Assembly (NCBI RefSeq): GCF_003925875.1 | Contig: NZ_AP019309.1 | Span: forward strand, 2,108,001-2,172,000 | Direction of reading: 5' to 3' | DNA: 64,000 nucleotides | Source: Intestinibaculum porci | GTDB lineage: Bacteria; Bacillota_I; Bacilli_A; Erysipelotrichales; Coprobacillaceae | Part shown: positions 1 to 64,000 of the stretch, piece by piece | How the letters are laid out: the number at the start of each line of letters is the position of its first letter | Numbering within the stretch: the stretch's first letter is position 1 | The notes under the pieces: model-generated | What the model was told of the DNA's origin: nothing | The model's database searches: none | The model's input: the letters and a program-made list of their open reading frames with translations, nothing else | Program-made: the position numbers and the translations under genes

Positions 1-723
1 TTTCGTTCCTTTGAGCGTTTCTTTAATAAGCTTTATGCGCATTTTTTGGCCTTGACGCACGCTTGTAAAATAGTAGATCGACCCTTTCACAAAAGCTGTT
101 TGATCACTCGCAGACTTGGTTGTTAAAACACGGATCAGCTGATCTTTATTATGGACGATCTGCCCTAAGATCAATTCATGTTCCTCTCTGCGGGTGACAA
201 AGTACTGCTTATAAAAAGCTAACGGATGATTGACATACTGAAAGGAGCGATAAGCCATTTTCTTCGTTTTGCTATCAAAGACCATATAGCCATAGTTTTC
301 CGACTGCATTGGTAAGTTTAACAAATATAGATTCTGCTTATACTTCATCTCTAAAAGCACACCTTGATCTTCTGATAAACCCTCATACAAAGTCGTTTGT
401 TGACCTGTTTTAAAGATAATCTTTTTGATTTGATAATAATACTGATATCTAAATGGTGTCTCCCGATCCAACTTTTCTAAGAAATAGCCCTGAAGGCGAC
501 TGACAATGATGCGATCGGTCTTTAACGTCATGTTTTTCTTGCCATAGCGATAGATGACCTGACCATTTTTAGCCTGCAAAGTTAAAGCGCCGATTTTTCG
601 TTTTCCTTCATGAAAGCTGTAGCCATACTCATTGCTTTGACCATAGTACATGAGATCTTCCGCCTGGACACTGTTTATTGTAATAAGGCTGAAGATCACC
701 AATAATACAAGTAATTTCTTCAT
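1..723 (-). CDS. Secreted protein of unknown function (3' end off window)
   Basis: An open frame runs without a stop from an ATG at 723 to the window edge (241 codons), so the C-terminus is missing. It begins with a typical signal peptide (MKKLLVLLVIFSLITINSVQA, approximately residues 1-21, cleavage after VQA), so the protein is exported. The mature part is rich in Tyr, Lys and short beta-type segments such as GQVIYRYGKKNM. I do not recognise a family. It has its own upstream region and is not obviously in an operon with the aminopeptidase gene that ends just before it on the same strand. Confidence 0.7.
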   Translation of the reverse strand, partial: MKKLLVLLVIFSLITINSVQAEDLMYYGQSNEYGYSFHEGKRKIGALTLQAKNGQVIYRYGKKNMTLKTDRIIVSRLQGYFLEKLDRETPFRYQYYYQIKKIIFKTGQQTTLYEGLSEDQGVLLEMKYKQNLYLLNLPMQSENYGYMVFDSKTKKMAYRSFQYVNHPLAFYKQYFVTRREEHELILGQIVHNKDQLIRVLTTKSASDQTAFVKGSIYYFTSVRQGQKMRIKLIKETLKGTK

Positions 724-782
724 GAACATCACCTCTACCTATTATTTTAATAAAATAAGTTCATGAAGTAAAAAGAATCTGA

Positions 783-2000
783 TTAAATAGCAAAAATACC
801 ATCTTTGAAAATCATCACCCTTGAGCCATCTTCTAAAGTGGCTTCGATATTTAAATCAGGGGTGCCAATCATAAAGTCCACATGATTTAAAGAATCATTA
901 ACGCCATGGGCATATAATTCTTCTTTACTCATTCCTACACCATCTTTTAAGCATTCTGCAAAGCCTTTACCAATTGCTAAATGACAAGCCGCATTTTCAT
1001 CGAAGAGTGTATTATAAAATAGGATTCCCATCTGCGAAATTGGTGAATCATAAGGCACTAAAGCTGCTTCGCCTAAATAATGGGAGCCTTCATCTGTTTC
1101 AATCATACTGCGCAAAGCTTCTAAGCCTTCTTTTGCCTCATAAGCGACAATTCGCCCATCTTTAAAAGTCAAAGAGAAGTCTTTAATCAATGTGCCATTA
1201 TTATTGAGCGGCAATGAGGCATAGACGATGCCATTGACATCTTTGAAGTTTGGCGAAGTAAAGATTTCTTCGGTTGGCATATTAGGGAAACTATAAAGGC
1301 CGTCAGTCGTATAGCTGCCGCCTCCCGCAAACAAGTAATCTTTATTCATCCCAACCGTTAAATCCGTGCCTAAGCTATTGGTATAATGTAATGAGCGAAT
1401 CTTCATCGCATTGAGCTTATTGACACGATTTTCAAAAGAGACACGATGGAGATCCCAGGTTTTTAATGGATCAAGGGTATCGACATAGCAGACATGATAG
1501 ATTGCCTGCCATAAAGCTTCGAGCGCTTCCTGATCACTCATATCCGGGAATACTTTATTAGCCCAGCGCTTAGATGGTGCACCAACGATACACCAGCGAT
1601 CAATCATCAGATCCAAGTGATCATAGAATAACTTGCAGGCTTCATGCATGGTATTCATGCGCGTCTGCATCTTCATCGGATCAACTTCTTTAAACATTTC
1701 GGGATCTTCACTTGTAATCGATAAAACCGCTGCATGCTTTTTAGCATAATCATTATGTAAATCTACTAAATAGTTGGGCACTTCTTTAAAATAGTCGACA
1801 TCATTATGCATATAGCGCGCTTTGGCGATTTCATCATCAACATAATGGGGAATAACATCGCGGGCTCCGGCCGCGAAAGCAGCCTTAGCGACGGCTTTGA
1901 CTAATGGCGCACATTCCACATCTGCGGTAATGACGAGGTCCTGTCCTTTCTGAATATTCAATCCTTTTTTCACAATCAGCTGTGCATATTTATTGATCAT
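783..2000 (-). CDS. Aminopeptidase, M29 family (AmpS/PepS type)
   Basis: This 405-residue protein matches the M29 metallo-aminopeptidase family in length and in its opening sequence (INKYAQLIVKKGLNIQKGQ). The C-terminal half has the family's segments HYTNSLGTDLTVG, the glycine-rich loop before NMPTEEIFTSP, a Glu-containing stretch (EEIFTSPN) and the closing HVDFMIGTPDLNI, where metal-binding Glu, His and Asp residues are expected. It should be a cytoplasmic, metal-dependent peptidase that releases N-terminal amino acids from peptides. The start is supported by an AGGTAGG-type ribosome site. It appears monocistronic. Confidence 0.9.
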   Translation of the reverse strand: MINKYAQLIVKKGLNIQKGQDLVITADVECAPLVKAVAKAAFAAGARDVIPHYVDDEIAKARYMHNDVDYFKEVPNYLVDLHNDYAKKHAAVLSITSEDPEMFKEVDPMKMQTRMNTMHEACKLFYDHLDLMIDRWCIVGAPSKRWANKVFPDMSDQEALEALWQAIYHVCYVDTLDPLKTWDLHRVSFENRVNKLNAMKIRSLHYTNSLGTDLTVGMNKDYLFAGGGSYTTDGLYSFPNMPTEEIFTSPNFKDVNGIVYASLPLNNNGTLIKDFSLTFKDGRIVAYEAKEGLEALRSMIETDEGSHYLGEAALVPYDSPISQMGILFYNTLFDENAACHLAIGKGFAECLKDGVGMSKEELYAHGVNDSLNHVDFMIGTPDLNIEATLEDGSRVMIFKDGIFAI

Positions 2001-2091
2001 ATTTATTACCTACCTTTATGTATTCATAATAACATAATCTAGAAAACATTTCACGAATTATGAAATTATTGACACATTCCTGCGGTAATTT

Positions 2092-2261
2092 CCTATTTTC
2101 ACGAAATGAGTGATAATATTTTGTGTTATCTTCTTGAATTTCAAACCGCGATATGTTACTATACCTCTAGCATTTCAAGACGTATTTTAGAGATTTATGA
2201 ATGGCTTATTCATTGATTTTGGAAATAAAGAATGTGTGCAAGTTCAAGGAGGTATGTCAAA
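2092..2261 (+). promoter_or_regulatory. Promoter region and long 5' leader of the cold-shock gene
   Basis: The stretch between the divergent aminopeptidase start and the cold-shock ATG is about 260 bp, long for this genome. It has AT-rich promoter-like boxes (TTGACA at 2069-2074 and several TATAAT-like sites after it) and ends in a strong AAGGAGG at 2246-2252. Cold-shock genes often have long structured leaders that act as thermosensors. That role here is inference, and the exact transcription start cannot be read from sequence. Confidence 0.4.
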
Positions 2262-2468
2262 ATGACTACAGGAAAAGTAAAATGGTTTAAAGCGGACAAA
2301 GGTTATGGTTTCATTACTGTTGAAGGACAGGCAAAAGATATCTTCGTGCATTTTTCCGCAATCAATGCAGACGGCTATAAGACTCTTGAAGAAGGTCAGA
2401 CTGTTGAATTCGATATCGTTGAAGGCGATCGCGGGCCACAGGCTGCTAATGTCACTGTTGTAAAATAA
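2262..2468 (+). CDS. csp: Cold shock protein (CspA/CspB family)
   Basis: This is a 68-residue single cold-shock domain with both RNA-binding motifs: RNP1 as KGYGFITV (residues 13-20) and RNP2 as DIFVHF (approximately 27-32). The family binds single-stranded RNA and DNA and melts RNA structure in the cold. The ATG at 2262 is chosen because AAGGAGG lies at 2246-2252 with 9-nt spacing. An upstream in-frame GTG would add residues not seen in the family. A strong terminator follows directly, so the gene is monocistronic. Confidence 0.97.
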
Positions 2469-2473
2469 CCATT

Positions 2474-2510
2474 ACGGAGGCTTCGGCCTCCTTTTTAATT
2501 ATTTTTTTTT
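2474..2510 (+). terminator. Rho-independent terminator of csp
   Basis: The hairpin GGAGG-CTTCGG-CCTCC (2476-2491) is followed by a T-rich run. Confidence 0.9.
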
Positions 2511-2603
2511 AAATGTCGTTTTTCCTTTTTTATGTAAGCGGATACTCTTATAATAGAAGTAGTTGGAAAGGATATATACGCTATCCCAGACGATTCAAGG
2601 GAC

Positions 2604-3110
2604 ATGAGTGGGATGAATACAAAAACATCAGGAAAATACGAAAGGAAAAGCTATAAATCCCTTTTTCCCATTTATAGCAGGATTAAACCCATGGACAGTT
2701 TAGTAGAGGCAATTGAGGGATCATATAATGGTCATCCCAAGCTAGTGCTTGTAGTCGGCAAGCCAGGAAGTGGCAAGTCGAAATTAGTAAAGGAATATTC
2801 ACACAATACAGGTATTCCAATCGTTGACTTTTCAAAGGTCCTCACCGATGATCAGCATGATCTGAAGACAACTATGAAGGAATTTTTAAAGAATTACCGT
2901 TTTGACGTGTTATTAATCGACAACAAAGCCGCATTATATGATGCCCTCAACGATGACTTAAAAAATGTTTTAGACGATTTAGCAAAGAAAGTCACGGTCG
3001 TCGCCACTTGGAATGGATACATCAATGAAGGTAATTTGGCCCATATTGTCAACGGAGATGAGGTACTCTATCCACTTGATGGCTCATTTGAATATGTATT
3101 AGTACAATAG
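2604..3110 (+). CDS. P-loop protein resembling BrxF of BREX type 3 systems
   Basis: This 168-residue protein has a Walker A motif GKPGSGKS (residues 52-59), a Walker-B-like FDVLLIDN (approximately 100-107) and the segment TVVATWNG (131-138). From memory, the order P-loop, LL(I)DN, then V-V-A-W-N-G near the C-terminus is the BrxF pattern. BrxF is a small nucleotide-binding component of BREX-3 phage defence. No brxA, brxC, pglX, brxHII or pglZ gene is nearby, so if it is BrxF-like it is an orphan. A TATAAT lies at 2549-2554. The start is ATG 2604 or ATG 2613, and no strong ribosome site decides between them. The family call is tentative; the nucleotide-binding fold is firm. Confidence 0.6.
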   Translation: MSGMNTKTSGKYERKSYKSLFPIYSRIKPMDSLVEAIEGSYNGHPKLVLVVGKPGSGKSKLVKEYSHNTGIPIVDFSKVLTDDQHDLKTTMKEFLKNYRFDVLLIDNKAALYDALNDDLKNVLDDLAKKVTVVATWNGYINEGNLAHIVNGDEVLYPLDGSFEYVLVQ

Positions 3111-3119
3111 ATGATAAAT

Positions 3120-3146
3120 AGACCCGGCATAATAAGCCGGGTTTTA
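3120..3146. terminator. Bidirectional terminator between convergent genes
   Basis: The hairpin CCCGGC/GCCGGG (3123-3141) is followed by TTTT on the plus strand. It sits between the BrxF-like gene and the convergent mnmM. Confidence 0.85.
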
Positions 3147-3662
3147 ACGTTTTTCAATTTCAATAACATAAGGAGCTAATGGTTTATTAAGCATCTTAAA
3201 TAAGGCGACATTATAGCAATGACGATCTAACTGCGCGCAGTAATCTGCCACGCTTTGCGCTTCTCTAGTCCCTTCTTCATGACCGATATAACAAACCACA
3301 AAGAGCACCTGACGCATCATTTTAACCACTTTTTCTAAGGCGATCATCGTCGTTTCCTGATGCGTTGTAATAAGATGATCATGAGCGGGTAAATACCCTA
3401 AATTAAAGATGCCAATATCAAATTCCTGAATGTAACGATCACAATGTTCATGACCATCTAAAATCAGATGGACATGATCATCAGACACTTTTTCTCTTGT
3501 CGCCTTTAAAGCTTCCTCCTGAATATCAAAGCTATACACTTCTTTGCAGATCTTTGATAAGGCTAAGGTATCATTGCCCTGCCCCATTGTAAAATCAACG
3601 CCGATATCATGTTTAGGATACGTTTTCATCCTTTCATGAACATATTCCACCATCGTATACAT
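3144..3662 (-). CDS. mnmM: tRNA 5-aminomethyl-2-thiouridine methyltransferase (MnmM/YtqB family)
   Basis: This is a class I SAM-dependent methyltransferase of the former rRNA-methylase/YtqB family. It has the SAM-binding motif DFTMGQGNDTLALS, then FDIQEEAL and the family signature FNLGYLPAHDH with TTHQETTMIALEK. The family methylates nm5s2U34 to mnm5s2U34 in tRNA wobble positions. Three starts are possible. GAGGAGG at 3669-3675 directly abuts the ATG at 3668, so the ATG at 3662 (spacing 6, 172 residues) is preferred. It lies downstream of the VanY gene but is separated from it by a terminator. YtqA, its usual neighbour in Bacillus, is instead at 49875. Confidence 0.88.
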   Translation of the reverse strand: MYTMVEYVHERMKTYPKHDIGVDFTMGQGNDTLALSKICKEVYSFDIQEEALKATREKVSDDHVHLILDGHEHCDRYIQEFDIGIFNLGYLPAHDHLITTHQETTMIALEKVVKMMRQVLFVVCYIGHEEGTREAQSVADYCAQLDRHCYNVALFKMLNKPLAPYVIEIEKR

Positions 3663-3676
3663 AGTCATCCTCCTCA

Positions 3677-3702
3677 AAAAAAGTCTGGATGGCCCAGACT
3701 TT
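3677..3702 (-). terminator. Terminator after the VanY-type gene
   Basis: On the minus strand the hairpin AGTCTGG/CCAGACT is followed by seven T residues. It separates the carboxypeptidase gene from mnmM. Confidence 0.85.
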
Positions 3703-4953
3703 CTACTTTAACTGTGGCAGTTGTCCTGTATATAAGACATATTCTTCAAGGCACCAGTTCTTTTCATGCATTAATGTAGCGGCTTTCGTGCCGACATAAC
3801 GGACATGCCATGGTTCATTGGTAATCCCCGTCATCTTTGTTTTATCAGATGCATAACGGATAACAAAACCATATTTATAACAGTTTTCTTTTAACCATTT
3901 GTATTCTGAAGTAAAGCCAAAGACAGCGACTTTCTTCGTATCAACACTCTTGCTGGTAATATCGATCCCTAAACCGGTCTGATGTTCACTAGAGCCTGGG
4001 GAAGCTGCATTGATCGCTGCATAGGCTGCCCCATATTTTGTTTCCATCTGCTGGTAGATCTTCTGCTGTTCGCTATAGCTGCGGAAACAGCTGTTTAATA
4101 ATAAGTATTCCTGATCCGCAGCCGCCGCTTTCGCCATTTTCACAAAAGCCTGATAAGCAACTTTGCGAAGCTGAGGATGCCCGTTTTCACTTGAGATATA
4201 AGCTTTATCTGGCATCACTAAATCACTTGGCTGATAATCGGATGGCAGCGTAAAGCCTTTTTTCACGATATTTAATAAGTTGGCAGGATTCTGAATCCGA
4301 TATGTTTTTGTCACCTTATTAGAGCTGTAGATAAATGGATATGTTGTATAGATCACAGCATAATTGTAATTATGTTTCTGATTATATAACTTGATATATT
4401 TATCCATATCCTGATACTGGAAGCCAGTAACGGCTTTATAAGGCTTCATATCATTATAAGAATATTTGTGTTTAACCAAATAGGCCAAATCAGATTCCGA
4501 AGCATCTTTTAAAACGGTCCATAACTGACTGTTTGTGTAACCAACGGTCTTTAACTTTGGTACATAATTGGTAAAGTAGTTATCAATCGTTTTCACGACA
4601 TCTTTACTATCCATCTTTGGATAATAACTATAATACTTTTCATAATCATCATACAATGAGACATTTTTCGATAAATCAATCCATGTCTTAATATGATCCA
4701 CTTTATCTTCATGGGTTAAAATGGAAATCTTATCACTTGTTAACTCTAAGATCGCATTCTGTTCACTCCACGAATATCCTTTCGTCGCGAGCTGTAAGCG
4801 CGAGAAGTTGAACGCTAATACAATGCCTAAAACGATCACAATACCGGCAATGACGGGAATCAGACGATCCCAGCGTACTGAGCCGAAGCGGCGCCGACGC
4901 CCATAAGAATAACGGTTTCTGCCATAAGAATATTTATTTCTGCGATTTCTCAT
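3703..4953 (-). CDS. Membrane-anchored D-Ala-D-Ala carboxypeptidase, VanY/M15B type
   Basis: This 416-residue protein starts with a very basic, Tyr/Arg-rich cytoplasmic tail (about 28 residues) and one membrane helix (LIPVIAGIVIVLGIVLAFNF), so the rest faces the wall. The C-terminal 160 residues are an M15B zinc peptidase with RSYSEQQ, SSEHQTGLGIDI (His and Asp ligands) and EPWHVRYVG (His ligand near residue 384). The family trims the terminal D-Ala from peptidoglycan stem peptides. The middle 200 residues form an extracellular region with no family I recognise. An AAGGAAAGG ribosome site precedes the ATG. Confidence 0.9.
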   Translation of the reverse strand: MRNRRNKYSYGRNRYSYGRRRRFGSVRWDRLIPVIAGIVIVLGIVLAFNFSRLQLATKGYSWSEQNAILELTSDKISILTHEDKVDHIKTWIDLSKNVSLYDDYEKYYSYYPKMDSKDVVKTIDNYFTNYVPKLKTVGYTNSQLWTVLKDASESDLAYLVKHKYSYNDMKPYKAVTGFQYQDMDKYIKLYNQKHNYNYAVIYTTYPFIYSSNKVTKTYRIQNPANLLNIVKKGFTLPSDYQPSDLVMPDKAYISSENGHPQLRKVAYQAFVKMAKAAAADQEYLLLNSCFRSYSEQQKIYQQMETKYGAAYAAINAASPGSSEHQTGLGIDITSKSVDTKKVAVFGFTSEYKWLKENCYKYGFVIRYASDKTKMTGITNEPWHVRYVGTKAATLMHEKNWCLEEYVLYTGQLPQLK

Positions 4954-5025
4954 ATATACGTCCTTTCCTTAATTCATTGCCATTATAGCCTAAAGATTCT
5001 TTAAATGCCATAAAAAAAACTGTTA

Positions 5026-5054
5026 TTGCAATAAGGGGGTAATTATGGTATTTT
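5026..5054 (+). promoter_or_regulatory. Sigma-A-like promoter
   Basis: TTGCAA (5026-5031) and TATTTT (5049-5054) are separated by 17 bp, just ahead of the small membrane protein gene. Confidence 0.5.
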
Positions 5055-5080
5055 ATTACTGTTATAAAGGAGGCTCAACA

Positions 5081-5371
5081 ATGCATTTTGTAATTAGTGT
5101 ATTTGTTTCATTATGTATACTTGCATTAATCATTCTCTTTACTGAAGTCTTCCCAGTATGGGTAAAAGCATTCTTCGCTTTAGGCGGCAGTGCCACAACA
5201 GGTTATGCCATCGCCTTATTGATTAAGAAGATCGCTAAAGTTACAAAATGGTACAAGGCACCAGATCTGATGCTATCATTTGGGATCGCCAGTGTATGCG
5301 TCCTGGTGATTGTCATCATTTGTTCCATCATTCTTAAAAAACGAAGAGATAAAAAACAGGCAGCTGCATAA
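5081..5371 (+). CDS. Small membrane protein of unknown function
   Basis: The protein has 96 residues, with the start at ATG 5081 after AAAGGAGG (5065-5072). There are three hydrophobic segments (approximately 3-22, 28-48 and 70-91) and a basic C-terminal tail ending KKRRDKKQAAA, so the C-terminus is probably cytoplasmic. I do not recognise a family. It is monocistronic and convergent with the LD-carboxypeptidase gene. Confidence 0.65.
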   Translation: MHFVISVFVSLCILALIILFTEVFPVWVKAFFALGGSATTGYAIALLIKKIAKVTKWYKAPDLMLSFGIASVCVLVIVIICSIILKKRRDKKQAAA

Positions 5372-5387
5372 ATCGCAGTTGCCCTTT

Positions 5388-6367
5388 TTATTTATAATAA
5401 TATTCAATTTTCAAACGTTCCTCATAAGTCACCTTTGCGTTCGCACCAGAAATAATAGGCATAGTCGGACCAATATGACCAAAATCACAATCGAAGAGAA
5501 TCGGGATATCGATATCCTGAAAGATATCTAAGACGGCATTGTACTCATCAACGCCAAGCATGGTCACACCCATGCCTGAAAGCGGTCGGCCAAGCATAAG
5601 ACCACTGATATGCTTAAACCAGCCAGCTTCTTTAAGCTGCCAAAGGGCACGTCTGATCCCTAAGGGATTAAGATCACAGGCTTCCAGAAACCAGATAACA
5701 TGATGTTCATCTTTTTCTTTGACCTGATCAAAGCGGGTACCTACAAGATTCGCTAATACATCCAAGCATCCCCCAGCAGAACTCCTTTCATTTGCACATA
5801 ATCAACCTTTTGGCCATGATGATAGGCAGTTATTATTTTGGGCTTTTTCGCAAAATCATCAAGGCTGTAGTAAGGATAATCAGACGTATGGTGACAGGTT
5901 CCCTGCATCATCCCTAAGGCTTCCCTGGTACATTTATTCATCAAGGCAAAGTCAAGGATATGGGGCCCATAGATGGACATTACATCGCACAACGTATTAA
6001 GCGTAAAAGTCATATTCGTATTATCACTAAAACCGCAAAACCATTTGGGCGATGCATTTTTGAGTTGAACGAAATCCATATGCGAAAGTGTTTCGCACAT
6101 CAGCTCCCCGCCGCTAGCAGAGATGATCGCCTGATACTGTGGATTTACATAGGCTTCCATGAGTTCCTGGGCGCAGCTTTCTGGGCTGGTGGAAATGCCT
6201 AAGCCATCACTTTTAAAGACATTCTCTAAAATGTCTACATGATAACCTTTCTTTTCTAAATTTTTAATCGCTTGCGCTAAGATGGCATGTTCCTCTTTGC
6301 GGATACCAAAAGATGGTGCAACAACCGCAATGGTATCACCTTTTTGTAAAGATGCTGGTTTTCTCAT
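5388..6367 (-). pseudogene. LD-carboxypeptidase (S66 family), split by one frameshift
   Basis: The N-terminal frame runs from 6367 to 5753. It matches S66 LD-carboxypeptidases (muramoyl-tetrapeptide carboxypeptidase/MccF): KGDTIAVVAPS at the start and the nucleophile segment CGFSDNT. The C-terminal frame (5765-5388) supplies the Glu (FLEACD) and His (FGHIGP) of the Ser-Glu-His triad. The join falls in a run of five C at 5770-5774. A sixth base would read LLGGCLDVLANL, the expected family sequence. Repaired length would be about 325 residues, normal for the family. As written, the enzyme lacks two catalytic residues. A sequencing error in the homopolymer or a recent mutation are both possible. 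Confidence 0.85.
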
Positions 6368-6455
6368 ATAATCACTTCCTTATATTCCTATTTTAACGCA
6401 TTTTACGCCTTTATACATGATGATTATGTTAGAATAGGAACAGGAGGACAAATAT

Positions 6456-6908
6456 ATGTTAGAAATAGGAACAAAGGCACCCGATTTCAGTTTACCTGAT
6501 CAGGATGGTGTCATGCATACTTTAAGTGAATACAAAGGACAAAAGGTGATTTTATACTTCTATCCCAAAGATAATACCAAAGGCTGTACAACCCAAGCCT
6601 GCAATTTTGCGGAGCTCTATCCGCAAATTCAGGAAAAAGGCGCGATTGTCTTAGGCGTTTCTAAAGATTCCATCAAATCGCATAAGAATTTTAAGGAAAA
6701 ATATCATTTGCCTTTTACCCTGCTTTCTGACCCGGAAGTAAAAGTCATTGACGCCTATGGCGTCTGGCAGGAAAAGAAGATGTATGGACGCACCTATATG
6801 GGCATCGTCCGTTCCACGTATCTGATTGATGAAGAAGGCATCATCGTCAAAGCTTTCGAGAAAGTCAAAGCGAAAGATAATCCTGAGCAGATGTTAGAGG
6901 TCTTATGA
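6456..6908 (+). CDS. bcp: Thioredoxin-dependent thiol peroxidase (Bcp/PrxQ)
   Basis: This 150-residue peroxiredoxin has the peroxidatic Cys44 in YFYPKDNTKGC and the resolving Cys49, the usual PrxQ spacing (CxxxxC). It reduces hydrogen and organic peroxides with thioredoxin as donor in the cytoplasm. The start is supported by AGGAGG upstream. The stop overlaps the start of yaaA by 4 bp, so the two are translationally coupled in a small peroxide-defence operon. Confidence 0.95.
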   Translation: MLEIGTKAPDFSLPDQDGVMHTLSEYKGQKVILYFYPKDNTKGCTTQACNFAELYPQIQEKGAIVLGVSKDSIKSHKNFKEKYHLPFTLLSDPEVKVIDAYGVWQEKKMYGRTYMGIVRSTYLIDEEGIIVKAFEKVKAKDNPEQMLEVL

Positions 6909-7642
6909 GAATCATCTTATCCCCTGCCAAAAAGATGCGCATCGATGAAGAAGCACCGGGATTAAGCGCGCCATCTTTACTTGAAAAAACCGCTGTTTTG
7001 GAAAAGTATTTACGCGCTTTATCCTTTGATGAGGCCAAAGCCTTATGGAAATGCAGTGATAAACTGGTTCAGGAAAATCTCAAGCGCATTGAGGTAATGG
7101 ATTTACATCAGCGTTTAACCGCCGCTTTATTCGCCTATGACGGCCTGGTTTTCCAGCATATTGGAGCTAATATCATGACGCAGGGCGCCTTAGACTACTT
7201 AAATGATCATTTACGCATTCTCTCCGGTTTTTACGGGGTCTTAAAGCCCTCTGATGGGATCACCCCTTACCGCTTAGAAATGCAAAATAAAGGTGCATTC
7301 AATGATACCCATTCGCTTTATGATTTCTGGGAGGATACCCTTTATAAACAGGTGATTGATGACGATCATCTGATTATTAACTTAGCCAGTAAAGAATATG
7401 CCAAGTGTATTACCAATTACTTACAGGATGGTGACAAGCTCATCGAGATCGTCTTTGGAGAAATGAAAAACGGCAAGCTTATTACCAAGGCTACCAAAGC
7501 AAAAATGGCCCGCGGGGAAATGGTGCGTTATATGGCGCTTAACCAAATTACGGATATAAACCTGTTAAAGGAATTTCAGGAAATTGGCTTTGTCTATAAT
7601 GAAGACTTATCAACAGATACAAAATATGTCTTTACATGTTAA
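6905..7642 (+). CDS. yaaA: Peroxide stress protein YaaA
   Basis: This 245-residue protein opens with MRIILSPAKKM, the family's signature, and keeps NLASKEYAK and the late EFQEIGFVY segment. In E. coli YaaA lowers free iron during hydrogen peroxide stress. The ATG overlaps the bcp stop, which fits a joint role in peroxide resistance. Confidence 0.95.
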   Translation: MRIILSPAKKMRIDEEAPGLSAPSLLEKTAVLEKYLRALSFDEAKALWKCSDKLVQENLKRIEVMDLHQRLTAALFAYDGLVFQHIGANIMTQGALDYLNDHLRILSGFYGVLKPSDGITPYRLEMQNKGAFNDTHSLYDFWEDTLYKQVIDDDHLIINLASKEYAKCITNYLQDGDKLIEIVFGEMKNGKLITKATKAKMARGEMVRYMALNQITDINLLKEFQEIGFVYNEDLSTDTKYVFTC

Positions 7643-7668
7643 AAGCAGGGAAGCCCCCTGCTTTTTAA
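7643..7668. terminator. Bidirectional terminator between yaaA and the OTC gene
   Basis: The hairpin AGCAGGG/CCCTGCT has A-rich and T-rich flanks. It serves two convergent genes. Confidence 0.8.
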
Positions 7669-8648
7669 TCGCCTAAAGTGGCAACCATCACTGCTTTAAT
7701 GGTATGCATTCTATTTTCAGCTTCATCAAAGACAACCGACTGTTTACTTCTAAACACGTCATCTTCAACTTCACGAATATCGAGACCTTTTTCTTTTTTC
7801 AGACGGGCAGCCTCGGTTTCGAAATCATGGAATGATGGCAGACAGTGCATAAATAAAGTTGTCTCTTTTCCGGTTTTGGCCATTAATTCCTTAGTAATCT
7901 TATATGGTTTTAACATCTCTACACGAGGCGCATATAATGATTCGTCCTCGCCCATGGAAACCCAGATATCAGTATACACAACATCGGCATCTTTTAAGAC
8001 ATCTAAATCATGACTGATCGTAAATGATCCGCCAGAAGCCTTCGCTTCTTTTTCACAGTATGCCTGTACCTCTGGATCCACCTGCAAGGCATCAGGACCT
8101 AATAAGACAAAGTCCATCCCGACTTTGCAGGCCCCATAAGCCAAACCATAAGCCACATTATTACGGATATCCCCAACAAAAACAAATTTCACTTCGTTTA
8201 ATGGTTTATTGAGATGTTCTTTAATCGTTAAGAAATCCGCTAAAGTCTGCGTAGGATGATCGACATCAGTCAAACCATTCCAAACGACAGCGCCGGAATA
8301 CTTGGCAAGATCTTCGACAGTTTTCTGGGCAAAACCGCGAAATTCAATGCCATCATACATACGGCCTAACACTTTAGCTGTATCTTCGATGGATTCTTTA
8401 TAACCCATCTGGGAATTAGATAAGAAAGTGACATGGGCTCCTTCATCATGGCCAGCTACTTCAAAAGCACATCTGGTACGGGTGGATGTCTTTTCAAAGA
8501 TCAGACAGATGTTCTTGTTTTTTAAATGATAGTGATACTCGCCTGCCTTTTTTTCTTCTTTTAGCTGCTTTGCGAGATCAACTAAATAAAGAATTTCTTC
8601 TTTAGAATAATCTTTTAATGTTAAAAAATGTTTTCCTTTTAAATTCAT
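7665..8648 (-). CDS. Ornithine carbamoyltransferase
   Basis: This 327-residue transcarbamoylase has the carbamoyl-phosphate loop STRTR (residues 55-59), the HPTQTLADF segment, DVVYTDIWVSMG for ornithine binding, and the closing FMHCLPSFHD. It forms citrulline from ornithine in biosynthesis, or does the reverse in the deiminase pathway. No other arginine gene is nearby, so argF and arcB cannot be told apart here. The ATG at 8648 is preferred because AAAGGGGG precedes it, and upstream in-frame codons add an unlikely extension. A clean promoter lies directly upstream. Confidence 0.95.
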   Translation of the reverse strand: MNLKGKHFLTLKDYSKEEILYLVDLAKQLKEEKKAGEYHYHLKNKNICLIFEKTSTRTRCAFEVAGHDEGAHVTFLSNSQMGYKESIEDTAKVLGRMYDGIEFRGFAQKTVEDLAKYSGAVVWNGLTDVDHPTQTLADFLTIKEHLNKPLNEVKFVFVGDIRNNVAYGLAYGACKVGMDFVLLGPDALQVDPEVQAYCEKEAKASGGSFTISHDLDVLKDADVVYTDIWVSMGEDESLYAPRVEMLKPYKITKELMAKTGKETTLFMHCLPSFHDFETEAARLKKEKGLDIREVEDDVFRSKQSVVFDEAENRMHTIKAVMVATLGD

Positions 8649-8672
8649 AGAAAGCCCCCTTTGTGTGAGAAA

Positions 8673-8701
8673 ATTATACAAGAGATATCATAAAAGTGCA
8701 A
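8673..8701 (-). promoter_or_regulatory. Promoter of the ornithine carbamoyltransferase gene
   Basis: On the minus strand TTGCAC (8701-8696) and TATAAT (8678-8673) are separated by 17 bp, a near-consensus housekeeping promoter. Confidence 0.75.
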
Positions 8702-8754
8702 TACAAGTTTATGATATACAATATTTGATCACGATTATTTCTTATAATACAAAA

Positions 8755-9690
8755 TTATGAGTCAATAATCTTTGTCAATTCTTCTAACGAATCGACGAAG
8801 TGGACTTCTGAGCGATGAAGGCTGGTGAAATAGCCTTGCTCCACCATCTCATCATAAAAACGCATCAGCGGATCATAAAAGCCATTGACGTTATAAAAAC
8901 AGTAAGGGGCATTTAAACGACGTAAACGCACTAAAGAAATGACATCGCTGATTTCCTCTAACGTGCCGGGGCCGCCTGGCAATGCCACAAAGGCATCGGC
9001 AAGCTCAATCATCTTGTCTTTACGCTCTGATAACGTCTCTACATCGATATGATGTTTGATGCGCGGATCTTCTTCACGTTTTAAAAATAATGGAGAAACG
9101 GAAATACATTGGCCTTGATGATCTAAGGCAGATAGTGAGACATCCCCCATATTACCAGCATGACCACCGCCATACACTAAGGTATGATGATGATCACCAA
9201 TCCAGGCGCCTAATTCCTTCGCCGCCTTTGCGAAAGCAGGATCTTTGCCATGAGTTGAGCCGCAGAAAACAGCTATTTTTAAAGAGCAGCCTTCTAATGT
9301 TTTCCAGTCTAACTCGCCATTATAATATTTATCAAGAACCTGTTTGAAAATTTGGATCTCCGGATCGGCTTTATGAAATAAGGTCATACAGGACTGTACT
9401 TTTTTCGCATCCAGGATGCCAAAAACTTCGGCTGCACTGCGCCCTTCGACATTATAAAAAGCAGTCGCAATCTCAATGAGACGCTGTTTAAGTAACGGCT
9501 CTTTTAAATAAGCGCGGGCTTCACTTAAGCCCTCAATGCCATAATACTGAGCATTGTAACTGCGGCCTAATCCTTTTAACTGCGGGAAGGTATACCAGAT
9601 CCAATGCGTGGTCTTATGTCCATTTTTCACTTCTTGTAAAGCTCTCGTAAAATCTTTATTTTGTGCTTCAATAAATCTCTCTAATGCCAT
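8755..9690 (-). CDS. DUF1810-LOG family fusion protein
   Basis: The 311 residues contain two domains. Residues 1-135 look like DUF1810 (FIEAQNKDFTRALQEVKNG, HWIWYTFPQLKGLG, SAAEVFG, CMTLFH). Residues 136-311 are a LOG/lysine-decarboxylase-like Rossmann domain with CGSTHG, VYGGGHAGNMG (172-182) and the catalytic signature LPGGPGTLEEI. LOG enzymes hydrolyse nucleoside 5'-monophosphates to base and ribose 5-phosphate. The role of DUF1810 is unknown to me. The start overlaps the end of the amylase gene by 10 bp, so the two are probably co-transcribed. Confidence 0.85.
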   Translation of the reverse strand: MALERFIEAQNKDFTRALQEVKNGHKTTHWIWYTFPQLKGLGRSYNAQYYGIEGLSEARAYLKEPLLKQRLIEIATAFYNVEGRSAAEVFGILDAKKVQSCMTLFHKADPEIQIFKQVLDKYYNGELDWKTLEGCSLKIAVFCGSTHGKDPAFAKAAKELGAWIGDHHHTLVYGGGHAGNMGDVSLSALDHQGQCISVSPLFLKREEDPRIKHHIDVETLSERKDKMIELADAFVALPGGPGTLEEISDVISLVRLRRLNAPYCFYNVNGFYDPLMRFYDEMVEQGYFTSLHRSEVHFVDSLEELTKIIDS

Positions 9691-11120
9691 GTCTCTTCTC
9701 CTTCCAGATGATAAATACTTAAACTGCCATCATTCACGAGGAAGATCCCTTCCCCATTTTGACTGATATTAACGTAATGGGTGCCATCATAAAATGTTTC
9801 ATTGGCATACTTAGTGCCGACATACATTCGTTTCTTACCGCCTCGTGCATTGGTTAATAAGACGACAAAGCCAGCAGTGTTCTCCCCTTCAAAGCTCCAG
9901 CCGATTAAATCCGGATGATCTAAATAATCATGCATTGCCCCGCTCATATGATGCATACGTAAATCAAGCATCTCATCAATCAAATCCTTTTTGGGAGCAA
10001 TCCCATCATGAGGAATGCCATCATAGTCCCCCGCAAAAACGCAAGGATAGCCGGCTTGACGTAATAAAATCAAGGCGTAAGCCTGCGGCTTAAACCAGTC
10101 ATCAATGAAAGACTGTAAACCTTGTGAAGGCTGGGTATCATGATTATCCACAAAAGTAACCGCATAATCACTTGAGAAGGAGACTAAGGTACCATCAAAA
10201 ATGCGGCGCATATCATAAAGGCCATTGGAATGTGAGGCATTATAAAAGTTATAATGCAGCGGGACATCAAAGAGCGACATTGCATAATTCACGGCAATTA
10301 AATAATGAATCAGATGGCCCAAATCACCATGCCAGTATTCACCCACGGTAAACATTTCCCGCTTTGTATAATCGCGCATCGCGCTTAGCCATTCTTTATA
10401 AAAATCACTGCTGATATGCTTAACCGCATCTAAGCGGAAACCATCCAGATGCGTGGTATCATAATACCACTTCCCCCATTTTATGCATTCTTCGCGTACT
10501 TCTGGAACGGAAAAGTCCAAATCAGCACCCATTAAATAATCAAAATTGCCATTTTCATCATCGACGCCATTGTTCCAGCTTTTACTGTCAAAAAGAAAGT
10601 CGGCGTGTTTATGACCTTTGATATCATAATCGATGCCATCAAAATCCTCCCAGTTCCAGGTAAAATCAGAATACTTGCCATGGCGAGCCGGAAATGTAAA
10701 CTTCGTGGCCACTTCAATCTGCTGATCGTTTGATACCACCTGATAGCGATCACTGGCGTTGACTTCTTTGGCAGACACCATTTCATTTTCGTCAGCGCCC
10801 ATCTTATGATCTAAAACGATATCGCCATACACATCAATGCCAGCATCCTGCAGCGCCTTAATACAATCGAGGTATTCCTGACGTGTACCATATTTCGTCC
10901 GGATGCTGCCATGGGCATCAAATTCACCTAAATCATAAAGATCATAGGCCCCATAACCGTCATCATTCTCACCGCCGATGCCTTTATAAGCCGGTGGCAG
11001 CCAGATGGCGCTAAAGCCCGCCTGCGCTAAGGCGGACGCTTTTTCTTTGAGGGTTACCCATAGATGAGGATCTTTCGGGGTATACCATTCAAAACTTTGG
11101 AAAATTACTCCATTCTTCAT
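9681..11120 (-). CDS. Cytoplasmic alpha-amylase (GH13)
   Basis: This 479-residue GH13 enzyme has no signal peptide and opens with MKNGVIFQSFEWY, as intracellular amylases do. The triad is visible: Asp231 in GFRLDAVKH, Glu261 in TVGEYW and Asp328 in FVDNHDTQ. It should cleave alpha-1,4 bonds in maltodextrins or internal glycogen. It is the first gene of a two-gene operon with the LOG fusion. Confidence 0.95.
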   Translation of the reverse strand: MKNGVIFQSFEWYTPKDPHLWVTLKEKASALAQAGFSAIWLPPAYKGIGGENDDGYGAYDLYDLGEFDAHGSIRTKYGTRQEYLDCIKALQDAGIDVYGDIVLDHKMGADENEMVSAKEVNASDRYQVVSNDQQIEVATKFTFPARHGKYSDFTWNWEDFDGIDYDIKGHKHADFLFDSKSWNNGVDDENGNFDYLMGADLDFSVPEVREECIKWGKWYYDTTHLDGFRLDAVKHISSDFYKEWLSAMRDYTKREMFTVGEYWHGDLGHLIHYLIAVNYAMSLFDVPLHYNFYNASHSNGLYDMRRIFDGTLVSFSSDYAVTFVDNHDTQPSQGLQSFIDDWFKPQAYALILLRQAGYPCVFAGDYDGIPHDGIAPKKDLIDEMLDLRMHHMSGAMHDYLDHPDLIGWSFEGENTAGFVVLLTNARGGKKRMYVGTKYANETFYDGTHYVNISQNGEGIFLVNDGSLSIYHLEGEETWH

Positions 11121-11160
11121 TTTACATCACCACTTTTAGTATACTCCAAAAAAACGATGA

Positions 11161-11200
11161 CGTTAAAAAAAGAGGTTAAAAATGATTAACCTCTTTCACA
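11161..11200 (-). terminator. Terminator overlapping the end of the small membrane gene
   Basis: On the minus strand AAAGAGGTTAA and TTAACCTCTTT pair and are followed by T residues. Confidence 0.8.
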
Positions 11201-11478
11201 AACTTCGATAAATAAACACTCACATAGCGAATCAGAAAAACACCGGTGATCGCCGCGACTAAATAAAAAGCGCAGCCCAGGGCGAAAGTCAACTCAGGCA
11301 TGAGTGTATTAAGGCGACTGACAAAAGCCAGAATATATAATATGAACATCAACACTAATAGTGCTATACCAGCCATATAATAACTGGCACGATTGATATC
11401 TGTATGAATATAATGAAGGAATTTATAAATGAATAATGCACCAAAACCGCAAAAGATCAATGTGATAGCGAATGTCAT
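11176..11478 (-). CDS. Small membrane protein of unknown function
   Basis: The protein has 100 residues, with three hydrophobic segments (approximately 1-22, 32-54 and 66-88) and little else. A GAGGAGGG ribosome site precedes the ATG. I do not recognise a family. It is a single gene with its own terminator. Confidence 0.6.
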   Translation of the reverse strand: MTFAITLIFCGFGALFIYKFLHYIHTDINRASYYMAGIALLVLMFILYILAFVSRLNTLMPELTFALGCAFYLVAAITGVFLIRYVSVYLSKFVKEVNHF

Positions 11479-11575
11479 AAGAACCCTCCTCTTACTATTT
11501 GATATTCAAATTATATGAACATATAATAGCATAATTATTAAAGAAATCAAGCCCTTTTGTAATAATGTGAAAATG

Positions 11576-11610
11576 AAAAAATAAGTTAGCCCTACTGAGC
11601 TAACTTATCA
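11576..11610 (-). terminator. Terminator of the copper operon
   Basis: On the minus strand AAGTTAGCTCAG/GGGCTAACTT forms a hairpin followed by ATTTTT. It overlaps the 3' end of csoR. Confidence 0.8.
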
Positions 11611-11855
11611 ATCACTTTGACCATTTCTTCAATTTTTTCTTCGCGGTTTTCTTCATCAACCGCTTCTAAGACGCAGCTGCGCATATGCGCCGCTAAGATT
11701 TCATTATTGGCTTTTTTCAGTAAACCAATCGTCGCCATCAGCTGAGTGGAGATATCAATACAGTAACGGTCATCTTCCATCATTTTCAAAATGCCATCAA
11801 TCTGCCCTCTGGCCGTTTTGAGATAGCGTTCGACTTTTTTATGATCAGCTTTCAT
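11592..11855 (-). CDS. csoR: Copper-sensing repressor, CsoR family
   Basis: This 87-residue all-helical protein of the CsoR/RcnR family has RGQIDGILKMMEDDRYCIDISTQ and HMRSCV. These supply the Cys-x(n)-His-x3-Cys copper(I) site. It represses copper export genes and releases DNA on binding Cu(I). It lies 8 bp downstream of copA in the same operon, and a CsoR-like palindrome overlaps the copA promoter, so the system is probably self-regulated. Confidence 0.93.
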   Translation of the reverse strand: MKADHKKVERYLKTARGQIDGILKMMEDDRYCIDISTQLMATIGLLKKANNEILAAHMRSCVLEAVDEENREEKIEEMVKVIDKLAQ

Positions 11856-11863
11856 ACAATCAC

Positions 11864-14617
11864 CTAATCATAGATTTTGCCAACGGTATAATCAGCATCT
11901 TCAATGGCTTTTTTGAGGGTTTCATCATCAACTGGTTTGCTTAATGTGACATAAGCTTTCTTGTCTTCTAATGAGACATTCGCTGCCACGCCATCTAAGG
12001 CATTTAAAGCGTTGGTGACATGTTTGACACAGTTATTGCACATAATATCAGGCACTTCAATGACTTTATCATAAGCTTTCTTAGCGGTAATATTTGTCAC
12101 TTTGTAACCTGCTTCATCAATCGCTTTGATGATCTCATCATCACTGGCCTCACCCTTTACATAGGCTTTGTTTTCATCTAAAGAAACGATCGCTTCTTCA
12201 CCTAAATTTGTCAAAGCTTTGGTGACATGTTTAACACAGTTTTCACACATCATTCCTTCAACATCAATCGTTTTATCAGCTTCTTCTTTTGTAAATGTAC
12301 GCATTGGTACGTCCTCCTTATCATTTTCTATATGCACATGCTTTTTCTCATGTACTTGCTTATTTTCCTCATAGGCTGCCGGTTTAAAAAGTCGTAAACG
12401 CAAAGCGTTAGAAACGACGAAGACGGATGAAAAACTCATCGCAAAGGCACCTAACATTGGTGATAACTGCCAGCCAAAGGCATGGTAGAAGACCCCCGCC
12501 GCAACGGGAATACAGATGACATTATAAAATAATGCCCAGAATAAGTTCTCTTTAATATTTTTAATGGTTGCATGAGATAAGTCAATAGCCACAACCAAAT
12601 CATGCAGATTATTTTTCATTAAGACGACGTCTGCCGCATCAATGGCAATATCCAGACCACTGGTGAAAGAAACCCCGATATTGGCTCTCGTTAAGGCTGG
12701 CGCATCATTGATGCCATCACCAACCATCGCCACCTGATGGCCCTGATCCTGTAAGCTGCGCACGACTTCTTCTTTATCCGCTGGCAGAACTTCTGCCTTG
12801 ACGTCCATGCCAAGCTGATGCGCGATCGCCTGCGCCGTGACTTGGTTATCGCCTGTTAACATAAGAGTCTTAATACCACGTTCCTGTAAATCATGCACCA
12901 CTGCTTTGGCTTCCTCTTTGATTTCATCCGCTAAAGCCATTAAGCCCGCGTAGCTCCCATCAATAGCAAAGTATAAAACTGTTTTGCCTTCCTTCGCATA
13001 ATCATGCTTGCTTTGAACAGGAATACCTTTTTGGTCCATTAAACGTTTATTGCCGGCAAAAATGGCTTTTCCAGCAATCGTTCCGGAAAGACCGCCGCCG
13101 GGAATTTCCTGATAGTCAGTAACAGTTAATGGGGTGATCTCTTTAAATTCACAAATCGCTTTCGCTAAGGGATGCGATGATAAGCTTTCTAATGATAAAG
13201 CATAGTCGATCAAACGTTCATCATACACTTCGACATCCGTGACTTGCGGTTTCCCATAAGTAAGGGTGCCGGTTTTGTCAAATACTACGGTATCAATTTT
13301 AGACGTGTTTTCTAAAGTTTCCGCATCTTTAACGAGGATCCCTAACTTCGCGCCGCGGCCAGTTCCAACCATAATCGCTGTCGGCGTCGCTAAGCCTAAC
13401 GCGCAAGGGCAGGAAATAACAAGTACCGCAATGGCGCAGTTCAAGGCAAAGTTAAAGCTTTGCCCCAGCACCATCCAGGCAATAAAGGTCAATAACGCAA
13501 TGCCAATCACAGCAGGAACAAAGTAACCAGAAATGACATCAGCTAAACGAGTGATGGGCGCTTTGGAGTTGCCGGCTTCTTCAACGAGGGCAATAATCTG
13601 CGATAAGGTGGAGGCTTCATTGGTTTTCATACATTCAACAATGATCCGACCATTTTTATTGATCGTTGAACCAATCACTAAATCACCAACCGTTTTATCA
13701 ACAGGAATCGATTCCCCAGTAATCATGGATTCATCAATCGAGGCGTTGCCATCGATAATTTTTCCATCGACAGCGACGCTTTCCCCGGTTTTTACCACAA
13801 CCTGATCACCGACACGAATATCATCGATGGAAACGATCTTCTCTACACCATGATCAAGCAGTGTCGCTTGGCTCGGTGCTAAGTCGACTAAAGCATTGAT
13901 GGCATCACTGGTTCGCTTTTTCGAACGGGCTTCGAAATATTTCCCTAAGGAAATCAAAGTGACGATCATTGCGGCTGATTCAAAATATAAACTCATATGA
14001 TAGCTATGCGCTTTATTCAAATCAAGTTTACCCATATAGTAAGCCATCATATACATCGCATAGACACTATAGCCAAAGGATGCACCAGAGCCAATAGCAA
14101 TCAAAGAATCCATATTAGGAGCTAAGTGGAATAATGACTTAAAGCCGCCAATAAAGTAATGACTATTGATGCCTAAGACAATCATACATAACAGCAACTG
14201 CGTTAAGGCCATAATCATCATATGGGCATGACCTAAAAAGATATCCGGAATACCTGGCCAATGCATCATGGAACCCATTGATAAGTAGAATAATGGCACG
14301 GTAAAGATGAATGACGCAATCAGAGACCGCTTGCGTTTTTTGAGATCTTCATCTTTTCGGGCATTGATGCTTGCAATGTCCGATGAGACAGCTTCCTTTT
14401 TTTCGCTGTTTGCCAGCGCGGCATCATAGCCGCCTTTACGAACCGCCGCAATGATATCATCACTGCTCAGTTTACTTTCATCGTAATCCACTTCCATATT
14501 TTCTGAAAGCAAATTGACATTACAGTCCCGTACACCTTCTAAGTGTGAAACGCTTTTATTAACATGAGCCTGACATGAAGCACATGTCATACCCATAACA
14601 TCAAATTTTTGTTTCAT
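11864..14617 (-). CDS. copA: Copper-exporting P1B-type ATPase with extra C-terminal metal-binding domains
   Basis: This 917-residue P-type ATPase has one N-terminal heavy-metal domain (GMTCASC, Cys12 and Cys15), the CPC membrane motif in SCPCALGLATPTA, the phosphorylation site DKTGTLTYGKP, the SSHPLAKAI motif and the GDGINDAPAL hinge. It exports Cu(I) across the membrane. The last 146 residues carry two more complete heavy-metal domains (MMCENC near 791 and IMCNNC near 860), which is unusual, since CopA proteins normally carry them at the N-terminus. The start at 14617 follows GGAGGT (14623-14628). Confidence 0.96.
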   Translation of the reverse strand: MKQKFDVMGMTCASCQAHVNKSVSHLEGVRDCNVNLLSENMEVDYDESKLSSDDIIAAVRKGGYDAALANSEKKEAVSSDIASINARKDEDLKKRKRSLIASFIFTVPLFYLSMGSMMHWPGIPDIFLGHAHMMIMALTQLLLCMIVLGINSHYFIGGFKSLFHLAPNMDSLIAIGSGASFGYSVYAMYMMAYYMGKLDLNKAHSYHMSLYFESAAMIVTLISLGKYFEARSKKRTSDAINALVDLAPSQATLLDHGVEKIVSIDDIRVGDQVVVKTGESVAVDGKIIDGNASIDESMITGESIPVDKTVGDLVIGSTINKNGRIIVECMKTNEASTLSQIIALVEEAGNSKAPITRLADVISGYFVPAVIGIALLTFIAWMVLGQSFNFALNCAIAVLVISCPCALGLATPTAIMVGTGRGAKLGILVKDAETLENTSKIDTVVFDKTGTLTYGKPQVTDVEVYDERLIDYALSLESLSSHPLAKAICEFKEITPLTVTDYQEIPGGGLSGTIAGKAIFAGNKRLMDQKGIPVQSKHDYAKEGKTVLYFAIDGSYAGLMALADEIKEEAKAVVHDLQERGIKTLMLTGDNQVTAQAIAHQLGMDVKAEVLPADKEEVVRSLQDQGHQVAMVGDGINDAPALTRANIGVSFTSGLDIAIDAADVVLMKNNLHDLVVAIDLSHATIKNIKENLFWALFYNVICIPVAAGVFYHAFGWQLSPMLGAFAMSFSSVFVVSNALRLRLFKPAAYEENKQVHEKKHVHIENDKEDVPMRTFTKEEADKTIDVEGMMCENCVKHVTKALTNLGEEAIVSLDENKAYVKGEASDDEIIKAIDEAGYKVTNITAKKAYDKVIEVPDIMCNNCVKHVTNALNALDGVAANVSLEDKKAYVTLSKPVDDETLKKAIEDADYTVGKIYD

Positions 14618-14630
14618 GTTATACCTCCCC

Positions 14631-14685
14631 ACCCCCTGTAGGGGTTATCTACTTGTATTATAGAGGCTTTATAAAAAATGTAAAG
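14631..14685 (-). promoter_or_regulatory. copA promoter with CsoR-type operator
   Basis: On the minus strand TTTACA (14684-14679) and TATAAT (14662-14657) are 16 bp apart. Just downstream lies ACCCC-CTGTA-GGGGT (14631-14645), a GC-rich inverted repeat of the kind bound by CsoR, unlike the AT-rich surroundings. Confidence 0.75.
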
Positions 14686-14695
14686 CGATATAATC

Positions 14696-14727
14696 AAAAA
14701 GATTCTCTGAAAGTATCAGAGAATCTT
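14696..14727 (-). terminator. Terminator of the Sel1-type pseudogene
   Basis: GATTCTCTGA (14701-14710) and TCAGAGAATC (14716-14725) form a perfect stem, followed by T residues on the minus strand. Confidence 0.85.
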
Positions 14728-15360
14728 AATCAGCATCTTGAAAGTGATCATAGAAGGAATCAATCCTGTTCGCTTCCTAAGCCAAGCTGATAACAGCGTG
14801 AAAGAAGGATTAAGGCGCGAGGTTCTTCATATTTTGCGGCAAAATGCAGTAAATCAATCGCCTGCTCAAGATCTTTTTCGACGTAATGTCCAAACAAATA
14901 TATTTCACCTAATAAAGCCATCGCTCTTGGCACTTTGCGTTTAGCGACTTCTTTGAGATAAGAAAGCGCCCGCTCAGTATTTTGTTCAACCGCCACCCCT
15001 TCCAGGTAACATTCGCCAATTTGAACATATTCATTTTTATCACAATGCTTAGCATATTTCGCAAAGGCCTGATCAAGATCACGCGGCGACGATGCCAAAA
15101 TATCGATGAGCCAAGCGCCAGTATAATCGCCACAATCTCTTGCTTTTTGAGGTAAGCTAATCCTGTATTGAGATCTTTAGGGGCCCCTTCACCTTCGCGC
15201 TATTCATAATGGCTGCGCGCAGGACTGTTTCACGTTTTTCTCGATAAGGATTCACCAAATCGTATTCTTTCAGCCGTTTCTGATCATTTTGACAATGACT
15301 TTTAATCATCATCGTCGCTAATTTAAAATGTTCTTTGATATTATATTTGTATTGATCCAT
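14728..15360 (-). pseudogene. Sel1/TPR-repeat protein broken by several frameshifts
   Basis: The gene starts at 15360 (MDQYKYNIKEHFKLATMM) after AAGGTGA. The recognisable protein then moves through three reading frames. The first ends NSAKV; the next reads GEGAPKDLNTGLAYLKK; the last reads DYTGAWLIDILASSPRDLDQAF and continues to 14760. A further shift would add a tail like DSFYDHFQDAD. Repeats such as GECYLEGVAVEQNTERALSYLKE and GEIYLFGHYVEKDLEQAIDLL are Sel1-like. Such repeats mediate protein contacts. With at least two and perhaps three indels this looks like a real pseudogene rather than one sequencing error. Confidence 0.75.
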
Positions 15361-15400
15361 TTTTTATCACCTTCCCCATTTTAAACATATCTTTTCTAAG

Positions 15401-15436
15401 ACGTAAAAAACTGAGGTCTAGTTCAGACCCCAGTAA
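15401..15436 (-). terminator. Terminator of the aspartate kinase gene
   Basis: CTGAGGTCT (15411-15419) pairs with AGACCCCAG (15425-15433, one G-U pair) and is followed by TTTTTT on the minus strand. Confidence 0.85.
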
Positions 15437-15443
15437 GCATCTT

Positions 15444-16775
15444 TTAGAATTCTTCCTCTTCCTCAACGATGAAAGCATTATAGATCGCGCGAAGCGCATC
15501 TTCGAAGTAAACATTACGAACCCCAACAATGATATTTAATTCGGAAGAGCCCTGATCGATCATCTTTACATTAATCTTTTCTTTCGCTAAAGCGGTAAAC
15601 AGTTTCGCCGCAGTGCCACGGTTGGCTTTCATCCCGCGTCCGACAACGGCAATTAATGCTAAATCGGATTCAAGATCAATCTTATCCGGATGAACGGCAC
15701 GATGAATGCCAGAAATAATATCCTGTTCATGTTTAATGAATTCTTTCGTATTGACGATAATCGTCATGGTATCGATACCTGATGGCATATGTTCGAAGGA
15801 TAAGCCATATTCTTCGAAGACCTGTAAGACTTTACGACCAAAACCGATTTCTGAGTTCATCATATCTTTTTCGATCGATACGGTCGCAAATCCTTTTTTA
15901 CCAGCAATCCCGGTAATGATATGGGCTGGACGATGCACGGTTGATTCTACAATCAAAGTGCCAGGATCCTGAGGTCGGTTGGTATTTTTAATGTTGATAG
16001 GAATACCTGCCGAACGCACTGGGAAAATGGAGTTTTCATGTAAAACACTTGCCCCCATATAAGATAATTCTCGTAATTCCGCATATGTGATCGTTTCGAT
16101 TGGTAATGGCTTTTTCACAATCCGTGGATCAGCGATTAAAAAGCCTGATACGTCTGTCCAGTTTTCATATAAATTGGCATTAGCACATTTAGCGACGATC
16201 GAACCTGTGACATCACTGCCCCCTCTTGAGAAAGCTTGAATTTCTCCTGAGTCATCATTTCTGATGCCATAGAAACCTGGAATAACCGCATATTCATGTT
16301 TTTCTAATTCCGCAGTTAATAATGGATCCGTCTTTTTCGCATCATAGTTCCCTGATTCATCAATGCAGATGACATCTTTCGCATCAATGAAGTCAAAACC
16401 TAAATAATTAGCGAGTAATAGACCATTGAGATATTCGCCTCGTGAGACGACATAATCAAAACCAACACCTGCTTTAATCGCATCATGGATGGTTTTGAAT
16501 TCCTCATCTAAGGAATAATCTAACCCTAATTCATCAATAATTGCCTGATATCTTCCCCTAATGGTTTTAAAGATCTCCTCAAAATCGGCTTCATCACGAT
16601 GTGAGAACGCTAAAATCAAAAGATCTGTCACCTTTGTATCTTCTTTATTTCTTTTCCCTGGTGCACTAGGGACAACAAAACGGCGACTTTCATCAGCCTT
16701 GATAATGTTATAAACTTTTTTAAACTGGGTTGCATCAGCTAATGAAGAACCACCAAATTTAACGACTTTAAGCAT
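15444..16775 (-). CDS. Aspartate kinase
   Basis: This 443-residue aspartokinase begins MLKVVKFGGSSLAD with the ATP/substrate motif KFGGSS. It also has FSRGGSDVTGS and two C-terminal ACT domains (approximately 290-443). It phosphorylates aspartate, the first step toward lysine, threonine, methionine and diaminopimelate. The ACT domains indicate feedback control by an end product. No lysine riboswitch is visible upstream, although one controls a transporter at 43117-43941. TTGATT-17-TATTCT is a possible promoter. The very acidic tail (VEEEEEF) is notable. Confidence 0.95.
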   Translation of the reverse strand: MLKVVKFGGSSLADATQFKKVYNIIKADESRRFVVPSAPGKRNKEDTKVTDLLILAFSHRDEADFEEIFKTIRGRYQAIIDELGLDYSLDEEFKTIHDAIKAGVGFDYVVSRGEYLNGLLLANYLGFDFIDAKDVICIDESGNYDAKKTDPLLTAELEKHEYAVIPGFYGIRNDDSGEIQAFSRGGSDVTGSIVAKCANANLYENWTDVSGFLIADPRIVKKPLPIETITYAELRELSYMGASVLHENSIFPVRSAGIPINIKNTNRPQDPGTLIVESTVHRPAHIITGIAGKKGFATVSIEKDMMNSEIGFGRKVLQVFEEYGLSFEHMPSGIDTMTIIVNTKEFIKHEQDIISGIHRAVHPDKIDLESDLALIAVVGRGMKANRGTAAKLFTALAKEKINVKMIDQGSSELNIIVGVRNVYFEDALRAIYNAFIVEEEEEF

Positions 16776-16984
16776 AGTTTCTTTCTCTCTCCCTTATTTT
16801 TTAATAGAATACCTTTGTTTTCGTCATTAATCAATATTTATTTTTAGTTTTTTGTATAAAATACGAATCAAATGATACATTTTATGAATATCATAATAAT
16901 ATTCCTTAACTTTTTATAAATACCCTTAAGACGATGAATCGAGACTCTTCTATTATAAAACAAAAGTGGTTATTCCTCATCAGT

Positions 16985-17017
16985 TTTTTAAAAAAAGTCC
17001 TTTACGCAGGACTTTTA
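16985..17017 (-). terminator. Terminator of ribU
   Basis: AAAGTCC (16994-17000) pairs with GGACTTT (17009-17015). T residues follow on the minus strand. Confidence 0.8.
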
Positions 17018-17620
17018 CTGGATATATTTCTTAATCACACCGCTTAATGGTTTGTAAATAAAGAACGTGATCAATGAGACTAACCCATACTTAACAATAT
17101 TGAATGGGAAGACACTCGTTGTAAACATCGTTAATTCATTAGAAACCCAAGGGGCCACCGCATGGGCCATTTTAATAATATTCGCCATCGACATATGGAA
17201 CATTTCGACATAGAATGGGAAAATCACTAACCAGTTTGAAATAACCGCAATCACACTGGTACACAGTGTTGAAATGATCAAACCAATAACCGCACCTTTT
17301 TTCGTGCGATGTTTACGATAATAAGCACTGGCAATCGCTTCAAATGAGATCGCTAAGATTAAATTGGATAATTCCCCAACATACATTGTCGAGGTTGGCT
17401 TAAATACTAACTTTAAGGCAATCTTAATGACCGCTGTCACTGCCCCTAAGGCTGGGCCAAATAAGAACCCGCTCAATAAAATAGGTAAATCTGAGAAATC
17501 GAGTTTAATAAACTCTAACGTGAATGGCAAACTGATTTCAAAGAACATCAGAATCGCCGCAATCGCCCCCAGCATTGCCATCATCGTGATGGCTCTTGTG
17601 TTTAGTCTTCTTTTTTGCAT
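17015..17620 (-). CDS. ribU: Riboflavin ECF transporter S component
   Basis: This 201-residue protein has five to six membrane helices. Its N-terminal pattern of TMMAMLGAIAAILMFFEI then LDFSDLPILLSGFLFGP is typical of RibU, the substrate-capture subunit that works with the shared EcfT/EcfA module encoded elsewhere. The substrate assignment is supported by the FMN riboswitch directly upstream. GGAGAGG precedes the ATG. Confidence 0.92.
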   Translation of the reverse strand: MQKRRLNTRAITMMAMLGAIAAILMFFEISLPFTLEFIKLDFSDLPILLSGFLFGPALGAVTAVIKIALKLVFKPTSTMYVGELSNLILAISFEAIASAYYRKHRTKKGAVIGLIISTLCTSVIAVISNWLVIFPFYVEMFHMSMANIIKMAHAVAPWVSNELTMFTTSVFPFNIVKYGLVSLITFFIYKPLSGVIKKYIQ

Positions 17621-17641
17621 TTTTTCCTCTCCTATGATGCG

Positions 17642-17676
17642 AAAAAAAATCCCCCAGAGACTATACTCTGGGGAAT
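17642..17676 (-). terminator. Expression-platform terminator of the FMN riboswitch
   Basis: On the minus strand CCCCAGAG/CTCTGGGG is followed by eight T residues, 20 bp ahead of ribU. It is placed to stop transcription when FMN is bound. Confidence 0.85.
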
Positions 17677-17704
17677 TGAAAAAGTTCTAAAATATAAACA
17701 CATC

Positions 17705-17810
17705 ATCTTTTTCCATCCGGACTATACCGTCGGTACTGGAGTTACACCAGTTCATGCTTACGCTCGCGGACTATCACCGCCGATCAGGAATCTCACCTGC
17801 CCCAAAGACT
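17705..17810 (-). ncRNA. FMN riboswitch (RFN element)
   Basis: On the minus strand the leader contains GGGGCAGGTGAGATTCC and, further on, CGGTATAGTCCGGATGG, both near-invariant parts of the FMN aptamer. Between them are the usual short stem-loops, including the AACTGGTGTAA-type arm. It controls ribU, shutting uptake off when flavin is plentiful. Confidence 0.95.
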
Positions 17811-17892
17811 ATGTAGTTGTACTACGTGTTTTATTATAGTTTTTCTCTCTTCGTTTGTAAAGTGCTTTTTAGTTCAAAAGAACTGATTCTCT

Positions 17893-18954
17893 TTAATGAT
17901 CAACAACTCCTGCAAAAACACAGTTATTAGCCGTAATAGTTGGTGAGCCAAAGTAAGCATAAACATCCGGGAAGTTTTCATTGGTTAAAGTGACTTTACC
18001 GCCTTCTCTAACATCAATGCCATAAGCTTTACAAGTAGCACTGTTATTTGAAGAATTGACATCATCAGAATGATAATAATCAATAAAGTTACGGGCAATA
18101 TTCTTCCCTTTATTACCGCTGCATGTCACCTTCTTGATGTTATCAAGTTCGATCGCATCGCCACGTACATTATTGACCACATTATTCTTTACAGTAAAAT
18201 TCTTATGCATATGGCTATAATACTGTGACTCATTATGATGAGAGCCAATCCCTGATAATACATTGTTTAATTGACAGTTTGATACCGTAATATTTGTACA
18301 AACTGTATTATCATTTGGCAAGCTGGTTCCCTGCCCTTTAATAGCGGAATCAAATTCAATCGCTAAACCGCCAATTAAATTTTGTGATCTCTTCTTACCA
18401 GTGTAAAGATAATGATTAGAAATATTAATATGATTAATCGTCGCATTCTTCACGGCATTGACCTCAATAATATGCATACCTGAGAAGTTCTTCCAGGTCA
18501 TATTCTTAATTTTTAAGTTATGACCATGATCAACTTCGATCCCTTTGTGATAATTCTTTGCGTTGTCCTTATGAATGCCGCCATCCCAGGTGCCGCCTTC
18601 AATCGTCACTTTACTAAAGCCCGTATACCCTTTCTTTAAAGGATGGAAAACAATAAACGCATTTTCTGGATGTTTCGCAAAGAATTTCTTCTTCATAATC
18701 GTTTTCTTAGAAGCTTTTAAAGTAATATTGCGACGTAAATAGATCTGCTGGGAATAGAATGTTCCCTTAGGAATCGTCACCGTCGCCCCGCTTGGCGCAC
18801 TATCAATCGCTTTTTGAATCGCAGCCGTATCATCTTTTTTGTCATTTGCTTTCGCTCCAAAACTGGTGACTGAAATGGTTTTGGCGCCCGCTGGCATACT
18901 CATTAGTGATGAAAGCACTAAGGCCACCGCAAAAGCCGATAAAGTCTTTTTCAT
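17893..18954 (-). CDS. Secreted right-handed beta-helix protein (pectate-lyase-like fold)
   Basis: This 353-residue protein has a signal peptide ending MPAGA-K. The N-terminal segment SVTSFGAKANDKKDDTAAIQKAID is the start of pectate-lyase/GH28-like beta-helix domains. It is followed by repeated N- and V-rich coils (ITVSNCQLNNV, FTVKNNVVNNV, VTCSGNKGKNI). It is probably a polysaccharide-acting or phage-like surface enzyme. No catalytic residues can be assigned from sequence alone. The ATG at 18954 is chosen for the GAGGAGA at 18961-18967. Confidence 0.85.
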   Translation of the reverse strand: MKKTLSAFAVALVLSSLMSMPAGAKTISVTSFGAKANDKKDDTAAIQKAIDSAPSGATVTIPKGTFYSQQIYLRRNITLKASKKTIMKKKFFAKHPENAFIVFHPLKKGYTGFSKVTIEGGTWDGGIHKDNAKNYHKGIEVDHGHNLKIKNMTWKNFSGMHIIEVNAVKNATINHINISNHYLYTGKKRSQNLIGGLAIEFDSAIKGQGTSLPNDNTVCTNITVSNCQLNNVLSGIGSHHNESQYYSHMHKNFTVKNNVVNNVRGDAIELDNIKKVTCSGNKGKNIARNFIDYYHSDDVNSSNNSATCKAYGIDVREGGKVTLTNENFPDVYAYFGSPTITANNCVFAGVVDH

Positions 18955-19420
18955 ACAATTTCTCCTCACAAATAAAATGATGCATCACCAAGATACTTAT
19001 GAGAATAAATATTCCGATCAGTATTTGATGAATCTCTTTCACATGAAAGCATCATGTGAAATTCCTCCATTGCCTTTATTTTATCACTTCGTCTGTAAAA
19101 AAGGAATGTCCAATCTCTTGCATTCCTACTAACTGCCTGCTTTTTATTTTTATCATTTTCATATTTTTAGATGTTATGCACGCTATGTGCATAACTATAT
19201 TTTCATTGATCAAAGCACCACAAATTTGCCAAAGTAAATTCTATATTAAGATTTTATGAAAAAGTCGTGCACAAAGCTGATTAACTGCTTTACCCTTATT
19301 TTAATAATATTATAAGGTTATATAATTCATAAATTATCATATTCTATTATTTTGGAATTCCTTTTTTACTAAGATTAGTTAAATGAGACAGCGTTTTCAA
19401 ACGCCGCCTCACTTTTAAAA
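18955..19420. other. Intergenic AT-rich region
   Basis: I find no convincing gene. There is an imperfect GCGTTT/AAACGC hairpin near 19390-19410. The region borders the remnant of an older Tn7-like right end and may hold more of that element, but nothing recognisable is left. Confidence 0.4.
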
Positions 19421-19537
19421 TATTATTTTATTTCTTATTGTAAAGTCCTTTATTCTAAAAAAAAGCAGAGCTTAGATCATTGAGCTCTGCTTTTCATTTC
19501 ATTTTAGTTCTATTTCATTTCTTATTGTAGATTGACA
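19421..19537. mobile_element. Right-end remnant of an older Tn7-like element
   Basis: Bases 19487-19537 match the true right end (34362-34412) at 48 of 51 positions by eye, including TTTCATTTCTTATTGTAGAT and a terminal ACA. A weaker site lies at 19421-19445, and a strong hairpin AGCAGAGCT/AGCTCTGCT at 19464-19490. The remnant has the orientation of a right end but abuts the left end of the intact element. This is what repeated insertion into one attachment site would leave. Confidence 0.8.
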
Positions 19538-19541
19538 ATTA
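19537..19541. repeat. Target-site duplication AATTA, left copy
   Basis: AATTA lies immediately before the transposon's TGTCAC terminus. The same five bases follow the other terminus at 34413-34417. A 5-bp duplication is the Tn7-family rule. Confidence 0.85.
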
Positions 19542-19547
19542 TGTCAC

Positions 19548-19715
19548 TCTACAATAAGGGATGAAATAAAACTGCCACTTTTCCTTACTTTTGTATTGTT
19601 TCCTACAATAAGGAATAAAATACAATATTAAAGTATTAAATATGCAGTTACAATTCAAATGAAATAGAATTATAAATCAACATGTGTAAATCTACAATAA
19701 AGTTGAAATAGAAAC
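19548..19715. repeat. Left-end array of TnsB-type binding sites
   Basis: Four copies of a site with core CTACAATAAG..ATGAAATAGAAC lie at 19548-19572, 19602-19626, 19649-19670 (weaker) and 19691-19715. Their starts are 54, 47 and 42 bp apart. All face the same way and are reverse complements of the right-end sites, the arrangement known for Tn7 ends. Confidence 0.85.
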
Positions 19716-19739
19716 ATTTTACTAGACCGTATTTCAATA

Positions 19740-20250
19740 ATTTTTCATTTGTTTTTATAGATATCGATCGAACCACCATCTTTATTTTTCCAATATATCC
19801 ATCCACATTCTATTTTCAAAGCTTTCAGATCATGTTTTTCCTATTTTAATTTCCAGGAACAACCGTTGACATCACATAAATAATTCCTTTTGCAATTATT
19901 AATTTTCCTTTCCAAACAGTTCTTCAAGTTTTTCTTCCAGCATCCATTTCGGCATAAGGAAGCGTATTGCACAGTTTAAAGTGTGAGCGATCCATTTTAT
20001 GACCAGCATTAAAGCCGAAGATAAAGTTCATGGCGATTCTGTAAATGATGGAAGTTGGCGCTAATCCGTAAACCTGCTTTGAGAAAATGTGCTGCAGGCG
20101 AGCATTATCATCACGATACTTTTGCTTCATCTTAGTGCTCGTATAAAGCCTTCTGACAATTTCAGCCGGGTACAATCCTGATTTCATATAGAGATCAATG
20201 AACGTCTTTGAATCATCATCAAAACAGCCAGGATAATAGCGAAGACCCAT
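19740..20250 (-). pseudogene. Fragment of an Eco57I-like N6-adenine DNA methylase (copy 1)
   Basis: The readable frame (20250-19924) has GCFDDDSKTFIDLYMKSGLYPAEIVRRLY and HIFSKQVYGLAPTSIIYRIAMNFIFGF. This resembles motif I and the following region of Eco57I-like restriction-system methylases. There is no upstream start and no catalytic NPPY region. A frame change near 19935 would read KWMLEEKLEELFGKEN, and CDVNGCSWKLK appears near 19850, so more protein remnants follow. A second copy of the same piece is at 21582-21914. Confidence 0.65.
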
Positions 20251-20438
20251 CAGCCAGATTTCTCAGACTGTGAGTCTTCGCTAACAATGCGCTCAGTATA
20301 GTGGGAGTTTTATTTACTCCAAAGGCCTATAAGTTTTCGTGGGGAGGTGCAAACCCTACGGTTTGAAAAACCCCAAAAAACTGGATAGCCTATGCTACTT
20401 TAAAGCGCCATTTTTTAACGCTCTTCAATCATATTTCA

Positions 20439-20651
20439 TTAGTGATCATGTTCGTCAAGAAGATAAAAGACATAATCAATTAAGTATATTTGTATGATAC
20501 AAATAATAAGGGCAATCGTCGCTACTATTATAGTATGTTTCGTAAAGCTCATCAAATAGAAGTAAAAAACGATTGTAATCAACATCATAAGTGATTTCAG
20601 ATAGCGATAATGTTCTTGATGATGACATATTATATTCCAGATTTTTTTCAT
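20439..20651 (-). CDS. Small hydrophobic protein, doubtful
   Basis: From ATG 20651 this is 70 residues: MKKIWNIICHHQ, then two hydrophobic segments (approximately 20-40 and 42-62), ending LLDEHDH. A TTG 60 bases upstream would lengthen it, but neither start has a strong ribosome site. It lies in decayed cargo and has no known family. Confidence 0.35.
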   Translation of the reverse strand: MKKIWNIICHHQEHYRYLKSLMMLITIVFYFYLMSFTKHTIIVATIALIICIIQIYLIDYVFYLLDEHDH

Positions 20652-20762
20652 ATCAATTATCTTTTCAATTAATGTGATAAGGGAGTACTTTAATGGCTTA
20701 TGATAATTCAAATGTTTTCAAAAGGTCTCTAGCTAGAGACCTAATTGATTCAACTTAAAAAT

Positions 20763-20954
20763 TCATTTAAAAAAATTTCTGGTAGCCTGACGGTCAGCCT
20801 CCATTCTTGCTTTCGCAATTCTCTCTTCATTCTCTCTTTCTAATTTAACTCGTTCAGGATCATAAGCCGGTTCTGGCTTTTTAGAAAAATGAAGATAAAG
20901 CGCAATTGCAATAAGAGCTACAAGAATGATAATGATAAAAATTAAAATAATCAT
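20763..20954 (-). CDS. Small single-pass membrane protein
   Basis: The protein has 63 residues: a helix from 2 to 22 (MIILIFIIIILVALIAIAL), then a charged tail rich in Arg and Glu (RVKLERENEERIAKARMEADR), possibly a short coiled coil. AAGGAGG precedes the ATG, so translation is likely. No family is recognised. It is cargo of the transposon. Confidence 0.6.
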   Translation of the reverse strand: MIILIFIIIILVALIAIALYLHFSKKPEPAYDPERVKLERENEERIAKARMEADRQATRNFFK

Positions 20955-21041
20955 AAAATCAACCTCCTTAGATTAAAATGATGAATCTAAATCTCTTTCT
21001 ACTTACATTTTAATTAATATTTAAATAAAAAGCAATAAAAT

Positions 21042-21081
21042 GGGTGCGAACGGTCATTTTTGGTTCCTAATGGTCATTTTT
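21042..21081. repeat. IS21-like terminal repeats (left)
   Basis: Two adjacent copies of GGTnCnnAnnGGTCATTTTT (21043-21061 and 21062-21081) form an inverted pair with 22884-22920. Short repeated subterminal units are typical of IS21-family ends. The family is inferred. Confidence 0.45.
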
Positions 21082-21581
21082 AATAAAAAATTAAGAATAT
21101 CTCGCGTTTGCAAAAAATTTAAAATTTAAAATATTAAAGCATCATTTGCACAGTGGTGCTGATTGTTGTAAAATAATTTTACATTTACAAATTAGCGGCT
21201 TTCATCCCACGGCTTAATGACCGAGATCATCAGTTTTCCTTTAACTTAATGACTTTTCTGAAAAAATAGCGACTTTTCAAAAAATCAAAATTACGTCGAT
21301 ATAACCATCATTATTTGAAAAGTACATCACCTAAAATAATGTACTTTTCGTACTTTGAACTTTATTTTTATACGATAAAATCAACGTTATTTTCATTTCA
21401 TGCATTTTCACAAGAACTTATCAAAGTGTTTGTGAAACGCCCAGAAAAGGAAATTTATCATTAAAATTTTGATTTCTGGTGCAAATTCAAAATCCACAAA
21501 CGATTTCAGTACATATAAAGGAAAACTAAGCCATCATCAAAAGCGATGATATTTAAGCTGAACGCCTGTGAGCACAGCATA
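21082..21581. other. Gene-free stretch within the cargo
   Basis: About 500 bp of AT-rich sequence. I see no supported gene, RNA or promoter. It is probably degenerated cargo. Confidence 0.4.
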
Positions 21582-21914
21582 TCATTCAGTTTGTTTATAC
21601 CAGAAGCCATTATAGACCGGTGAACGATCCATTTCATGACTAGTATCGAAGCCGAAGATAAAGTTCATGGCAATCCTGTAAATAATCGAAGTTGGTGCCA
21701 GCCCATAAACCTGTTTAGAAAAGATATGCTGAAGACGCTCACTGTCATCAGGATACTTCTGCTTCATCTTAGGACTCGCATAAAGCCTTCTGACAATCTC
21801 AGCCGGGTACAGTCCTGATTTCATGTAAAGATCAATGAACGTTTTGCTATCGTCATCAAAGCATCCCGGATTTTCCTTTTCCAGCAGATCACACATTTCT
21901 CTTACGACGTTCAC
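21582..21914 (-). pseudogene. Fragment of an Eco57I-like N6-adenine DNA methylase (copy 2)
   Basis: This contains the same block as copy 1 (NPGCFDDDSKTFIDLYMKSG to IIYRIAMNFIFGFD), at roughly 85% nucleotide similarity by eye, with a different N-terminal lead (MNVVREMCDLLEKE). It ends in unrelated residues after DRSPVYNG. Neither copy has NPPY. The pair looks like two independent truncated remains of related methylase genes. Confidence 0.6.
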
Positions 21915-21983
21915 ATGCGTAGCCTGCGGAAAAAAACCTCAGCCTTCGACTTTGTTCTTTTTGCCTGCTCATCAGCTGATTTC

Positions 21984-22388
21984 TTAAATCTGGGATGGAT
22001 AATACATCTGCCACCTTTCATAAATCGCTTTATCCAATCCTTTTAAGGCCTCGAAGGTTCTCCGAATCAGGTGTTCACGACACTGCGTTAATACCTGAAC
22101 TGTGACATCATCAGGAATCAGATGTTCCTCAATTAATAATCGTAAGAAATCATATTCAATCTGACTGGCACTTGGAAAACCAACTTCAATTTCTTTGAAG
22201 CCTAAGTCTACCAAAGTCTGAAACATCTCTACCTTTTCTTCGATCTTCATTGGTGTGACAAGAGCCTGGTTCCCATCACGTAAATCGACTGAGCACCAGA
22301 TTGGCGCTTTCTCGATATGTTTGTCTGGCCAGGTACGATCTGGCAGACTGATGGTTTCAAATCTCTTGTACTTCTGATAATTCATCAT
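21984..22388 (-). pseudogene. leuA: 2-isopropylmalate synthase, N-terminal fragment
   Basis: The first approximately 120 residues are clearly Leu[38 protein letters not shown] (metal-binding Asp and the RDGNQ loop) and [14 protein letters not shown]. The frame ends abruptly after [14 protein letters not shown], where the full enzyme continues for more than 400 residues. The start, an AAGGAGA ribosome site and the T-box leader are intact, so truncation is at the 3' side only. The fragment cannot be an active synthase. Confidence 0.9.
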
Positions 22389-22414
22389 TTCTCTTTGTTC
22401 TCCTTTCCAACCTT

Positions 22415-22690
22415 ATAAAAAATCTCTCGTCTCTACTACATATACTATAGCAAGAGGACGAGAGATATGCTTCGTGGTTCCACCTCAGTTTATTGACACC
22501 TCACGATGCCAACCTTATCGAGTACGCTTTCGAAAAAGTTATACTCTAGCGTGATAACGGTCGCAAGTTCCGTAGCTACCTACTGCAATTTCAGTGCTCC
22601 ACTCCGGGATGAGTTCAAAACGTCGTCAGCATGTCCTTCGCTTTTACTACTTCCCTTCAATGTATTTGTCTCATCGGTTGTTGACATTGC
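22415..22690 (-). ncRNA. T-box leader of the truncated leuA
   Basis: On the minus strand the T-box core GAGGTGGAACCACGAAGC (22471-22488) is followed by the terminator ATCTCTCGTC/GACGAGAGAT plus TTTTTT (22467-22416). The specifier stem lies in the upstream part (to about 22690). T-boxes read uncharged tRNA, here expected to be tRNA-Leu from the gene it precedes. I did not resolve the specifier codon. Confidence 0.85.
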
Positions 22691-22883
22691 TATATACTTT
22701 TACTTTAAAGCTGTCAATAAATCCAAGCCATTTTTTATACTTTTCTAAACATTGTATACTTTCTGTCGTATTATCCGATCTGACTAACGCTTTCTTTTTA
22801 GACTCTTGCCATATTCCTATTATACTCCTCTTTATTGGGCTTTCATAATATTTCATACAATTTAAAAAAAAATCAATAAATCG

Positions 22884-22920
22884 TGACCGTTGGGCACCAA
22901 AAATGACCGTTGGGCACCAA
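22884..22920. repeat. IS21-like terminal repeats (right)
   Basis: TGACCGTTGGGCACCAA occurs twice (22884-22900 and 22904-22920), inverted relative to the pair at 21042-21081. No istA or istB remains between them. Confidence 0.5.
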
Positions 22921-23032
22921 TTTATTGTAAATTGAAATAAAATCAATTATACTTTAAGTAGATTAAGGTAATTATTGAGTGCTTAAACAAGGTTTATATT
23001 TTGATTATTTATTAAAGAAAGAAGGGAACTCT

Positions 23033-23302
23033 ATGTCTCAGAAAAAAAGCTACTACGATCCTAAGCGGACCAAAGAGTTAACGAAGGCCGGGCAATCCAT
23101 GGGTGTTGCCATGACTTACCTTGGTTTAATTGTGGTTGGTGCTTTAATTGTGATTGATACCTATTATTATTTAACAAATCATCAGAAAGAAAGTTATTCA
23201 CCAAGTTTCATGTTAGGAATGGGCTTGATCACTTTACTTGTTTTAATAGCTGTTATCATTGATATCTTTATGAGAGTAAAAAGAAAGAAAGGAAAAAAAT
23301 AA
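23033..23302 (+). CDS. Small two-helix membrane protein
   Basis: The protein has 89 residues from ATG 23033 after GAAGGGA. A polar N-terminus (SQKKSYYDPKRTKELTKAG) is followed by two helices (approximately 22-42 and 58-80) and a Lys-rich tail. The stop is one base from the next gene's start, so they form a two-gene unit in the transposon cargo. I recognise no family. Confidence 0.65.
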   Translation: MSQKKSYYDPKRTKELTKAGQSMGVAMTYLGLIVVGALIVIDTYYYLTNHQKESYSPSFMLGMGLITLLVLIAVIIDIFMRVKRKKGKK

Positions 23303-23303
23303 T

Positions 23304-23849
23304 ATGTTTAAAAAAGTTACTGTTATTTTACTGTGCAGCACGCTGCTTTTATGTTTATCGATTACAAAATCTTCTGCCAAAGAAAATAGTGTTTTATTAA
23401 AAGCTTATAACAATAATTTATCAAATATCAGTTCAATTGATTTGCATCCAGAATATTGTCAAGTTGTTTATGATTCTAGATATGACCAAAATCCTAAAAT
23501 TCCAAGACGGGCAAGACCAACAAGTTATTCTTATTTTAAAACCTATCGGGCAAATATTATTTGTAAAGGGACTTCTTATCCTGTCAACTCATACGCTTTA
23601 AATGCCAGTATTGATTTCTATGTAAACGTATATTTTAAATTAGATAAATCTAATAAATCACATTGCAATGGATACGATAAGCCTGTTATTACAAGTTGCT
23701 CTGGATCATATGGAGCAACAGGTTATTCTCATCCATCTGTATCAGTTTCATCATACACTGATACCTATATGAACTTTAAAGGGAAATGTATCTTAACTGT
23801 TGCTGGCATTGACTATACTATGTCTGGAACTAAAAAAATGTCATTATAA
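23304..23849 (+). CDS. Secreted Cys-containing protein of unknown function
   Basis: The protein has 181 residues with a clear signal peptide (MFKKVTVILLCSTLLLCLSI, cleavage near SSA-KE). The mature part is Tyr/Ser-rich with five Cys, possibly disulfide-bonded, and alternating beta-like stretches (YRANIICKGTSYPV, YMNFKGKCILTV). It is co-directional with and adjacent to the membrane protein before it. No family is recognised; it could be a secreted effector or surface protein carried as cargo. Confidence 0.65.
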   Translation: MFKKVTVILLCSTLLLCLSITKSSAKENSVLLKAYNNNLSNISSIDLHPEYCQVVYDSRYDQNPKIPRRARPTSYSYFKTYRANIICKGTSYPVNSYALNASIDFYVNVYFKLDKSNKSHCNGYDKPVITSCSGSYGATGYSHPSVSVSSYTDTYMNFKGKCILTVAGIDYTMSGTKKMSL

Positions 23850-24029
23850 TTATTATAACTCATAAGCACTCTGTTCTGATTTACCTTTTAATCGCATTTA
23901 AAGATGATCATCTTTATCATATCACAACGATATATGTTAAAAGGGGCTGTAACATTAAGAAATAACTATCACAATGATAAAAAGTGAAGTTTGATGATCA
24001 AAACGTTATAACAGTCCTGATTATATCAA

Positions 24030-24067
24030 AAAAGGGAACTGAATTATGAATTCAGCTCCCTTTTTTG
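24030..24067. terminator. Bidirectional terminator in cargo
   Basis: GGGAACTGAATT/AATTCAGCTCCC (one mismatch) is flanked by A and T runs. Confidence 0.75.
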
Positions 24068-24139
24068 GTGTATAATATTTATATGATCAGTTATTCAAAA
24101 AATACACAAACATATGGTATCACAAATCAGCTTTCTTTT

Positions 24140-24388
24140 CTATCTGATGTTTGTATTTCTTTCGATAACGACATTGATGAATTTGATGTTTGCCGTACAG
24201 TTAAGAGCATAACAGAAAATACGATCTTTGGTGATTTCATCGGTATCTTTATAGCCTAAAGAGGCATAGACATCAGTTGCGAAGATAATATTTCGCTCCA
24301 TGGTCATATCCTTCAAAAGAATATTTAATACTGACTTGTTCATATTTTTTAAATTTAATTCAAATTCTTCTGCTGTACTGATATCCAT
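24140..24388 (-). pseudogene. N-terminal fragment of a DNA methylase-type gene
   Basis: The start is intact (GGAGG before ATG 24388). The first approximately 55 residues, MDISTAEEFELNLKNMNK to ATDVYASLGYKDTDEITKDRI, resemble the N-terminus of the same Eco57I-like methylases whose central pieces lie at 19924-20250 and 21582-21914. The remaining residues look like out-of-frame noise. It is probably the 5' stump of a deleted restriction-modification gene. Confidence 0.5.
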
Positions 24389-24615
24389 TTTTAACCTCCG
24401 TAGTAATTTTATTATAACATGATTGATTAACTATTGTGATTTGTTTCTTATGTCATTGAATATTTTATCATATGTTCTTATCGTTTCTTGCCTTGTGGAT
24501 AAATATATTTACTTCGGCATTTCATAATGAAATATTTTAAGATAAAATGATACATAGCTATTGTGATTAAAAGAGACAGGAGTTTATGTTCCTGCCCTTT
24601 TGTTATAAATAAGTC

Positions 24616-25341
24616 TCATTTTCCAAAAATATCATCAACTAATTTTTTACGCTTATTCATTTGTTTTTCTTTCTCAATTTTATTCATAATTTCATCGTTA
24701 ATAATAGATTCTGCTAATGCTTTATAATCAATGATTTGATTAAGCTCAATGGCAAACCGCTTTGTTGCAATCAAATGCTTCATTGCGGTTATATTATCGA
24801 TAACACTATCAGGATCATAGTATCTGGTTACAAGTCTGATATTATCTGTTATTCTTCGATCAATGTTATCACTGTATGCCATACGAAACTTAATTCCATG
24901 ATTTTCCCAGTAGACCTTTTCAATGCAGGTATTATTAAACTTTCTTTTGTTCTCTAGTGCTTTCTTATTAGGCTTTACCGAGATTGCTTCCTTATGTCCA
25001 TCACTATATGTAACAAGGAAATCCGTTGACATAATATAATTTGGATTTTTTGAATAGCCAACTCCAAGCAGTGAGGCGATATAGTCTGTTTCATTTTTAT
25101 CTAATGGATACTGCTCATTAATATCAACCACATCGTCATTGAAGCGAAGCCATAACCATACCCTGTATTCTCCCTGAGAAAGCAAATCAACGGTTCTTCC
25201 AGTTTTCCAGTCAACCGCCTGAACTCTTGTGCCAGCACCATTAGGGTGTTCATTTGCATGTTCCCATGCTGAATAGTCTTTACCGTTGCCGCGGCCATAA
25301 CCTTTAGAAATTTTCGTTGCTTTACTAGGTTTTCGTGCCAT
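24616..25341 (-). CDS. tnsA: Tn7-like transposase subunit TnsA
   Basis: This 241-residue restriction-like endonuclease is the partner of TnsB that cuts the 5' ends of the transposon, allowing cut-and-paste movement. The catalytic triad is visible as Glu58 (LLSQGEYRVWL), Asp107 (YIMSTDFLVTY) and Lys123 (AISVKP). The C-terminal part (IDYKALAESIINDEI and a Lys-rich end) is likely the TnsC-binding tail. It is the last gene of the operon, 2 bp after tniQ/tnsD. That placement is unusual, since tnsA usually comes first. Confidence 0.93.
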   Translation of the reverse strand: MARKPSKATKISKGYGRGNGKDYSAWEHANEHPNGAGTRVQAVDWKTGRTVDLLSQGEYRVWLWLRFNDDVVDINEQYPLDKNETDYIASLLGVGYSKNPNYIMSTDFLVTYSDGHKEAISVKPNKKALENKRKFNNTCIEKVYWENHGIKFRMAYSDNIDRRITDNIRLVTRYYDPDSVIDNITAMKHLIATKRFAIELNQIIDYKALAESIINDEIMNKIEKEKQMNKRKKLVDDIFGK

Positions 25342-25343
25342 AT

Positions 25344-27887
25344 CTACTCCTCCTTGACATCTTCAGTACTATGAAAAACACCTTTGCTTACTCTATAAAG
25401 ATATCCTTTTCGTACAAGCCGAGATAAAATTGAACTCAACTGATTCTTTGGTTTATCCAGAAACTCAAAATCCTTGAGCGTATAATCACGGACAATGTCT
25501 TTATTTATTACGTCCATAACAGTGTCTTCCATTGTTTTCTCACGGATTCTATCCTTACCGGTATACATATAAACACCTGTTTTAATTCTCTTCGCCAATC
25601 CTTTCTGTGGAAATTTTTTTAAGGCATCGGTTATCTGTTGCCTTGTTAAATCAGGAATATTAATATCTGATGCAGTGAATTCACCTTCACTTAAGTTTTC
25701 TTTTACATATTCAAGAACCTGATCTGGAACAGTAACAAAATCTTTACCAGCCCCTGTAACATACGTACCCATAGCCACGCGGTGAATGCGTTTAAGATGA
25801 TCAAGACTTACTAACGCGGTTCCAATTTGTGAAACAGAATATCCAGTCAAATCAGAAAGCTCAGAAATTGTGTAAGAATCATTTCTATCTTTCACAAGAA
25901 TCCATAATAAATCTCGTATTTCAAATGTTTTTTCTGGCATTATTCTCTTTTTGTCAAAATCAGGATCATTTACATCATGATAAACACCTTCACTAACTCT
26001 GTATAGCTCACCACGACGCTGTAGAAAAGAGAGTTTCATATTAAGATCGTATATAGAATAATTTTCATTTGATAGACTTTCGGCAGTATAGTCAGCACTC
26101 GGGTTTTCTGCAATGGTATTTCGAATATATGGAAGAATTCCTATTGGCACATCTTTCACCTTTTTTCTAACATCATCAGGAAGCGGTAAAACTTTTGATT
26201 GTGTTGGTCGACGCAGCTCAGATAGTATAAGCAGTTTACTTACATTTTCCAGTACTACTTTTCCATCACTATTAAATACATCAAAACTGTTTTTGGCTTC
26301 TTTTGAACGAACATGATATAGATTTTTTGAAGCTTCAAGGACAAATTCAGGAAATTCATCTCCATAAGGGTTCTTTTCACACGGACAGCGGCGACCAACC
26401 AGGAAGTCTCTAGCAGGCATAACAATTATTTTTTTACACTTATTACATCTGATTTTAACATTTTCCTGACCTGAAGTGCTAATCCCTGTCAGAACAGTAT
26501 AATCATCTCCTGTGAGATCAGCGACTGCTTTTTTATATTCGTCAGTGTTATTAATAGTTAAATCAAGAATAGCAACTGAGAAACCAATGCTTCTGCAGTA
26601 GGAACAATATGGGCTTCTTTGAAAATTAGACATTGTTTTAAAGAAAATATGTCCACACTTAGTATGTTTTATCTTCAATACCGTTGTTGATCTACTAGTG
26701 GTTTTTTCAGCGGAAAGCAGTTTGAAATCGTTCTGTTCAACAAGACTTTTCATTTCACTTAAAGTTGGACCCTTTTCACATTCGCATACACGTTCTTCCA
26801 GCATGTATTTTGCGCGAATGTGATGTATTAATCCACACTTATGTTTCACTTCAATAAACTTTTGCGGTCCTAAATATTCAGAGCAAATCTTGTAATCAGG
26901 ATTAACATTTTCAGCAACCTCAATGAACTTTTCTTCATCATTTCTCGCATTTTCACAATGAGGACATTGCCAGCCAGCATTAAAACCATATTCAGTTGCG
27001 AGGAATCGTTCACCACAGTTATGCTGAACCACTGAAAATAATCCATAACTTTTTAAAACTTCATAATCTTTGCTTACATTTAAATGACATTTTTCAGATT
27101 CAAACCGATTTCGTATATTTGAAACCGTAGATAAGACAAATTCAAACAAAAGAATATTTAAAGGAGCAGTTGTCCCGGTACTACTTTTAAAGATTACTCT
27201 ATTAAGAATTTTTTCAGCAGGGCCTGTCAGCATTCCATCAGGGATAGTATGCTCAATCAAAGAGATACAATCTTTTTTATTTACAAATTTTGTTTCAATT
27301 ATTTCTCTAAGATAAAATGTAATATCCTGAAAATTACAATGTAAATCTGTTTTCAGCAACTCATGGCAGAAATTTGCAAAGTTTAGTTCAAAATCTGAAG
27401 CTCTTGTAACATGCATATCTTCTGTACCATAAGCAACCAGTTTAACACCATGTTTCCAGCATGCTGTTACACCAGGTGCCTGGTGACTTCTCCTAAATAA
27501 AGGCCTATTATAAGTAGTTAAATCTTCTTTTAGGCAAATAGGGCAAATGTTTGTGCCATTGTAATGATTTCTAATCAAAGGTATCATCTTAGGAAACTTA
27601 TGTCTTTTTCTTTCAAATCCATTAATCCACATTGTTTGTGTTATGTCATTAAATAATGGAGCAATTAACGGAAATAATGTATGCTTCATGAGAATCTCAT
27701 CTGCTGGCAATGGGAATTCTATTTTATTCAAAATAGTCATCGTTTCATGTTTTATCAGATCATAGCTTCCAGCTACATCAAGATACTTTGACAGGTGCTG
27801 ATAATTTGTTCCATTAGCTTCTGCTAATCTGCTCATAAATGAATAAAATGTTTCATCTTCAACAGGTGATATAAAAGTCATGATCAT
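25344..27887 (-). CDS. tnsD: TniQ/TnsD target-selection protein with zinc and winged-helix arrays
   Basis: The protein has 847 residues. The N-terminal TniQ domain has FISPVEDETFYSFMSRLAE and a zinc site C115-C118-C143-H146 (ICPICLKED, HQAPGVTACWKH). Four more Cys-rich modules follow, at approximately 291-311, 351-370, 411-431 and 481-503. Residues 580-847 hold four similar segments of about 60 residues, each ending in a hydrophobic winged-helix-like wing (RVSEGVYHD, RVAMGTYVT, RIKTGVYMY, RVSKGVFHS). TnsD proteins bind a specific chromosomal site and recruit TnsC. The long DNA-binding tail fits recognition of an attachment gene. It overlaps tnsC by 4 bp. Confidence 0.9.
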   Translation of the reverse strand: MIMTFISPVEDETFYSFMSRLAEANGTNYQHLSKYLDVAGSYDLIKHETMTILNKIEFPLPADEILMKHTLFPLIAPLFNDITQTMWINGFERKRHKFPKMIPLIRNHYNGTNICPICLKEDLTTYNRPLFRRSHQAPGVTACWKHGVKLVAYGTEDMHVTRASDFELNFANFCHELLKTDLHCNFQDITFYLREIIETKFVNKKDCISLIEHTIPDGMLTGPAEKILNRVIFKSSTGTTAPLNILLFEFVLSTVSNIRNRFESEKCHLNVSKDYEVLKSYGLFSVVQHNCGERFLATEYGFNAGWQCPHCENARNDEEKFIEVAENVNPDYKICSEYLGPQKFIEVKHKCGLIHHIRAKYMLEERVCECEKGPTLSEMKSLVEQNDFKLLSAEKTTSRSTTVLKIKHTKCGHIFFKTMSNFQRSPYCSYCRSIGFSVAILDLTINNTDEYKKAVADLTGDDYTVLTGISTSGQENVKIRCNKCKKIIVMPARDFLVGRRCPCEKNPYGDEFPEFVLEASKNLYHVRSKEAKNSFDVFNSDGKVVLENVSKLLILSELRRPTQSKVLPLPDDVRKKVKDVPIGILPYIRNTIAENPSADYTAESLSNENYSIYDLNMKLSFLQRRGELYRVSEGVYHDVNDPDFDKKRIMPEKTFEIRDLLWILVKDRNDSYTISELSDLTGYSVSQIGTALVSLDHLKRIHRVAMGTYVTGAGKDFVTVPDQVLEYVKENLSEGEFTASDINIPDLTRQQITDALKKFPQKGLAKRIKTGVYMYTGKDRIREKTMEDTVMDVINKDIVRDYTLKDFEFLDKPKNQLSSILSRLVRKGYLYRVSKGVFHSTEDVKEE

Positions 27888-29437
27888 TTAAAAATCACTT
27901 CCTCACTATTTATTTCTTCAATAAGCGAATGAACGTTATTTTGAGATGTTGCCATATGAATCTTCTGCATTTCACTAATAGCCTTCAAAGTTTCTCTTAC
28001 TGCAGCGCTATCAGATGTAAATTTTCCTCCAGAAAGTTTTAATGCTCTTGTAAAAGAATTAAATATAGCCTTTTTGGAAACTTCGGGATAAAGTTCAAGG
28101 ATCTTTTCCTCAACATAAGCCTGTGTTCTTGCCACATCAACAATTTCTCCCACATCGTTGCCTGCATGACCTCTTTCGGAAATTGCAGCAATCATCTGGT
28201 TAACAGCCTTTTTCATGCTTATAGATTCTTTTTTATAATCATAGCAATCAATTGATAATTTCAATAAGTCCATTGACCGATTGCTACATTTTTTTATAAA
28301 ATCAGCTGTGATTTCAGTTGGCTTTAACATATACTGCGTCTGAATGTATGCCCATAAAATCATCAGCATATTTATTATTCCATGCGTTTCTTCGTACATT
28401 GCATCAATGATTTTAGCAGATGGATTTACGGGATTTGTAAAATAGCGATAATTCCAAAGTCTTCTTAGAATAAACTCAAATGCCCTTTTATTTTCCACAT
28501 ATACTTCTGAATTTATATTATGGGCAAAACGTCTGGCATTATGAGGATCATCAAAAAGTCTAAGAAAAGCTTCTCTGGTTCCAATTGCCACAAGAGCTAC
28601 CGATGTTTCATTAGCTAACACCAGAAAATTGCTAATGCTATAACCGCGCTTAGTTGTCTTTAAACTTAACATTTGAATTTCGTCCAGTATCAATGCTCCA
28701 ACATGAAATACATTAATATAGTTCTTAATCAGCCGTTCTTTATCTCCTAGTTTCTTTGCCTTAAAAACCTCGTTTTCATAATAAGGAGTTAAATTCCTCA
28801 ATGCACGGTCAATTGCTTCACCAATAGCCTCATACACACTTCCAATGTTATAATCAGGATGAATGTTAACAATCAGATAAGGTATCTGAACAAACTGATC
28901 AACCGTTCCCATATTATGAATAATTGTCTGCGGATAAAGATCAAGCACTGCATTAACTGATGTAGATTTTCCTGATCCTCCTATGCCTGTTATTGAAATT
29001 CCTTCAACGGGTTCTGACATATTTGTTGGAATTAACTTTTGATTTTGTTCAATCACACCATCACCTGTATGCACTTTTATGTTAGACTGGCTGCTGTGCA
29101 TAGTTTCCCGTTTAAGATAACTTTCTCGAATAGCCTTATGGAAGTGGTATTCAAACTTGCTATCCATTGGCAACTCTGTTCTAAAATCTAGTAAGCATTC
29201 AAGTGAATCAAGCTTCTGCTGCAAACTCATTTCATCAAGATTTTCAGGAAGAATAACACCATGATTAAAGGTAGCCTTTCTTCCTTCTTCATTAAGAAGC
29301 GGGGGAAGAGCCTCAATAAGAGGATTCCCTTTTGCTTTTCCTTCACATTGAATATATTCTGCTGAAACAATTGAATAACCAGATGTCTCTTGAAATGCAT
29401 ACTGCATCTCAGGTGTCGTATATTTTCTTTCTTCCAT
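27884..29437 (-). CDS. tnsC: Tn7-like AAA+ regulator TnsC
   Basis: This 517-residue AAA+ ATPase has Walker A GIGGSGKST (approximately 151-159), Walker B VGALILDEIQML and sensor segment VALVAIGT, then a C-terminal helical region. TnsC links the target-site protein to the TnsAB transposase and enforces target immunity. It lies between tnsB and tniQ/tnsD and overlaps the latter by 4 bp, so they are translationally coupled. Confidence 0.93.
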   Translation of the reverse strand: MEERKYTTPEMQYAFQETSGYSIVSAEYIQCEGKAKGNPLIEALPPLLNEEGRKATFNHGVILPENLDEMSLQQKLDSLECLLDFRTELPMDSKFEYHFHKAIRESYLKRETMHSSQSNIKVHTGDGVIEQNQKLIPTNMSEPVEGISITGIGGSGKSTSVNAVLDLYPQTIIHNMGTVDQFVQIPYLIVNIHPDYNIGSVYEAIGEAIDRALRNLTPYYENEVFKAKKLGDKERLIKNYINVFHVGALILDEIQMLSLKTTKRGYSISNFLVLANETSVALVAIGTREAFLRLFDDPHNARRFAHNINSEVYVENKRAFEFILRRLWNYRYFTNPVNPSAKIIDAMYEETHGIINMLMILWAYIQTQYMLKPTEITADFIKKCSNRSMDLLKLSIDCYDYKKESISMKKAVNQMIAAISERGHAGNDVGEIVDVARTQAYVEEKILELYPEVSKKAIFNSFTRALKLSGGKFTSDSAAVRETLKAISEMQKIHMATSQNNVHSLIEEINSEEVIFK

Positions 29438-29452
29438 ATATTTACACCTCTC

Positions 29453-30212
29453 TTAAAGATCTTCCATATATTTCATATAATCATCGTCAAATGACGTACT
29501 GTCATCAGCATCATCTAATGTTGGACCTTTATCAATAAACGTATTTTCATCAGATACTGTATTTTCATCTAAAGGCTTGTTTAAGTCATTTGAATTTGTT
29601 TTTTCATTACCATCATAATTGCTGTCAGCAGCAATATTCTTCTGACCAAGTTTCTTTTGTTCAATAAGCTTTTCTTTTTCTCTGGCTGTTTTGATATGCT
29701 TCGTATCATTTTCTTTGCCAGAATGTTCACGTTTTGCATCCAGAATAGTTTTCTCATGTTTTTGATAAAATTCAGATTTCTGGTTACGCTTTTCCTGAAG
29801 TGCTTCTCTCTTTTGTACAGCCATTTTCTTTCGATAAGCTTCCGCTTCCGCGACAGACATATTAATGAATGATGCCTGACTCTTAAGATCAGGATTAAGC
29901 CATGCACGAGACCATACGCCATCAAGAAAGTAATAAATATAATTAACTGTAGCTGGGTTAATAGCGACTTCAATTTTTTCTCTTTCATTAAGAAAACACA
30001 TTTCTTCAAGTTTTCGGTTTCTTAAATCAATATATTTCATCGTATCAACAAGAATACCATAGCGAGTAATTGAAGCTTTTTTATGTTTGTAAAGAGCAAT
30101 ACGAAATGCATCGAAATCTTCAATTTGTCTTGGATGCTGCCCTTTATTTTCTACACAGTGACGCCAGGTATCGCAAGGGGTTTGTTTAATTCCATAGTCA
30201 ATCATATCCTTT
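29453..30212 (-). pseudogene. tnsB: TnsB, C-terminal part (disrupted)
   Basis: These 250 residues from MIDYGIKQT continue TnsB after an IS4-family insertion. They carry the C-terminal beta-barrel (VNYIYYFLDGVWSRAWLNPDL), a long charged coiled coil and an acidic tail ending DDDYMKYMEDL, probably the TnsC-binding tail. Joined with 32036-33410 using one copy of TATCCTTT, the frame reads IPYTKD-MIDYGIK without interruption, giving 708 residues. If expressed separately the two halves would split the protein after the catalytic core. Confidence 0.9.
30205..30212. repeat. 8-bp target duplication of the IS4-family element (left)
   Basis: TATCCTTT here is repeated at 32036-32043. Confidence 0.9.
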
Positions 30213-32035
30213 TTTGAGTTCCGGTATTTTAATGTTGATTTTCAACCTCAAAATAATTTCGTGCTATATAATTTATGTATATGTGGCCCTAAACCATTAA
30301 TTTAGGATATTGCCAAGCTAACTTGTTAATTTTGCGTACTTAAAAACTTTACTGCTTTTTTAGCACCTTTTAAGCTACGTATTTGCTGTTTTCCTAAAGA
30401 AACTCCCAAATTTCAAGCTGCCTGCTAGGTTTTCGTTTCTCTATACGCTTAAAGCGTTGAATTCCCTTTTGGGCATATGCTAGGGCTTCCTTTATCCCCC
30501 TAGTGATCTGATAGATCCATACGCACACATCAGCTCTAAGCGATTTACTTCTTTCAATCATTTTTATCGCCAGGAGGCTTTCATCAACCTTGTTTGCCAT
30601 TAGCGCTACATGCCCGACTCTGATCATAAGCATGAGGTTCAGCACATTCATTTTTTTAAGCGTTCTTACACGCATATTTTCCCAATCATATTCAGACTTA
30701 GTGTGTCGGAAATTTTCCTCAATTCGCCAGCGATAAAAATATTCTCTAACTATTGTTATTACATCCTTCTTATCATTAACATGTCTGTTTGTGATGAGTA
30801 AAAGTGGTTCTTCTTCTGATAGTCCGTAGCAGAAAATTATTGTATATGCCTTTTTGCTGCCTTCAATGCATGGGAGTCCCACTCTTGTATGGGACAGCTT
30901 AACTTCCTTGTTTTCACTTTCAAAGAACAGCGTCATATTAACCTTTCCTTTTCGATCTTCCGCCATTTTTGAAACCAAAACCTCATGACCCTTAACGATT
31001 ACATTTCTATTACCCTTAAGTCTAATGACAAAGTCATCATCCGGGTGTTCTGCAAAATATTTAAAGAAGGTATTTGAATCATATCCTCTATCAAAAATGC
31101 CTGAAATAGGATGCTTAAGTATGGTTTTCATTGCGTCAAGTGATTTAATCGTTTCATCAGGCATAGACTTATGTCCATTAGAATCAGTAGAATAGATGTA
31201 GCTATATAATGGTATCGGCTGTTTATTGTTTGAAGAGAGCGCCACCGCCTCACAAACATGATATCCATTAACTAGTGTTGTCTTGGGCTGACTTGCATCT
31301 CTTACACGGCAAAGGTCCTCGAACTTTTTGCCATATGGCTTAGCGATTTCACTGTCATCAAACAGAACAACAACCTTGTCATCCTTATCGATAAAGACAT
31401 TTTCTCTAACGATGGCGTAGTAGTTGTTTTTGATCGTTTCAATTTCGTCTTCTTCTATGTTTTCCATATTATCGCAAAGTCTTTCGGATGTGTTTTTTAA
31501 CTTAATGCTTTCATCAAGAGCTCTAGCTATTTCGGTAGTAAGCACAGAAGTTTTCTTGGCTATTCCATACTGCATATCGAGCACGAAGTTGCTCGTAGCC
31601 TTTTTTAAATTTTTTGATATTTTGGAACTGAATATGGTGATTTCTCTTTTTATCTCGTATACGTCTGTAGTATAATAACTCATAGGGGAAGTCTCCTTTT
31701 TATTATGTTTACTTACTCAACTTTATTATAAATGAAAAGTGAGATTTCCCGCAATAATTCAAAAGAAATTGGAAAAATTGCCCACTGTCTTGTGGTGTCT
31801 ATCATTCCAATTTTTTTAGCCTTTGTGGACAGAACGACTAAAACTAGGGCGTGAAGTCCAGCCTTTTGTGAATATCTTATAGAAACAGTCAAAAATCACC
31901 GCCGAGAAGATTCATGGCGGTGAATAACTTTTAAAAATGCAGTTTTTTCAATTAAAAATTGTGAATAAGTTTTTTCGAATATTTCTGTTCGAATCTGATT
32001 ATATTTTATATTTCTTTTGAATACCGGAACTCAAA
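30213..32035 (-). mobile_element. IS4-family insertion sequence in tnsB, 1,823 bp
   Basis: Both ends begin TTTGAGTTCCGGTATT (16 bp perfect inverted repeat, 30213-30228 and the complement at 32020-32035). The element is bounded by the 8-bp duplication TATCCTTT. It carries one transposase gene and a noncoding 350-bp segment with a TCACCGCC/GGCGGTGA hairpin near 31896. The duplication copies are identical, which suggests the insertion is recent. Confidence 0.92.
30394..31683 (-). CDS. IS4-family transposase
   Basis: This 429-residue DDE transposase has the first Asp in VVLFDDSEIA, the second in GIFDRGYDS, and the YREK-type signature YFYRWRIEENFRHTKSEYDWE with the catalytic Glu, which defines the IS4 family. 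It moves its own element by cutting at the inverted repeats. It appears full length and is likely active. Confidence 0.92.
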   Translation of the reverse strand: MSYYTTDVYEIKREITIFSSKISKNLKKATSNFVLDMQYGIAKKTSVLTTEIARALDESIKLKNTSERLCDNMENIEEDEIETIKNNYYAIVRENVFIDKDDKVVVLFDDSEIAKPYGKKFEDLCRVRDASQPKTTLVNGYHVCEAVALSSNNKQPIPLYSYIYSTDSNGHKSMPDETIKSLDAMKTILKHPISGIFDRGYDSNTFFKYFAEHPDDDFVIRLKGNRNVIVKGHEVLVSKMAEDRKGKVNMTLFFESENKEVKLSHTRVGLPCIEGSKKAYTIIFCYGLSEEEPLLLITNRHVNDKKDVITIVREYFYRWRIEENFRHTKSEYDWENMRVRTLKKMNVLNLMLMIRVGHVALMANKVDESLLAIKMIERSKSLRADVCVWIYQITRGIKEALAYAQKGIQRFKRIEKRKPSRQLEIWEFL

Positions 32036-32043
32036 TATCCTTT
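32036..32043. repeat. 8-bp target duplication of the IS4-family element (right)
   Basis: TATCCTTT, identical to 30205-30212. Confidence 0.9.
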
Positions 32044-33410
32044 GTATAAGGAATTCCTTCACAAATGGTTGTGTTGTGAAAATAAACGAAATCTTCAGCC
32101 ATAATTCTGAACTGATCAATTGTTAATACAGCTTTCTTGTGATGATCGGAATCGTGGCGCTTCTTAATAAGTCCGGCTTTATGCATCATTGGATCGATCA
32201 TCTTTTCAAAAGTTCCAAAAGAACGTTCAACGATCGGTTTCAGAGAAGCTACACCTGCTGGTGAAAAACAAAAATTAATTCCTAATGCTCTAGCACATCT
32301 TCTTGCTTCCTTAGATACAAAATCTGAACCATTATCAGTCATCACTCTTTCAGGAAGAATTCCATATGGAATTGCATATTTAGGAGCATTGGGATGTCTC
32401 ATAAGCAGCTCACTCTTTGGATCAATTAAGCACTCATATACTCTATTCATTGCAATGACTGCGTTATTATCAAAAGATGCCGTAAATCCAACAATCATTC
32501 TTGTTTCTCTATCAATCATGTAATAGATAATAGGGCGTCCTACAACGAGATGATAATCATTATTAGAAACAAGTGATACATCAACCTCATGGGCGTCAAT
32601 TTCAACTAAATCCATCGGTCCATAAACACCCTCATTGACATCACCTTTCAGAAGTCGCTTATTATTTCTCATTTCTAACATTGATGTCTTCTTTGCCTCC
32701 AGCTGCTCGGGCGTAGCATAAGTATTAATAAAGTATGAGAATTGTCTCATAGATGGATATGTGCCCGGCTCTCCGAGATTTCCATTGCTGTCACGATATT
32801 CATCCTGAAGCTTAATATAACAGTATTCAAGCGTATACTCTTTACTAGTTGCAGTTAAATATTTATTCATCCACTTTCTCATGCGAGTATTATCTTCTTC
32901 ATTTCTATGGAAGGCTGAATCACCATTTTCAAGCTTTCTCCCACCACCTGAACCCCTTCTTTGTGACTTAGAAAAATAACTCTTATCATATAATGAATAA
33001 TCTTTCTTCCCGCTCTTAAGATAGTTTCCCAATACCCTCCAAAAAGTAGGTGCTGACATTCCACACTCATTGATAATCTTGTTAATAATTCGGCTTGATG
33101 ATCTTGTCTTAATTTCAAGATAATCTGGACCGAATATTTGTTCCATCATGTTCATTGCTTTTTTACGCTTTTCAAATTTTTCTTTTGCCTCTTTCGAAAA
33201 ATTTATATTATTCAAATCAATTACATTTTCATCAAAAATGTAAAAATCATTAGATTTAATGCTCTTAATAATATTAGAATAGAGCAATTGGCTAATATTT
33301 AGACTAGCTTTAGTAAGATCAACAACAGTTACTCTGTTTTGAGATACATTAATAACTCTCCAGTCTTCGTTTTTACCTCTTAAGCGTATACCTTTTCTAA
33401 TTTCGATCAT
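32036..33410 (-). pseudogene. tnsB: TnsB, N-terminal part with catalytic core (disrupted)
   Basis: This contains N-terminal DNA-binding helices (MSAPTFWRVLGNYLKSGKKDY) and a retroviral-integrase-type core with all three acidic residues: Asp272 (VEIDAHEVD), Asp359 (VMTDNGSDF) and Glu395 (KPIVERSFGTFEKM). TnsB cuts the 3' ends and joins them to target DNA. The frame runs into the IS4 element after IPYTKD and stops at 32031. The remaining 250 residues are at 29453-30212. Divergent to an XRE regulator. Confidence 0.93.
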
Positions 33411-33527
33411 GTAAATTCTCCTCTCACTAGTATTAAGGTAGATTTTTATACAATTTACGCGTAGTTTTCTTTTATATTTAGGTAGTTTACTTCTTGTTAT
33501 GTTCTAAAAAAAAATAACTCATGTATG

Positions 33528-33543
33528 ATCCTTATATAAGGAT
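33528..33543. promoter_or_regulatory. Perfect 16-bp palindrome, possible operator
   Basis: ATCCTTATATAAGGAT is a perfect inverted repeat. It lies 11 bp ahead of the XRE regulator's ATG and in the shared region upstream of tnsB, a natural site for autoregulation. Function is inferred. Confidence 0.55.
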
Positions 33544-33554
33544 AGGTGGATTTA

Positions 33555-33878
33555 ATGGATAACTTTAGTAATAATGATCTAGTAGCTCATTTCGGTGAAA
33601 ACGTTAGACGCATACGTAAACAAATTGGAATGACACAAGAACAGCTTGCCAAAAAATGCGGATACAGTCTAAAAGCGATTGGGGATATTGAACTTTGTAA
33701 ATCAGATCCAAAACTTTCAACGGCTGCAAACATAGCAGACGCATTAAACATAAACATCGCACAGCTATTAGATAATCGTGTTGCTATTATTGACGATTTA
33801 AATAATTTAGGTTCGGCCAAAGTGGCAGATTATATTTCTGATTTGCGATTAATTACAAAATACCGCAAAAAGATATGA
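33555..33878 (+). CDS. XRE-family transcriptional regulator
   Basis: The protein has 107 residues. The helix-turn-helix is FGENVRRIRKQIGMTQEQLAKKCGYSLKAIGDIE at approximately 12-46 and is followed by LSTAANIADALNINIAQLL, a standard Cro/C1-type domain. ATG 33555 follows AGGTGG. An in-frame GTG at 33546 is too close to the ribosome site. Divergent from tnsB, it is likely to control the transposition operon through the palindrome next to it. Confidence 0.88.
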   Translation: MDNFSNNDLVAHFGENVRRIRKQIGMTQEQLAKKCGYSLKAIGDIELCKSDPKLSTAANIADALNINIAQLLDNRVAIIDDLNNLGSAKVADYISDLRLITKYRKKI

Positions 33879-33982
33879 TTTTTTCTAATAGTAGTATAAT
33901 CGTTTTATGTAGATTTATCAACATTTTTCAACACGGCTTATTATAAAAAAATATCCATAGCCAATTATAGCTATGGATTCCA

Positions 33983-34168
33983 TCAGTCATTATCATCTTT
34001 TAACATATCTTTCATACGTTCATATTTGGTCATGTACTCCTTCAAGGCTTTTTCCACTATGAACGTTTTTGTTTGTCCAGAATAGGTACTGAAATCATTT
34101 AAATCATCATATATTTGCTTATCAATTTTTAAGTTCAGATTCACACCGTCTTTTCTCGGTCTAGGCAC
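33983..34168 (-). CDS. Ribbon-helix-helix protein (CopG-like)
   Basis: This 61-residue protein has NLNLKIDKQIYDDLNDFSTYSGQTKTFIVEKALKEYM, a typical ribbon-helix-helix DNA-binding fold or antitoxin. It starts with GTG at 34168 after GAGGTGAT. An overlapping ATG is out of frame. It sits between the XRE regulator and the right end and has no visible toxin partner. It is probably a second regulator of the element. Confidence 0.75.
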   Translation of the reverse strand: MPRPRKDGVNLNLKIDKQIYDDLNDFSTYSGQTKTFIVEKALKEYMTKYERMKDMLKDDND

Positions 34169-34274
34169 ATTATCACCTCTCAGTTCATTCTACATAAATT
34201 ATATCATACAACTAATAAAAAGCAGAGATGTGTACATCTATTGCTTAAAAAGTTTTAAATTAGACTGTTTTTAA

Positions 34275-34407
34275 TCTTTCATTTCATTTCTTATTGTAGA
34301 TCTAAAAATCATGATTTTAGTCTTTCATTTCAAGCTTATTGTAGATGATTTTTCACAAATTCTGCTTTTTATTTCATTTTGGTTCTATTTCATTTCTTAT
34401 TGTAGAT
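34275..34407. repeat. Right-end array of TnsB-type binding sites
   Basis: Three sites share the core TTTCATTTCTTATTGTAGAT: 34275-34301, 34320-34346 (core altered to TTCAAGCTTATTG) and 34381-34407. The last is followed by TTACA, the terminus. All face the same way and are inverted relative to the left-end sites. A hairpin AAAGCAGAGATGT/ACATCT lies just inside them at 34217-34246. Confidence 0.85.
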
Positions 34408-34412
34408 TTACA

Positions 34413-34417
34413 AATTA
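34413..34417. repeat. Target-site duplication AATTA, right copy
   Basis: The five bases after the terminal ACA match 19537-19541. Bases 34415-34417 are also the TAA stop of the L,D-transpeptidase gene. Confidence 0.85.
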
Positions 34418-35890
34418 ATAATGCATGAAGACCATTTCACCATATTTAGTGATTGAGTACATCTTGGCAGCTGAACCCATAGAAAGGTTGATGCAGCCAT
34501 GTGAACCTCTTGATTTATAGTATGATGGAGACCATGAACCCCATGACTGCCATGGTGCAGCGTGGAAGCCCGTACCAGTCCATGTAATACGTACCCAGTA
34601 TTTCACTGGTGTCTGATAGTTTTCACCAATTAAAGTACGATTCATCTGATGTTCTTTAATGAAGAATGCACCAGTCGTTGTTTTACGTCCAGGAACAGGT
34701 TTACCTGAGATACAAGGTGTGCTATAAGCAACTTTACCGTTTCTAAAGACATAAACCATCTGAGCGCCTAAATCGACTTCGGTATAGTTTTTCTGATCCC
34801 AGTCATCTTTGAAGTTATTCCAGTTAATCTTGTAAGTTGATTTAGAATACCAAGGGATGTCATATTTTAAAGTGACAGCTTTGATATTATCTTCAGACTG
34901 ATCTTTGACATAAGCATCTGTGCTATCCTGTGGAATAGCTTTATTCATTGCCTGACGAGCCTGTGCGATGGCTTTGGCATAATCAACACGCCAGCCATAG
35001 TCACCTTCAGTGGTTGATAACTTTTTACCAGTATGGGAAGTATAAGTACGTTTCTGACCGACAGTCTTATATTTTAAACACAGTTTTTCCACATAAGCCT
35101 GAAGCTTTTCATCATTAACAGCGACTTTGCCATTAGCCCAGTAAAGCATTTTCGCAATGTCATCAGGAGTCATTGTTTCAGTATGACCTTCCGCAATGGT
35201 CCAAGTAATATAACGTAAGCCTTTGTTGTTATAAGCAGCTAAACGGTTTTGTAATTCAGAGCGAGACGCCGTTTCTTTCGCTGTTTTATAACATGAATTG
35301 TATTTAGAAGTAGAAATATCTAAAGTCTTAGAAACTGATTTAAAAGATTTCACAACGGCTTTTGTCAAACCGTCAGTGTCAATGGTATTCCCCGGTTCTG
35401 CATCATTGACCTGATAAGACTTCTTGCTTGTTGAATAAGCAATATAAACAGGACGAGGTGCTCTGACCTTGTATGTCTTACTGCCTTTTACAAGTTCAGA
35501 TTTCTTAATCACATTCGCTAACTTAGAGGCATTGTAAGTGACATCATGCACTAAGGAATATGAATAAGATTTAAATGGAAAAGAAATACCTTTGTGCGCA
35601 TCACTGAAGGCATTTTCGATTTTCTTGCTGACAGTTGCTTTATAGTTAATGTCATCGCCATCAATGGTCATTGTGCCATTATTACGTCCCTTAATAGTGA
35701 GCGTATAACCATCTAATGACTTTTGAATTTTATCTTTTGACTGCTGTAAAGTTAACCCCGATACATCGATCCCGTTAATAGTGGTATTGTTATACCAACG
35801 ATCTTTGTTCGCAATGTTGTAGTAAGCAATAATACCCACAAGAATGGCCACCAGAACAGCTAATCCGATGTATAAATATTTTCTTTTCAT
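34415..35890 (-). CDS. L,D-transpeptidase (YkuD) with peptidoglycan-binding region; transposon attachment gene
   Basis: This 491-residue protein has an N-terminal membrane helix (YLYIGLAVLVAILVGIIAYYNIA), a long extracellular region with VanW/PG-binding-like repeats (NTTINGIDVSGLTLQQSKDKI) and a C-terminal YkuD domain. The YkuD active site is SRGSHGCINLS (His464, Cys466). It crosslinks peptidoglycan through 3-3 bonds. A Tn7-like element is inserted exactly at its stop codon, leaving the protein complete, but any native terminator is now 14.9 kb away. The conserved 3' coding end is the likely recognition site for TnsD. Confidence 0.93.
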   Translation of the reverse strand: MKRKYLYIGLAVLVAILVGIIAYYNIANKDRWYNNTTINGIDVSGLTLQQSKDKIQKSLDGYTLTIKGRNNGTMTIDGDDINYKATVSKKIENAFSDAHKGISFPFKSYSYSLVHDVTYNASKLANVIKKSELVKGSKTYKVRAPRPVYIAYSTSKKSYQVNDAEPGNTIDTDGLTKAVVKSFKSVSKTLDISTSKYNSCYKTAKETASRSELQNRLAAYNNKGLRYITWTIAEGHTETMTPDDIAKMLYWANGKVAVNDEKLQAYVEKLCLKYKTVGQKRTYTSHTGKKLSTTEGDYGWRVDYAKAIAQARQAMNKAIPQDSTDAYVKDQSEDNIKAVTLKYDIPWYSKSTYKINWNNFKDDWDQKNYTEVDLGAQMVYVFRNGKVAYSTPCISGKPVPGRKTTTGAFFIKEHQMNRTLIGENYQTPVKYWVRITWTGTGFHAAPWQSWGSWSPSYYKSRGSHGCINLSMGSAAKMYSITKYGEMVFMHY

Positions 35891-36200
35891 TTTTGCTCTC
35901 CCTACTCAATAAGTTTGTAACAATGGTTATTGTAACAACTTTATGAAAAAAGAAAAGCTTTTTGACCTTATTTTTTTATAAAATATCAATTTTCTTTACA
36001 TTCAAAAAATTGAAGTGTTTAATCAAACGCTTCAAGCATGAAAAAAAGATACTTTGAACATTTCTTCGTCAATCACGACGATGATCACGATCATTATTGA
36101 CAGATAACAGTTCCATAGACAATTGGCTTTATTCTAGTAAAATAAATCATTGAGTTTCCTGTAAAAAATTAAAGAGTAATTCTATATACCATAGTCTATA
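35891..36200. other. Long leader region before a possible small RNA
   Basis: About 300 bp with an AAGTGTTTAATC..AAACGCTT partial hairpin near 36011-36035 but no convincing gene. It contains the ldt promoter on the minus strand, not resolved. Confidence 0.35.
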
Positions 36201-36336
36201 CTGTTATTGGAGGGATCACCTTTTGCAAATCGTTAAGCAATCTTTTTTTCCTGATCGTTTAGCTATCAAAGATTAGACTTTATCCTAGCTTTGTCAAAGT
36301 ATCTTGTATAAAGGAATGTAGATTTCCTTTTTTCTA
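36201..36336 (+). ncRNA. Possible small transcript with a 17-codon reading frame
   Basis: GGAGG (36209-36213) precedes TTG 36223, which opens a 17-codon frame (MQIVKQSFFPDRLAIKD) ending at 36276. AAAGGAA/TTTCCTTT (36310-36330) plus T residues forms a terminator. This could be a small RNA, a micropeptide gene or a leader with no target gene, since the next gene is on the other strand. Only the terminator and ribosome site are seen directly. Confidence 0.35.
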
Positions 36337-36421
36337 ATTCCATTATAGTCTCACCTGTAAGCGATTGCAACTATTTTTTGTTGAATTTATCAACTTTTTT
36401 CGTCTTATTTTAGAAAATATA

Positions 36422-36453
36422 TGAAAAAGGAGTTATCCTTGTGACAACTCCCT
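36422..36453 (-). terminator. Terminator of the phosphatase gene
   Basis: AGGGAGTTGTC/GATAACTCC, then T residues on the minus strand. Confidence 0.8.
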
Positions 36454-37240
36454 ATTCTAAGTAATAATCTCGTAATTTTGCGAGATCCTCAGATGATAAA
36501 CCATAATTATCCAGAAAGTACTCTTCATAAGAATCATAGTGTCTTTTAATCTCTTCAAAGACAAAATCGCAGCCATGAGGAAGGACTCCTTCTGAGAAGG
36601 TTAAAAGCGTCCGCATATTTTTCGAAAAATGACCAAGCAAGCGATAAGCCTTATGCTTTTTCACAATCAAACGATGACGATACTTATTTGTCAGCAAATA
36701 GTCTTTTTCAATTGTTTCTTCACTAACACCTAACGCTAACATAATGAGAATAGCAGCGACACCAGTCCGATCTTTCCCGGCGGTACAATGAAATAAAATA
36801 GGGACCTGTTTATCTAATAATAAGGCAAAGAGTTTCTGATAAGCCGTATTATGAAAGATCAGGAAATCATAGAAGCGATCGATCGTACTTTCAGCGACAT
36901 TGCGTTCCCGCTTCTTTAAGGCAATCTTAATAATCGACTGCGGTGAGAAGTCAATATCTTTGCCTTCACTATCGCGCATCGCTGAGATATGAATATTCGT
37001 AATTCCAGGAATCTCTGGATCAGGATGCTCTTTGACTTCGTCATGCGAACGTAAGTCGATAATCACTTTGATGCCCAGTTCCTGAATATGGCGCAGTTCT
37101 TCTTCATTCATTTCTGATAACGCCGCGCAGCGATAGAAGATCCCTTCTTTAATATGCTGGCCGTTTTGACTGCGATAGCCGCCTAGTTCACGAAAATTCA
37201 TTTCCTTTCGAAACATATGATTTAAGCGAATATTTGACAT
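36452..37240 (-). CDS. Tyrosine-protein phosphatase (DSP3/IphP type)
   Basis: This 262-residue protein has the active-site loop HCTAGKDRTG (Cys152, Arg158) and the N-terminal NFRELGGYRSQNGQHIKEGIFYR of the IphP/LipA-type family, which acts on phosphotyrosine or phosphoinositides. It has no signal peptide, so it is cytoplasmic. It is adjacent to and co-directional with an SseB-like gene 24 bp upstream and is probably co-transcribed. Confidence 0.9.
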   Translation of the reverse strand: MSNIRLNHMFRKEMNFRELGGYRSQNGQHIKEGIFYRCAALSEMNEEELRHIQELGIKVIIDLRSHDEVKEHPDPEIPGITNIHISAMRDSEGKDIDFSPQSIIKIALKKRERNVAESTIDRFYDFLIFHNTAYQKLFALLLDKQVPILFHCTAGKDRTGVAAILIMLALGVSEETIEKDYLLTNKYRHRLIVKKHKAYRLLGHFSKNMRTLLTFSEGVLPHGCDFVFEEIKRHYDSYEEYFLDNYGLSSEDLAKLRDYYLE

Positions 37241-37263
37241 AATATCACCACCTCACATGAGCG

Positions 37264-37761
37264 TTATTTTTGTCCTCGCTGCAGATCCTGTAAGATTGTA
37301 TGTCGTTTATCAAATGGTTTATTTTGATGGCGAACATCTAATACATGTTCTAACATCTCTTTTGAGACAATAAAACTCTGATTAAAAGGATTAATGACAA
37401 TCCCACTGACACTTGGGTCATTTCTTAAAAGATCTACATAATCATCGATACATAACGTCAAAACTGTTGTTTTTTCTAAATCCTGTTTCCATAAATCCAA
37501 CTCCATCCGTGATGAAAAAGCAGGATAATACGTTTCCTTAGCAGAATTTGCTAAAAGAGGAAACTTAATGTCGGTATTTTTCTCCAATAATAACGATCCA
37601 TCTTTCTGAATCACTGGCTTCTTACTAAAGTTCACACAGGTAAGAAAGTAAGCCTGCTCAGAAATCAAACGGAAGATTTCTTCCATAACATCATTATTTT
37701 CTTTCTCTTTTGCAATATCAAAAAGCATTTCTAATTGTCTATTATCTAATGAAGGTTCCAT
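37264..37761 (-). CDS. SseB-like protein
   Basis: This 165-residue protein starts at ATG 37761 (MEPSLDNRQLEMLF), with TAGGAG about 10 bp upstream. The order of FPLLANSAKETYYPAFSSRMELDLWKQ, LRNDPSVSGIVINPFNQSFIVSKEML matches SseB-type domains found in many Gram-positives. Function is unknown; the family may mediate protein interactions. It is upstream of the phosphatase in the same operon. Confidence 0.75.
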   Translation of the reverse strand: MEPSLDNRQLEMLFDIAKEKENNDVMEEIFRLISEQAYFLTCVNFSKKPVIQKDGSLLLEKNTDIKFPLLANSAKETYYPAFSSRMELDLWKQDLEKTTVLTLCIDDYVDLLRNDPSVSGIVINPFNQSFIVSKEMLEHVLDVRHQNKPFDKRHTILQDLQRGQK

Positions 37762-37824
37762 TGCGATCACTCCTAATTTTTTAAACTACCACTATTCTAC
37801 CACAGATCATCCTTTGACACACGA

Positions 37825-37853
37825 AAAAAGCGTGAGACCTATCCCACGCTCTT
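37825..37853 (-). terminator. Terminator after the decayed gene
   Basis: GCGTG/CACGC hairpin, then TTTTTT on the minus strand. Confidence 0.7.
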
Positions 37854-37857
37854 CATC

Positions 37858-39005
37858 TTATTTGAATAAACTTAAATCTACATGCTCATTTTTGAAATGA
37901 CCTGATAAATTAGCTTCCAAAGTGAGTTTATTCATGAATAAATCATAAAGCTTTGGATTTTTTCCATCTTCGGCTGGAGATTTAATAGATGGCTGCGCCA
38001 TATCCCCGCGCATGATCTAAGGCATCTTCCACAGCATCTCTGATCATCTTAATTTCAAAAAATGACTGAAATTTTTTCTGATACATTTTTGGATCATCAC
38101 GTTCAATAGCCTCTTTGACTTCCACCAAATTCTTGACATCTCGGAGTGTTAAAGTCATCCGTTTGGCTTCTTCAATATAAAACGCAACTAAATCAACCTA
38201 ATTATCAAAGGATACAATGATTGAACTTACGCCAAATTCATAATACGTATTGAGCATACTGCCAATGGCATGAAACTGCTTTTCAGTTAAAGGTGTATGA
38301 TTTTTTAAAAGAGAATAAGCCCCTGACTCAGCAAAGATTTTTCCTTCACAGCTTGAACTATAAGGACATTCATACATCAGCCATTCTCGCTCTTCTGCTG
38401 TTTTCACATCAAGCAGCCTGATACCATAATCACGTTTTTCATGATAGATGGAATCATCATTCTTAATAAATGCCATGATTTCCTGATTGACATGACCAAA
38501 AGTTTTAAATGCTAATAAAGCAAAGTAAGTAAAGTCTTCACCCTCCATAAAGAGTTTTATATCCTCTTTCATAGATTCTGGCACTTTCGTCAGACTTAGT
38601 AACATTAAAGCGTATTTAACCGCTTCGATATCATGTGAATGATAGAGGACTTCTTTACATACGTTTTGCATAATTTCGTCATTTTGATTGGCAATTGGTT
38701 TTAAAAAGCGTACAAAATCAGCAGCTCCATAGCCATTTAGATAGAGTCTATGAAAAGCATGAAATGCCTGCATATCGCCTCTATTTACATCATGAAGAGC
38801 GATTTAAAAACGTTCAAAAATACCATCGGGACAGTGAGCATGCATACGATACATAATTTTATCAAAATCCCCATAGTAATCACCCAAAGGTTTTTAAATA
38901 TTGTCGATATTGATGATATTCCTTAAACGCATAAGATCTGAATTCTTTAAATTCTCCTAATTCATCATTTTCATTACTCTTTAATAGTTCGTAAATAGTC
39001 TTCAT
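37858..39005 (-). pseudogene. Decayed gene of unknown family
   Basis: The start is intact: AAAGGAGAA precedes ATG 39005 (MKTIYELLKSNENDELGEF). After LKTFG the frame shifts to DYYGDFDKIMYRMHAHCPDGIFERF, then an in-frame stop, then a long open part (MQAFHAFHRLYLNGYGAADFVRF to SIIVSFDN, 38773-38198), another in-frame stop, VDLVAFYIEEAKRMTLTLRDV to GYGAAIY, and a last shift into KSPAEDGKNPKLYDLFMNK. Restored, it would be about 380 residues. I do not recognise the family. With two stops and two frame changes it is not functional. Confidence 0.8.
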
Positions 39006-39262
39006 ATACTTTTCTCCTTTCAACGTATCCATCTAGAAATCACTTACTGCATCAGTGTAACAGCACGAATTGAGCACCCACATTTGATAATGCTATTATA
39101 CCCCTGGTTACATAAGCACTGGTAAGAAAGAAGAAATCACAGTTTTCCTTTCCCATATCCAATTATATCATTTCTTTATTCACATAAATTTTTGAGTACA
39201 AATGCAATCGGAACGCATAAATAAAATGTGCCTATCATTACGACAGACACAACATTTTCACT

Positions 39263-40375
39263 TTAGGCACTATGAACGCCCATATAGATTTCATTACCGG
39301 TTTCATCTTTATAAGTAGCCACGGTAAAGTGTTTATATTTCCATAAGCCATCCTGACCAGGGCCTAAACAGCTTGGCGCATAAGATGTAGAAATTGGATC
39401 ACCAATAAGCGCTTTTAAAGAATCAATCGATGTTTTATACTTTGCGGCTTCTCTTAGTTTCTTTGTTAACGCTTCATTATAGTTTCCTAAATCATCAAAG
39501 ACATAGAAGTTATCCTGATACACATTGATGCCCGTAGCCGCTTTCCCATTCGCTAAATAAAGTTTTTTATCTTTCTTATTGAAATACGTATGATTTATTT
39601 TTATCTTTTTCTTTGTCTTAACGGCCTTCATCGTCGCATAAGGAATCTTTTGCGCGGTTTTCTTTGGCGCAAAATAAACTTTATAAGGCACGGCATAGTT
39701 TTTACGCATACCATTGACTTCTGCAAAGAGAGTATCATAAGCTTTACCATTAATTTCTACAAAGCTATGAGCTTTGCCTCTTGGATTCTTTGATGCACAG
39801 CAAACATAAACGTTCTTATAACCAATAACATAAGCCAAATATGCAAAAGCGCAGGCATCAGAATGGCAGTCACCATCACCGCCATTGAAGTGATCATTGG
39901 CATAGAGCGCTGTCCAGCCTTTATGAAAGTTAAAAACGTGGGTGGTTTTATAATGGAAATGCTGGACCCATTTAAAACATTTTAAAAGCTTTTCACTCTT
40001 GCGCATCTTTTTAGTAGTAATTTTATTGGCAATAGCCTTAGCCTTTTCAATCGTTTCATATTCATAGCCATCTAATGGATCAATGGGCTGATTGTGGCTA
40101 TTATAATAAACACCTCTCTTTTTACGCATCTGCATGATTCCTTGATCATCAAGAAAATATGTATTGCCTTTTATTTTCTGTTTACCAGTTTTCATAACAC
40201 CATTTGTGCCAAAGTAATAGTAATGATCTTTCACGGCATAAAGACCTTTCACTTTCATCCCATTGACATAATAAGACTTATTTTTCCAGCCATTATAAGG
40301 TGCCGCATAAACAGTGGAACTCATCATCATGCCAGCAACTAACATAGCCGATAAAATACTTTTTCCTTTATTCAT
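39263..40375 (-). CDS. Secreted transglutaminase-like protein with cell-wall-type repeats (paralogue 1)
   Basis: The protein has about 370 residues. After a signal peptide ending VYA-AP come short aromatic repeats (YYVNGMKVKGLYAVKDHYYYFG, KIKGNTYFLDDQG) like choline-binding or wall-anchoring repeats. The transglutaminase-like core has Cys in GDGDCHSDACAFAYL, His in KAHSFVEING and Asp in KAYDTLF. The C-terminal part carries another repeat (FNKKDKKLYLANGKAATG) and a conserved tail. ATG 40375 has better spacing than 40381. It probably acts on wall or host proteins. It is paired with a close paralogue. Confidence 0.85.
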   Translation of the reverse strand: MNKGKSILSAMLVAGMMMSSTVYAAPYNGWKNKSYYVNGMKVKGLYAVKDHYYYFGTNGVMKTGKQKIKGNTYFLDDQGIMQMRKKRGVYYNSHNQPIDPLDGYEYETIEKAKAIANKITTKKMRKSEKLLKCFKWVQHFHYKTTHVFNFHKGWTALYANDHFNGGDGDCHSDACAFAYLAYVIGYKNVYVCCASKNPRGKAHSFVEINGKAYDTLFAEVNGMRKNYAVPYKVYFAPKKTAQKIPYATMKAVKTKKKIKINHTYFNKKDKKLYLANGKAATGINVYQDNFYVFDDLGNYNEALTKKLREAAKYKTSIDSLKALIGDPISTSYAPSCLGPGQDGLWKYKHFTVATYKDETGNEIYMGVHSA

Positions 40376-40417
40376 CTTCATATCTTCCCCGTTAAAAACA
40401 AGTAAAGGATTGCTCCT

Positions 40418-41545
40418 TTACTTATTTGCGTTGACACCCATATATATTTCCTGACCAGCATCAGCTTTATATGTAGCTACAGTAAAGTTTTTATATTTCC
40501 ATAAGCCATCCTGACCTGACCCTAAACAGCTTGGCGCATAAGTAGTAGAAATTGGATCACCCAGTAATGCTTTTAAAGACTCAATGGATGCTTTATACTT
40601 AGCTGCTTCTCTTAATTTATTTGTTAAAGCTTCGTTATAGTTTCCTAAATCATCAAAAACATAGAACGTATTTTTAAAAGCATTTACTCCCGTGGCAGCT
40701 TTGCCATTCGCTAAATAAAGCTTTTTGTCTTTCTTATTGAAATACTTATGATCCGTCTTGATCTTTTTCTTAGTCTTGACCGCTTTCATCGTCGCATAAG
40801 GAATCTTTTGGGCTGTCGCTTTGCCATCAACATAAGTCTTATAAGAGACACCATAGTTTTTCTTAAAACTTTTTGATTCTGCAAAGAGTGTATCATAGAC
40901 TTTGCCATTAATTTCCGCAAAGCTATGCACTTCTAACTTAGGATTTTTTGAATCACTAGCCACATAAACATTCTTATAGCCTATGGCATAAGCTAAATAA
41001 GCAAAGGCACACGCATCTGAATGACAGTTGCCATCTCCGCCATTGAAATGATCATTGGCATAGATCGCTGTCCAGCCTTTCTTAAAACTAAACTTACGTG
41101 GTGTTTTATAATGGAAATGCTGGACCCATTTGAAACATTTTAAGAGTTTTTCACTCTTGCTCATTTTCTTGGTCGTAATCTTTTTAACGATTGCTTTGGC
41201 TTTTTCAATCGTTTCATATTCATAACCATCCATCGGATCAATCGGCTGATTATGAGCATTATAATAAACACCGCCAGCCTTACGCATCTGCATTACCCCT
41301 TTATCATTGAGATAATAAGTAACACCCTTTACTTTTTGAGTACCCTTTTTCAATAAGCCATTTGCCCCAAAATAATAATAACGGTTCTTCACCGCATAGA
41401 GACCTTTCACTTTAATCCCATTAACATAATAATAGTTGCTTTTCCCTTGTGCTTTCCAGCCATTATATGGCGCTGCATGGACTGTAGAACTCATCACCAT
41501 CCCCGTCACTAAGATTGCTGATAAAGCGCTTTGTAATTTCTTCAT
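40418..41545 (-). CDS. Secreted transglutaminase-like protein with cell-wall-type repeats (paralogue 2)
   Basis: The 375 residues have the same architecture as the downstream paralogue: signal peptide ending VHA-AP, aromatic repeats (YYYVNGIKVKGLYAVKNRYYYFG), Cys in GDGNCHSDACAFAYLAYAIGYKN, His in VHSFAEING, Asp in KVYDTLF and the same C-terminal tail. The copies differ across the region between core and tail. The start is ATG 41545, about 10 bp after GAGGAG. Tandem duplication is the simplest origin. Confidence 0.85.
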   Translation of the reverse strand: MKKLQSALSAILVTGMVMSSTVHAAPYNGWKAQGKSNYYYVNGIKVKGLYAVKNRYYYFGANGLLKKGTQKVKGVTYYLNDKGVMQMRKAGGVYYNAHNQPIDPMDGYEYETIEKAKAIVKKITTKKMSKSEKLLKCFKWVQHFHYKTPRKFSFKKGWTAIYANDHFNGGDGNCHSDACAFAYLAYAIGYKNVYVASDSKNPKLEVHSFAEINGKVYDTLFAESKSFKKNYGVSYKTYVDGKATAQKIPYATMKAVKTKKKIKTDHKYFNKKDKKLYLANGKAATGVNAFKNTFYVFDDLGNYNEALTNKLREAAKYKASIESLKALLGDPISTTYAPSCLGSGQDGLWKYKNFTVATYKADAGQEIYMGVNANK

Positions 41546-41600
41546 CTTATCAATTCTCCTCATGAATTTTATTATACGCTCGTTAAAAGCGATATGCATC

Positions 41601-41626
41601 AAAAAAGACGTTGCATTCACAACGCC
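41601..41626 (-). terminator. Terminator of the lysine transporter operon
   Basis: GGCGTTG/CAACGTC stem, then TTTTTT on the minus strand. Confidence 0.8.
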
Positions 41627-41627
41627 T

Positions 41628-42365
41628 TTACTGATTCATAAATCTTGATAAGAACTGTTTTGTTCTTTCTTTTTGTGGGTGATTGAAGATCTGATCAGAG
41701 CTTCCCTGTTCACAAATAACACCCTGGTCCATGAAGACAACCACATCACTGACTTCTTTCGCAAACTGCATTTCATGCGTAACGACTGCCATCGTTAATC
41801 CTTCCTGAGCCAGTTTTTTCATAACATCCAAGACATCTCCGACCATTTCTGGATCAAGCGCACTGGTTGGTTCGTCAAAAAGGATCACTTCTGGTTTCAT
41901 ACAAAGTGTACGGGCAATCGCCACACGCTGTTTCTGTCCACCCGATAAAGTCGTACTAGAAGCATTCGCAAAAGCATCCATACCGACAGCTTTTAACTGT
42001 TTCATAGCTTCAGCTCTCGCTTCTTCTTTAGACTTCTTTAAAACTTTGATCTGACCGATCATACAGTTTTCTAAAACTGACTTATTCGCAAATAAGTTGA
42101 AGTTTTGAAATACCATTCCTACTTTTGAGCGGTAGGCTGCTGGTTTCATCGAACCACCTAAAATATTTTCACCATTGAAGAGGATTTCTCCCGCATCAGG
42201 GATTTCCAGTAAGTTGATACATCTTAATAATGTTGACTTACCACTCCCACTCGAACCAATAATCGTAACAACCTGTCCACGATTAATAGTAAAATCAATA
42301 TCTTTTAAGACTTTGAGATCGCCAAAGTGTTTTTCTAAATGTTTAACTTGAATGACTTCTTCCAT
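41628..42365 (-). CDS. Amino-acid ABC transporter ATP-binding protein
   Basis: This 245-residue ATPase has Walker [14 protein letters not shown]-loop MVFQNFNLF, signature [13 protein letters not shown], Walker [15 protein letters not shown] and the H-loop VTHEM. It belongs to the polar amino-acid (PAAT) group. The start is ATG 42365 after AGGAGG (42374-42379). It is third in a substrate-binding protein, permease and ATPase operon behind a lysine riboswitch, so lysine is the expected substrate. Confidence 0.92.
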
Positions 42366-42376
42366 TGACGTTCCTC

Positions 42377-43105
42377 CTAAGCACAATTATCCTTAATGGT
42401 TGCGCGTGTTGTCTTATTGATTTTCTTTTCTGTGAAGTTTAACAATAATGTTGCTAAAGTTGTCAGAATTAAATAGAGCACTGCCGTATCCAAATAGACT
42501 TCGATATAACGCATGTTACTGCCGGCAACACTGGTTGCCTGGAAATATAATTCAGTAACAGCAATGGCATTTAACATACAGCTATCCTTGATATTGACGA
42601 TAAACTGGTTACCTAATGAAGGGAACGTATTTTTAATCGCCTGCGGGAAGATAATTGATGTCATTGTCTGAAAGTTGGATAAACCGATTGCTTTGGCAGC
42701 TTCGGTCTGACCAACATCGACAGACTGAATCCCAGAACGGATAATTTCTGCCATGTAGGCAGCTGTATTGATTGAAATGATAAACATCCCAGCGGTAAAG
42801 GATGACCAGTTAAAGACTGGTTTCAGTAAATAATACAGGAAGACGGCCTGAACCATCATTGGAGTTCCTCTAAAAACCCAGACATAGAAACTTGTAATGA
42901 CATGTCCTAAGTACTTAAAGAAACGTGTAACTGGCTTATCTAGCGGATCAATCGGTAAGGTACGAATAGCGCCGATGACTAAGCCAAGCACTAAACCAGC
43001 TAATGTCCCAACTAAGGCAAAAGCCACTGTCATCTTGATCCCATACCAGAATAATGGCCAGTTAGAGACAAGCTGATTCCATGCATAACCAAAATCAATT
43101 TTCAT
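42377..43105 (-). CDS. Amino-acid ABC transporter permease
   Basis: This 242-residue PAAT-type permease has five hydrophobic segments and the cytoplasmic loop [36 protein letters not shown], which couples to the ATPase. Several residues before TM1 and the [13 protein letters not shown] segment are family hallmarks. It is transcribed between the binding protein and the ATPase. Confidence 0.92.
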
Positions 43106-43116
43106 TTAATAACTCC

Positions 43117-43941
43117 TTATTTAGATGTAGGGGCACGATTGACAGCCTCTTCCATAATCTTTAAACGTTCTTTCTGAGAAATAGAATCTAACGCTTTCTG
43201 CACTTTCTTGAATTCAGCTGTTTTACGTGTATTGTTCTTTAAACCAATCGATACAGAAGTATCTACTTTAAAGTTATGACCCTTTTTGAATTTAACCATT
43301 GTTAAATCTTTGTTCGCTTTACAGATTCCATTACCTACTGGCTGTTCAGCAGTAATACCATCGGTATCCTTCTGCTGCAGGGCCACAACTAATTCTGGAT
43401 AAGTTGCTTTAGGAGTCTGATGTTTGACATTCTTGATCTGATCGATGATTGTATCATAGTTAGTATTCTTCTGACCAGAAACCTTATAACCGCCAAACTG
43501 CTGAATATCAGTGAATTTAGCCATTTTAGAGTTCTTACGAACAATCATAACCATGTCTGACTGATAGTAAGGAGTTGTGAAGTCTAACCCCTTTTCACGA
43601 TCTTTATTCGCTGTCATCCCAGCGATAATCGCATCGATTTCCCCTGAAGCAACAGCAGGCTGTAAACCATCCCAGGCAATCTTTTTCACAACTAATTTCT
43701 TACCTAATTTTTTTGCAATCTTGCTCGCCATCACAACATCATAACCATCAGCGTAACCAGCGCCGCCCTCTAACTTGACAGAAGTGGCGGTCTTCTTAGA
43801 AGTCTGCCAGTTAAATGGCTGGTAAGCAGCTTCCATTCCTACGGTAAATGTATCTTTTTTAGCATCTGAGGAAGAGCTTGAGCTGCCGCATCCTGTTAAT
43901 AAGAGTGCACCTGCTAAAAGTGCTGCACAAGTTTTTTTCAT
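43117..43941 (-). CDS. Lysine-type ABC transporter substrate-binding lipoprotein
   Basis: This 274-residue periplasmic-binding-type lipoprotein has signal peptide MKKTCAALLAGALLLTGC (lipobox LTGC), then a Ser-rich linker and a type-II binding fold (VGMEAAYQPFNW, AGMTANKDREKGLDFTTPYYQSDMVMIV). Start 43941 has better spacing than an ATG lying on the ribosome site. The lysine riboswitch upstream suggests lysine as ligand; sequence alone would only say polar amino acid. Confidence 0.9.
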   Translation of the reverse strand: MKKTCAALLAGALLLTGCGSSSSSSDAKKDTFTVGMEAAYQPFNWQTSKKTATSVKLEGGAGYADGYDVVMASKIAKKLGKKLVVKKIAWDGLQPAVASGEIDAIIAGMTANKDREKGLDFTTPYYQSDMVMIVRKNSKMAKFTDIQQFGGYKVSGQKNTNYDTIIDQIKNVKHQTPKATYPELVVALQQKDTDGITAEQPVGNGICKANKDLTMVKFKKGHNFKVDTSVSIGLKNNTRKTAEFKKVQKALDSISQKERLKIMEEAVNRAPTSK

Positions 43942-43969
43942 AAACATCCTTCTTTCCCTCAAGAATAGA

Positions 43970-43996
43970 AAAAAGCTATACGTTATCGTATAGCCC
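43970..43996 (-). terminator. Expression-platform terminator of the lysine riboswitch
   Basis: CTATACG/CGTATAG plus TTTTTT on the minus strand, just upstream of the operon. Confidence 0.85.
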
Positions 43997-44165
43997 TAAC
44001 GATTAGATAACGCCTCTTCTTGCGAAGGAGTATTATGAGTCTTTCCCATAATACCAAGGATGTCACTGCCGCTTCACCCTTTCGGCGATGATTACCTTTC
44101 ATAAAGTTCATAGCCTGCCAGCTCCCTCTATTACTCTGATGCATCGCTTCCTCTATCCTTTTGTA
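43996..44165 (-). ncRNA. Lysine riboswitch
   Basis: On the minus strand the leader has GGATAGAGGAAGCG, AGAGTA, GGAGC, CATCGCCGAAAGGG and a final AGGCGTTATC, matching the order of the lysine aptamer's conserved parts, and it ends in a terminator. It controls the three-gene ABC operon, repressing it when lysine is abundant. Confidence 0.85.
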
Positions 44166-44280
44166 TTTTATAGTCCCATTATAGCAACATGACTCTTCTT
44201 GTCAATAAATAGTTATTAATTTGAGAATCTCCCTCATAAAAATTCCGTTTTTTACGATTTCATGACCTAAAAATTATAAT

Positions 44281-44312
44281 AAAAAAGGCAGAGGTGTTAG
44301 ACCCCTGCCTGA
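44281..44312 (-). terminator. Terminator of leuS
   Basis: GGCAGGGGTC/GACCCCTGCC-type stem with one mismatch, then TTTTTT on the minus strand. Confidence 0.8.
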
Positions 44313-44368
44313 CGTATACGATACTTAGACATAATCAGTTTACGTTATCAGATTTTTAAACCAAAAGC

Positions 44369-46765
44369 TTATTTTGCGACGATATTGACAATCTTATTTG
44401 GTACAACAATAACCTTTTTGATCTCTTTACCTTCCGTATGGATCTTAACGTTTTCCTGAGCTAAAGCGGCTGCTTTGACATCTTCCTGAGAAGCATCTTT
44501 TGCAATCGTAATCTTTGCACGCACTTTACCATTGACCTGCACTGGCATTGTCACTTCGGCAACAACTAATTTGCTTTCGTCATAAGTTGGCCATGGGGCA
44601 TAAGATAATGATTCATCATGTCCTAATTTTTCCCAAATTTCTTCACAGATATGTGGCGCGATACATGAAAGCATCTGTGTGATCCCTTCAACATATGGTT
44701 TATAAAGTGATTTTGCTTTATAAGCATCATTGATGAAGATCATCATCTGTGAGATCGCAGTATTGAATGCTAATTTTTCATAGTCTTCAGTCACTTTCTT
44801 CACAGTCTGATGATAGATAAAGTCTAATTCACCAGAGTTTTCATCAGTCACTTTATCTGATTCGACAAATAAACGATAAACACGATCTAACCATCTTCTT
44901 GAACCTTCTACCCCTGTATCAGACCAAGGTTTAGCCGCATCAAGAGGACCCATGAACATTTCATACAGTCTTAATGTATCAGCACCGTATTTTTCAACGA
45001 TTTCATCTGGGTTAATGACATTGCCGCGAGATTTCGACATCTTAACGCCATTAGGACCTAAAATCATCCCCTGATGGAATAATTTCTGGAATGGTTCTGG
45101 AGTTGAGACAACATGAATGTCATATAAGAATTTATGCCAGAATCTTGCATATAATAAGTGTAAGACAGCATGTTCAGCCCCGCCGATATATAAGTCAACT
45201 GGTAACCAGTGATCTAATAACTGTTTAGCACCGATTTCATCATTGTTATGAGGATCGATATAACGGATATAGTACCAGCAAGAACCAGCCCACTGAGGCA
45301 TTGTATTGGTTTCACGTTTACCTTTAACACCATCAATTTCCACATTTAACCAGTCCGTTACATGGGATAAAGGAGATTCCCCTTCCGCATTTGGCATATA
45401 GTTATCAGTAGCTGGTAATTCCAATGGTAAATCATCTAAACCAACTGTACGCATTGTCCCATCTTCCATATGGATAATTGGAATTGGTTCACCCCAGTAT
45501 CTCTGACGAGAGAATAACCAGTCTCTTAACTTATAAGTAACCTGTTTATTCCCGCAATGATGTTCTTCTAACCATTTTAACATCGTATCAATGGCTTCCT
45601 GTTTACCCATGCCATTTAAGAATTCTGAGTTGATATGAACACCATCTTCAGTGAAGGCTTCTTGAGAGATATCGCCGCCTTCAAGAACAGGAATAATTGG
45701 TAAATCGAATTTCTTAGCGAATTCATAGTCACGCGTATCATGAGCCGGAACGGCCATGATCGCACCAGTTCCATAACCAGCTAAAACATAGTCAGAAATC
45801 CAGATTGGAATTTCTTTGCCATTGACTGGGTTAATCGCATAAGCACCAGTGAAAGCACCCGTTTTATCTTTATTTAAATCAGTTCTTTCCAAATCAGATT
45901 TACGCGCTGCGGCATCCTGATAAGCTTTGACTTCTTCGATGTGTTCTGGTGTCGTAATTTCATTAACGAATGGATGTTCTGGTGACATAACACAGTAAGT
46001 TGCCCCAAATAAAGTATCACAACGGGTTGTAAATACCGTGAATTCTTTATCTGTATTTTTAATCTTGAAAACAACGTTAGCCCCAACTGATTTTCCAATC
46101 CAGTTACGCTGCATTTCCTTGGTTGATTCTGGCCAGTCAACTAAATCCAAATCTTTTAACAGTTTTTCAGCGTATTCCGTAATACGTAAAACCCACTGTC
46201 TCATTGGTTTACGAATAACCGGATAGCCGCCACGTTCACTCTTGCCATCGATGACTTCTTCATTAGCTAAGACAGTTCCTAATTCAGGACACCAGTTAAC
46301 AGGCATTTCAGCGACGTAAGCTAAACCAGCATCATATAATTTTGTGAAGATCCACTGGGTCCATTTATAGTAATCAGGATCACTGGTCGCAAATTCACGA
46401 TCCCAGTCATAAGAGAAACCTAATGACTTGATCTGTCGTTTAAAGTTTTCAATATTTTTATAAGTAAATTCAGCGGGATGATGACCAGTTTTAATCGCAA
46501 ACTGTTCAGCTGGCAGCCCAAAGGCATCAAATCCCATTGGATGTAAGACATTGTAGCCCTGCATTCTCTTCATACGAGAGATAATATCGGTAGCGGTATA
46601 GCCTTCTGGATGACCGACATGAAGACCCTGTCCTGATGGATAAGGGAACATATCTAAGGCATAATATTTAGGCTTTGAAAAATCATAGCCATCGGTTTTG
46701 AATGTTTCATGTTCAGCCCAGTATTTCTGCCATTTCTTTTCGACACTGATGTGATCGTAACTCAT
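44369..46765 (-). CDS. leuS: Leucyl-tRNA synthetase
   Basis: This 798-residue class I synthetase has the HIGH-type motif GLHVGHPEG, the connective editing domain ([14 protein letters not shown], ending at the [13 protein letters not shown] segment), the KMSKS loop ([10 protein letters not shown]) and a C-terminal anticodon-binding and tail region. It charges tRNA-Leu. ATG 46765 follows GGAGG. A T-box leader directly upstream responds to uncharged tRNA-Leu. Confidence 0.97.
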
Positions 46766-46781
46766 TTTCTTTCCTCCTAAC

Positions 46782-47010
46782 AAAAAAGGCCTCATGTTTC
46801 AGGACGAATTTCTCGCGGTACCACCTGAATTCATGAGACCAGTCATGCACTTAATAACTTTAACGCAGTCATACGATATCCGCTTTCACGGATACATCTC
46901 CCAGGTGAGTTCATAATTTCACCATACCTATTTCCACCACCCATAGGCTCTCTGCAATGTCACATTATTACTACTCCTGTTCAACGATTTCAAATGTCTT
47001 CATCACTATA
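46782..47010 (-). ncRNA. T-box leader of leuS
   Basis: On the minus strand the T-box core AGGTGGTACCGCGAGAAATTCGTCCTG (46801-46829) is followed by CCTGAAACATGAGGCC plus TTTTTT. GGTCTCATGAATTCAGG upstream gives the competing stem. The 5' part should hold the leucine specifier. Confidence 0.9.
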
Positions 47011-47033
47011 ACACATTTTTTTAAGCCCTTCAA

Positions 47034-47061
47034 CTCCTAAGATGCGTAATACAGCTAGTAA
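47034..47061. repeat. 28-bp target duplication of the IS1202-type element (left)
   Basis: The stretch runs from CTCCTAAG to GCTAGTAA and is identical to 48613-48640. Long duplications of 24-29 bp are a feature of the IS1202 group. Confidence 0.85.
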
Positions 47062-48612
47062 TGTGAGTCAAACATGATATTGTCTTTATGTACCAAGAAA
47101 GAAAGTGTCCTGAATGATAGATTCAAATAAGTATGTTAAAATATCCTCCTAACTTTACTATTAGACGAGGAGGTATTGCATGAGAAAGGTTGAGTTAAAT
47201 AATATGGAAGAATACAAATACAAAGTTATTAAAAAGCTAGTAGAAACAAACGGGAACAAAAAGAGAGCGGCATTAAAGCTTCATTGCACTGTCAGAAATG
47301 TGAACAGATTAATCGTTAGGTACAAGCAAGAAGGAAAGGCTGCTTTCCAGCACAAGAACAAAGATCGTAAGCCTGCTATTGCTTTTTCTCCCGAAATGAA
47401 AAAACAGATTATTGGTTTATATAAAGACAAATACAGCGATACCAACTTTAGACATTATACTGAGATTGTTTTTGAGGAACTTGGTGTGAAGATTAGTGAT
47501 ACAACTGTGAATAAGTGGCTTAGAGAGGAAAATATTCTTTCGCCAAAAGCTCGCAAAAAAACAAAGAAGCAGCATAAGAAGCTGATGAAATTGAAGCTTA
47601 AAAGCGTAAAAAGTGAAAAAGAAAAGAATAAAATCAAGGAAGTGATTTACAAAGTGAAAAAGTCTGAAGCTCACCCAAGGCGTCCAAGATGCAAATATGC
47701 CGGTGAAATGATTCAGATGGACGCTAGCTCCTACAAATGGAACGGCTCTGATATATGGCATCTGCATGTTGCAATCGATGATGCCACAGGAGAAATCGTT
47801 GGTGCTTATTTTGACCACCAGGAGACACTTAAAGGCTATTATGGCGTTGTTTCACAGATCCTTCTGAACAAAGGTGTACCAGCCCTATTTTATACCGACA
47901 GACGCACTGTATTTGAATATAAACGAAAAAATGCGCCTTTAGACAACGAGGATACTTTCACCCAGTTTGCCTACGCAGCGCATCAGCTTGGTATAGAAAT
48001 AAAAACAACGAGCGTCGCTCAAGCTAAGGGCCGCGTGGAACGAGTTAACCAAACACTTCAATCACGATTGCCAGTAGAATTAAGACGCGCTCGTATTACA
48101 ACGATAGAACAGGCTAATCATTTTCTTCACAGCTATATTAAGAAGTTCAATGATCAGTTTGCTCTACGTCTCAATAGTACCAAAAATGTGTATGAAAAGC
48201 AATTGACGCCAGCACAAATCAATAAAGCATTAACCATTATTGAAAATCGAAAAATTGATAAGGGACATAGCTTTCAGTATCATAACCTTCACTATATGAT
48301 TGTGACTAGTACTGGAGCAGATGTGTATTTTAAGGAAGGGACCGAAGTCATGGTGATTAAGTGTTTAGATGGCAAAATTTATGCCAATATAAATGATAAG
48401 CTTTACAATATTCGTGAAATTGAAAACTGGGAAGAATATTCAAAAAACTTTGACGTAAGACCAGAGCTGAAAAAAGAAAAGAAGAAGTATATACCACCAA
48501 TTGACCATCCTTGGAGACAGAATAGCTGGAAGTTATACTCTTCTTCAATCAGAGCCCATTTATATGGTGCTAATAATTAAAAAAAATCAGGACATTTTCA
48601 AAATCGCTTGAC
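47062..48612 (+). mobile_element. IS1202-type (ISNCY) insertion sequence, 1,551 bp
   Basis: The element lies between two identical 28-bp sequences. Its ends share TGTxxA and, about 50 bp in, TGTCCTGA (47106-47113) with its reverse complement (48587-48594). It carries one transposase gene. It lies between the leuS T-box and a membrane protein gene whose C-terminus it touches. Confidence 0.85.
47180..48580 (+). CDS. ISNCY (IS1202-group) transposase
   Basis: This 466-residue transposase has an N-terminal helix-turn-helix (NKKRAALKLHCTVRNVNRLI) and an rve-type core with Asp in QMDASSYKW, Asp in FYTDRRTVF and Glu in AKGRVERVNQTLQSRLP. GAGGAGG (47167-47173) precedes the ATG. It belongs to the integrase-like ISNCY group. 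Intact and likely active. Confidence 0.9.
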   Translation: MRKVELNNMEEYKYKVIKKLVETNGNKKRAALKLHCTVRNVNRLIVRYKQEGKAAFQHKNKDRKPAIAFSPEMKKQIIGLYKDKYSDTNFRHYTEIVFEELGVKISDTTVNKWLREENILSPKARKKTKKQHKKLMKLKLKSVKSEKEKNKIKEVIYKVKKSEAHPRRPRCKYAGEMIQMDASSYKWNGSDIWHLHVAIDDATGEIVGAYFDHQETLKGYYGVVSQILLNKGVPALFYTDRRTVFEYKRKNAPLDNEDTFTQFAYAAHQLGIEIKTTSVAQAKGRVERVNQTLQSRLPVELRRARITTIEQANHFLHSYIKKFNDQFALRLNSTKNVYEKQLTPAQINKALTIIENRKIDKGHSFQYHNLHYMIVTSTGADVYFKEGTEVMVIKCLDGKIYANINDKLYNIREIENWEEYSKNFDVRPELKKEKKKYIPPIDHPWRQNSWKLYSSSIRAHLYGANN

Positions 48613-49830
48613 ACTCCTAAGATGCGTAATACAGCTAGTAAGCGTTAAGAGCACCAAGATCAAAATATAAGGCTTTAAATCAACGGATAAAGTGAAAGCC
48701 TGATTAATCGAAGAAGCCTGCACCTGCATTTTAAAGAGAGATATGATCATTGCCATCAGAAGTAAACTTGAGCCATAGGCAAAAACGGATACTGATAACA
48801 GTTTCTTTACCCTTTGTTTACGCAAACAAAGCATGCCAAGCATTAACATAAAAAAAGCACTTTCTCCTAATACAGCGCAAAACATATCTAATGTCTTGTT
48901 CCTTTGCGCGACATCCAAACGTCGAAAAGTATACCAAGGATAATGACTTTGATAAAAACGATACCCTTGATCCATCTTGCCAGATGTATAAATAATGCCA
49001 TAATCTGGTTTTACCTTCTGATGAAAGGCTTGAGAGATTCTTGTACATGATGAATTGGGGGTACTATAAAAAACATCATGCGTCGCTCGCTTTACCAAAC
49101 CAGTCACGATTACATTAGTGCCACGAACCTTACGACCGCGCGCATAATAAACCGTTAAAGGAAAACTTGGCAAATGATCAATATGCAATTGCAACGCGGT
49201 ATTCATCGGTAAGACGATCTCATAAGCTTTTTTCGGTAAGCGCCCTTTGATCACCTGCGTGACACTCTTTGTTTCATCATAAATACGTAAAGTTGTATTC
49301 ATCTGATAATGCTTGTGATCATAGGATAAACCGCATAAACGATAATGCGCGTTACTCGTATATAAGGTATCTTTTGACCTGGGATGCAAGATTACGTTTT
49401 TCTTACTGCTAACACCAATAGCCTGAGGAATAGTCATCGCCTGCTTGTAATGCAGATCATCATAACGATAATGCATGCCAAATACAAAGGCAAACATCAT
49501 CATGAAACACAGCCATAAAAGCCAAAAGCACTGATGCGTTGATAAAGACTGTTCAATAGATACGCAGTAACGCTGTAATAAACATTCTTCATCCATTAAT
49601 ACAACAATCAGCTTTTGTGAAGATAAATCCTGCAAGAATTGTAAGAATGTTTCCGGATCTTCCAGACCGCGCCCATCGACAAAGAGAATCTCTCCCGTTG
49701 CCTGAGGTAACTGATAAGGCGAGAGCAGCTCCACAGCTTCGCATAATAACAGTGTCTGCTTATAACGCCGTTCAAATGCATCGATATTCATCATGCCTTC
49801 TAAGCCCTGATGAATTGTGTGATGGTTCAT
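48598..49830 (-). CDS. Membrane protein with degenerate ABC-ATPase remnant
   Basis: The 410 residues look like an ABC-exporter permease: one hydrophobic segment near 105-120 and three near the C-terminus. The N-terminal 90 residues resemble the end of an ABC ATPase without its P-loop or signature (GEILFVDGRGLEDPETFLQFLQDLSSQKLIVVLMDEE). The 28-bp duplication of the IS1202 element reaches its stop. Without the IS the protein would end THLRS, and it now ends THLRSVKRF. Probably functional as a permease or sensor; its partner is unknown. Confidence 0.65.
   Translation of the reverse strand: MNHHTIHQGLEGMMNIDAFERRYKQTLLLCEAVELLSPYQLPQATGEILFVDGRGLEDPETFLQFLQDLSSQKLIVVLMDEECLLQRYCVSIEQSLSTHQCFWLLWLCFMMMFAFVFGMHYRYDDLHYKQAMTIPQAIGVSSKKNVILHPRSKDTLYTSNAHYRLCGLSYDHKHYQMNTTLRIYDETKSVTQVIKGRLPKKAYEIVLPMNTALQLHIDHLPSFPLTVYYARGRKVRGTNVIVTGLVKRATHDVFYSTPNSSCTRISQAFHQKVKPDYGIIYTSGKMDQGYRFYQSHYPWYTFRRLDVAQRNKTLDMFCAVLGESAFFMLMLGMLCLRKQRVKKLLSVSVFAYGSSLLLMAMIISLFKMQVQASSINQAFTLSVDLKPYILILVLLTLTSCITHLRSVKRF
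48613..48640. repeat. 28-bp target duplication of the IS1202-type element (right)
   Basis: Identical to 47034-47061 and lying within the 3' end of the membrane protein gene. Confidence 0.85.
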
Positions 49831-49859
49831 CTTTTCACCTTCATTTCATTGTGACAACC

Positions 49860-49875
49860 TGTTATAATCAGCCTA
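49860..49875 (+). promoter_or_regulatory. Extended -10 promoter overlapping a leaderless start
   Basis: TGTTATAAT (TG at 49860-49861, TATAAT 49863-49868) ends 6 bp before ATG 49875. No ribosome site is present, so the message may begin at or close to the start codon. Confidence 0.55.
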
Positions 49876-50837
49876 TGAAAAATTTATTTAAATACACCCT
49901 TGATAACAAGCGGTATCATACTTATAACTATTTCTTAAAAACCAAATATCATCAGAAAGTGGCCAAAGTCACCTTAAATGCGGATTTCACCTGTCCTAAT
50001 CGTGATGGTCGACTCGGTTATGGCGGCTGCACATTTTGCGGCTCCCAAGGGGCGGGAGAATATGCCGGTGATGTAAATGATGACTTAATGACCCAGTTTG
50101 TCTCACAGTCTCAAATCATGCGCCGGAAATGGCCAGACTGCGCTTTTATCGCCTACTTTCAGGCTTATACAAATACCTATGCCTCGGTAGATGTTCTCAA
50201 ATCACGCTTTGAACCTTTTGTCGGTTTAGATCATGTTGTCGGCATTGCCATTGCGACGCGCGCTGACTGTATTACCGAAGAGATTGCCGCTTACTTGGCG
50301 GATCTCAACACCAGAACAGATGTTTATCTCGAATTAGGTCTGCAGACAATTCATGATGAAACTGCCAAGCGAGTTAATCGCTGTGAAACTTTTGCGACAT
50401 TCCAAAAAGGGTTAGCCCTTTTGCGTAAGTATCATCTCGATGTCTGTGTCCATATCATCAATGGCTTGCCGGGAGAAACTTATGAAATGATGTTAGAGAC
50501 AGCGCGGCAAGTCGGCAAACTCGATATCCAAGGCCTAAAGATTCATTCTCTTTATATCATGAAACATACCAAGCTTTATTACGAATATCTAGAGAAGCCA
50601 TTTCCTACCCTTTCTCGTGAAGAGTATATTGCCTTAGTCGTGGATCAGCTCCGTCTAATCCCTGACCACGTCGTCATTGAACGTTTAACCGGTGATGCCA
50701 TGGTTAGTGAACTGTATTTACCAGAATGGTCGATTAACAAAACTACAATTCTTAATGATATTGATAAACTGATGGTCAAACAGGATGTCTATCAGGGGGA
50801 TCTCATTTCTCCCTCTATATATATTAAAGAAGATTAA
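49875..50837 (+). CDS. ytqA: Radical SAM protein, TIGR01212 family (YtqA)
   Basis: This 320-residue radical SAM enzyme has a Cys cluster in FTCPNRDGRLGYGGCTFCG, the family's spaced variant, then IAIATRADCITEE and the LELGLQTIHDETAKRVNR segment. Bacillus YtqA sits next to MnmM and is linked to wobble uridine modification of tRNA; that role is inferred here. The start at 49875 lacks a ribosome site, and a longer frame upstream has no sensible start. Convergent with oppA. Confidence 0.9.
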   Translation: MKNLFKYTLDNKRYHTYNYFLKTKYHQKVAKVTLNADFTCPNRDGRLGYGGCTFCGSQGAGEYAGDVNDDLMTQFVSQSQIMRRKWPDCAFIAYFQAYTNTYASVDVLKSRFEPFVGLDHVVGIAIATRADCITEEIAAYLADLNTRTDVYLELGLQTIHDETAKRVNRCETFATFQKGLALLRKYHLDVCVHIINGLPGETYEMMLETARQVGKLDIQGLKIHSLYIMKHTKLYYEYLEKPFPTLSREEYIALVVDQLRLIPDHVVIERLTGDAMVSELYLPEWSINKTTILNDIDKLMVKQDVYQGDLISPSIYIKED

Positions 50838-50854
50838 TCCCCTTAATCTCACAA

Positions 50855-50896
50855 AAAAATGACGAAAAGTGAATTTTGTTTCACCTTTCGTCTTTT
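50855..50896. terminator. Bidirectional terminator
   Basis: GACGAAAAGTGA/TCACCTTTCGTC stem with T/A runs between the convergent genes. Confidence 0.8.
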
Positions 50897-50900
50897 GTAA

Positions 50901-52532
50901 TTATTTCATTTCAACGTATGCAAATGTATAAGGGACACAAACTGGTTTATGGACAAGATACTTCACTTTCGTAGAACATAAAGCCGCGCCGCCTTTATCG
51001 AATAAAGGAATCTTGGCATAATCTTCCATCGCAATCTTTTCTGCTTCCTTCATATCTTCCCAGCGCTTAGAAATATTTGTCTCCTTACGAACTCGATTCA
51101 TTAAAGCATCATACTTCTTATTCGACCATTTTCCGCGGTTGAAAGTATTCCCTGTTTCACATAAGTTGAGATAAGTTGTTGGATCGGCATAATCTGGACC
51201 CCAGCGTGTTACAGTAATATCAAACTGCCCTTTCGGTTCACGGTTATTGACACGATCCTGTTTAACCGTTGCGACCATATTTAACTTTAAGCCTTTCAGT
51301 TTAGAGAAACATGACTGCGCATAAACCGCCACATCTTTCATCGCAATTTCATCGGTCCCATATAAAATGGATAAGGTTATCGATTTTTTCCCTAATTGTT
51401 TTAAGCCTTTATCAAACGCTGCCTGAGCTTCTTTTAAATTGTACTTTGTATAGTCTTCTTTGACATCTTTACGATAGTCCACCCCTTTTGGTGAAGCACA
51501 TAAATCCTTAGGTACAAAACCATTGGCTTCTGTTGAACCATCTTTTAAGATTTTATCGCATAACTCTGTGCGATTGATTGCTAAAGATAAGGCTTTACGG
51601 ATATAGAAGTTTTTGAGGTATTTATTTTTCATGTTTGGTTCTAAGTAATGTAAATGCCCATCCGCAAACGTTGTAAAAGTCTTCTGATTTTTATATTTAT
51701 CAACTAATGAAGAGGTTAATGGCGCATAGTCGAGGTTTCCTGCGTCAAAGGAAGCCGCTGCAGTCTTTGCGTCTAAGCCTAACTGCCATACCATTTTCGA
51801 TAAATGGACAGCCGAAGCATTCCAATACTTTTTGTTGCGGATAAAAGTAGCGGATTTTGATTTCGTCCAGCCGGTCATAATGAAAGCTCCGTTAGAAATC
51901 AGGTTCTTATAGTTAGAAGCGTATTTTTTACCTTTCGCTTCGACATATTTCTGATATTCCGGATAGAAAGCGCCAAATGGCATTAACGAAATAAAGAACG
52001 GTACCTGCTGTTCAAGCGTCACGACTAGCGTATAGTCATCTTTTGCCTTGACCCCTAAGGTATCAAGTTCACTCGCACTTGCTTTTGTTCCTTTATTAAT
52101 AAGCTGATCCGCATTTTTGATATTAGCGCCACTAGAACCAAGCATATAAGCGTATTCACCAGCATTTTTAATAATGCGCTGCCAGCCATAGACAAAGTCT
52201 TTAGCGGTCAGGCTGCCAACTGTTTTCCCCTGGTAATCCACCCACTTGACATTTTTACGTAAATGGAAAGTATAAGTCTTATGATCTTTAGAGAGATCAT
52301 AACTCTTAGCGATCCCAGCTACAACTTTTCCATTGCGGTCAAACATTTCCAAGCCATCATTAATGGCATGCATCGCATCCATTGAAGTCCCGTCAGTCCC
52401 AATCGTCGGATCCATTGACATAATATCTGTTTCTGTCGCATAGCGAAAAACGTTATTGGTTTTTGAGGCACTAGAACAACCAGCCATCATGGCGGCACAT
52501 AACCCAAAACTTACTATTTTTTTGACATCCAT
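50901..52532 (-). CDS. oppA: Oligopeptide ABC transporter substrate-binding lipoprotein (OppA)
   Basis: This 543-residue extracellular solute-binding protein (family 5) has a lipoprotein signal with MMAGC lipobox, then VFRYATETDIMSMDPT, KTYTFHLRKNVKW and AKDFVYGWQR. It binds peptides at the cell surface. Permease and ATPase genes are not in the window. AAAGGGGG precedes the ATG. Confidence 0.93.
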   Translation of the reverse strand: MDVKKIVSFGLCAAMMAGCSSASKTNNVFRYATETDIMSMDPTIGTDGTSMDAMHAINDGLEMFDRNGKVVAGIAKSYDLSKDHKTYTFHLRKNVKWVDYQGKTVGSLTAKDFVYGWQRIIKNAGEYAYMLGSSGANIKNADQLINKGTKASASELDTLGVKAKDDYTLVVTLEQQVPFFISLMPFGAFYPEYQKYVEAKGKKYASNYKNLISNGAFIMTGWTKSKSATFIRNKKYWNASAVHLSKMVWQLGLDAKTAAASFDAGNLDYAPLTSSLVDKYKNQKTFTTFADGHLHYLEPNMKNKYLKNFYIRKALSLAINRTELCDKILKDGSTEANGFVPKDLCASPKGVDYRKDVKEDYTKYNLKEAQAAFDKGLKQLGKKSITLSILYGTDEIAMKDVAVYAQSCFSKLKGLKLNMVATVKQDRVNNREPKGQFDITVTRWGPDYADPTTYLNLCETGNTFNRGKWSNKKYDALMNRVRKETNISKRWEDMKEAEKIAMEDYAKIPLFDKGGAALCSTKVKYLVHKPVCVPYTFAYVEMK

Positions 52533-52688
52533 AAATATTCCCCCTTTAGGATAGTTACACTATACTCTTGTTGTATACAATATTCAATATAATTTTATTA
52601 TTATTTTGTTATTTTCTTATTTCTATAGACTTTATTTGTCTTTTCTCTATTTTTTATTATCATACAATGTATATTCGTGTGCCAAAAT

Positions 52689-52712
52689 AAAAAAGATCCC
52701 GCAGGATCTAGA
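52689..52712 (-). terminator. Terminator of the disrupted DUF975 gene
   Basis: AGATCC/GGATCT, then T residues on the minus strand. Confidence 0.8.
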
Positions 52713-53256
52713 GGTTATCATCATTCATATTATAAATATTCAAAAGACGCATGAACATCACAGCCACCGCCACATTTTGTTCTGGCAAATATGTATAAGC
52801 CTGAAACATGACCGAGACAACGCCAGCAAGGCAGGCACCAATGATACCAGGTAATAAGGACATAATACTATTTTGTAAAAGCATCGCTAAAAAGATCCAA
52901 AGGATGTAACTAAAAAGCAGTTTAAAATACTGCCAGCAGTAGCCTTTCATCATCTGAAAGCTTTGTTTACAGGCGGAAAAGTTTTTAAAGCCCTTGGCTT
53001 CTAATAAATAGCCGGTCATCGCCAAACGCATAGTTAACCAAAAAGTTAAACATAAAGATGCAAAGACCAAAACAAAGTAATAGGATGGAATCTTTTCTAA
53101 ATTCATTGAGGCAATATAAGCAGAAGGATTCGCAAGTAAGCTTGGTAAATCATGCAGTCTCGCTGCATTCAGCAATAACCCCGCAATACCGACAATTAAT
53201 AATGGTAAAGCAGATAATACTTCCTGCAGGAAATACGTTGTAAAAAGATCTTTAAA
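52708..53256 (-). pseudogene. DUF975 membrane protein, C-terminal part (disrupted)
   Basis: This reads FKDLFTTYFLQEVLSALPLLIVGIAG then LNAARLHDLPSLL and two further helices (YYFVLVFASLCLTFWLTM, LLFSYILWIFLAMLL), ending in an acidic tail. It is the 3' part of the gene whose 5' end is at 54492-54766. Removing the IS1595 element with one copy of TCTTTAAA gives GILRFKD-LFTTYF and a 271-residue protein, similar to the intact paralogue at 55477-56241. Confidence 0.85.
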
Positions 53257-54491
53257 CGTGTTGTTAACAATTTAGTGACTTGGTATGATTTTTAGTTGAT
53301 AGCGCACAATTTAATATCTCTCTACGAGTCATAAATTCCATTAACTTTATTTTTACAGATCAAATATACTATTGCTAAACTTAAATATACTTTCTTTACT
53401 GAGTTGGCGAATGTAGAAATATTGCTGATGCTGTCTCAGCATCCCTAAAAGCTTTGTAACTTTCTCGCTGATATTGAGTTTTCTGAAATTATATTGGATC
53501 ATAAATAACGAGTTATATCTATTTATATACTTTGTAGATATATTTCTATAATAGATGATTTCTGATTCAATAAATGAATGAAGTCCATTTACAGTATTCA
53601 AATGATCAGTTTTTGTATACTCATCGAGTTTTAGATGCTTTACGCCGCAATTTCGTTTTTTCAGACTCCAGTCATAAATATTGATACCATCTATAAAGCA
53701 GTAGCTTTCTTTATCAATATGCTGACAAAATTCATAGCCATTCACGTCAGTAGGTCGACCGGTATTATAGGTGTGAATAAATGTATTTCCGCCTCGGGAA
53801 ACTACGGTCATAATACATACTAGAATATCAGTTATGCCTGGTTTCGGTGCTATTGATCCATGTTTTCGAGGATCAACGCCTTCCAGCTTGGTCCCTTTAT
53901 GACTCGCCAGGATGTACTTCTCATCTATTTCAGCTACATCACCTACAGAATCATTAGCTAGGATCATTTCAATGAAATGAAGTAGCTTATGACGCATTCT
54001 AAATACAGTTACATAATGCACACCGATTTTGAATGCAGTTTCGCGTAAAGCTAAACCGTTGAGTGTATCTTTAAGAACAATTTTCCACTTTGAAAGGCTC
54101 TGATGTGAATAGAAAGTTAATTGACCGGTATCCGCTACAAAGCGTTTATTACAGCTTTTACATCTATACATTTGCTTGCCACTTTTTGTGTGTCCTGCTT
54201 TGATCATTTTAGGATGTTTTTCAGGACATTTTGGGCAATGCTCTATGATAGGTGTAGACGCAGTTTCATTAGCTTCAATATACTCCTCAACCATATCAAG
54301 AATCTGTTCAATTTGAAATTGATCTAGTTTAATATTAGATAAGTTAGCAGCAATGTTTTGAATTTCCATATTAATACCTCCAGGTACTATATATTTTAGC
54401 AAATATACATATATCCTGATGTTCAATACATCGCTTGAAAGGGATAAATACGGAGCTTATATGTGAAAGTCACTTATTTGTTAACAACACG
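53257..54491 (-). mobile_element. IS1595-family insertion sequence, 1,235 bp
   Basis: The ends are a long inverted repeat starting CGTGTTGTTAACAA and continuing to AGTGACTT (53257-53281 and the complement at 54467-54491). They are flanked by the 8-bp duplication TCTTTAAA (53249-53256 and 54492-54499). It carries one transposase gene and splits a DUF975 gene. Confidence 0.9.
53353..54369 (-). CDS. IS1595-family transposase (ISXO2-like)
   Basis: The 338 residues include an N-terminal zinc ribbon (CPKCPEKH ... MYRCKSCNKRFVADTG) and an ISXO2-like core (AEIDEKYILASHKGTKL, TGRPTDVNGYEF, HLNTVNGLHSF). ATG 54369 follows GGAGG; the upstream codons are not part of the gene. It moves the surrounding element. 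Confidence 0.88.
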   Translation of the reverse strand: MEIQNIAANLSNIKLDQFQIEQILDMVEEYIEANETASTPIIEHCPKCPEKHPKMIKAGHTKSGKQMYRCKSCNKRFVADTGQLTFYSHQSLSKWKIVLKDTLNGLALRETAFKIGVHYVTVFRMRHKLLHFIEMILANDSVGDVAEIDEKYILASHKGTKLEGVDPRKHGSIAPKPGITDILVCIMTVVSRGGNTFIHTYNTGRPTDVNGYEFCQHIDKESYCFIDGINIYDWSLKKRNCGVKHLKLDEYTKTDHLNTVNGLHSFIESEIIYYRNISTKYINRYNSLFMIQYNFRKLNISEKVTKLLGMLRQHQQYFYIRQLSKESIFKFSNSIFDL

Positions 54492-54766
54492 TCTTTAAAA
54501 CGCAATATTCCAACAAAACCATCTTTTTTCTCATCGACCTGATCCCCTAAGCCTCTGACAAACTTAAGAGAGCTAGTGACATAACCATGATTCATCGGCA
54601 CCAAAAGCAAAATCAAAATAAGTGATAAACTATTGCCTATTGTTGTATTTGGTAAAACATTAGGTATGAAATTGATCAAACCGATGATCAGGCAGATATA
54701 GATCATTGTCAGTTTATGATTGCGCAGGTGCATTTTAGCCTGCATTCGCATTTCTGTAATATCCAT
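54492..54766 (-). pseudogene. DUF975 membrane protein, N-terminal part (disrupted)
   Basis: This reads MDITEMRMQAKMHLRNHKLTMIYI with two membrane helices and the DUF975 segment SLKFVRGLGDQVDEKKDGFVGILRFKD, after which the IS1595 element begins. AAAGGAGCT precedes the ATG. Paralogue of the intact gene at 55477-56241. Confidence 0.88.
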
Positions 54767-54778
54767 TTTTAGCTCCTT

Positions 54779-54806
54779 TTAAAAAAGGGATCAATGCGAC
54801 CCCTTT
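54779..54806 (-). terminator. Terminator of hpf
   Basis: AAAGGGGTC/GATCCCTTT stem, then T residues on the minus strand. Confidence 0.75.
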
Positions 54807-54816
54807 TACATATTTG

Positions 54817-55347
54817 TTATTCCGTTTCCAGTAAGCCATAACCGCCATTATCACGTTTATAGACAACACTGACTTTATTGCTTTCCGTATCAAGATATAC
54901 GAAGAATGTATGACCGATTAATTCCATCTGCATAATTGCTTCTTCCATATCCATTGGTTTAGGATTAATGGTCTTTGTTTTCACGATGACATCTTCTTCG
55001 CCATCATCTTCTAATTCTTCTAATGTAGCGATATTGAATGCAAGTTTATTATTTTTTGACTTTCTGCTTAATCTTGTCTTGTACTTTCTGATCTGACCTT
55101 CAAGCTTATCAACGACTAAATCAATCGCATCGTAAAGATCATCATTCACCTCTTCTGCTCTTAATAAGACGTATTCTGTAGGAATCGTTACTTCAATTTT
55201 CTGACCAGTAGGATAAGTTCTGACTAATACTTTTGCTTCTACATCTTTAGTAATAAAGTATTTGTCGAGCTTAGAAAGTTTCTTTTCTACCTTTTCCTGG
55301 ATCCCTGGTGTAACGGTAATATTCTTTCCTCTAATACTAACTTTCAT
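54817..55347 (-). CDS. hpf: Ribosome hibernation promoting factor, long form
   Basis: The 176 residues include the N-terminal RaiA/YfiA domain (MKVSIRGKNITVTPGIQEKVEKKLSKLDKYF) and the C-terminal dimerisation domain (MDMEEAIMQMELIGHTFFVYLDTESNKVSVVYKRDNGGYGLLE). The long form joins two 70S ribosomes into inactive 100S dimers in stationary phase. AAAGGAGG precedes the ATG. Not part of an operon with DUF975 genes on either side. Confidence 0.97.
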   Translation of the reverse strand: MKVSIRGKNITVTPGIQEKVEKKLSKLDKYFITKDVEAKVLVRTYPTGQKIEVTIPTEYVLLRAEEVNDDLYDAIDLVVDKLEGQIRKYKTRLSRKSKNNKLAFNIATLEELEDDGEEDVIVKTKTINPKPMDMEEAIMQMELIGHTFFVYLDTESNKVSVVYKRDNGGYGLLETE

Positions 55348-55451
55348 ATGAATACCTCCTTTTGAATTTCTACCTATATTATACTATACCGATAAATAAA
55401 AATCACTTGTTATTATCATATTATAAAAATTTCGTTAAAAGATCATAACAC

Positions 55452-55476
55452 ACTAAAAAAGAGGTCACATGACCCC
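55452..55476 (-). terminator. Terminator of the intact DUF975 gene
   Basis: GAGGGGTCA/TGACCTC stem, then TTTTTT on the minus strand. Confidence 0.75.
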
Positions 55477-56241
55477 TCAATGATAAGCACGATAAGCAAG
55501 CTCTTTATAGAAGACAGCTGTTGATACCGTTAATAATGGTAAATAGGTATAAACACCAATGATCAATGAGACAACACTGACAATAATTTCTACCACAAAA
55601 GCCGGTAAACCAAGCATTAACACATAGGTTAAACCATAAGTGATAAGAGCCTGAATAATGATAAAAGGCAGGAAGGAAAGCACCAGTTTCACATAATCAA
55701 AGACATGACCACGCATCAGTTCTCTTGAGGCATTGATTGCTTCTGATTTCTTCATCCCATAATCTTCTAAAAGATAAGGTGTTAATAACAAGCGAAAAGC
55801 TACATAAATACCCAAGACAACAGCTGCCACCCCTAATAGCCCCATAGAAATCATGTTATTACTGGTGAGGAAACCGCCACTCATCGTATAGACGATAATC
55901 ATCGCAATAACGGGAATAAGCGTATATAAGAGGACATATAAGACATTTAAAACATAGGTCGGCAAGAGTTCTCGCCATCTTTTAAGACCTACCATACTAT
56001 CGCTTTCATCGACTTCTTCACCCTGACCATTAATAAACTTCAGGCCGCTGACTACTAGACCGTGAGGCACTGTTAAAAATGCGAGCGTAACAATCAGTGA
56101 AATAATTGTCGTATAATCATTAGCGGTAAAGAAACCAGGAATCAAAAGAATGAACCCATCAATAAGAACAACACGAATGAGCCCTTCTTTATTTTTTATA
56201 AGTTCCTGTTTTGCCCGTGTTTTTATTAATTTAATATCCAT
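55477..56241 (-). CDS. DUF975-family membrane protein
   Basis: This 254-residue protein has five to six membrane helices. It opens MDIKLIKTRAKQELIKNKEGLIRV and has SGLKFINGQGEEVDESDSMVGLKRWRELLPT, which aligns with the disrupted gene two genes away. The family's function is unknown. GGAG precedes the ATG. Confidence 0.85.
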   Translation of the reverse strand: MDIKLIKTRAKQELIKNKEGLIRVVLIDGFILLIPGFFTANDYTTIISLIVTLAFLTVPHGLVVSGLKFINGQGEEVDESDSMVGLKRWRELLPTYVLNVLYVLLYTLIPVIAMIIVYTMSGGFLTSNNMISMGLLGVAAVVLGIYVAFRLLLTPYLLEDYGMKKSEAINASRELMRGHVFDYVKLVLSFLPFIIIQALITYGLTYVLMLGLPAFVVEIIVSVVSLIIGVYTYLPLLTVSTAVFYKELAYRAYH

Positions 56242-56261
56242 GCAATCACTCCTTGTAAAAA

Positions 56262-56286
56262 AAGAGACTCACGCAGAGCCTCTTAA
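56262..56286 (-). terminator. Terminator of metK
   Basis: AGAGGCTCTGCGTGAGTCTCT stem, then seven T residues on the minus strand. Confidence 0.75.
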
Positions 56287-57422
56287 TCTAAGTACTGTTT
56301 TAAGGTATCCACTTTATCAAGCTTTTCCCATGGGAATTCTTTTCTTCCAAAGTGACCATAAGCAGCAGTTTTTGAATAAATAGGCTGTCTTAAGTTGAGT
56401 GTATCAATAATCCCTTGTGGAGTCAAATTGAATTCCTTTTTGATTGCTTCTAAAATGACATCTCTTGACACCTTTTCTGTTCCATAAGTTTCCACAAAAA
56501 CAGAAGTTGGTTCTTTTACCCCAATTGCATATGATAACTGAATTTCACAGCGATCACATAATCCGGCGGCGACTAAGTTCTTCGCAATATAACGTGAGAT
56601 ATAAGCTGCTGAACGGTCTACCTTGGTTGGGTCTTTCCCTGAGAAAGCCCCGCCGCCATGATGCGCAGATCCGCCATAGGTATCAACGATAATCTTACGT
56701 CCAGTTAAACCAGTATCACCATGTGGACCGCCGATCACAAAACGACCTGTCGGATTGATAAATACCTTATAGTCATGATTTAAACCATAATCATCAACGA
56801 CTTTATCCATAATATCTTCTTTAATGAAACGTTTGAATTCTTTTTCATCAAAGTCAGGATCATGCTGGATCGACATTAAGATTGTATCAATCTTAGGTGT
56901 TTCTTCCGTATAATCAATCGTAACCTGTGATTTCATATCTGGACGAGCCCATTTGAAGGTTCCTTCATGACGTAATTCACTAGCATAACGCACTAACTGA
57001 TGGGCAATAGAAATTGGTAATGGCATATAACCTTTGGTTTCGTTGGTCGCATAACCAAACATAATCCCCTGGTCACCAGCTCCGCCAACTTCGTTGTTGG
57101 TTCCTAAAGCGATATCGCTTGACTGGGTATCCATCACAACTTCAATGCGGCAATGATCAGCATCAATACCTAATTCATCTGATGTATAACCAATCTTTCT
57201 TAAGACATCACGAGCTACCTGTTCATAATCCACGTGAGCGTTAGTGGTAATTTCACCACCAATGACAACTAAGTTTGTCGTTGTGAAACATTCGCATGCA
57301 ACACGTGAGTTAGGATCTTCCTTCAGACAGGCATCTAAAATAGCATCACTAATCTGATCACAAACCTTATCAGGATGTCCTTCAGATACTGATTCTGAAG
57401 TAAATAAAATCTTTTCTTTCAT
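56283..57422 (-). CDS. metK: S-adenosylmethionine synthetase
   Basis: The 379 residues carry the substrate and metal loops FTSESVSEGHPDKVCDQISDAI, GAGDQGIMFGYA and GGGAFSGKDPTKVDRS. It makes SAM from methionine and ATP. GAGGAGG precedes the ATG. A SAM-sensing leader lies upstream, giving negative feedback. Confidence 0.98.
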   Translation of the reverse strand: MKEKILFTSESVSEGHPDKVCDQISDAILDACLKEDPNSRVACECFTTTNLVVIGGEITTNAHVDYEQVARDVLRKIGYTSDELGIDADHCRIEVVMDTQSSDIALGTNNEVGGAGDQGIMFGYATNETKGYMPLPISIAHQLVRYASELRHEGTFKWARPDMKSQVTIDYTEETPKIDTILMSIQHDPDFDEKEFKRFIKEDIMDKVVDDYGLNHDYKVFINPTGRFVIGGPHGDTGLTGRKIIVDTYGGSAHHGGGAFSGKDPTKVDRSAAYISRYIAKNLVAAGLCDRCEIQLSYAIGVKEPTSVFVETYGTEKVSRDVILEAIKKEFNLTPQGIIDTLNLRQPIYSKTAAYGHFGRKEFPWEKLDKVDTLKQYLD

Positions 57423-57442
57423 GCTTTTCCTCCTCTAGTTAA

Positions 57443-57484
57443 TAAAAAAAGCTTTCAAGAGGAAAGCTCAAAGCATTTCCTCTT
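57443..57484 (-). terminator. Expression-platform terminator of the SAM leader
   Basis: AGAGGAAA/TTTCCTCT stem, then AAAGC and seven T residues on the minus strand. Confidence 0.8.
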
Positions 57485-57595
57485 ATTGTTCAAGACAAAT
57501 CTTGCTTGGTTCAGGCACCTTCTATCAAAAGGGTTGCCACCACTTTAAAACGATCCGCATCTATGTGGTTCTTAATAAGAGCTTTAATTATTTTT
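57478..57595 (-). ncRNA. SAM riboswitch (S-box) of metK
   Basis: On the minus strand: CTCTTATTAAGA, GGTGGCAACC, AAGGTGCCTGAACC and a closing AATAAGAG, in S-box order, with P1 pairing CTCTTATT to AATAAGAG. The GATGAAACC region is altered compared with the textbook aptamer, so it may be a variant class. A terminator follows directly. Confidence 0.85.
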
Positions 57596-57635
57596 GTATA
57601 ACATAGATCATTATAAACGGTTCATCTTTGTTGTC

Positions 57636-57714
57636 AATATTAAATAGCAATGACTTCGTTAAATATTAAATAGCAATGACTTCGTTAACATATTAAATAG
57701 CAATGACTTCGTTA
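57636..57714. repeat. Triplicated 3' end of the nfu gene
   Basis: Three near-identical copies of about 26 bp contain ATTAAATAGCAATGACTTCG, with starts at 57636, 57662 and 57689. The last overlaps the gene's stop and its final codons (EVIAI). The other two lie downstream of it. Confidence 0.9.
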
Positions 57715-57974
57715 ACCCCAGGCACTTCTTCGACTAAGATTAATTCAACACCTTCTTTAATATCATCAGAGATGAACATACAGCCTGAACATGCCCCTAA
57801 TACATGGACATAAACAACACCATCTTCGAATTTGACATATTCAAGATCGCCGCCATCACGCTGCAAGTAAGGTCTTAATTTATTAATAACTTCAATGATC
57901 TTTTTTTCAGTTTCAGGATCATCACTGGTCGCAAATTTCTTTTCTGTTTCATTTGTACTATTTACTGTATCCAT
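57693..57974 (-). CDS. Nfu-type iron-sulfur scaffold protein
   Basis: The protein has 93 residues with the NifU C-terminal domain, RPYLQRDGGDLEYVKFEDGVVYVHVLGACSGC, holding the CxxC that carries a transient Fe-S cluster (GACSGCMF). It delivers clusters to apo-enzymes. GAGGTGG precedes the ATG. Its 3' end overlaps the third unit of a triplication. Confidence 0.93.
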   Translation of the reverse strand: MDTVNSTNETEKKFATSDDPETEKKIIEVINKLRPYLQRDGGDLEYVKFEDGVVYVHVLGACSGCMFISDDIKEGVELILVEEVPGVNEVIAI

Positions 57975-58112
57975 AGTTCCACCTCATTTCGCTTGTTATT
58001 ATAACGCATGTCGTTTATAAAGAGAAGTCATATGCTCTTAAACATGAATGTTCATTCATATTTATGCAAATAAAAAACTTACCCTTCGGTAAGCTTTAGA
58101 TCATATAGGGAA

Positions 58113-58188
58113 TGGTGACTCGCAGGGGATTCGAACCCCTGACCCTCTGATTAAAAGTCAGATGCTCTACCAACTGAGCTAGCGAGTC
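58113..58188 (-). tRNA. tRNA-Lys (TTT)
   Basis: 76 bases with encoded CCA. Anticodon loop CTTTTAA, T-loop GGTTCGAATCC. First of five tRNAs in a minus-strand cluster. Confidence 0.95.
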
Positions 58189-58194
58189 GCAGGA

Positions 58195-58270
58195 TGGCTG
58201 GGCTAGCTGGATTCGAACCAGCGAAATGACAGAGTCAAAGTCTGTTGCCTTACCCCTTGGCTATAGCCCA
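58195..58270 (-). tRNA. tRNA-Gln (TTG)
   Basis: 76 bases with CCA. Anticodon stem-loop CAGACTTTGACTCTG, T-loop GGTTCGAATCC, acceptor TGGGCTA/TAGCCCA. Confidence 0.95.
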
Positions 58271-58275
58271 ACGAC

Positions 58276-58359
58276 TGGTGGGGAGGGACGGATTCGAACC
58301 ATCGAACCAAAAGGAACTGAGTTACAGTCAGCCGCGTTTAGCCACTTCGCTACCTCCCC
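58276..58359 (-). tRNA. tRNA-Tyr (GTA)
   Basis: 84 bases including a long variable arm, CCA encoded. Anticodon stem-loop CTGACTGTAACTCAG. Confidence 0.95.
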
Positions 58360-58364
58360 AAAAA

Positions 58365-58440
<76 letters not shown>

Positions 58441-58452
58441 AAGATATAAAAA

Positions 58453-58528
58453 TGGTGGGGGTTAACGGGCTCGAACCGCTGACCCTCTGCTTGTAAGGCA
58501 GACGCTCTCCCAACTGAGCTAAACCCCC
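58453..58528 (-). tRNA. tRNA-Val (TAC)
   Basis: 76 bases with CCA. Anticodon stem-loop CTGCCTTACAAGCAG, acceptor GGGGGTT/AACCCCC. Confidence 0.95.
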
Positions 58529-58678
58529 GCTTCAGTGCTTATATAATATATCATGCAACCTCATATGTGTCAACGCCTTTTCTCAAATAAGACAAAAAAG
58601 TTTTAGTACAAAAAGGCAAGTGCCTCGTTTTTAAGAATGATTATTGAAGAAAAGTCATGAACTCAGCTCAATAAGTAC

Positions 58679-58706
58679 AAAAAAAGGTGTCCATGACAGA
58701 CACCTT
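58679..58706 (-). terminator. Terminator of pgi
   Basis: AAGGTGTCTGTCATGGACACCTT stem, then seven T residues on the minus strand. Confidence 0.85.
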
Positions 58707-58713
58707 CGTAAAA

Positions 58714-59997
58714 TTATTTTTCGTAACCTGGTTTACCTAATAATTTGAACATATTCTTCTTGTAAACTTCAACACCTGGCTGGTTGAATGGATTTACACC
58801 TAATAAGTAAACTGATAAAGCACATGCTTTTTCGAAGAAGTAAACCATATAGCCGAAGCTATAAGCATTCATTTCATCTAATTCAATGACAATGTTTGGT
58901 ACGCCACCGACATTGACATGGGCATCAATTGTACCTTCACAAGCTCTCTTGTTGACATAATCAACAGTTTTGCCTGCTAAGTAGTTTAAGTTATCTAAGT
59001 TATCAGGATCACTTGGAACAGTTAAGTCTAACTGAGGTTTAGTCACTTTTAAGACGGTTTCAAATAAGACTTTTGAACCTTCCTGGATAAACTGACCTAA
59101 TGAGTGTAAATCTGTTGAGAAGACTGCTGAATGAGGTAAGATCCCCTTGCCTTCTTTACCTTCTGATTCACCGAATAACTGTTTCCACCATTCAGCGACA
59201 TTGCTTAACTGTAATTCGTAAGTAACGAACATTTCAGCTGGATATTTCTTACCTAAGATCTGACGAGCAACGCCATATTTGTAAGCATCGTTAGTAGCTA
59301 AATCAGGGTTATTGTAATGATCCTGAGCAGCTTTAGCACCTTCCATCATCGCATCGATATCAATACCAGCCATGGCAATTGGGAATAAACCTACGGCTGT
59401 TAATACTGAGTAACGACCACCGATATCATCAGGGACAACGAATTCTTCGTAGCCTTCCTGATCAGCTAATGTCTTTAATGCACCTTTATGAGCATCAGTT
59501 GTAGCGACGATACGTCTTGCAGCCACTTCCTTACCTTTTGTTTCTTCCAGTAATTCTTTGAAGATACGGAAAGCAACAGATGTTTCTGTGGTAGTCCCAG
59601 ACTTAGAAATAACGTTGATACCGAATTCCTTGTCTTTTACATATTCCTTGATCTGTGCTAAGTAAGTAGATGAGAATGTATTACCGATATATAAGATCTC
59701 TACTTTGTTTGTTGGATATAAACCATTGATGGCTTCAATAGCTGCACGAGCACCTAAGTAGCTGCCGCCAATCCCGCAAACGAGTAATACATCGATTTCT
59801 TTAGAAAGTTCAGCAGCTTTTGCTTTGATTCTAGCAGCTTCATCTTTATCGTAGTTTGTAGGTAATTCTACCCATCCTAAGAAATCGTTGCCAGCACCCG
59901 TTTTGTTGTGAATCATATCATGGATTTCTGCAACCTTATCCTTATAATCATTCAAGTCTTCAGCTAATTTGGCATGACTTAAATCAACCTTGATCAT
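58714..59997 (-). CDS. pgi: Glucose-6-phosphate isomerase
   Basis: This 427-residue Pgi has [23 protein letters not shown] and the catalytic [18 protein letters not shown] stretch. It converts glucose-6-phosphate to fructose-6-phosphate in glycolysis. Its ATG overlaps the stop of the upstream S1-domain gene by 4 bp, giving translational coupling. Confidence 0.97.
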
Positions 59998-60362
59998 ACA
60001 TCTTCCTCCTTATTGATGCCTCGACTGATCCACCGAGGCAACATTTCTTTAAGTGGCTGGAAACCTTTAGGTGTTTCCACAATCAGCTGACGATGACGTC
60101 GACATTTACGACGGCTTTTCGCGACAGCTTTCAGTGAAAGTTTCGCCTGATGAGTTTTAGGATCGATATCAATGACCTTAACCTTGATTGTCTCTCCTAT
60201 CGATACATAGTTTCCAACACTTCTGACAAAACGATCAGAAATCTCAGAAATATGGATCAGGCCGCTGCTATGGTCCGGCAGTAATGCAAAGGCCCCATAA
60301 GGCTGGATCCCCGTAATTGTGACATCAATAATGTCACCAATATGTATTTGATGAAAACTCAT
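59994..60362 (-). CDS. S1-domain RNA-binding protein (CvfD/YugI type)
   Basis: The 122 residues hold one S1 domain ([59 protein letters not shown]), then a basic Arg-rich region ([11 protein letters not shown]). ATG 60362 follows TTGGAGGGG. Relatives are general stress or translation-linked RNA-binding proteins. Its coupling to pgi is unusual but clear. Confidence 0.88.
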
Positions 60363-60486
60363 CCTGTCCCCTCCAATCGCCCACATTATAGCATATGTTT
60401 TCATATTCTAAAATAGTTATCGCTTATTCGGTAAATAGTTTCATAGGTTTCATCTATATGTAATTTATTTTCATACTATGAAATTG

Positions 60487-60510
60487 AAAAAGACCAGTTG
60501 CCTGGTCTAC
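60487..60510 (-). terminator. Terminator of the C39-like gene
   Basis: AGACCAG/CTGGTCT stem, then T residues on the minus strand. Confidence 0.8.
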
Positions 60511-61667
60511 TTCACTTTCACGCTGCGCACCGCTGAATATTTTCCATACGCGCCATTTTTATAGCCGCGTACTTTGAATTGATAACGTGATGATCGCGAT
60601 AAATTTTTCACGGTTTTCTTAGCGCTTTTCGTATATGTATAATTCCACTTCACACGTCCCGCTTTACGATAAGCCACCTGGTAATTAACATTGCCAGCTA
60701 GTGACGCATATTTAATTGATGCGCTTTTCTTCTTTCCAGAGACAGAAGTGATTTTTGCTTTTTTCGGAGAAATCTTGTAAGTGGCCGTTAAAGTACCGCT
60801 ATAACCGCCAATACCTGTAATGACAATCTTATGTTTGCCTACACTTTTACGATTTGAGGCATAAGAAACAGTGTAATCCACATCACGTGTTAATGCATTA
60901 TTATTCAGTGTCACATTAACAGTAGGATTTTTGATTTTGCCATTATACGTATAAGATGTCTTCGATAATGAAACAATGCCGTCATCAAGGGCTGTCACAG
61001 CTGGTGCTGCAGCGGCTGGCGCACTTGGATCCTGAGCTGTCGCAGCGGAATCGGCAACGGGCGCATTATTCGCTGTGACGTTTGATACGTACCAATAAGA
61101 AGCGACATTTTCGACGTTCACACGTAGAGCCTGATCGATCGTAATCAAGCCAGCAGTACTTGCCCCAGCAGGATCTGCTACATAAAACACATTATTGACA
61201 TAAGACGTTAACAAAACTGCGTGATTCTTTTCAGTATAGCCATTAGCGCCATTACGAGCATAGATGACAACACCTTCCGGATGGGCTGCTAATAAATTAT
61301 TTAAGGCATTGATTTTATCCTGTCCAGTAATATCACTAGCATTGCCATAACCATCGACATCACCATAAGAAATGGTATATGTGTAATCCGCGGTGGCATA
61401 GCTGAAGTCATGGAGTAAACCATTGCTCCAGGCTACTGGCTTTAAGCTGTCTTCAGTAATACTTGCCCAGTTAGCGTCGCCCATCAATAAGGCTTTCCGA
61501 CGTAATGCCATGGCAGCGGAAACCAGTGTACAGGTTGAGGCTGTCTGCTGTTTTAAAAAGACGCTCGCATCATCGATACTTAAGGCACTTGTCTTGACAC
61601 TCATCAGCATCGTCTCGCCAAGTACCACTACGAGCGCCAATGCTAGAGATATGATTTTTTTCTTCAC
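60507..61667 (-). CDS. Secreted C39-like cysteine peptidase with Ig- and Fn3-like tail
   Basis: The protein has 386 residues, starting GTG 61667 after AAGGAGTGG, with a signal peptide (MKKKIISLALALVVVLGETML). The N-terminal half is papain-fold, C39-like: Cys in TASTCTLVSAAMAL, His in KNHAVLLTSY, Asp in YVADPA. After a Pro/Ala-rich linker comes a bacterial Ig-like unit (YTYNGKIKNPTVNVTLNNN) and a C-terminal Fn3-like domain (VNYQVAYRKAGRVKWNYTYT). Probably a surface or secreted peptidase. Together with the next gene upstream. Confidence 0.8.
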   Translation of the reverse strand: MKKKIISLALALVVVLGETMLMSVKTSALSIDDASVFLKQQTASTCTLVSAAMALRRKALLMGDANWASITEDSLKPVAWSNGLLHDFSYATADYTYTISYGDVDGYGNASDITGQDKINALNNLLAAHPEGVVIYARNGANGYTEKNHAVLLTSYVNNVFYVADPAGASTAGLITIDQALRVNVENVASYWYVSNVTANNAPVADSAATAQDPSAPAAAAPAVTALDDGIVSLSKTSYTYNGKIKNPTVNVTLNNNALTRDVDYTVSYASNRKSVGKHKIVITGIGGYSGTLTATYKISPKKAKITSVSGKKKSASIKYASLAGNVNYQVAYRKAGRVKWNYTYTKSAKKTVKNLSRSSRYQFKVRGYKNGAYGKYSAVRSVKVK

Positions 61668-61685
61668 GCTTTCCCACTCCTTATG

Positions 61686-62204
61686 TTAGTCTGTCGCATA
61701 AATGCGGTATTTCTTAATTAAGGTTCCGGTGAAATTTCCTAAACCTTTTATTTTTAACGTATGTGTTCCTGGTTTTGCAGAGTAATCATAGTAAAGACGA
61801 TAACTGACATCCTGTCCCCTATACGTAATAGCAAGATCTTGATTAGTAAAGCCCTGATTTGCATCATAGGATTTCAGACCACTGACTTTACATTGTTTAA
61901 TCGAACGTTTCCGAATAACATAGCTGCCCGTCGCATAGCCGTCATACTTGCCTGTTCCATGAACGCTTACCTCAACAACGCCGGCATTGGTCGTATCACC
62001 GTCATAAATCACCGAAAAATAACGGCTAGGAACCCGTTTCCCTTTTTCATTATAAACTTTCGGCATATTACGAATAGCACTGCCGGTATAAGTGACATTT
62101 TTAATTTTCAGATAGGCGATCGAATAGGATTTTGCATAAGTCTGTACTACTGCTCCAAAGCTGAGACAGATCGCTGTCATGAGAGCAAGCATTTTCTTTA
62201 CCAT
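61686..62204 (-). CDS. Secreted Ig-like domain protein
   Basis: This 172-residue exported protein (signal peptide ending TYA-KS) has two beta-rich units (VTYTGSAIRNMPKVYNEKGKRVPSRYFSVIYDGDTTNAGVV and DLAITYRGQDVSYRLYYDYSAKPGTHTLKIKGLGNFTGTL) like the Ig-like unit in the neighbouring C39-like protein. It ends 19 bp before that gene, so they are probably one operon. Function unknown; likely a surface accessory. Confidence 0.7.
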   Translation of the reverse strand: MVKKMLALMTAICLSFGAVVQTYAKSYSIAYLKIKNVTYTGSAIRNMPKVYNEKGKRVPSRYFSVIYDGDTTNAGVVEVSVHGTGKYDGYATGSYVIRKRSIKQCKVSGLKSYDANQGFTNQDLAITYRGQDVSYRLYYDYSAKPGTHTLKIKGLGNFTGTLIKKYRIYATD

Positions 62205-62467
62205 GGTGATTCTCCTTCATTGAACACTACCATTATTCTAAAAAAGGAACTTCAAACAAAGCTTAAATTTTTCTTAAAATTATGTGATCTGATCAATTTT
62301 ATGTCACCTTTTTATAATTCACATAATTTTACGTTTTTACGCTTTCCATCACGCTTTTTTCGATTTTGAAAAGAATTTTATCGTAATCGTATTGTAATTT
62401 TCTCGCCTATGCATATAATAGCTAATGAGTTAAGTCTCAACTCCAAATATTTTAATGAGGTGATACT

Positions 62468-63238
62468 ATGGCAAAGAGATTTACATTTAACGATAACGAC
62501 GAAACACCTAGACAGACCGGTCCAAGACACGCGGCTGACTATGATGAAAATGCATATAACCAGCAGGAAGAACAAGAAGAAAAGAAAGGTAAAAACATTA
62601 CTATTAACTTTTCTAATCCTTCCAGCTCCAAAAAGACATCAACTTTAGGATCCATAGGACGCCGAGCAAGTTCCAGTCAAGCAACGCGCTCACATTCTTC
62701 TTCCGCAGCGAAAAAAGCAGCCAGCACGCTTGGCAAAGCTGGCGGCACGCTCGCTAAAGGAGCAGCCACGGGAGCCATTAAAGGCGCTACTTCCGCAGCT
62801 TCTAAAGCTGTTAAAGCAGTCGTTGTAGCCGGCTTGATCGGTGGTGCTGGGACAGCTGGATATAAAGCATATAACTGGTTCATGAGCAACTCTTCTAATA
62901 TTGTCGAAGAAGCAAAAGATAAAGCAAAGCAAAAACTAGCAGAGCATGAAAACAAATCCAACACATCGCAGTCAAGCAATACCAGCAGCTCGTCAGACAA
63001 TAACACATCTTCAAATACATCATCTGATAACTCATCAGCAAGTACCAATGATGATTCTTCATCTAACAGTTCTTCAACGAGCACATCAAATGACACATCA
63101 TCAGCGTCAAGTGATAATTCCTCTGCGAGCACGAATACAACATCTGATGATAACTCATCTTCAAGTAATACAAACAGCGATCAGTCAACAGATACGTCAA
63201 GTACACAGTCTACAGCTGATTCCACAACGACAGAATAA
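62468..63238 (+). CDS. Ser/Thr/Asn-rich protein with one membrane helix
   Basis: The protein has 256 residues after GAGGTGATACT. The N-terminal part is charged (NDNDETPRQTG, EEQEEKKGKNI). An Ala/Gly/Lys-rich stretch (AKKAASTLGKAGGTLAKGAATGAIKG) and a helix (VVVAGLIGGAGTAGYKAYNWFM, approximately 117-138) follow. The last 110 residues are almost entirely Ser, Thr, Asn and Asp, like a wall-spanning or glycosylated linker. No family is recognised. The start ATG and the long frame support a real gene. Confidence 0.7.
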   Translation: MAKRFTFNDNDETPRQTGPRHAADYDENAYNQQEEQEEKKGKNITINFSNPSSSKKTSTLGSIGRRASSSQATRSHSSSAAKKAASTLGKAGGTLAKGAATGAIKGATSAASKAVKAVVVAGLIGGAGTAGYKAYNWFMSNSSNIVEEAKDKAKQKLAEHENKSNTSQSSNTSSSSDNNTSSNTSSDNSSASTNDDSSSNSSSTSTSNDTSSASSDNSSASTNTTSDDNSSSSNTNSDQSTDTSSTQSTADSTTTE

Positions 63239-63270
63239 AACGGATGCCACTGGCACCCGTTTTTTTTGCT
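63237..63270 (+). terminator. Terminator of the Ser-rich gene
   Basis: ACGG-TGCCA/GGCA-CCGT stem, then eight T residues. Confidence 0.8.
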
Positions 63271-63284
63271 TTCATTGATATATA

Positions 63285-63328
63285 GGCACAAGGATACCTG
63301 CGAATTCATTCGCGGGAGGAATTGTGCC
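63285..63328. repeat. Imperfect hairpin downstream of the IscB-type gene, possible transposon right end
   Basis: GGCACAA (63285-63291) pairs with TTGTGCC (63322-63328), and CTGCGAAT/ATTCGCGG pairs inside. Such subterminal hairpins mark the ends of IS200/IS605-type elements and lie just downstream of the nuclease gene here. Confidence 0.55.
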
Positions 63329-63339
63329 ATCCTCCTTCT

Positions 63340-64000
63340 CTATTTAACAGGCATATACCCACCTGCATGAATAATCTTCTCTACTTTCTTAACAGGCACT
63401 GACTTCTTGGCGTCTGTCACAACATATGTGCCTTTGTTATGAACGCCCTTTGCCCTATGCTTCTCTCCGCCAATAACAACAGTATCGCCAGGACGCAGTG
63501 TAAAGTGGCTTCTTCTGATCACGCGTCTGCCTTTCGAAACTTTCCGCTCTCTGAATACGCGAAGGTTCTTCTCGGAGTGTCTTGACTCGCTTCTGTCTGT
63601 GCGTCCGCATGACAGCTCTGCACCTTTCTTCGTCTTGCCGTCTCGCGCATCAACGTATTTTGCATCAAAGAATTTTTCAAGGATGCGGTTATTCCGTCTC
63701 AGCTTCTGAAAATGCATAAAAGGCGTCCTGCGTCTTGGATGGAATTCTCCCATGGCGTAGGCGTCATTGGCATGCGACTTTTCAAGGTGTAGGACTCTTC
63801 TTGCCTCCTGCGTAGCAGCGCCATATGTCATGTGCCATTCTAAATCAGGGTGGGTGCTTTTCAGCGTTCTGAACATCTGCCATCTGACAGCGTTCATGAA
63901 GGCTGCGCCGTTAAACGTCTTCGTCCTAGGCTTCAGGTCGTACAGCTTTCCGCCCGGCTTGTGGTTTGCCGAAGTATGGCATTTTGTGCAGACGGTCAGC
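63340..64000 (-). CDS. iscB: IscB-type RNA-guided nuclease, C-terminal part (5' end off window)
   Basis: An open frame enters from the window edge. It contains the HNH segment VCTKCHTSANHKPGGKLY, then LEKSHANDAYAMGEFHPRRR, the RuvC-III region with its His and Asp, and a C-terminal domain with YVDARDGKTKKGAEL, SKGRRVIRRSHFTLRPGDTV and GVHNKGTYVV. The order fits IscB, the transposon-encoded ancestor of Cas9, which is guided by an omegaRNA encoded upstream of the gene, outside this window. The GC content and codon use differ from nearby genes. Confidence 0.85.
   Translation of the reverse strand, partial: LTVCTKCHTSANHKPGGKLYDLKPRTKTFNGAAFMNAVRWQMFRTLKSTHPDLEWHMTYGAATQEARRVLHLEKSHANDAYAMGEFHPRRRTPFMHFQKLRRNNRILEKFFDAKYVDARDGKTKKGAELSCGRTDRSESRHSEKNLRVFRERKVSKGRRVIRRSHFTLRPGDTVVIGGEKHRAKGVHNKGTYVVTDAKKSVPVKKVEKIIHAGGYMPVK

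Follow-up and report, generated by a model that had tools for sequence, protein, structure and literature searches.

Probable repeated use of an ldt 3' end by Tn7-like elements in Intestinibaculum porci

A Tn7-like element at the 3' end of ldt

The window, a stretch of 64,000 nucleotides from Intestinibaculum porci (contig NZ_AP019309.1, positions 2,108,001 to 2,172,000), holds a Tn7-like element that adjoins the 3' end of ldt, a gene for a YkuD-type L,D-transpeptidase. The features of the element and its attachment gene, in coordinates of the window, are as follows.

19537..19541, 5-bp target duplication AATTA, left copy, which begins with the final base of the relic described below
19542..34412, current Tn7-like element, 14,871 bp, with TGT...ACA tips and AATTA on either side
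19542..19711, + strand, current left end, with sites at 19545-19568, 19599-19622 and 19688-19711
24616..25341, - strand, tnsA (PF08722, TnsA N-terminal, E 2.5e-14, above cut-off)
25344..27887, - strand, tnsD/tniQ target selector, 847 aa (PF06527, TniQ, E 4.7e-18)
27884..29437, - strand, tnsC (PF05621/PF13401, TniB and AAA_22, above cut-off; Tn7 TnsC in PDB, E 1.2e-12)
29453..30205, - strand, C-terminal part of the broken tnsB, aligning to residues 477-717 of a 723-aa TnsB encoded elsewhere in the genome
30213..32035, - strand, IS4-like insertion sequence inside tnsB, with TATCCTTT at 30205-30212 and 32036-32043
32031..33410, - strand, N-terminal part of the broken tnsB, aligning to residues 19-470 of the same 723-aa TnsB
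34280..34412, - strand, current right end, with sites at 34386-34409, 34325-34348 and 34280-34303
34413..34417, right AATTA copy, overlapping the ldt stop codon (34415-34417)
34415..35890, - strand, ldt, the attachment gene by its 3' end (PF03734, E 2.9e-19)

In common with Tn7 and with Tn7-like elements, whether at attTn7 or at other attachment genes, the current element has TnsA, TnsB, TnsC and TniQ proteins, and it shares with Tn7-like elements its TGT tips, several transposase-type sites per end (three at each in a weight-matrix scan), a 5-bp duplication, and a right end that lies proximal to the target gene at the 3' end of the latter. Read from the right end, the genes are an HTH regulator, tnsB, tnsC, a long tniQ/tnsD and tnsA. 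This B-C-D-A order differs from that of Tn7, as does the broken tnsB, which is split by an IS4-like element flanked by the 8-bp duplication; the reading frame of the N-terminal part enters the insertion sequence by 5 bases, and its rve match lay below the Pfam cut-off. An intact TnsB (DDE) transposase was not found in the current element, which we class as Tn7-like, one of its genes being broken. Since the IS4-like insertion leaves the element without its own intact transposase, it would now be immobile by that transposase. The attachment gene is likewise unlike that of Tn7 at glmS, being ldt, with insertion on the stop codon; Tn7 insertion at glmS is described in PMC2918618 as lying about 20 bp downstream.

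Some further observations concern the contents of the element. A short C-terminal stretch of TnsD/TniQ resembles AbiEi antitoxin models (NCBIfam E 1.6e-8, below cut-off) and is perhaps, judging from this resemblance, the target-binding part. An N-terminal fragment of leuA (134 aa, 21984-22388) lies within the element as decayed cargo, and two stretches that are 83% alike (19983-20234 and 21620-21871) lie near it.

Mobile elements and repeats were also noted elsewhere. Related Tn7-like gene sets (tnsB-C-D-A) occur at locus L047 (~11.7-18.7 kb, which is 511.7-518.7 kb of the organism's own genome) and at locus L083 (G076:C2, ~259.8-266.8 kb), and in both the tnsB side adjoins the 3' end of a gene that we take by its appearance to be nrdD, for anaerobic ribonucleotide reductase; this nrdD-like gene is a probable second attachment gene of this Tn7-like group. 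A further set, the third, with relatives of TnsA, TnsB (in two frames) and TnsC, lies at 1,638,962-1,643,586 of the same genome as the window (L049). Within the window, a transposase-like gene (HTH, weak rve matches) is enclosed by two identical 29-bp direct repeats at 47033-48641, with the right-hand copy at the 3' end of open reading frame 48598-49830. This is perhaps an insertion sequence with an unusually long target duplication, such as the IS1202 group typically has. Genes duplicated in tandem, with weak matches of transglutaminase-like and choline-binding-repeat type, lie at 39263-41620, and a 27-bp unit in three head-to-tail copies (57637-57716) lies near a SAM riboswitch (57480-57581).

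A second right end beside the left terminus

The initial annotation had claimed that a second sequence in right-end orientation lies directly beside the left terminus of the element and matches the real right end at 48 of 51 positions. This was confirmed, and the relic was found to reach farther, to a second transposase-type site in the same right-end orientation, 87 bp further in. Its parts are as follows.

19424..19537, - strand, recognisable extent of the relic right end, with transposase-type sites at 19511-19534 and 19424-19447
19461..19494, - strand, probable terminator, a hairpin (-17.4 kcal/mol, z -3.4) flanked by the two relic sites and followed by a T run when read in the direction of ldt
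19487..19537, - strand, outer part of the relic right end, 48/51 identity, with its TGT tip (ACA on the + strand) at 19535-19537

The outer part aligned without gaps and in the same orientation to 34362-34412 of the current right end. The next-best 51-base match on either strand of the 104 kb of real sequence examined had 32 identities, and the maxima in ten first-order Markov copies of those 104 kb were 29-32. When the whole genome was searched by BLAST, the relic and the current right end matched over 53 bp (94%, E-value 2e-17). A 75-base relic query returned, besides itself, the current right end, an inner site of that end and one inverted match, which pairs the tip of the relic with the current left tip. 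The last base of the relic and the current left tip (TGTCACTCTACAATAAG, starting at 19542) are four bases apart.

The relic carries the marks of a Tn7-like right end: a TGT tip, a site 8 bases in, more than one site, and a single orientation of the sites. With a weight matrix built solely from the six sites of the current element, the outer relic site (19511-19534) scored 29.5, on par with the real sites, and the inner one (19424-19447) scored 19.8; a score above 15 was reached at just 3 positions across five Markov copies of the 104 kb, both strands being counted. The outermost relic site is identical to the outermost site of the current right end over 21 bases (CTACAATAAGAAATGAAATAG), and outside that site the two ends are identical at 22 of 24 positions. 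The sites of the relic lie 8 and 95 bases from its tip, those of the current right end 8, 69 and 114. A pattern scan reported the hairpin between the relic sites on the + strand only. Past the common 53 bp, the interior of the relic resembles the current element at transposase-type sites only. Given this site spacing of its own, the hairpin, and an interior that matches only at sites, the relic is best read, from such sequence comparison, as the right end of a related but different element rather than as a duplicate of part of the present element.

Probable order of the insertions and fate of the earlier element

With the element and one copy of AATTA removed, the joined flanks read CATTATTAATTGTCAATCTACAATAAG in the ldt direction; the TGT tip of the relic there follows TAAT, and the current tip follows TAATT, one base farther from ldt. 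Because the tip of the relic comes directly after the ldt stop in the joined flanks, the relic would have held the attachment position before the current element arrived. The target duplication of the current element takes in one base of the relic and separates the relic from the element. The initial annotation had held that a related element lay beside ldt before the current insertion and that the current element then entered between the two, and both points are supported by the AATTA separation and the register in the joined flanks. Tn7-like elements are known to insert serially or in tandem at one site, and Tn7-type insertion puts the newer element nearer the target gene, a rule with which the position of the current element between the relic and ldt agrees.

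We propose that the 3' end of ldt would be an attachment site for a Tn7-like family, in which TnsD/TniQ, to judge from the position of the element, presumably recognises the end of the gene, resulting in insertion across the stop codon with the right end beside ldt. An earlier related element would have inserted first, with its right tip after TAAT; before the current insertion, ldt would have been followed by TAATTGTCAATCTACAATAAG, and the site would have read as the ldt stop and then TTGTCAATCTACAATAAG. The current element would later have inserted one base further out, after TAATT, duplicating AATTA and thereby also the final base of the old right end. The left end and the genes of the old element would since have gone, with ~114 bp of its right end still recognisable. 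It is very likely that an earlier element at ldt was joined by the current one beside it and was itself reduced to a right end, and the ldt site has probably been used more than once. We infer the presence at one time of a full-length old element, as well as the timing of its loss.

A second left end further to the left, which the initial annotation had suggested looking for, was not found in the ~59-60 kb to the left of the relic (weight-matrix scan of 104 kb) or in the whole 3.2-Mb genome (BLAST with the current left end), and two complete tandem elements were accordingly not seen over that range or genome-wide. The next gene to the left (17893-18969) has a paralog at 2.39 Mb, and the upstream regions of the two resemble each other as far as 19108, which confines any leftovers of the old element to 19109-19537, at most 429 bp. 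That neighbour gene was considered as cargo of the old element and was set aside, its upstream similarity to the paralog extending to 19108. A hairpin at ~19380-19413, with a poor T run, was likewise considered as the original terminator of ldt displaced by the old element, a guess only that was not retained.

The narrow space left for the old element would suit an occupant that was a short non-autonomous derivative, consisting of a right end plus little else and mobilised in trans; nothing of the old element was recognised past 19424, and the paralog homology to 19108 leaves at most 429 bp. However, no left end is present in those 429 bp, and a mobile derivative needs both ends, so that such an occupant seems unlikely. 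An internal or local duplication, which the initial annotation had named as the case against its own history, is disfavoured as well. In this explanation some 53 bp of the current right tip would have been copied astray to the left flank by gene conversion, aborted transposition or repair, which would fit the abrupt end of strong similarity after 53 bp. The relic, however, lies outside the target duplication, has a tip that, with the element removed, falls in register with the ldt stop, and shows 3 differences in 51 bases; moreover, at positions where the current end has neither, it carries a second transposase-type site and a hairpin. Since this second site is present and the interior is unmatched in the current element except at such sites, a duplication of this kind is decidedly unlikely.

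Tandem insertion at an occupied site is strongly inhibited, as described in PMC11702153 and PMC11406308. Because the outermost site of the relic is identical to that of the current element over 21 bases, a complete old element should, under Tn7 target immunity, have hindered the new one, and the easier reading is that the old element was lost before the second insertion, with too little left for immunity. With just two recognisable transposase sites, the relic may be too weak to confer target immunity, making a second insertion possible. Of the history given in the initial annotation, the order of an old and then a new element is supported, and the loss of most of the old element after the second insertion is the less favoured part, as the immunity described in those papers would favour loss first.

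The ldt 3' end in other genomes

A YkuD match was found in 30 of the 60 genomes examined, the organism's own included. The comparison of ldt 3' ends covered the 11 relatives with full-length matches (L006-L016); L017, whose gene is divided between two contigs, was left out, as were the YkuD matches of lower strength, from L018 on. One other species of the genus was compared (G001; 82% complete, 330 contigs). Its ldt is 70% identical, and the stop is followed, after TAAT, by TGTGAATTTACAAT, which, in the same register, equals the relic tip at 12 of 15 positions; for the remaining ten full-length relatives, the best of 12 offsets gave 5-8 identities in 15 with the relic tip and 5-9 in 15 with the current tip. 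With counting begun at the first base past the stop codon, the G001 tip agreed with the relic at 13 of 15 positions, which was reached by 0 of 20,000 random copies, and G001 has a repeat of its own, TTACAATT(T)AAAAGTATATA, in two copies at 8 and 71 from the tip (8 and 69 in the current end), a 13-base exact repeat having occurred in 5 of 3000 random copies; both of these tests, of tip identity and of direct repeat, were devised after the sequence had been seen. Local alignment over 120 bases was not significant between the relic and G001, the score being reached by 247 of 2000 random copies, and between the current end and G001 it was reached by 1015 of 2000. Orthology of the relic and the G001 sequence was considered but given up, since the alignment of 120 bases with the relic is at the level of chance.

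The inner copy of the G001 repeat falls inside a terminator hairpin, and when G001 was searched with the repeat, just the outer copy was found within two mismatches. An insertion sequence begins beside that hairpin, with no visible matching duplication. On the 8.5-kb contig that carries ldt, no listed frame resembles a tns gene; the TnsD and TnsC relatives of G001 sit on other contigs. The G001 sequence is likely to be a third, different right end, likewise left alone. Since a different right-end-like sequence occurs in G001 in the same register after ldt, the site would probably have been used at least three times.

It is very improbable that the relic is simply the host's own ldt 3' region and terminator, which the right end of the element has come to resemble. 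A good terminator hairpin does lie ~45 nt past the ldt stop, and in G001, too, a hairpin and a tip of similar sequence are found at this place. However, the relic tip resembles the current left end as well (88% of 32 bases), to which ldt contributes nothing, and its TGT start and its site exactly 8 bases in are like those of the other ends. Among the ten other family members, by the rule applied, seven have a T-tailed hairpin 0-7 nt after the stop, one has it at 49 nt and two have none, and none of the ten has an end-like tip.

Relatives of the elements themselves were sought by several routes. A TnsD search of 315 genomes of the order gave a match in 9, the organism's own included, and none of the matches other than the window's own protein aligned past residue 636 of 847, with one short exception (residues 711-794, in a 232-aa frame of G076:C6, E 3.8e-6); thus, no second ldt-targeting relative was found. 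A protein search of genome contigs gave no relatives with the same TnsD, and viral contigs gave none by end pattern or by TnsC. The end-pattern search for a relative with the same ends returned a single isolated site; its genome had no TnsC relative, and the match was dismissed as chance.

A full-text literature search found no description of ldt as a Tn7-like attachment gene, and a term search for 'transpeptidase' gave no occurrence in the main text of the large Tn7-like survey PMC8649781. Tandem Tn7-like insertions at one attachment site are rare because of target immunity and have been described for CAST elements (PMC11702153). The arrangement at ldt resembles those tandem CAST insertions in that a second insertion occurred at the same site with the newer element nearer the target gene, and differs from them in that the older element is here a right end of ~114 bp and the second duplication overlaps its last base. 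Particular to the present case are ldt as the attachment gene, insertion across the stop codon, and the one-base overlap of the successive insertions.

Together, these features form a clean footprint of the serial use of one Tn7-like attachment site by close relatives, in which the order can be read to the base. A tentative and somewhat doubtful extension is that, at the ldt end in this genus, Tn7-like right ends accumulate as solo remnants, of one kind here and of another in G001, become the terminator of the gene and, most of their transposase sites having gone, no longer protect the site, so that close relatives can reinvade despite an identical outermost transposase site. As a natural test case, the locus could show what part of a right end target immunity requires.

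Follow-up and report, generated by a model that had tools for sequence, protein, structure and literature searches.

A Tn7-like element at the stop codon of an L,D-transpeptidase gene in Intestinibaculum porci

The element and its target gene

The window analyzed here is a 64,000-nucleotide stretch of Intestinibaculum porci DNA (positions 2108001-2172000 of a one-contig genome of 3.21 Mb), and all coordinates without another source refer to it. It contains a gene for an L,D-transpeptidase (ldt; 34415-35890, minus strand; 491 aa, YkuD domain at 70.5 bits) whose 3' end adjoins a Tn7-like element of 14,871 bp (19542-34412). The element is bracketed by a target duplication, AATTA, with its left copy at 19537-19541 and its right copy at 34413-34417 (p ~0.0013 for a chance match of the 5-base flanking repeat). 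The left copy directly precedes TGTCACTCTACAATAAGG, with which the left end of the element (19542-19714, plus strand) begins; the right end (34277-34412, minus strand) reads inward as TGTAAATCTACAATAAG and on the forward strand closes with CTTATTGTAGATTTACA at 34412. The two ends are inverted repeats at 26/31 bases, a value equaled by none of 200,000 shuffles. Each carries three copies of one related 24-nt TnsB-type site (19548-19571, 19602-19625 and 19691-19714 on the left; 34383-34406, 34322-34345 and 34277-34300 on the right), pointing in opposite directions at the two ends. TGT..ACA termini, several such sites and a 5-bp duplication make up the arrangement of a Tn7-type element. A whole-genome motif search placed the exact end-site motif at this locus only within the 3.2 Mb genome, and the motif was absent from the viral contigs searched.

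The stop codon of ldt, TAA, lies at 34415-34417, and the right AATTA holds its complement, TTA. The initial annotation had proposed that the right copy contains this codon and leaves the protein unaltered, and both the coordinates and the C-terminus bear this out: the terminal ..FMHY* is identical in the ldt of RUG246 (70% identity), a genome labeled uncultured Erysipelotrichaceae and the only genus-mate among the genomes compared, and in a relative from another genus (49%). MHY* is likewise the ending in relatives that lack an insertion at this position, so the ldt product is unchanged by the element. The accompanying claim, that a Tn7-like element borders the ldt 3' end and thus has a target different from glmS, is supported as well. 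An empty site was found in another genus (L045), in which ldt is followed at once by its terminator with no element, and in which aspartokinase, a small membrane protein, ldt, a phosphatase and leuS occur in the same order as in the window. Judged from this synteny, the L045 arrangement is the ancestral, empty state of the ldt site.

The transposition genes all lie on the minus strand, in the order tnsB, tnsC, tnsD, tnsA from the right end. The endonuclease gene tnsA (24616-25341) matches PF08722 (2.5e-14) and Tn7 TnsA structures (4e-20), and the AAA+ ATPase gene tnsC (27884-29437) matches PF13401, PF05621 and Tn7 TnsC structures (1e-12). Between them is the selector gene, tnsD/tniQ (25344-27887). 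The tnsB gene is in two pieces, an N-terminal part with the DDE core (32031-33410, minus strand; Tn7 TnsB 7pik, 2.6e-20) and a severed C-terminal part (29453-30205, minus strand), the former aligning ahead of the latter on the intact TnsB of a related element elsewhere in the genome (L012). What separates them is an IS4-type insertion sequence (30213-32035, minus strand) with 16-bp inverted repeats and an 8-bp duplication, TATCCTTT, at 30205-30212 and 32036-32043; because it breaks tnsB, this copy of the element is probably now immobile. Collectively, these genes encode a TnsA endonuclease with a DDE transposase TnsB (now interrupted), an AAA+ TnsC and a TniQ-family selector, the set that marks a Tn7-like element.

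An Xre-type (HTH_3) regulator is encoded near the right end (33546-33878, plus strand), and the product of a 61-aa ORF (33983-34168, minus strand) is by eye a possible ribbon-helix-helix protein. The element also includes a truncated 2-isopropylmalate synthase-like fragment with an HMGL-like domain (21984-22669), together with a T-box leader (22451-22669) that scores 79 bits, below its gathering score. Two similar ORFs of 108-110 aa (19924-20250 and 21582-21914) are possibly fragments of one gene family; neither matches PADLOC, and the first is without a Pfam match. Elsewhere in the genome, near 1.64 Mb (L013), a third Tn7-like set comprises a short TniQ, TnsA, a split TnsB and TnsC and adjoins a type I restriction-like gene cluster.

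Repeated use of the ldt site

To the left of the left AATTA lies a relic right end, termed R1 (19421-19537, minus strand), and not plain chromosome, which corrects the initial annotation. R1 retains two sites (19508-19531 and 19421-19444) and a hairpin (19461-19494) carrying a T run; over its first 47 bases it matches the present right end at 44, in the same orientation. Its last base doubles as the initial A of the left AATTA: the present element inserted into the target repeat of R1 and came to lie between the relic and ldt. Since R1 stops 4-5 bp short of the element's left end, within the duplication that it had itself generated, it stood at the ldt stop before the present element arrived, the second insertion falling 1 bp away. 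Neither a second full copy nor a matching left end for R1 was found in the genome.

A third right end is present in the sister species RUG246. There, ldt is followed by TGTGAATTTACAATTTAAAAGTATATAAG, a diverged right end that sits where R1 does, all three right ends agreeing in position within 1 bp. Its layout is like that of the right end in the window: a terminal TGT, TACAAT and then two A-rich boxes. It matches at 30/47 bases, a score reached at none of the 31,856 further positions scored on two contigs of RUG246 and at none of 3,645 AT-rich positions. No other copies of this relic end were found in RUG246. The tnsBCDA element on RUG246 contig C200 was considered as its source and rejected, the end sites there looking different by eye. 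A transposase gene (L014, 5448-6461) lies ~200 bp away from this relic and is related at 67% identity to one at 53353-54426 in the window. RUG246 contig C171 (L077) has a second ldt-like gene (9638-11002). Between it and the next gene is a stretch of ~0.9 kb (in the region 10950-12050) with some ten sequences like the TnsB-type sites of the window, all in one direction; these are perhaps stacked relic ends.

It could be argued that a single random insertion happened to land beside ldt and that the end-like sequence in RUG246 is coincidental, given that just one full element is found at ldt and that the RUG246 assembly is fragmented. R1, however, is a second insertion in the same genome within 1 bp, and the RUG246 end outscores every other position tested while occupying exactly the expected place behind ldt, so that chance is a very improbable account. 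Three right ends in one orientation at the ldt stop amount to orientation-specific insertion at a fixed chromosomal site, and the comparison of these ends shows repeated same-orientation insertions at one position in two species. R1 and the RUG246 end have no tns genes attached (none within the 6.7 kb remaining on the RUG246 contig), and ten ldt relatives outside the genus have no such end by eye. Taken together, the element, R1 and the RUG246 end support ldt as a recurrent attachment site, which so far appears as a genus-level habit; the initial annotation is correct on this central claim.

The selector TnsD and its relatives at nrdD

TnsD is 847 aa long, with a TniQ domain (residues 5-150; PF06527, 66.6 bits), CxC/CxxC repeats (~275-503) and four winged helices (581-843). 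A profile built from four TnsD relatives matches Tn7 TnsD at 7.2e-9. The stretch with the cysteine-pair repeats (286-547) resembles part of phage proteins, one of which is annotated as an HNH endonuclease. Each of the four tandem repeats at 581-843 was recovered by leave-one-out profiles, two of them weakly (E 0.066 and 0.012), and the last is also hit by winged-helix profiles of the AbiEi type. Winged helices are predicted for the first and the last, the two repeats for which the model of the C-terminal region is reliable; no match of that model to the PDB passed E 0.001, and many of its weak fold matches are winged-helix proteins. A model of the whole protein was unusable (pLDDT 54.6).

TnsD is probably the protein that reads ldt, and the CxC/CxxC repeats and four winged helices would do the reading, with binding expected within the last ~120 bp of the gene. 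Faure et al. have proposed that target recognition resides in C-terminal TnsD extensions of this kind (PMC10293859). The initial annotation pointed to the codons for SHGCINLS, ~65-90 bp from the insertion point, as contacts; this is a guess, and in Tn7, by contrast, TnsD uses a 36-bp site at the glmS end, with insertion ~20 bp past the gene (PMC2918618). Within the ldt end, DNA conservation peaks 70-180 bp before the stop and the last 12 bases form another conserved stretch, so that neither region is preferable as the contact.

Guide RNAs direct some Tn7-like elements to chromosomal genes (PMC11406308), and on that precedent a CRISPR-associated transposon carrying an ldt-directed guide was weighed. 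The element has no tandem array and no Rfam match at the gathering threshold, and judged from the ORF list it has no cas-like ORF, which sets it apart from CRISPR-associated transposons. The longest match to the ldt end inside it is 11 bases, and no guide or repeat matching ldt was found. Moreover, its TnsD is long, a trait linked to direct target reading by Faure et al. (PMC10293859). RNA guidance is accordingly the least likely of the alternatives to reading by TnsD.

A second element with the same TnsD was not found in GTDB contigs, viral contigs, plasmids, wider class and phylum samples, or the family and order genomes. More distant relatives (~23-28% identity) are rare: the 43 family genomes yielded, beyond the window copy, a second one in I. 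porci and one in RUG246; one further relative was present among 316 order genomes, and scanning GTDB contigs with a profile brought in a Merdibacter record and two Gemmiger records. Five elements with a related TnsD lie at the 3' end of nrdD: one at 513 kb in the I. porci genome, one in Lactimicrobium, one in genome G099 and two in Gemmiger, the identity of the neighboring gene as NrdD having been checked for two of the five. The nearest TnsDs are thus found mostly at nrdD: this selector family habitually homes to a single conserved gene end, ldt being a different choice.

The nrdD elements have in common with the ldt element the TnsD superfamily, at the ~23-28% identity given above, and those at 513 kb and in Lactimicrobium massiliense also have the order B-C-D-A. 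They differ in the selector itself. By eye, the TnsDs of the 513-kb, Lactimicrobium and G099 elements have a common C-terminal region that is missing from the TnsD of the ldt element, and they have at most one recognizable winged helix where the ldt element has four; the same repeat profiles found at most one confident copy in nrdD-type TnsD proteins. In Gemmiger, the orientation of the elements relative to nrdD is reversed. The two ends of the 513-kb element could not be paired with one duplication. At that locus (near 510-519 kb; L011/L012), two left-end-like sequences are separated by 1.6 kb, and the right end of the element, whose TGTATAC is inside the gene, may supply the nrdD terminus (..VYKGN*). 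In the RUG246 element on C200 (L015), the tnsBCDA set ends ~300 bp before a tRNA-Thr gene (7189-7264), and its site may be the tRNA gene.

Insertions at ldt and nrdD alike fall at gene 3' ends beside terminators, the duplications are AT-rich, and R1 has a hairpin with a T run. A feature common to gene ends, such as a terminator, AT-rich DNA or transcription, might on these grounds have picked the site through TnsC or TnsB, with no reading of ldt by TnsD. This would not readily account for insertions at one gene that agree in position (within 1 bp) and in orientation between two species, for the confinement of the exact end motif to one locus of the genome, or for the repeated choice of nrdD by related elements among thousands of gene ends, and we consider it improbable, though less so than chance or RNA guidance.

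Proposed mechanism and comparison with known systems

We consider it very probable that this is a Tn7-like cut-and-paste transposon for which the 3' end of ldt is the chromosomal homing site, selected via TnsD. TnsB, with TnsA, would recognize and cut the element ends, and TnsC would link them to the selector. The TniQ-family TnsD would bind within the coding sequence close to the ldt 3' end and fix insertion at the stop codon with the right end towards ldt; the 5-bp duplication would restore the TAA, so the host would keep the enzyme.

A broader proposal is more doubtful than not: ldt genes could be a recurrent site for several Tn7-like lineages in the clade, read by a modular TnsD (homing-endonuclease-like CxC/CxxC repeats and multiplied winged helices), and exchange of its C-terminal array would have moved the family between nrdD and ldt. 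The second ldt-like gene of RUG246, with its end-like sites, may be another such attachment site. Protein-guided homing of the Tn7-like kind offers a way to insert DNA at a chosen target with no guide RNA. The selectors described here bear on how new targets are gained by TnsD proteins: they are sisters with a common core but differing C-termini, directed to nrdD or to ldt, and one has four repeated winged helices. The ldt site also adds a cell-wall gene to the safe sites of mobile elements in Erysipelotrichaceae.

The closest well-described system is Tn7 of Escherichia coli (TnsABCD, attTn7 at glmS), whose proteins are matched by all four proteins of the ldt element. Both have TGT..ACA ends, arrays of TnsB-type sites and a 5-bp duplication, and both insert in one orientation at the 3' end of a conserved gene that is left unharmed. 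Tn7 TnsD binds a 36-bp site at the glmS end, and insertion follows ~20 bp past the gene (PMC2918618), whereas the ldt element has ldt and not glmS as its target and is inserted on the stop codon itself. It further differs from Tn7 in its order B-C-D-A from the right end, with no tnsE identified, and in its 847-aa TnsD, which carries four winged helices behind the CxC/CxxC repeats. Other Tn7-like attachment genes include tRNA genes, parE, comM and yhiN, with CRISPR-associated transposons at guaC, yciA, ffs and rsmJ (PMC11406308). Those elements likewise rely on a TniQ-family protein or a guide to reach one fixed gene of the chromosome, but ldt is not among the genes listed there and the ldt element is without CRISPR parts. 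No open-access paper was found that describes ldt or nrdD as a Tn7-type site, subscription journals and supplementary tables lying outside that search. The machinery is of a known kind; the ldt target and the layout of the selector look new.
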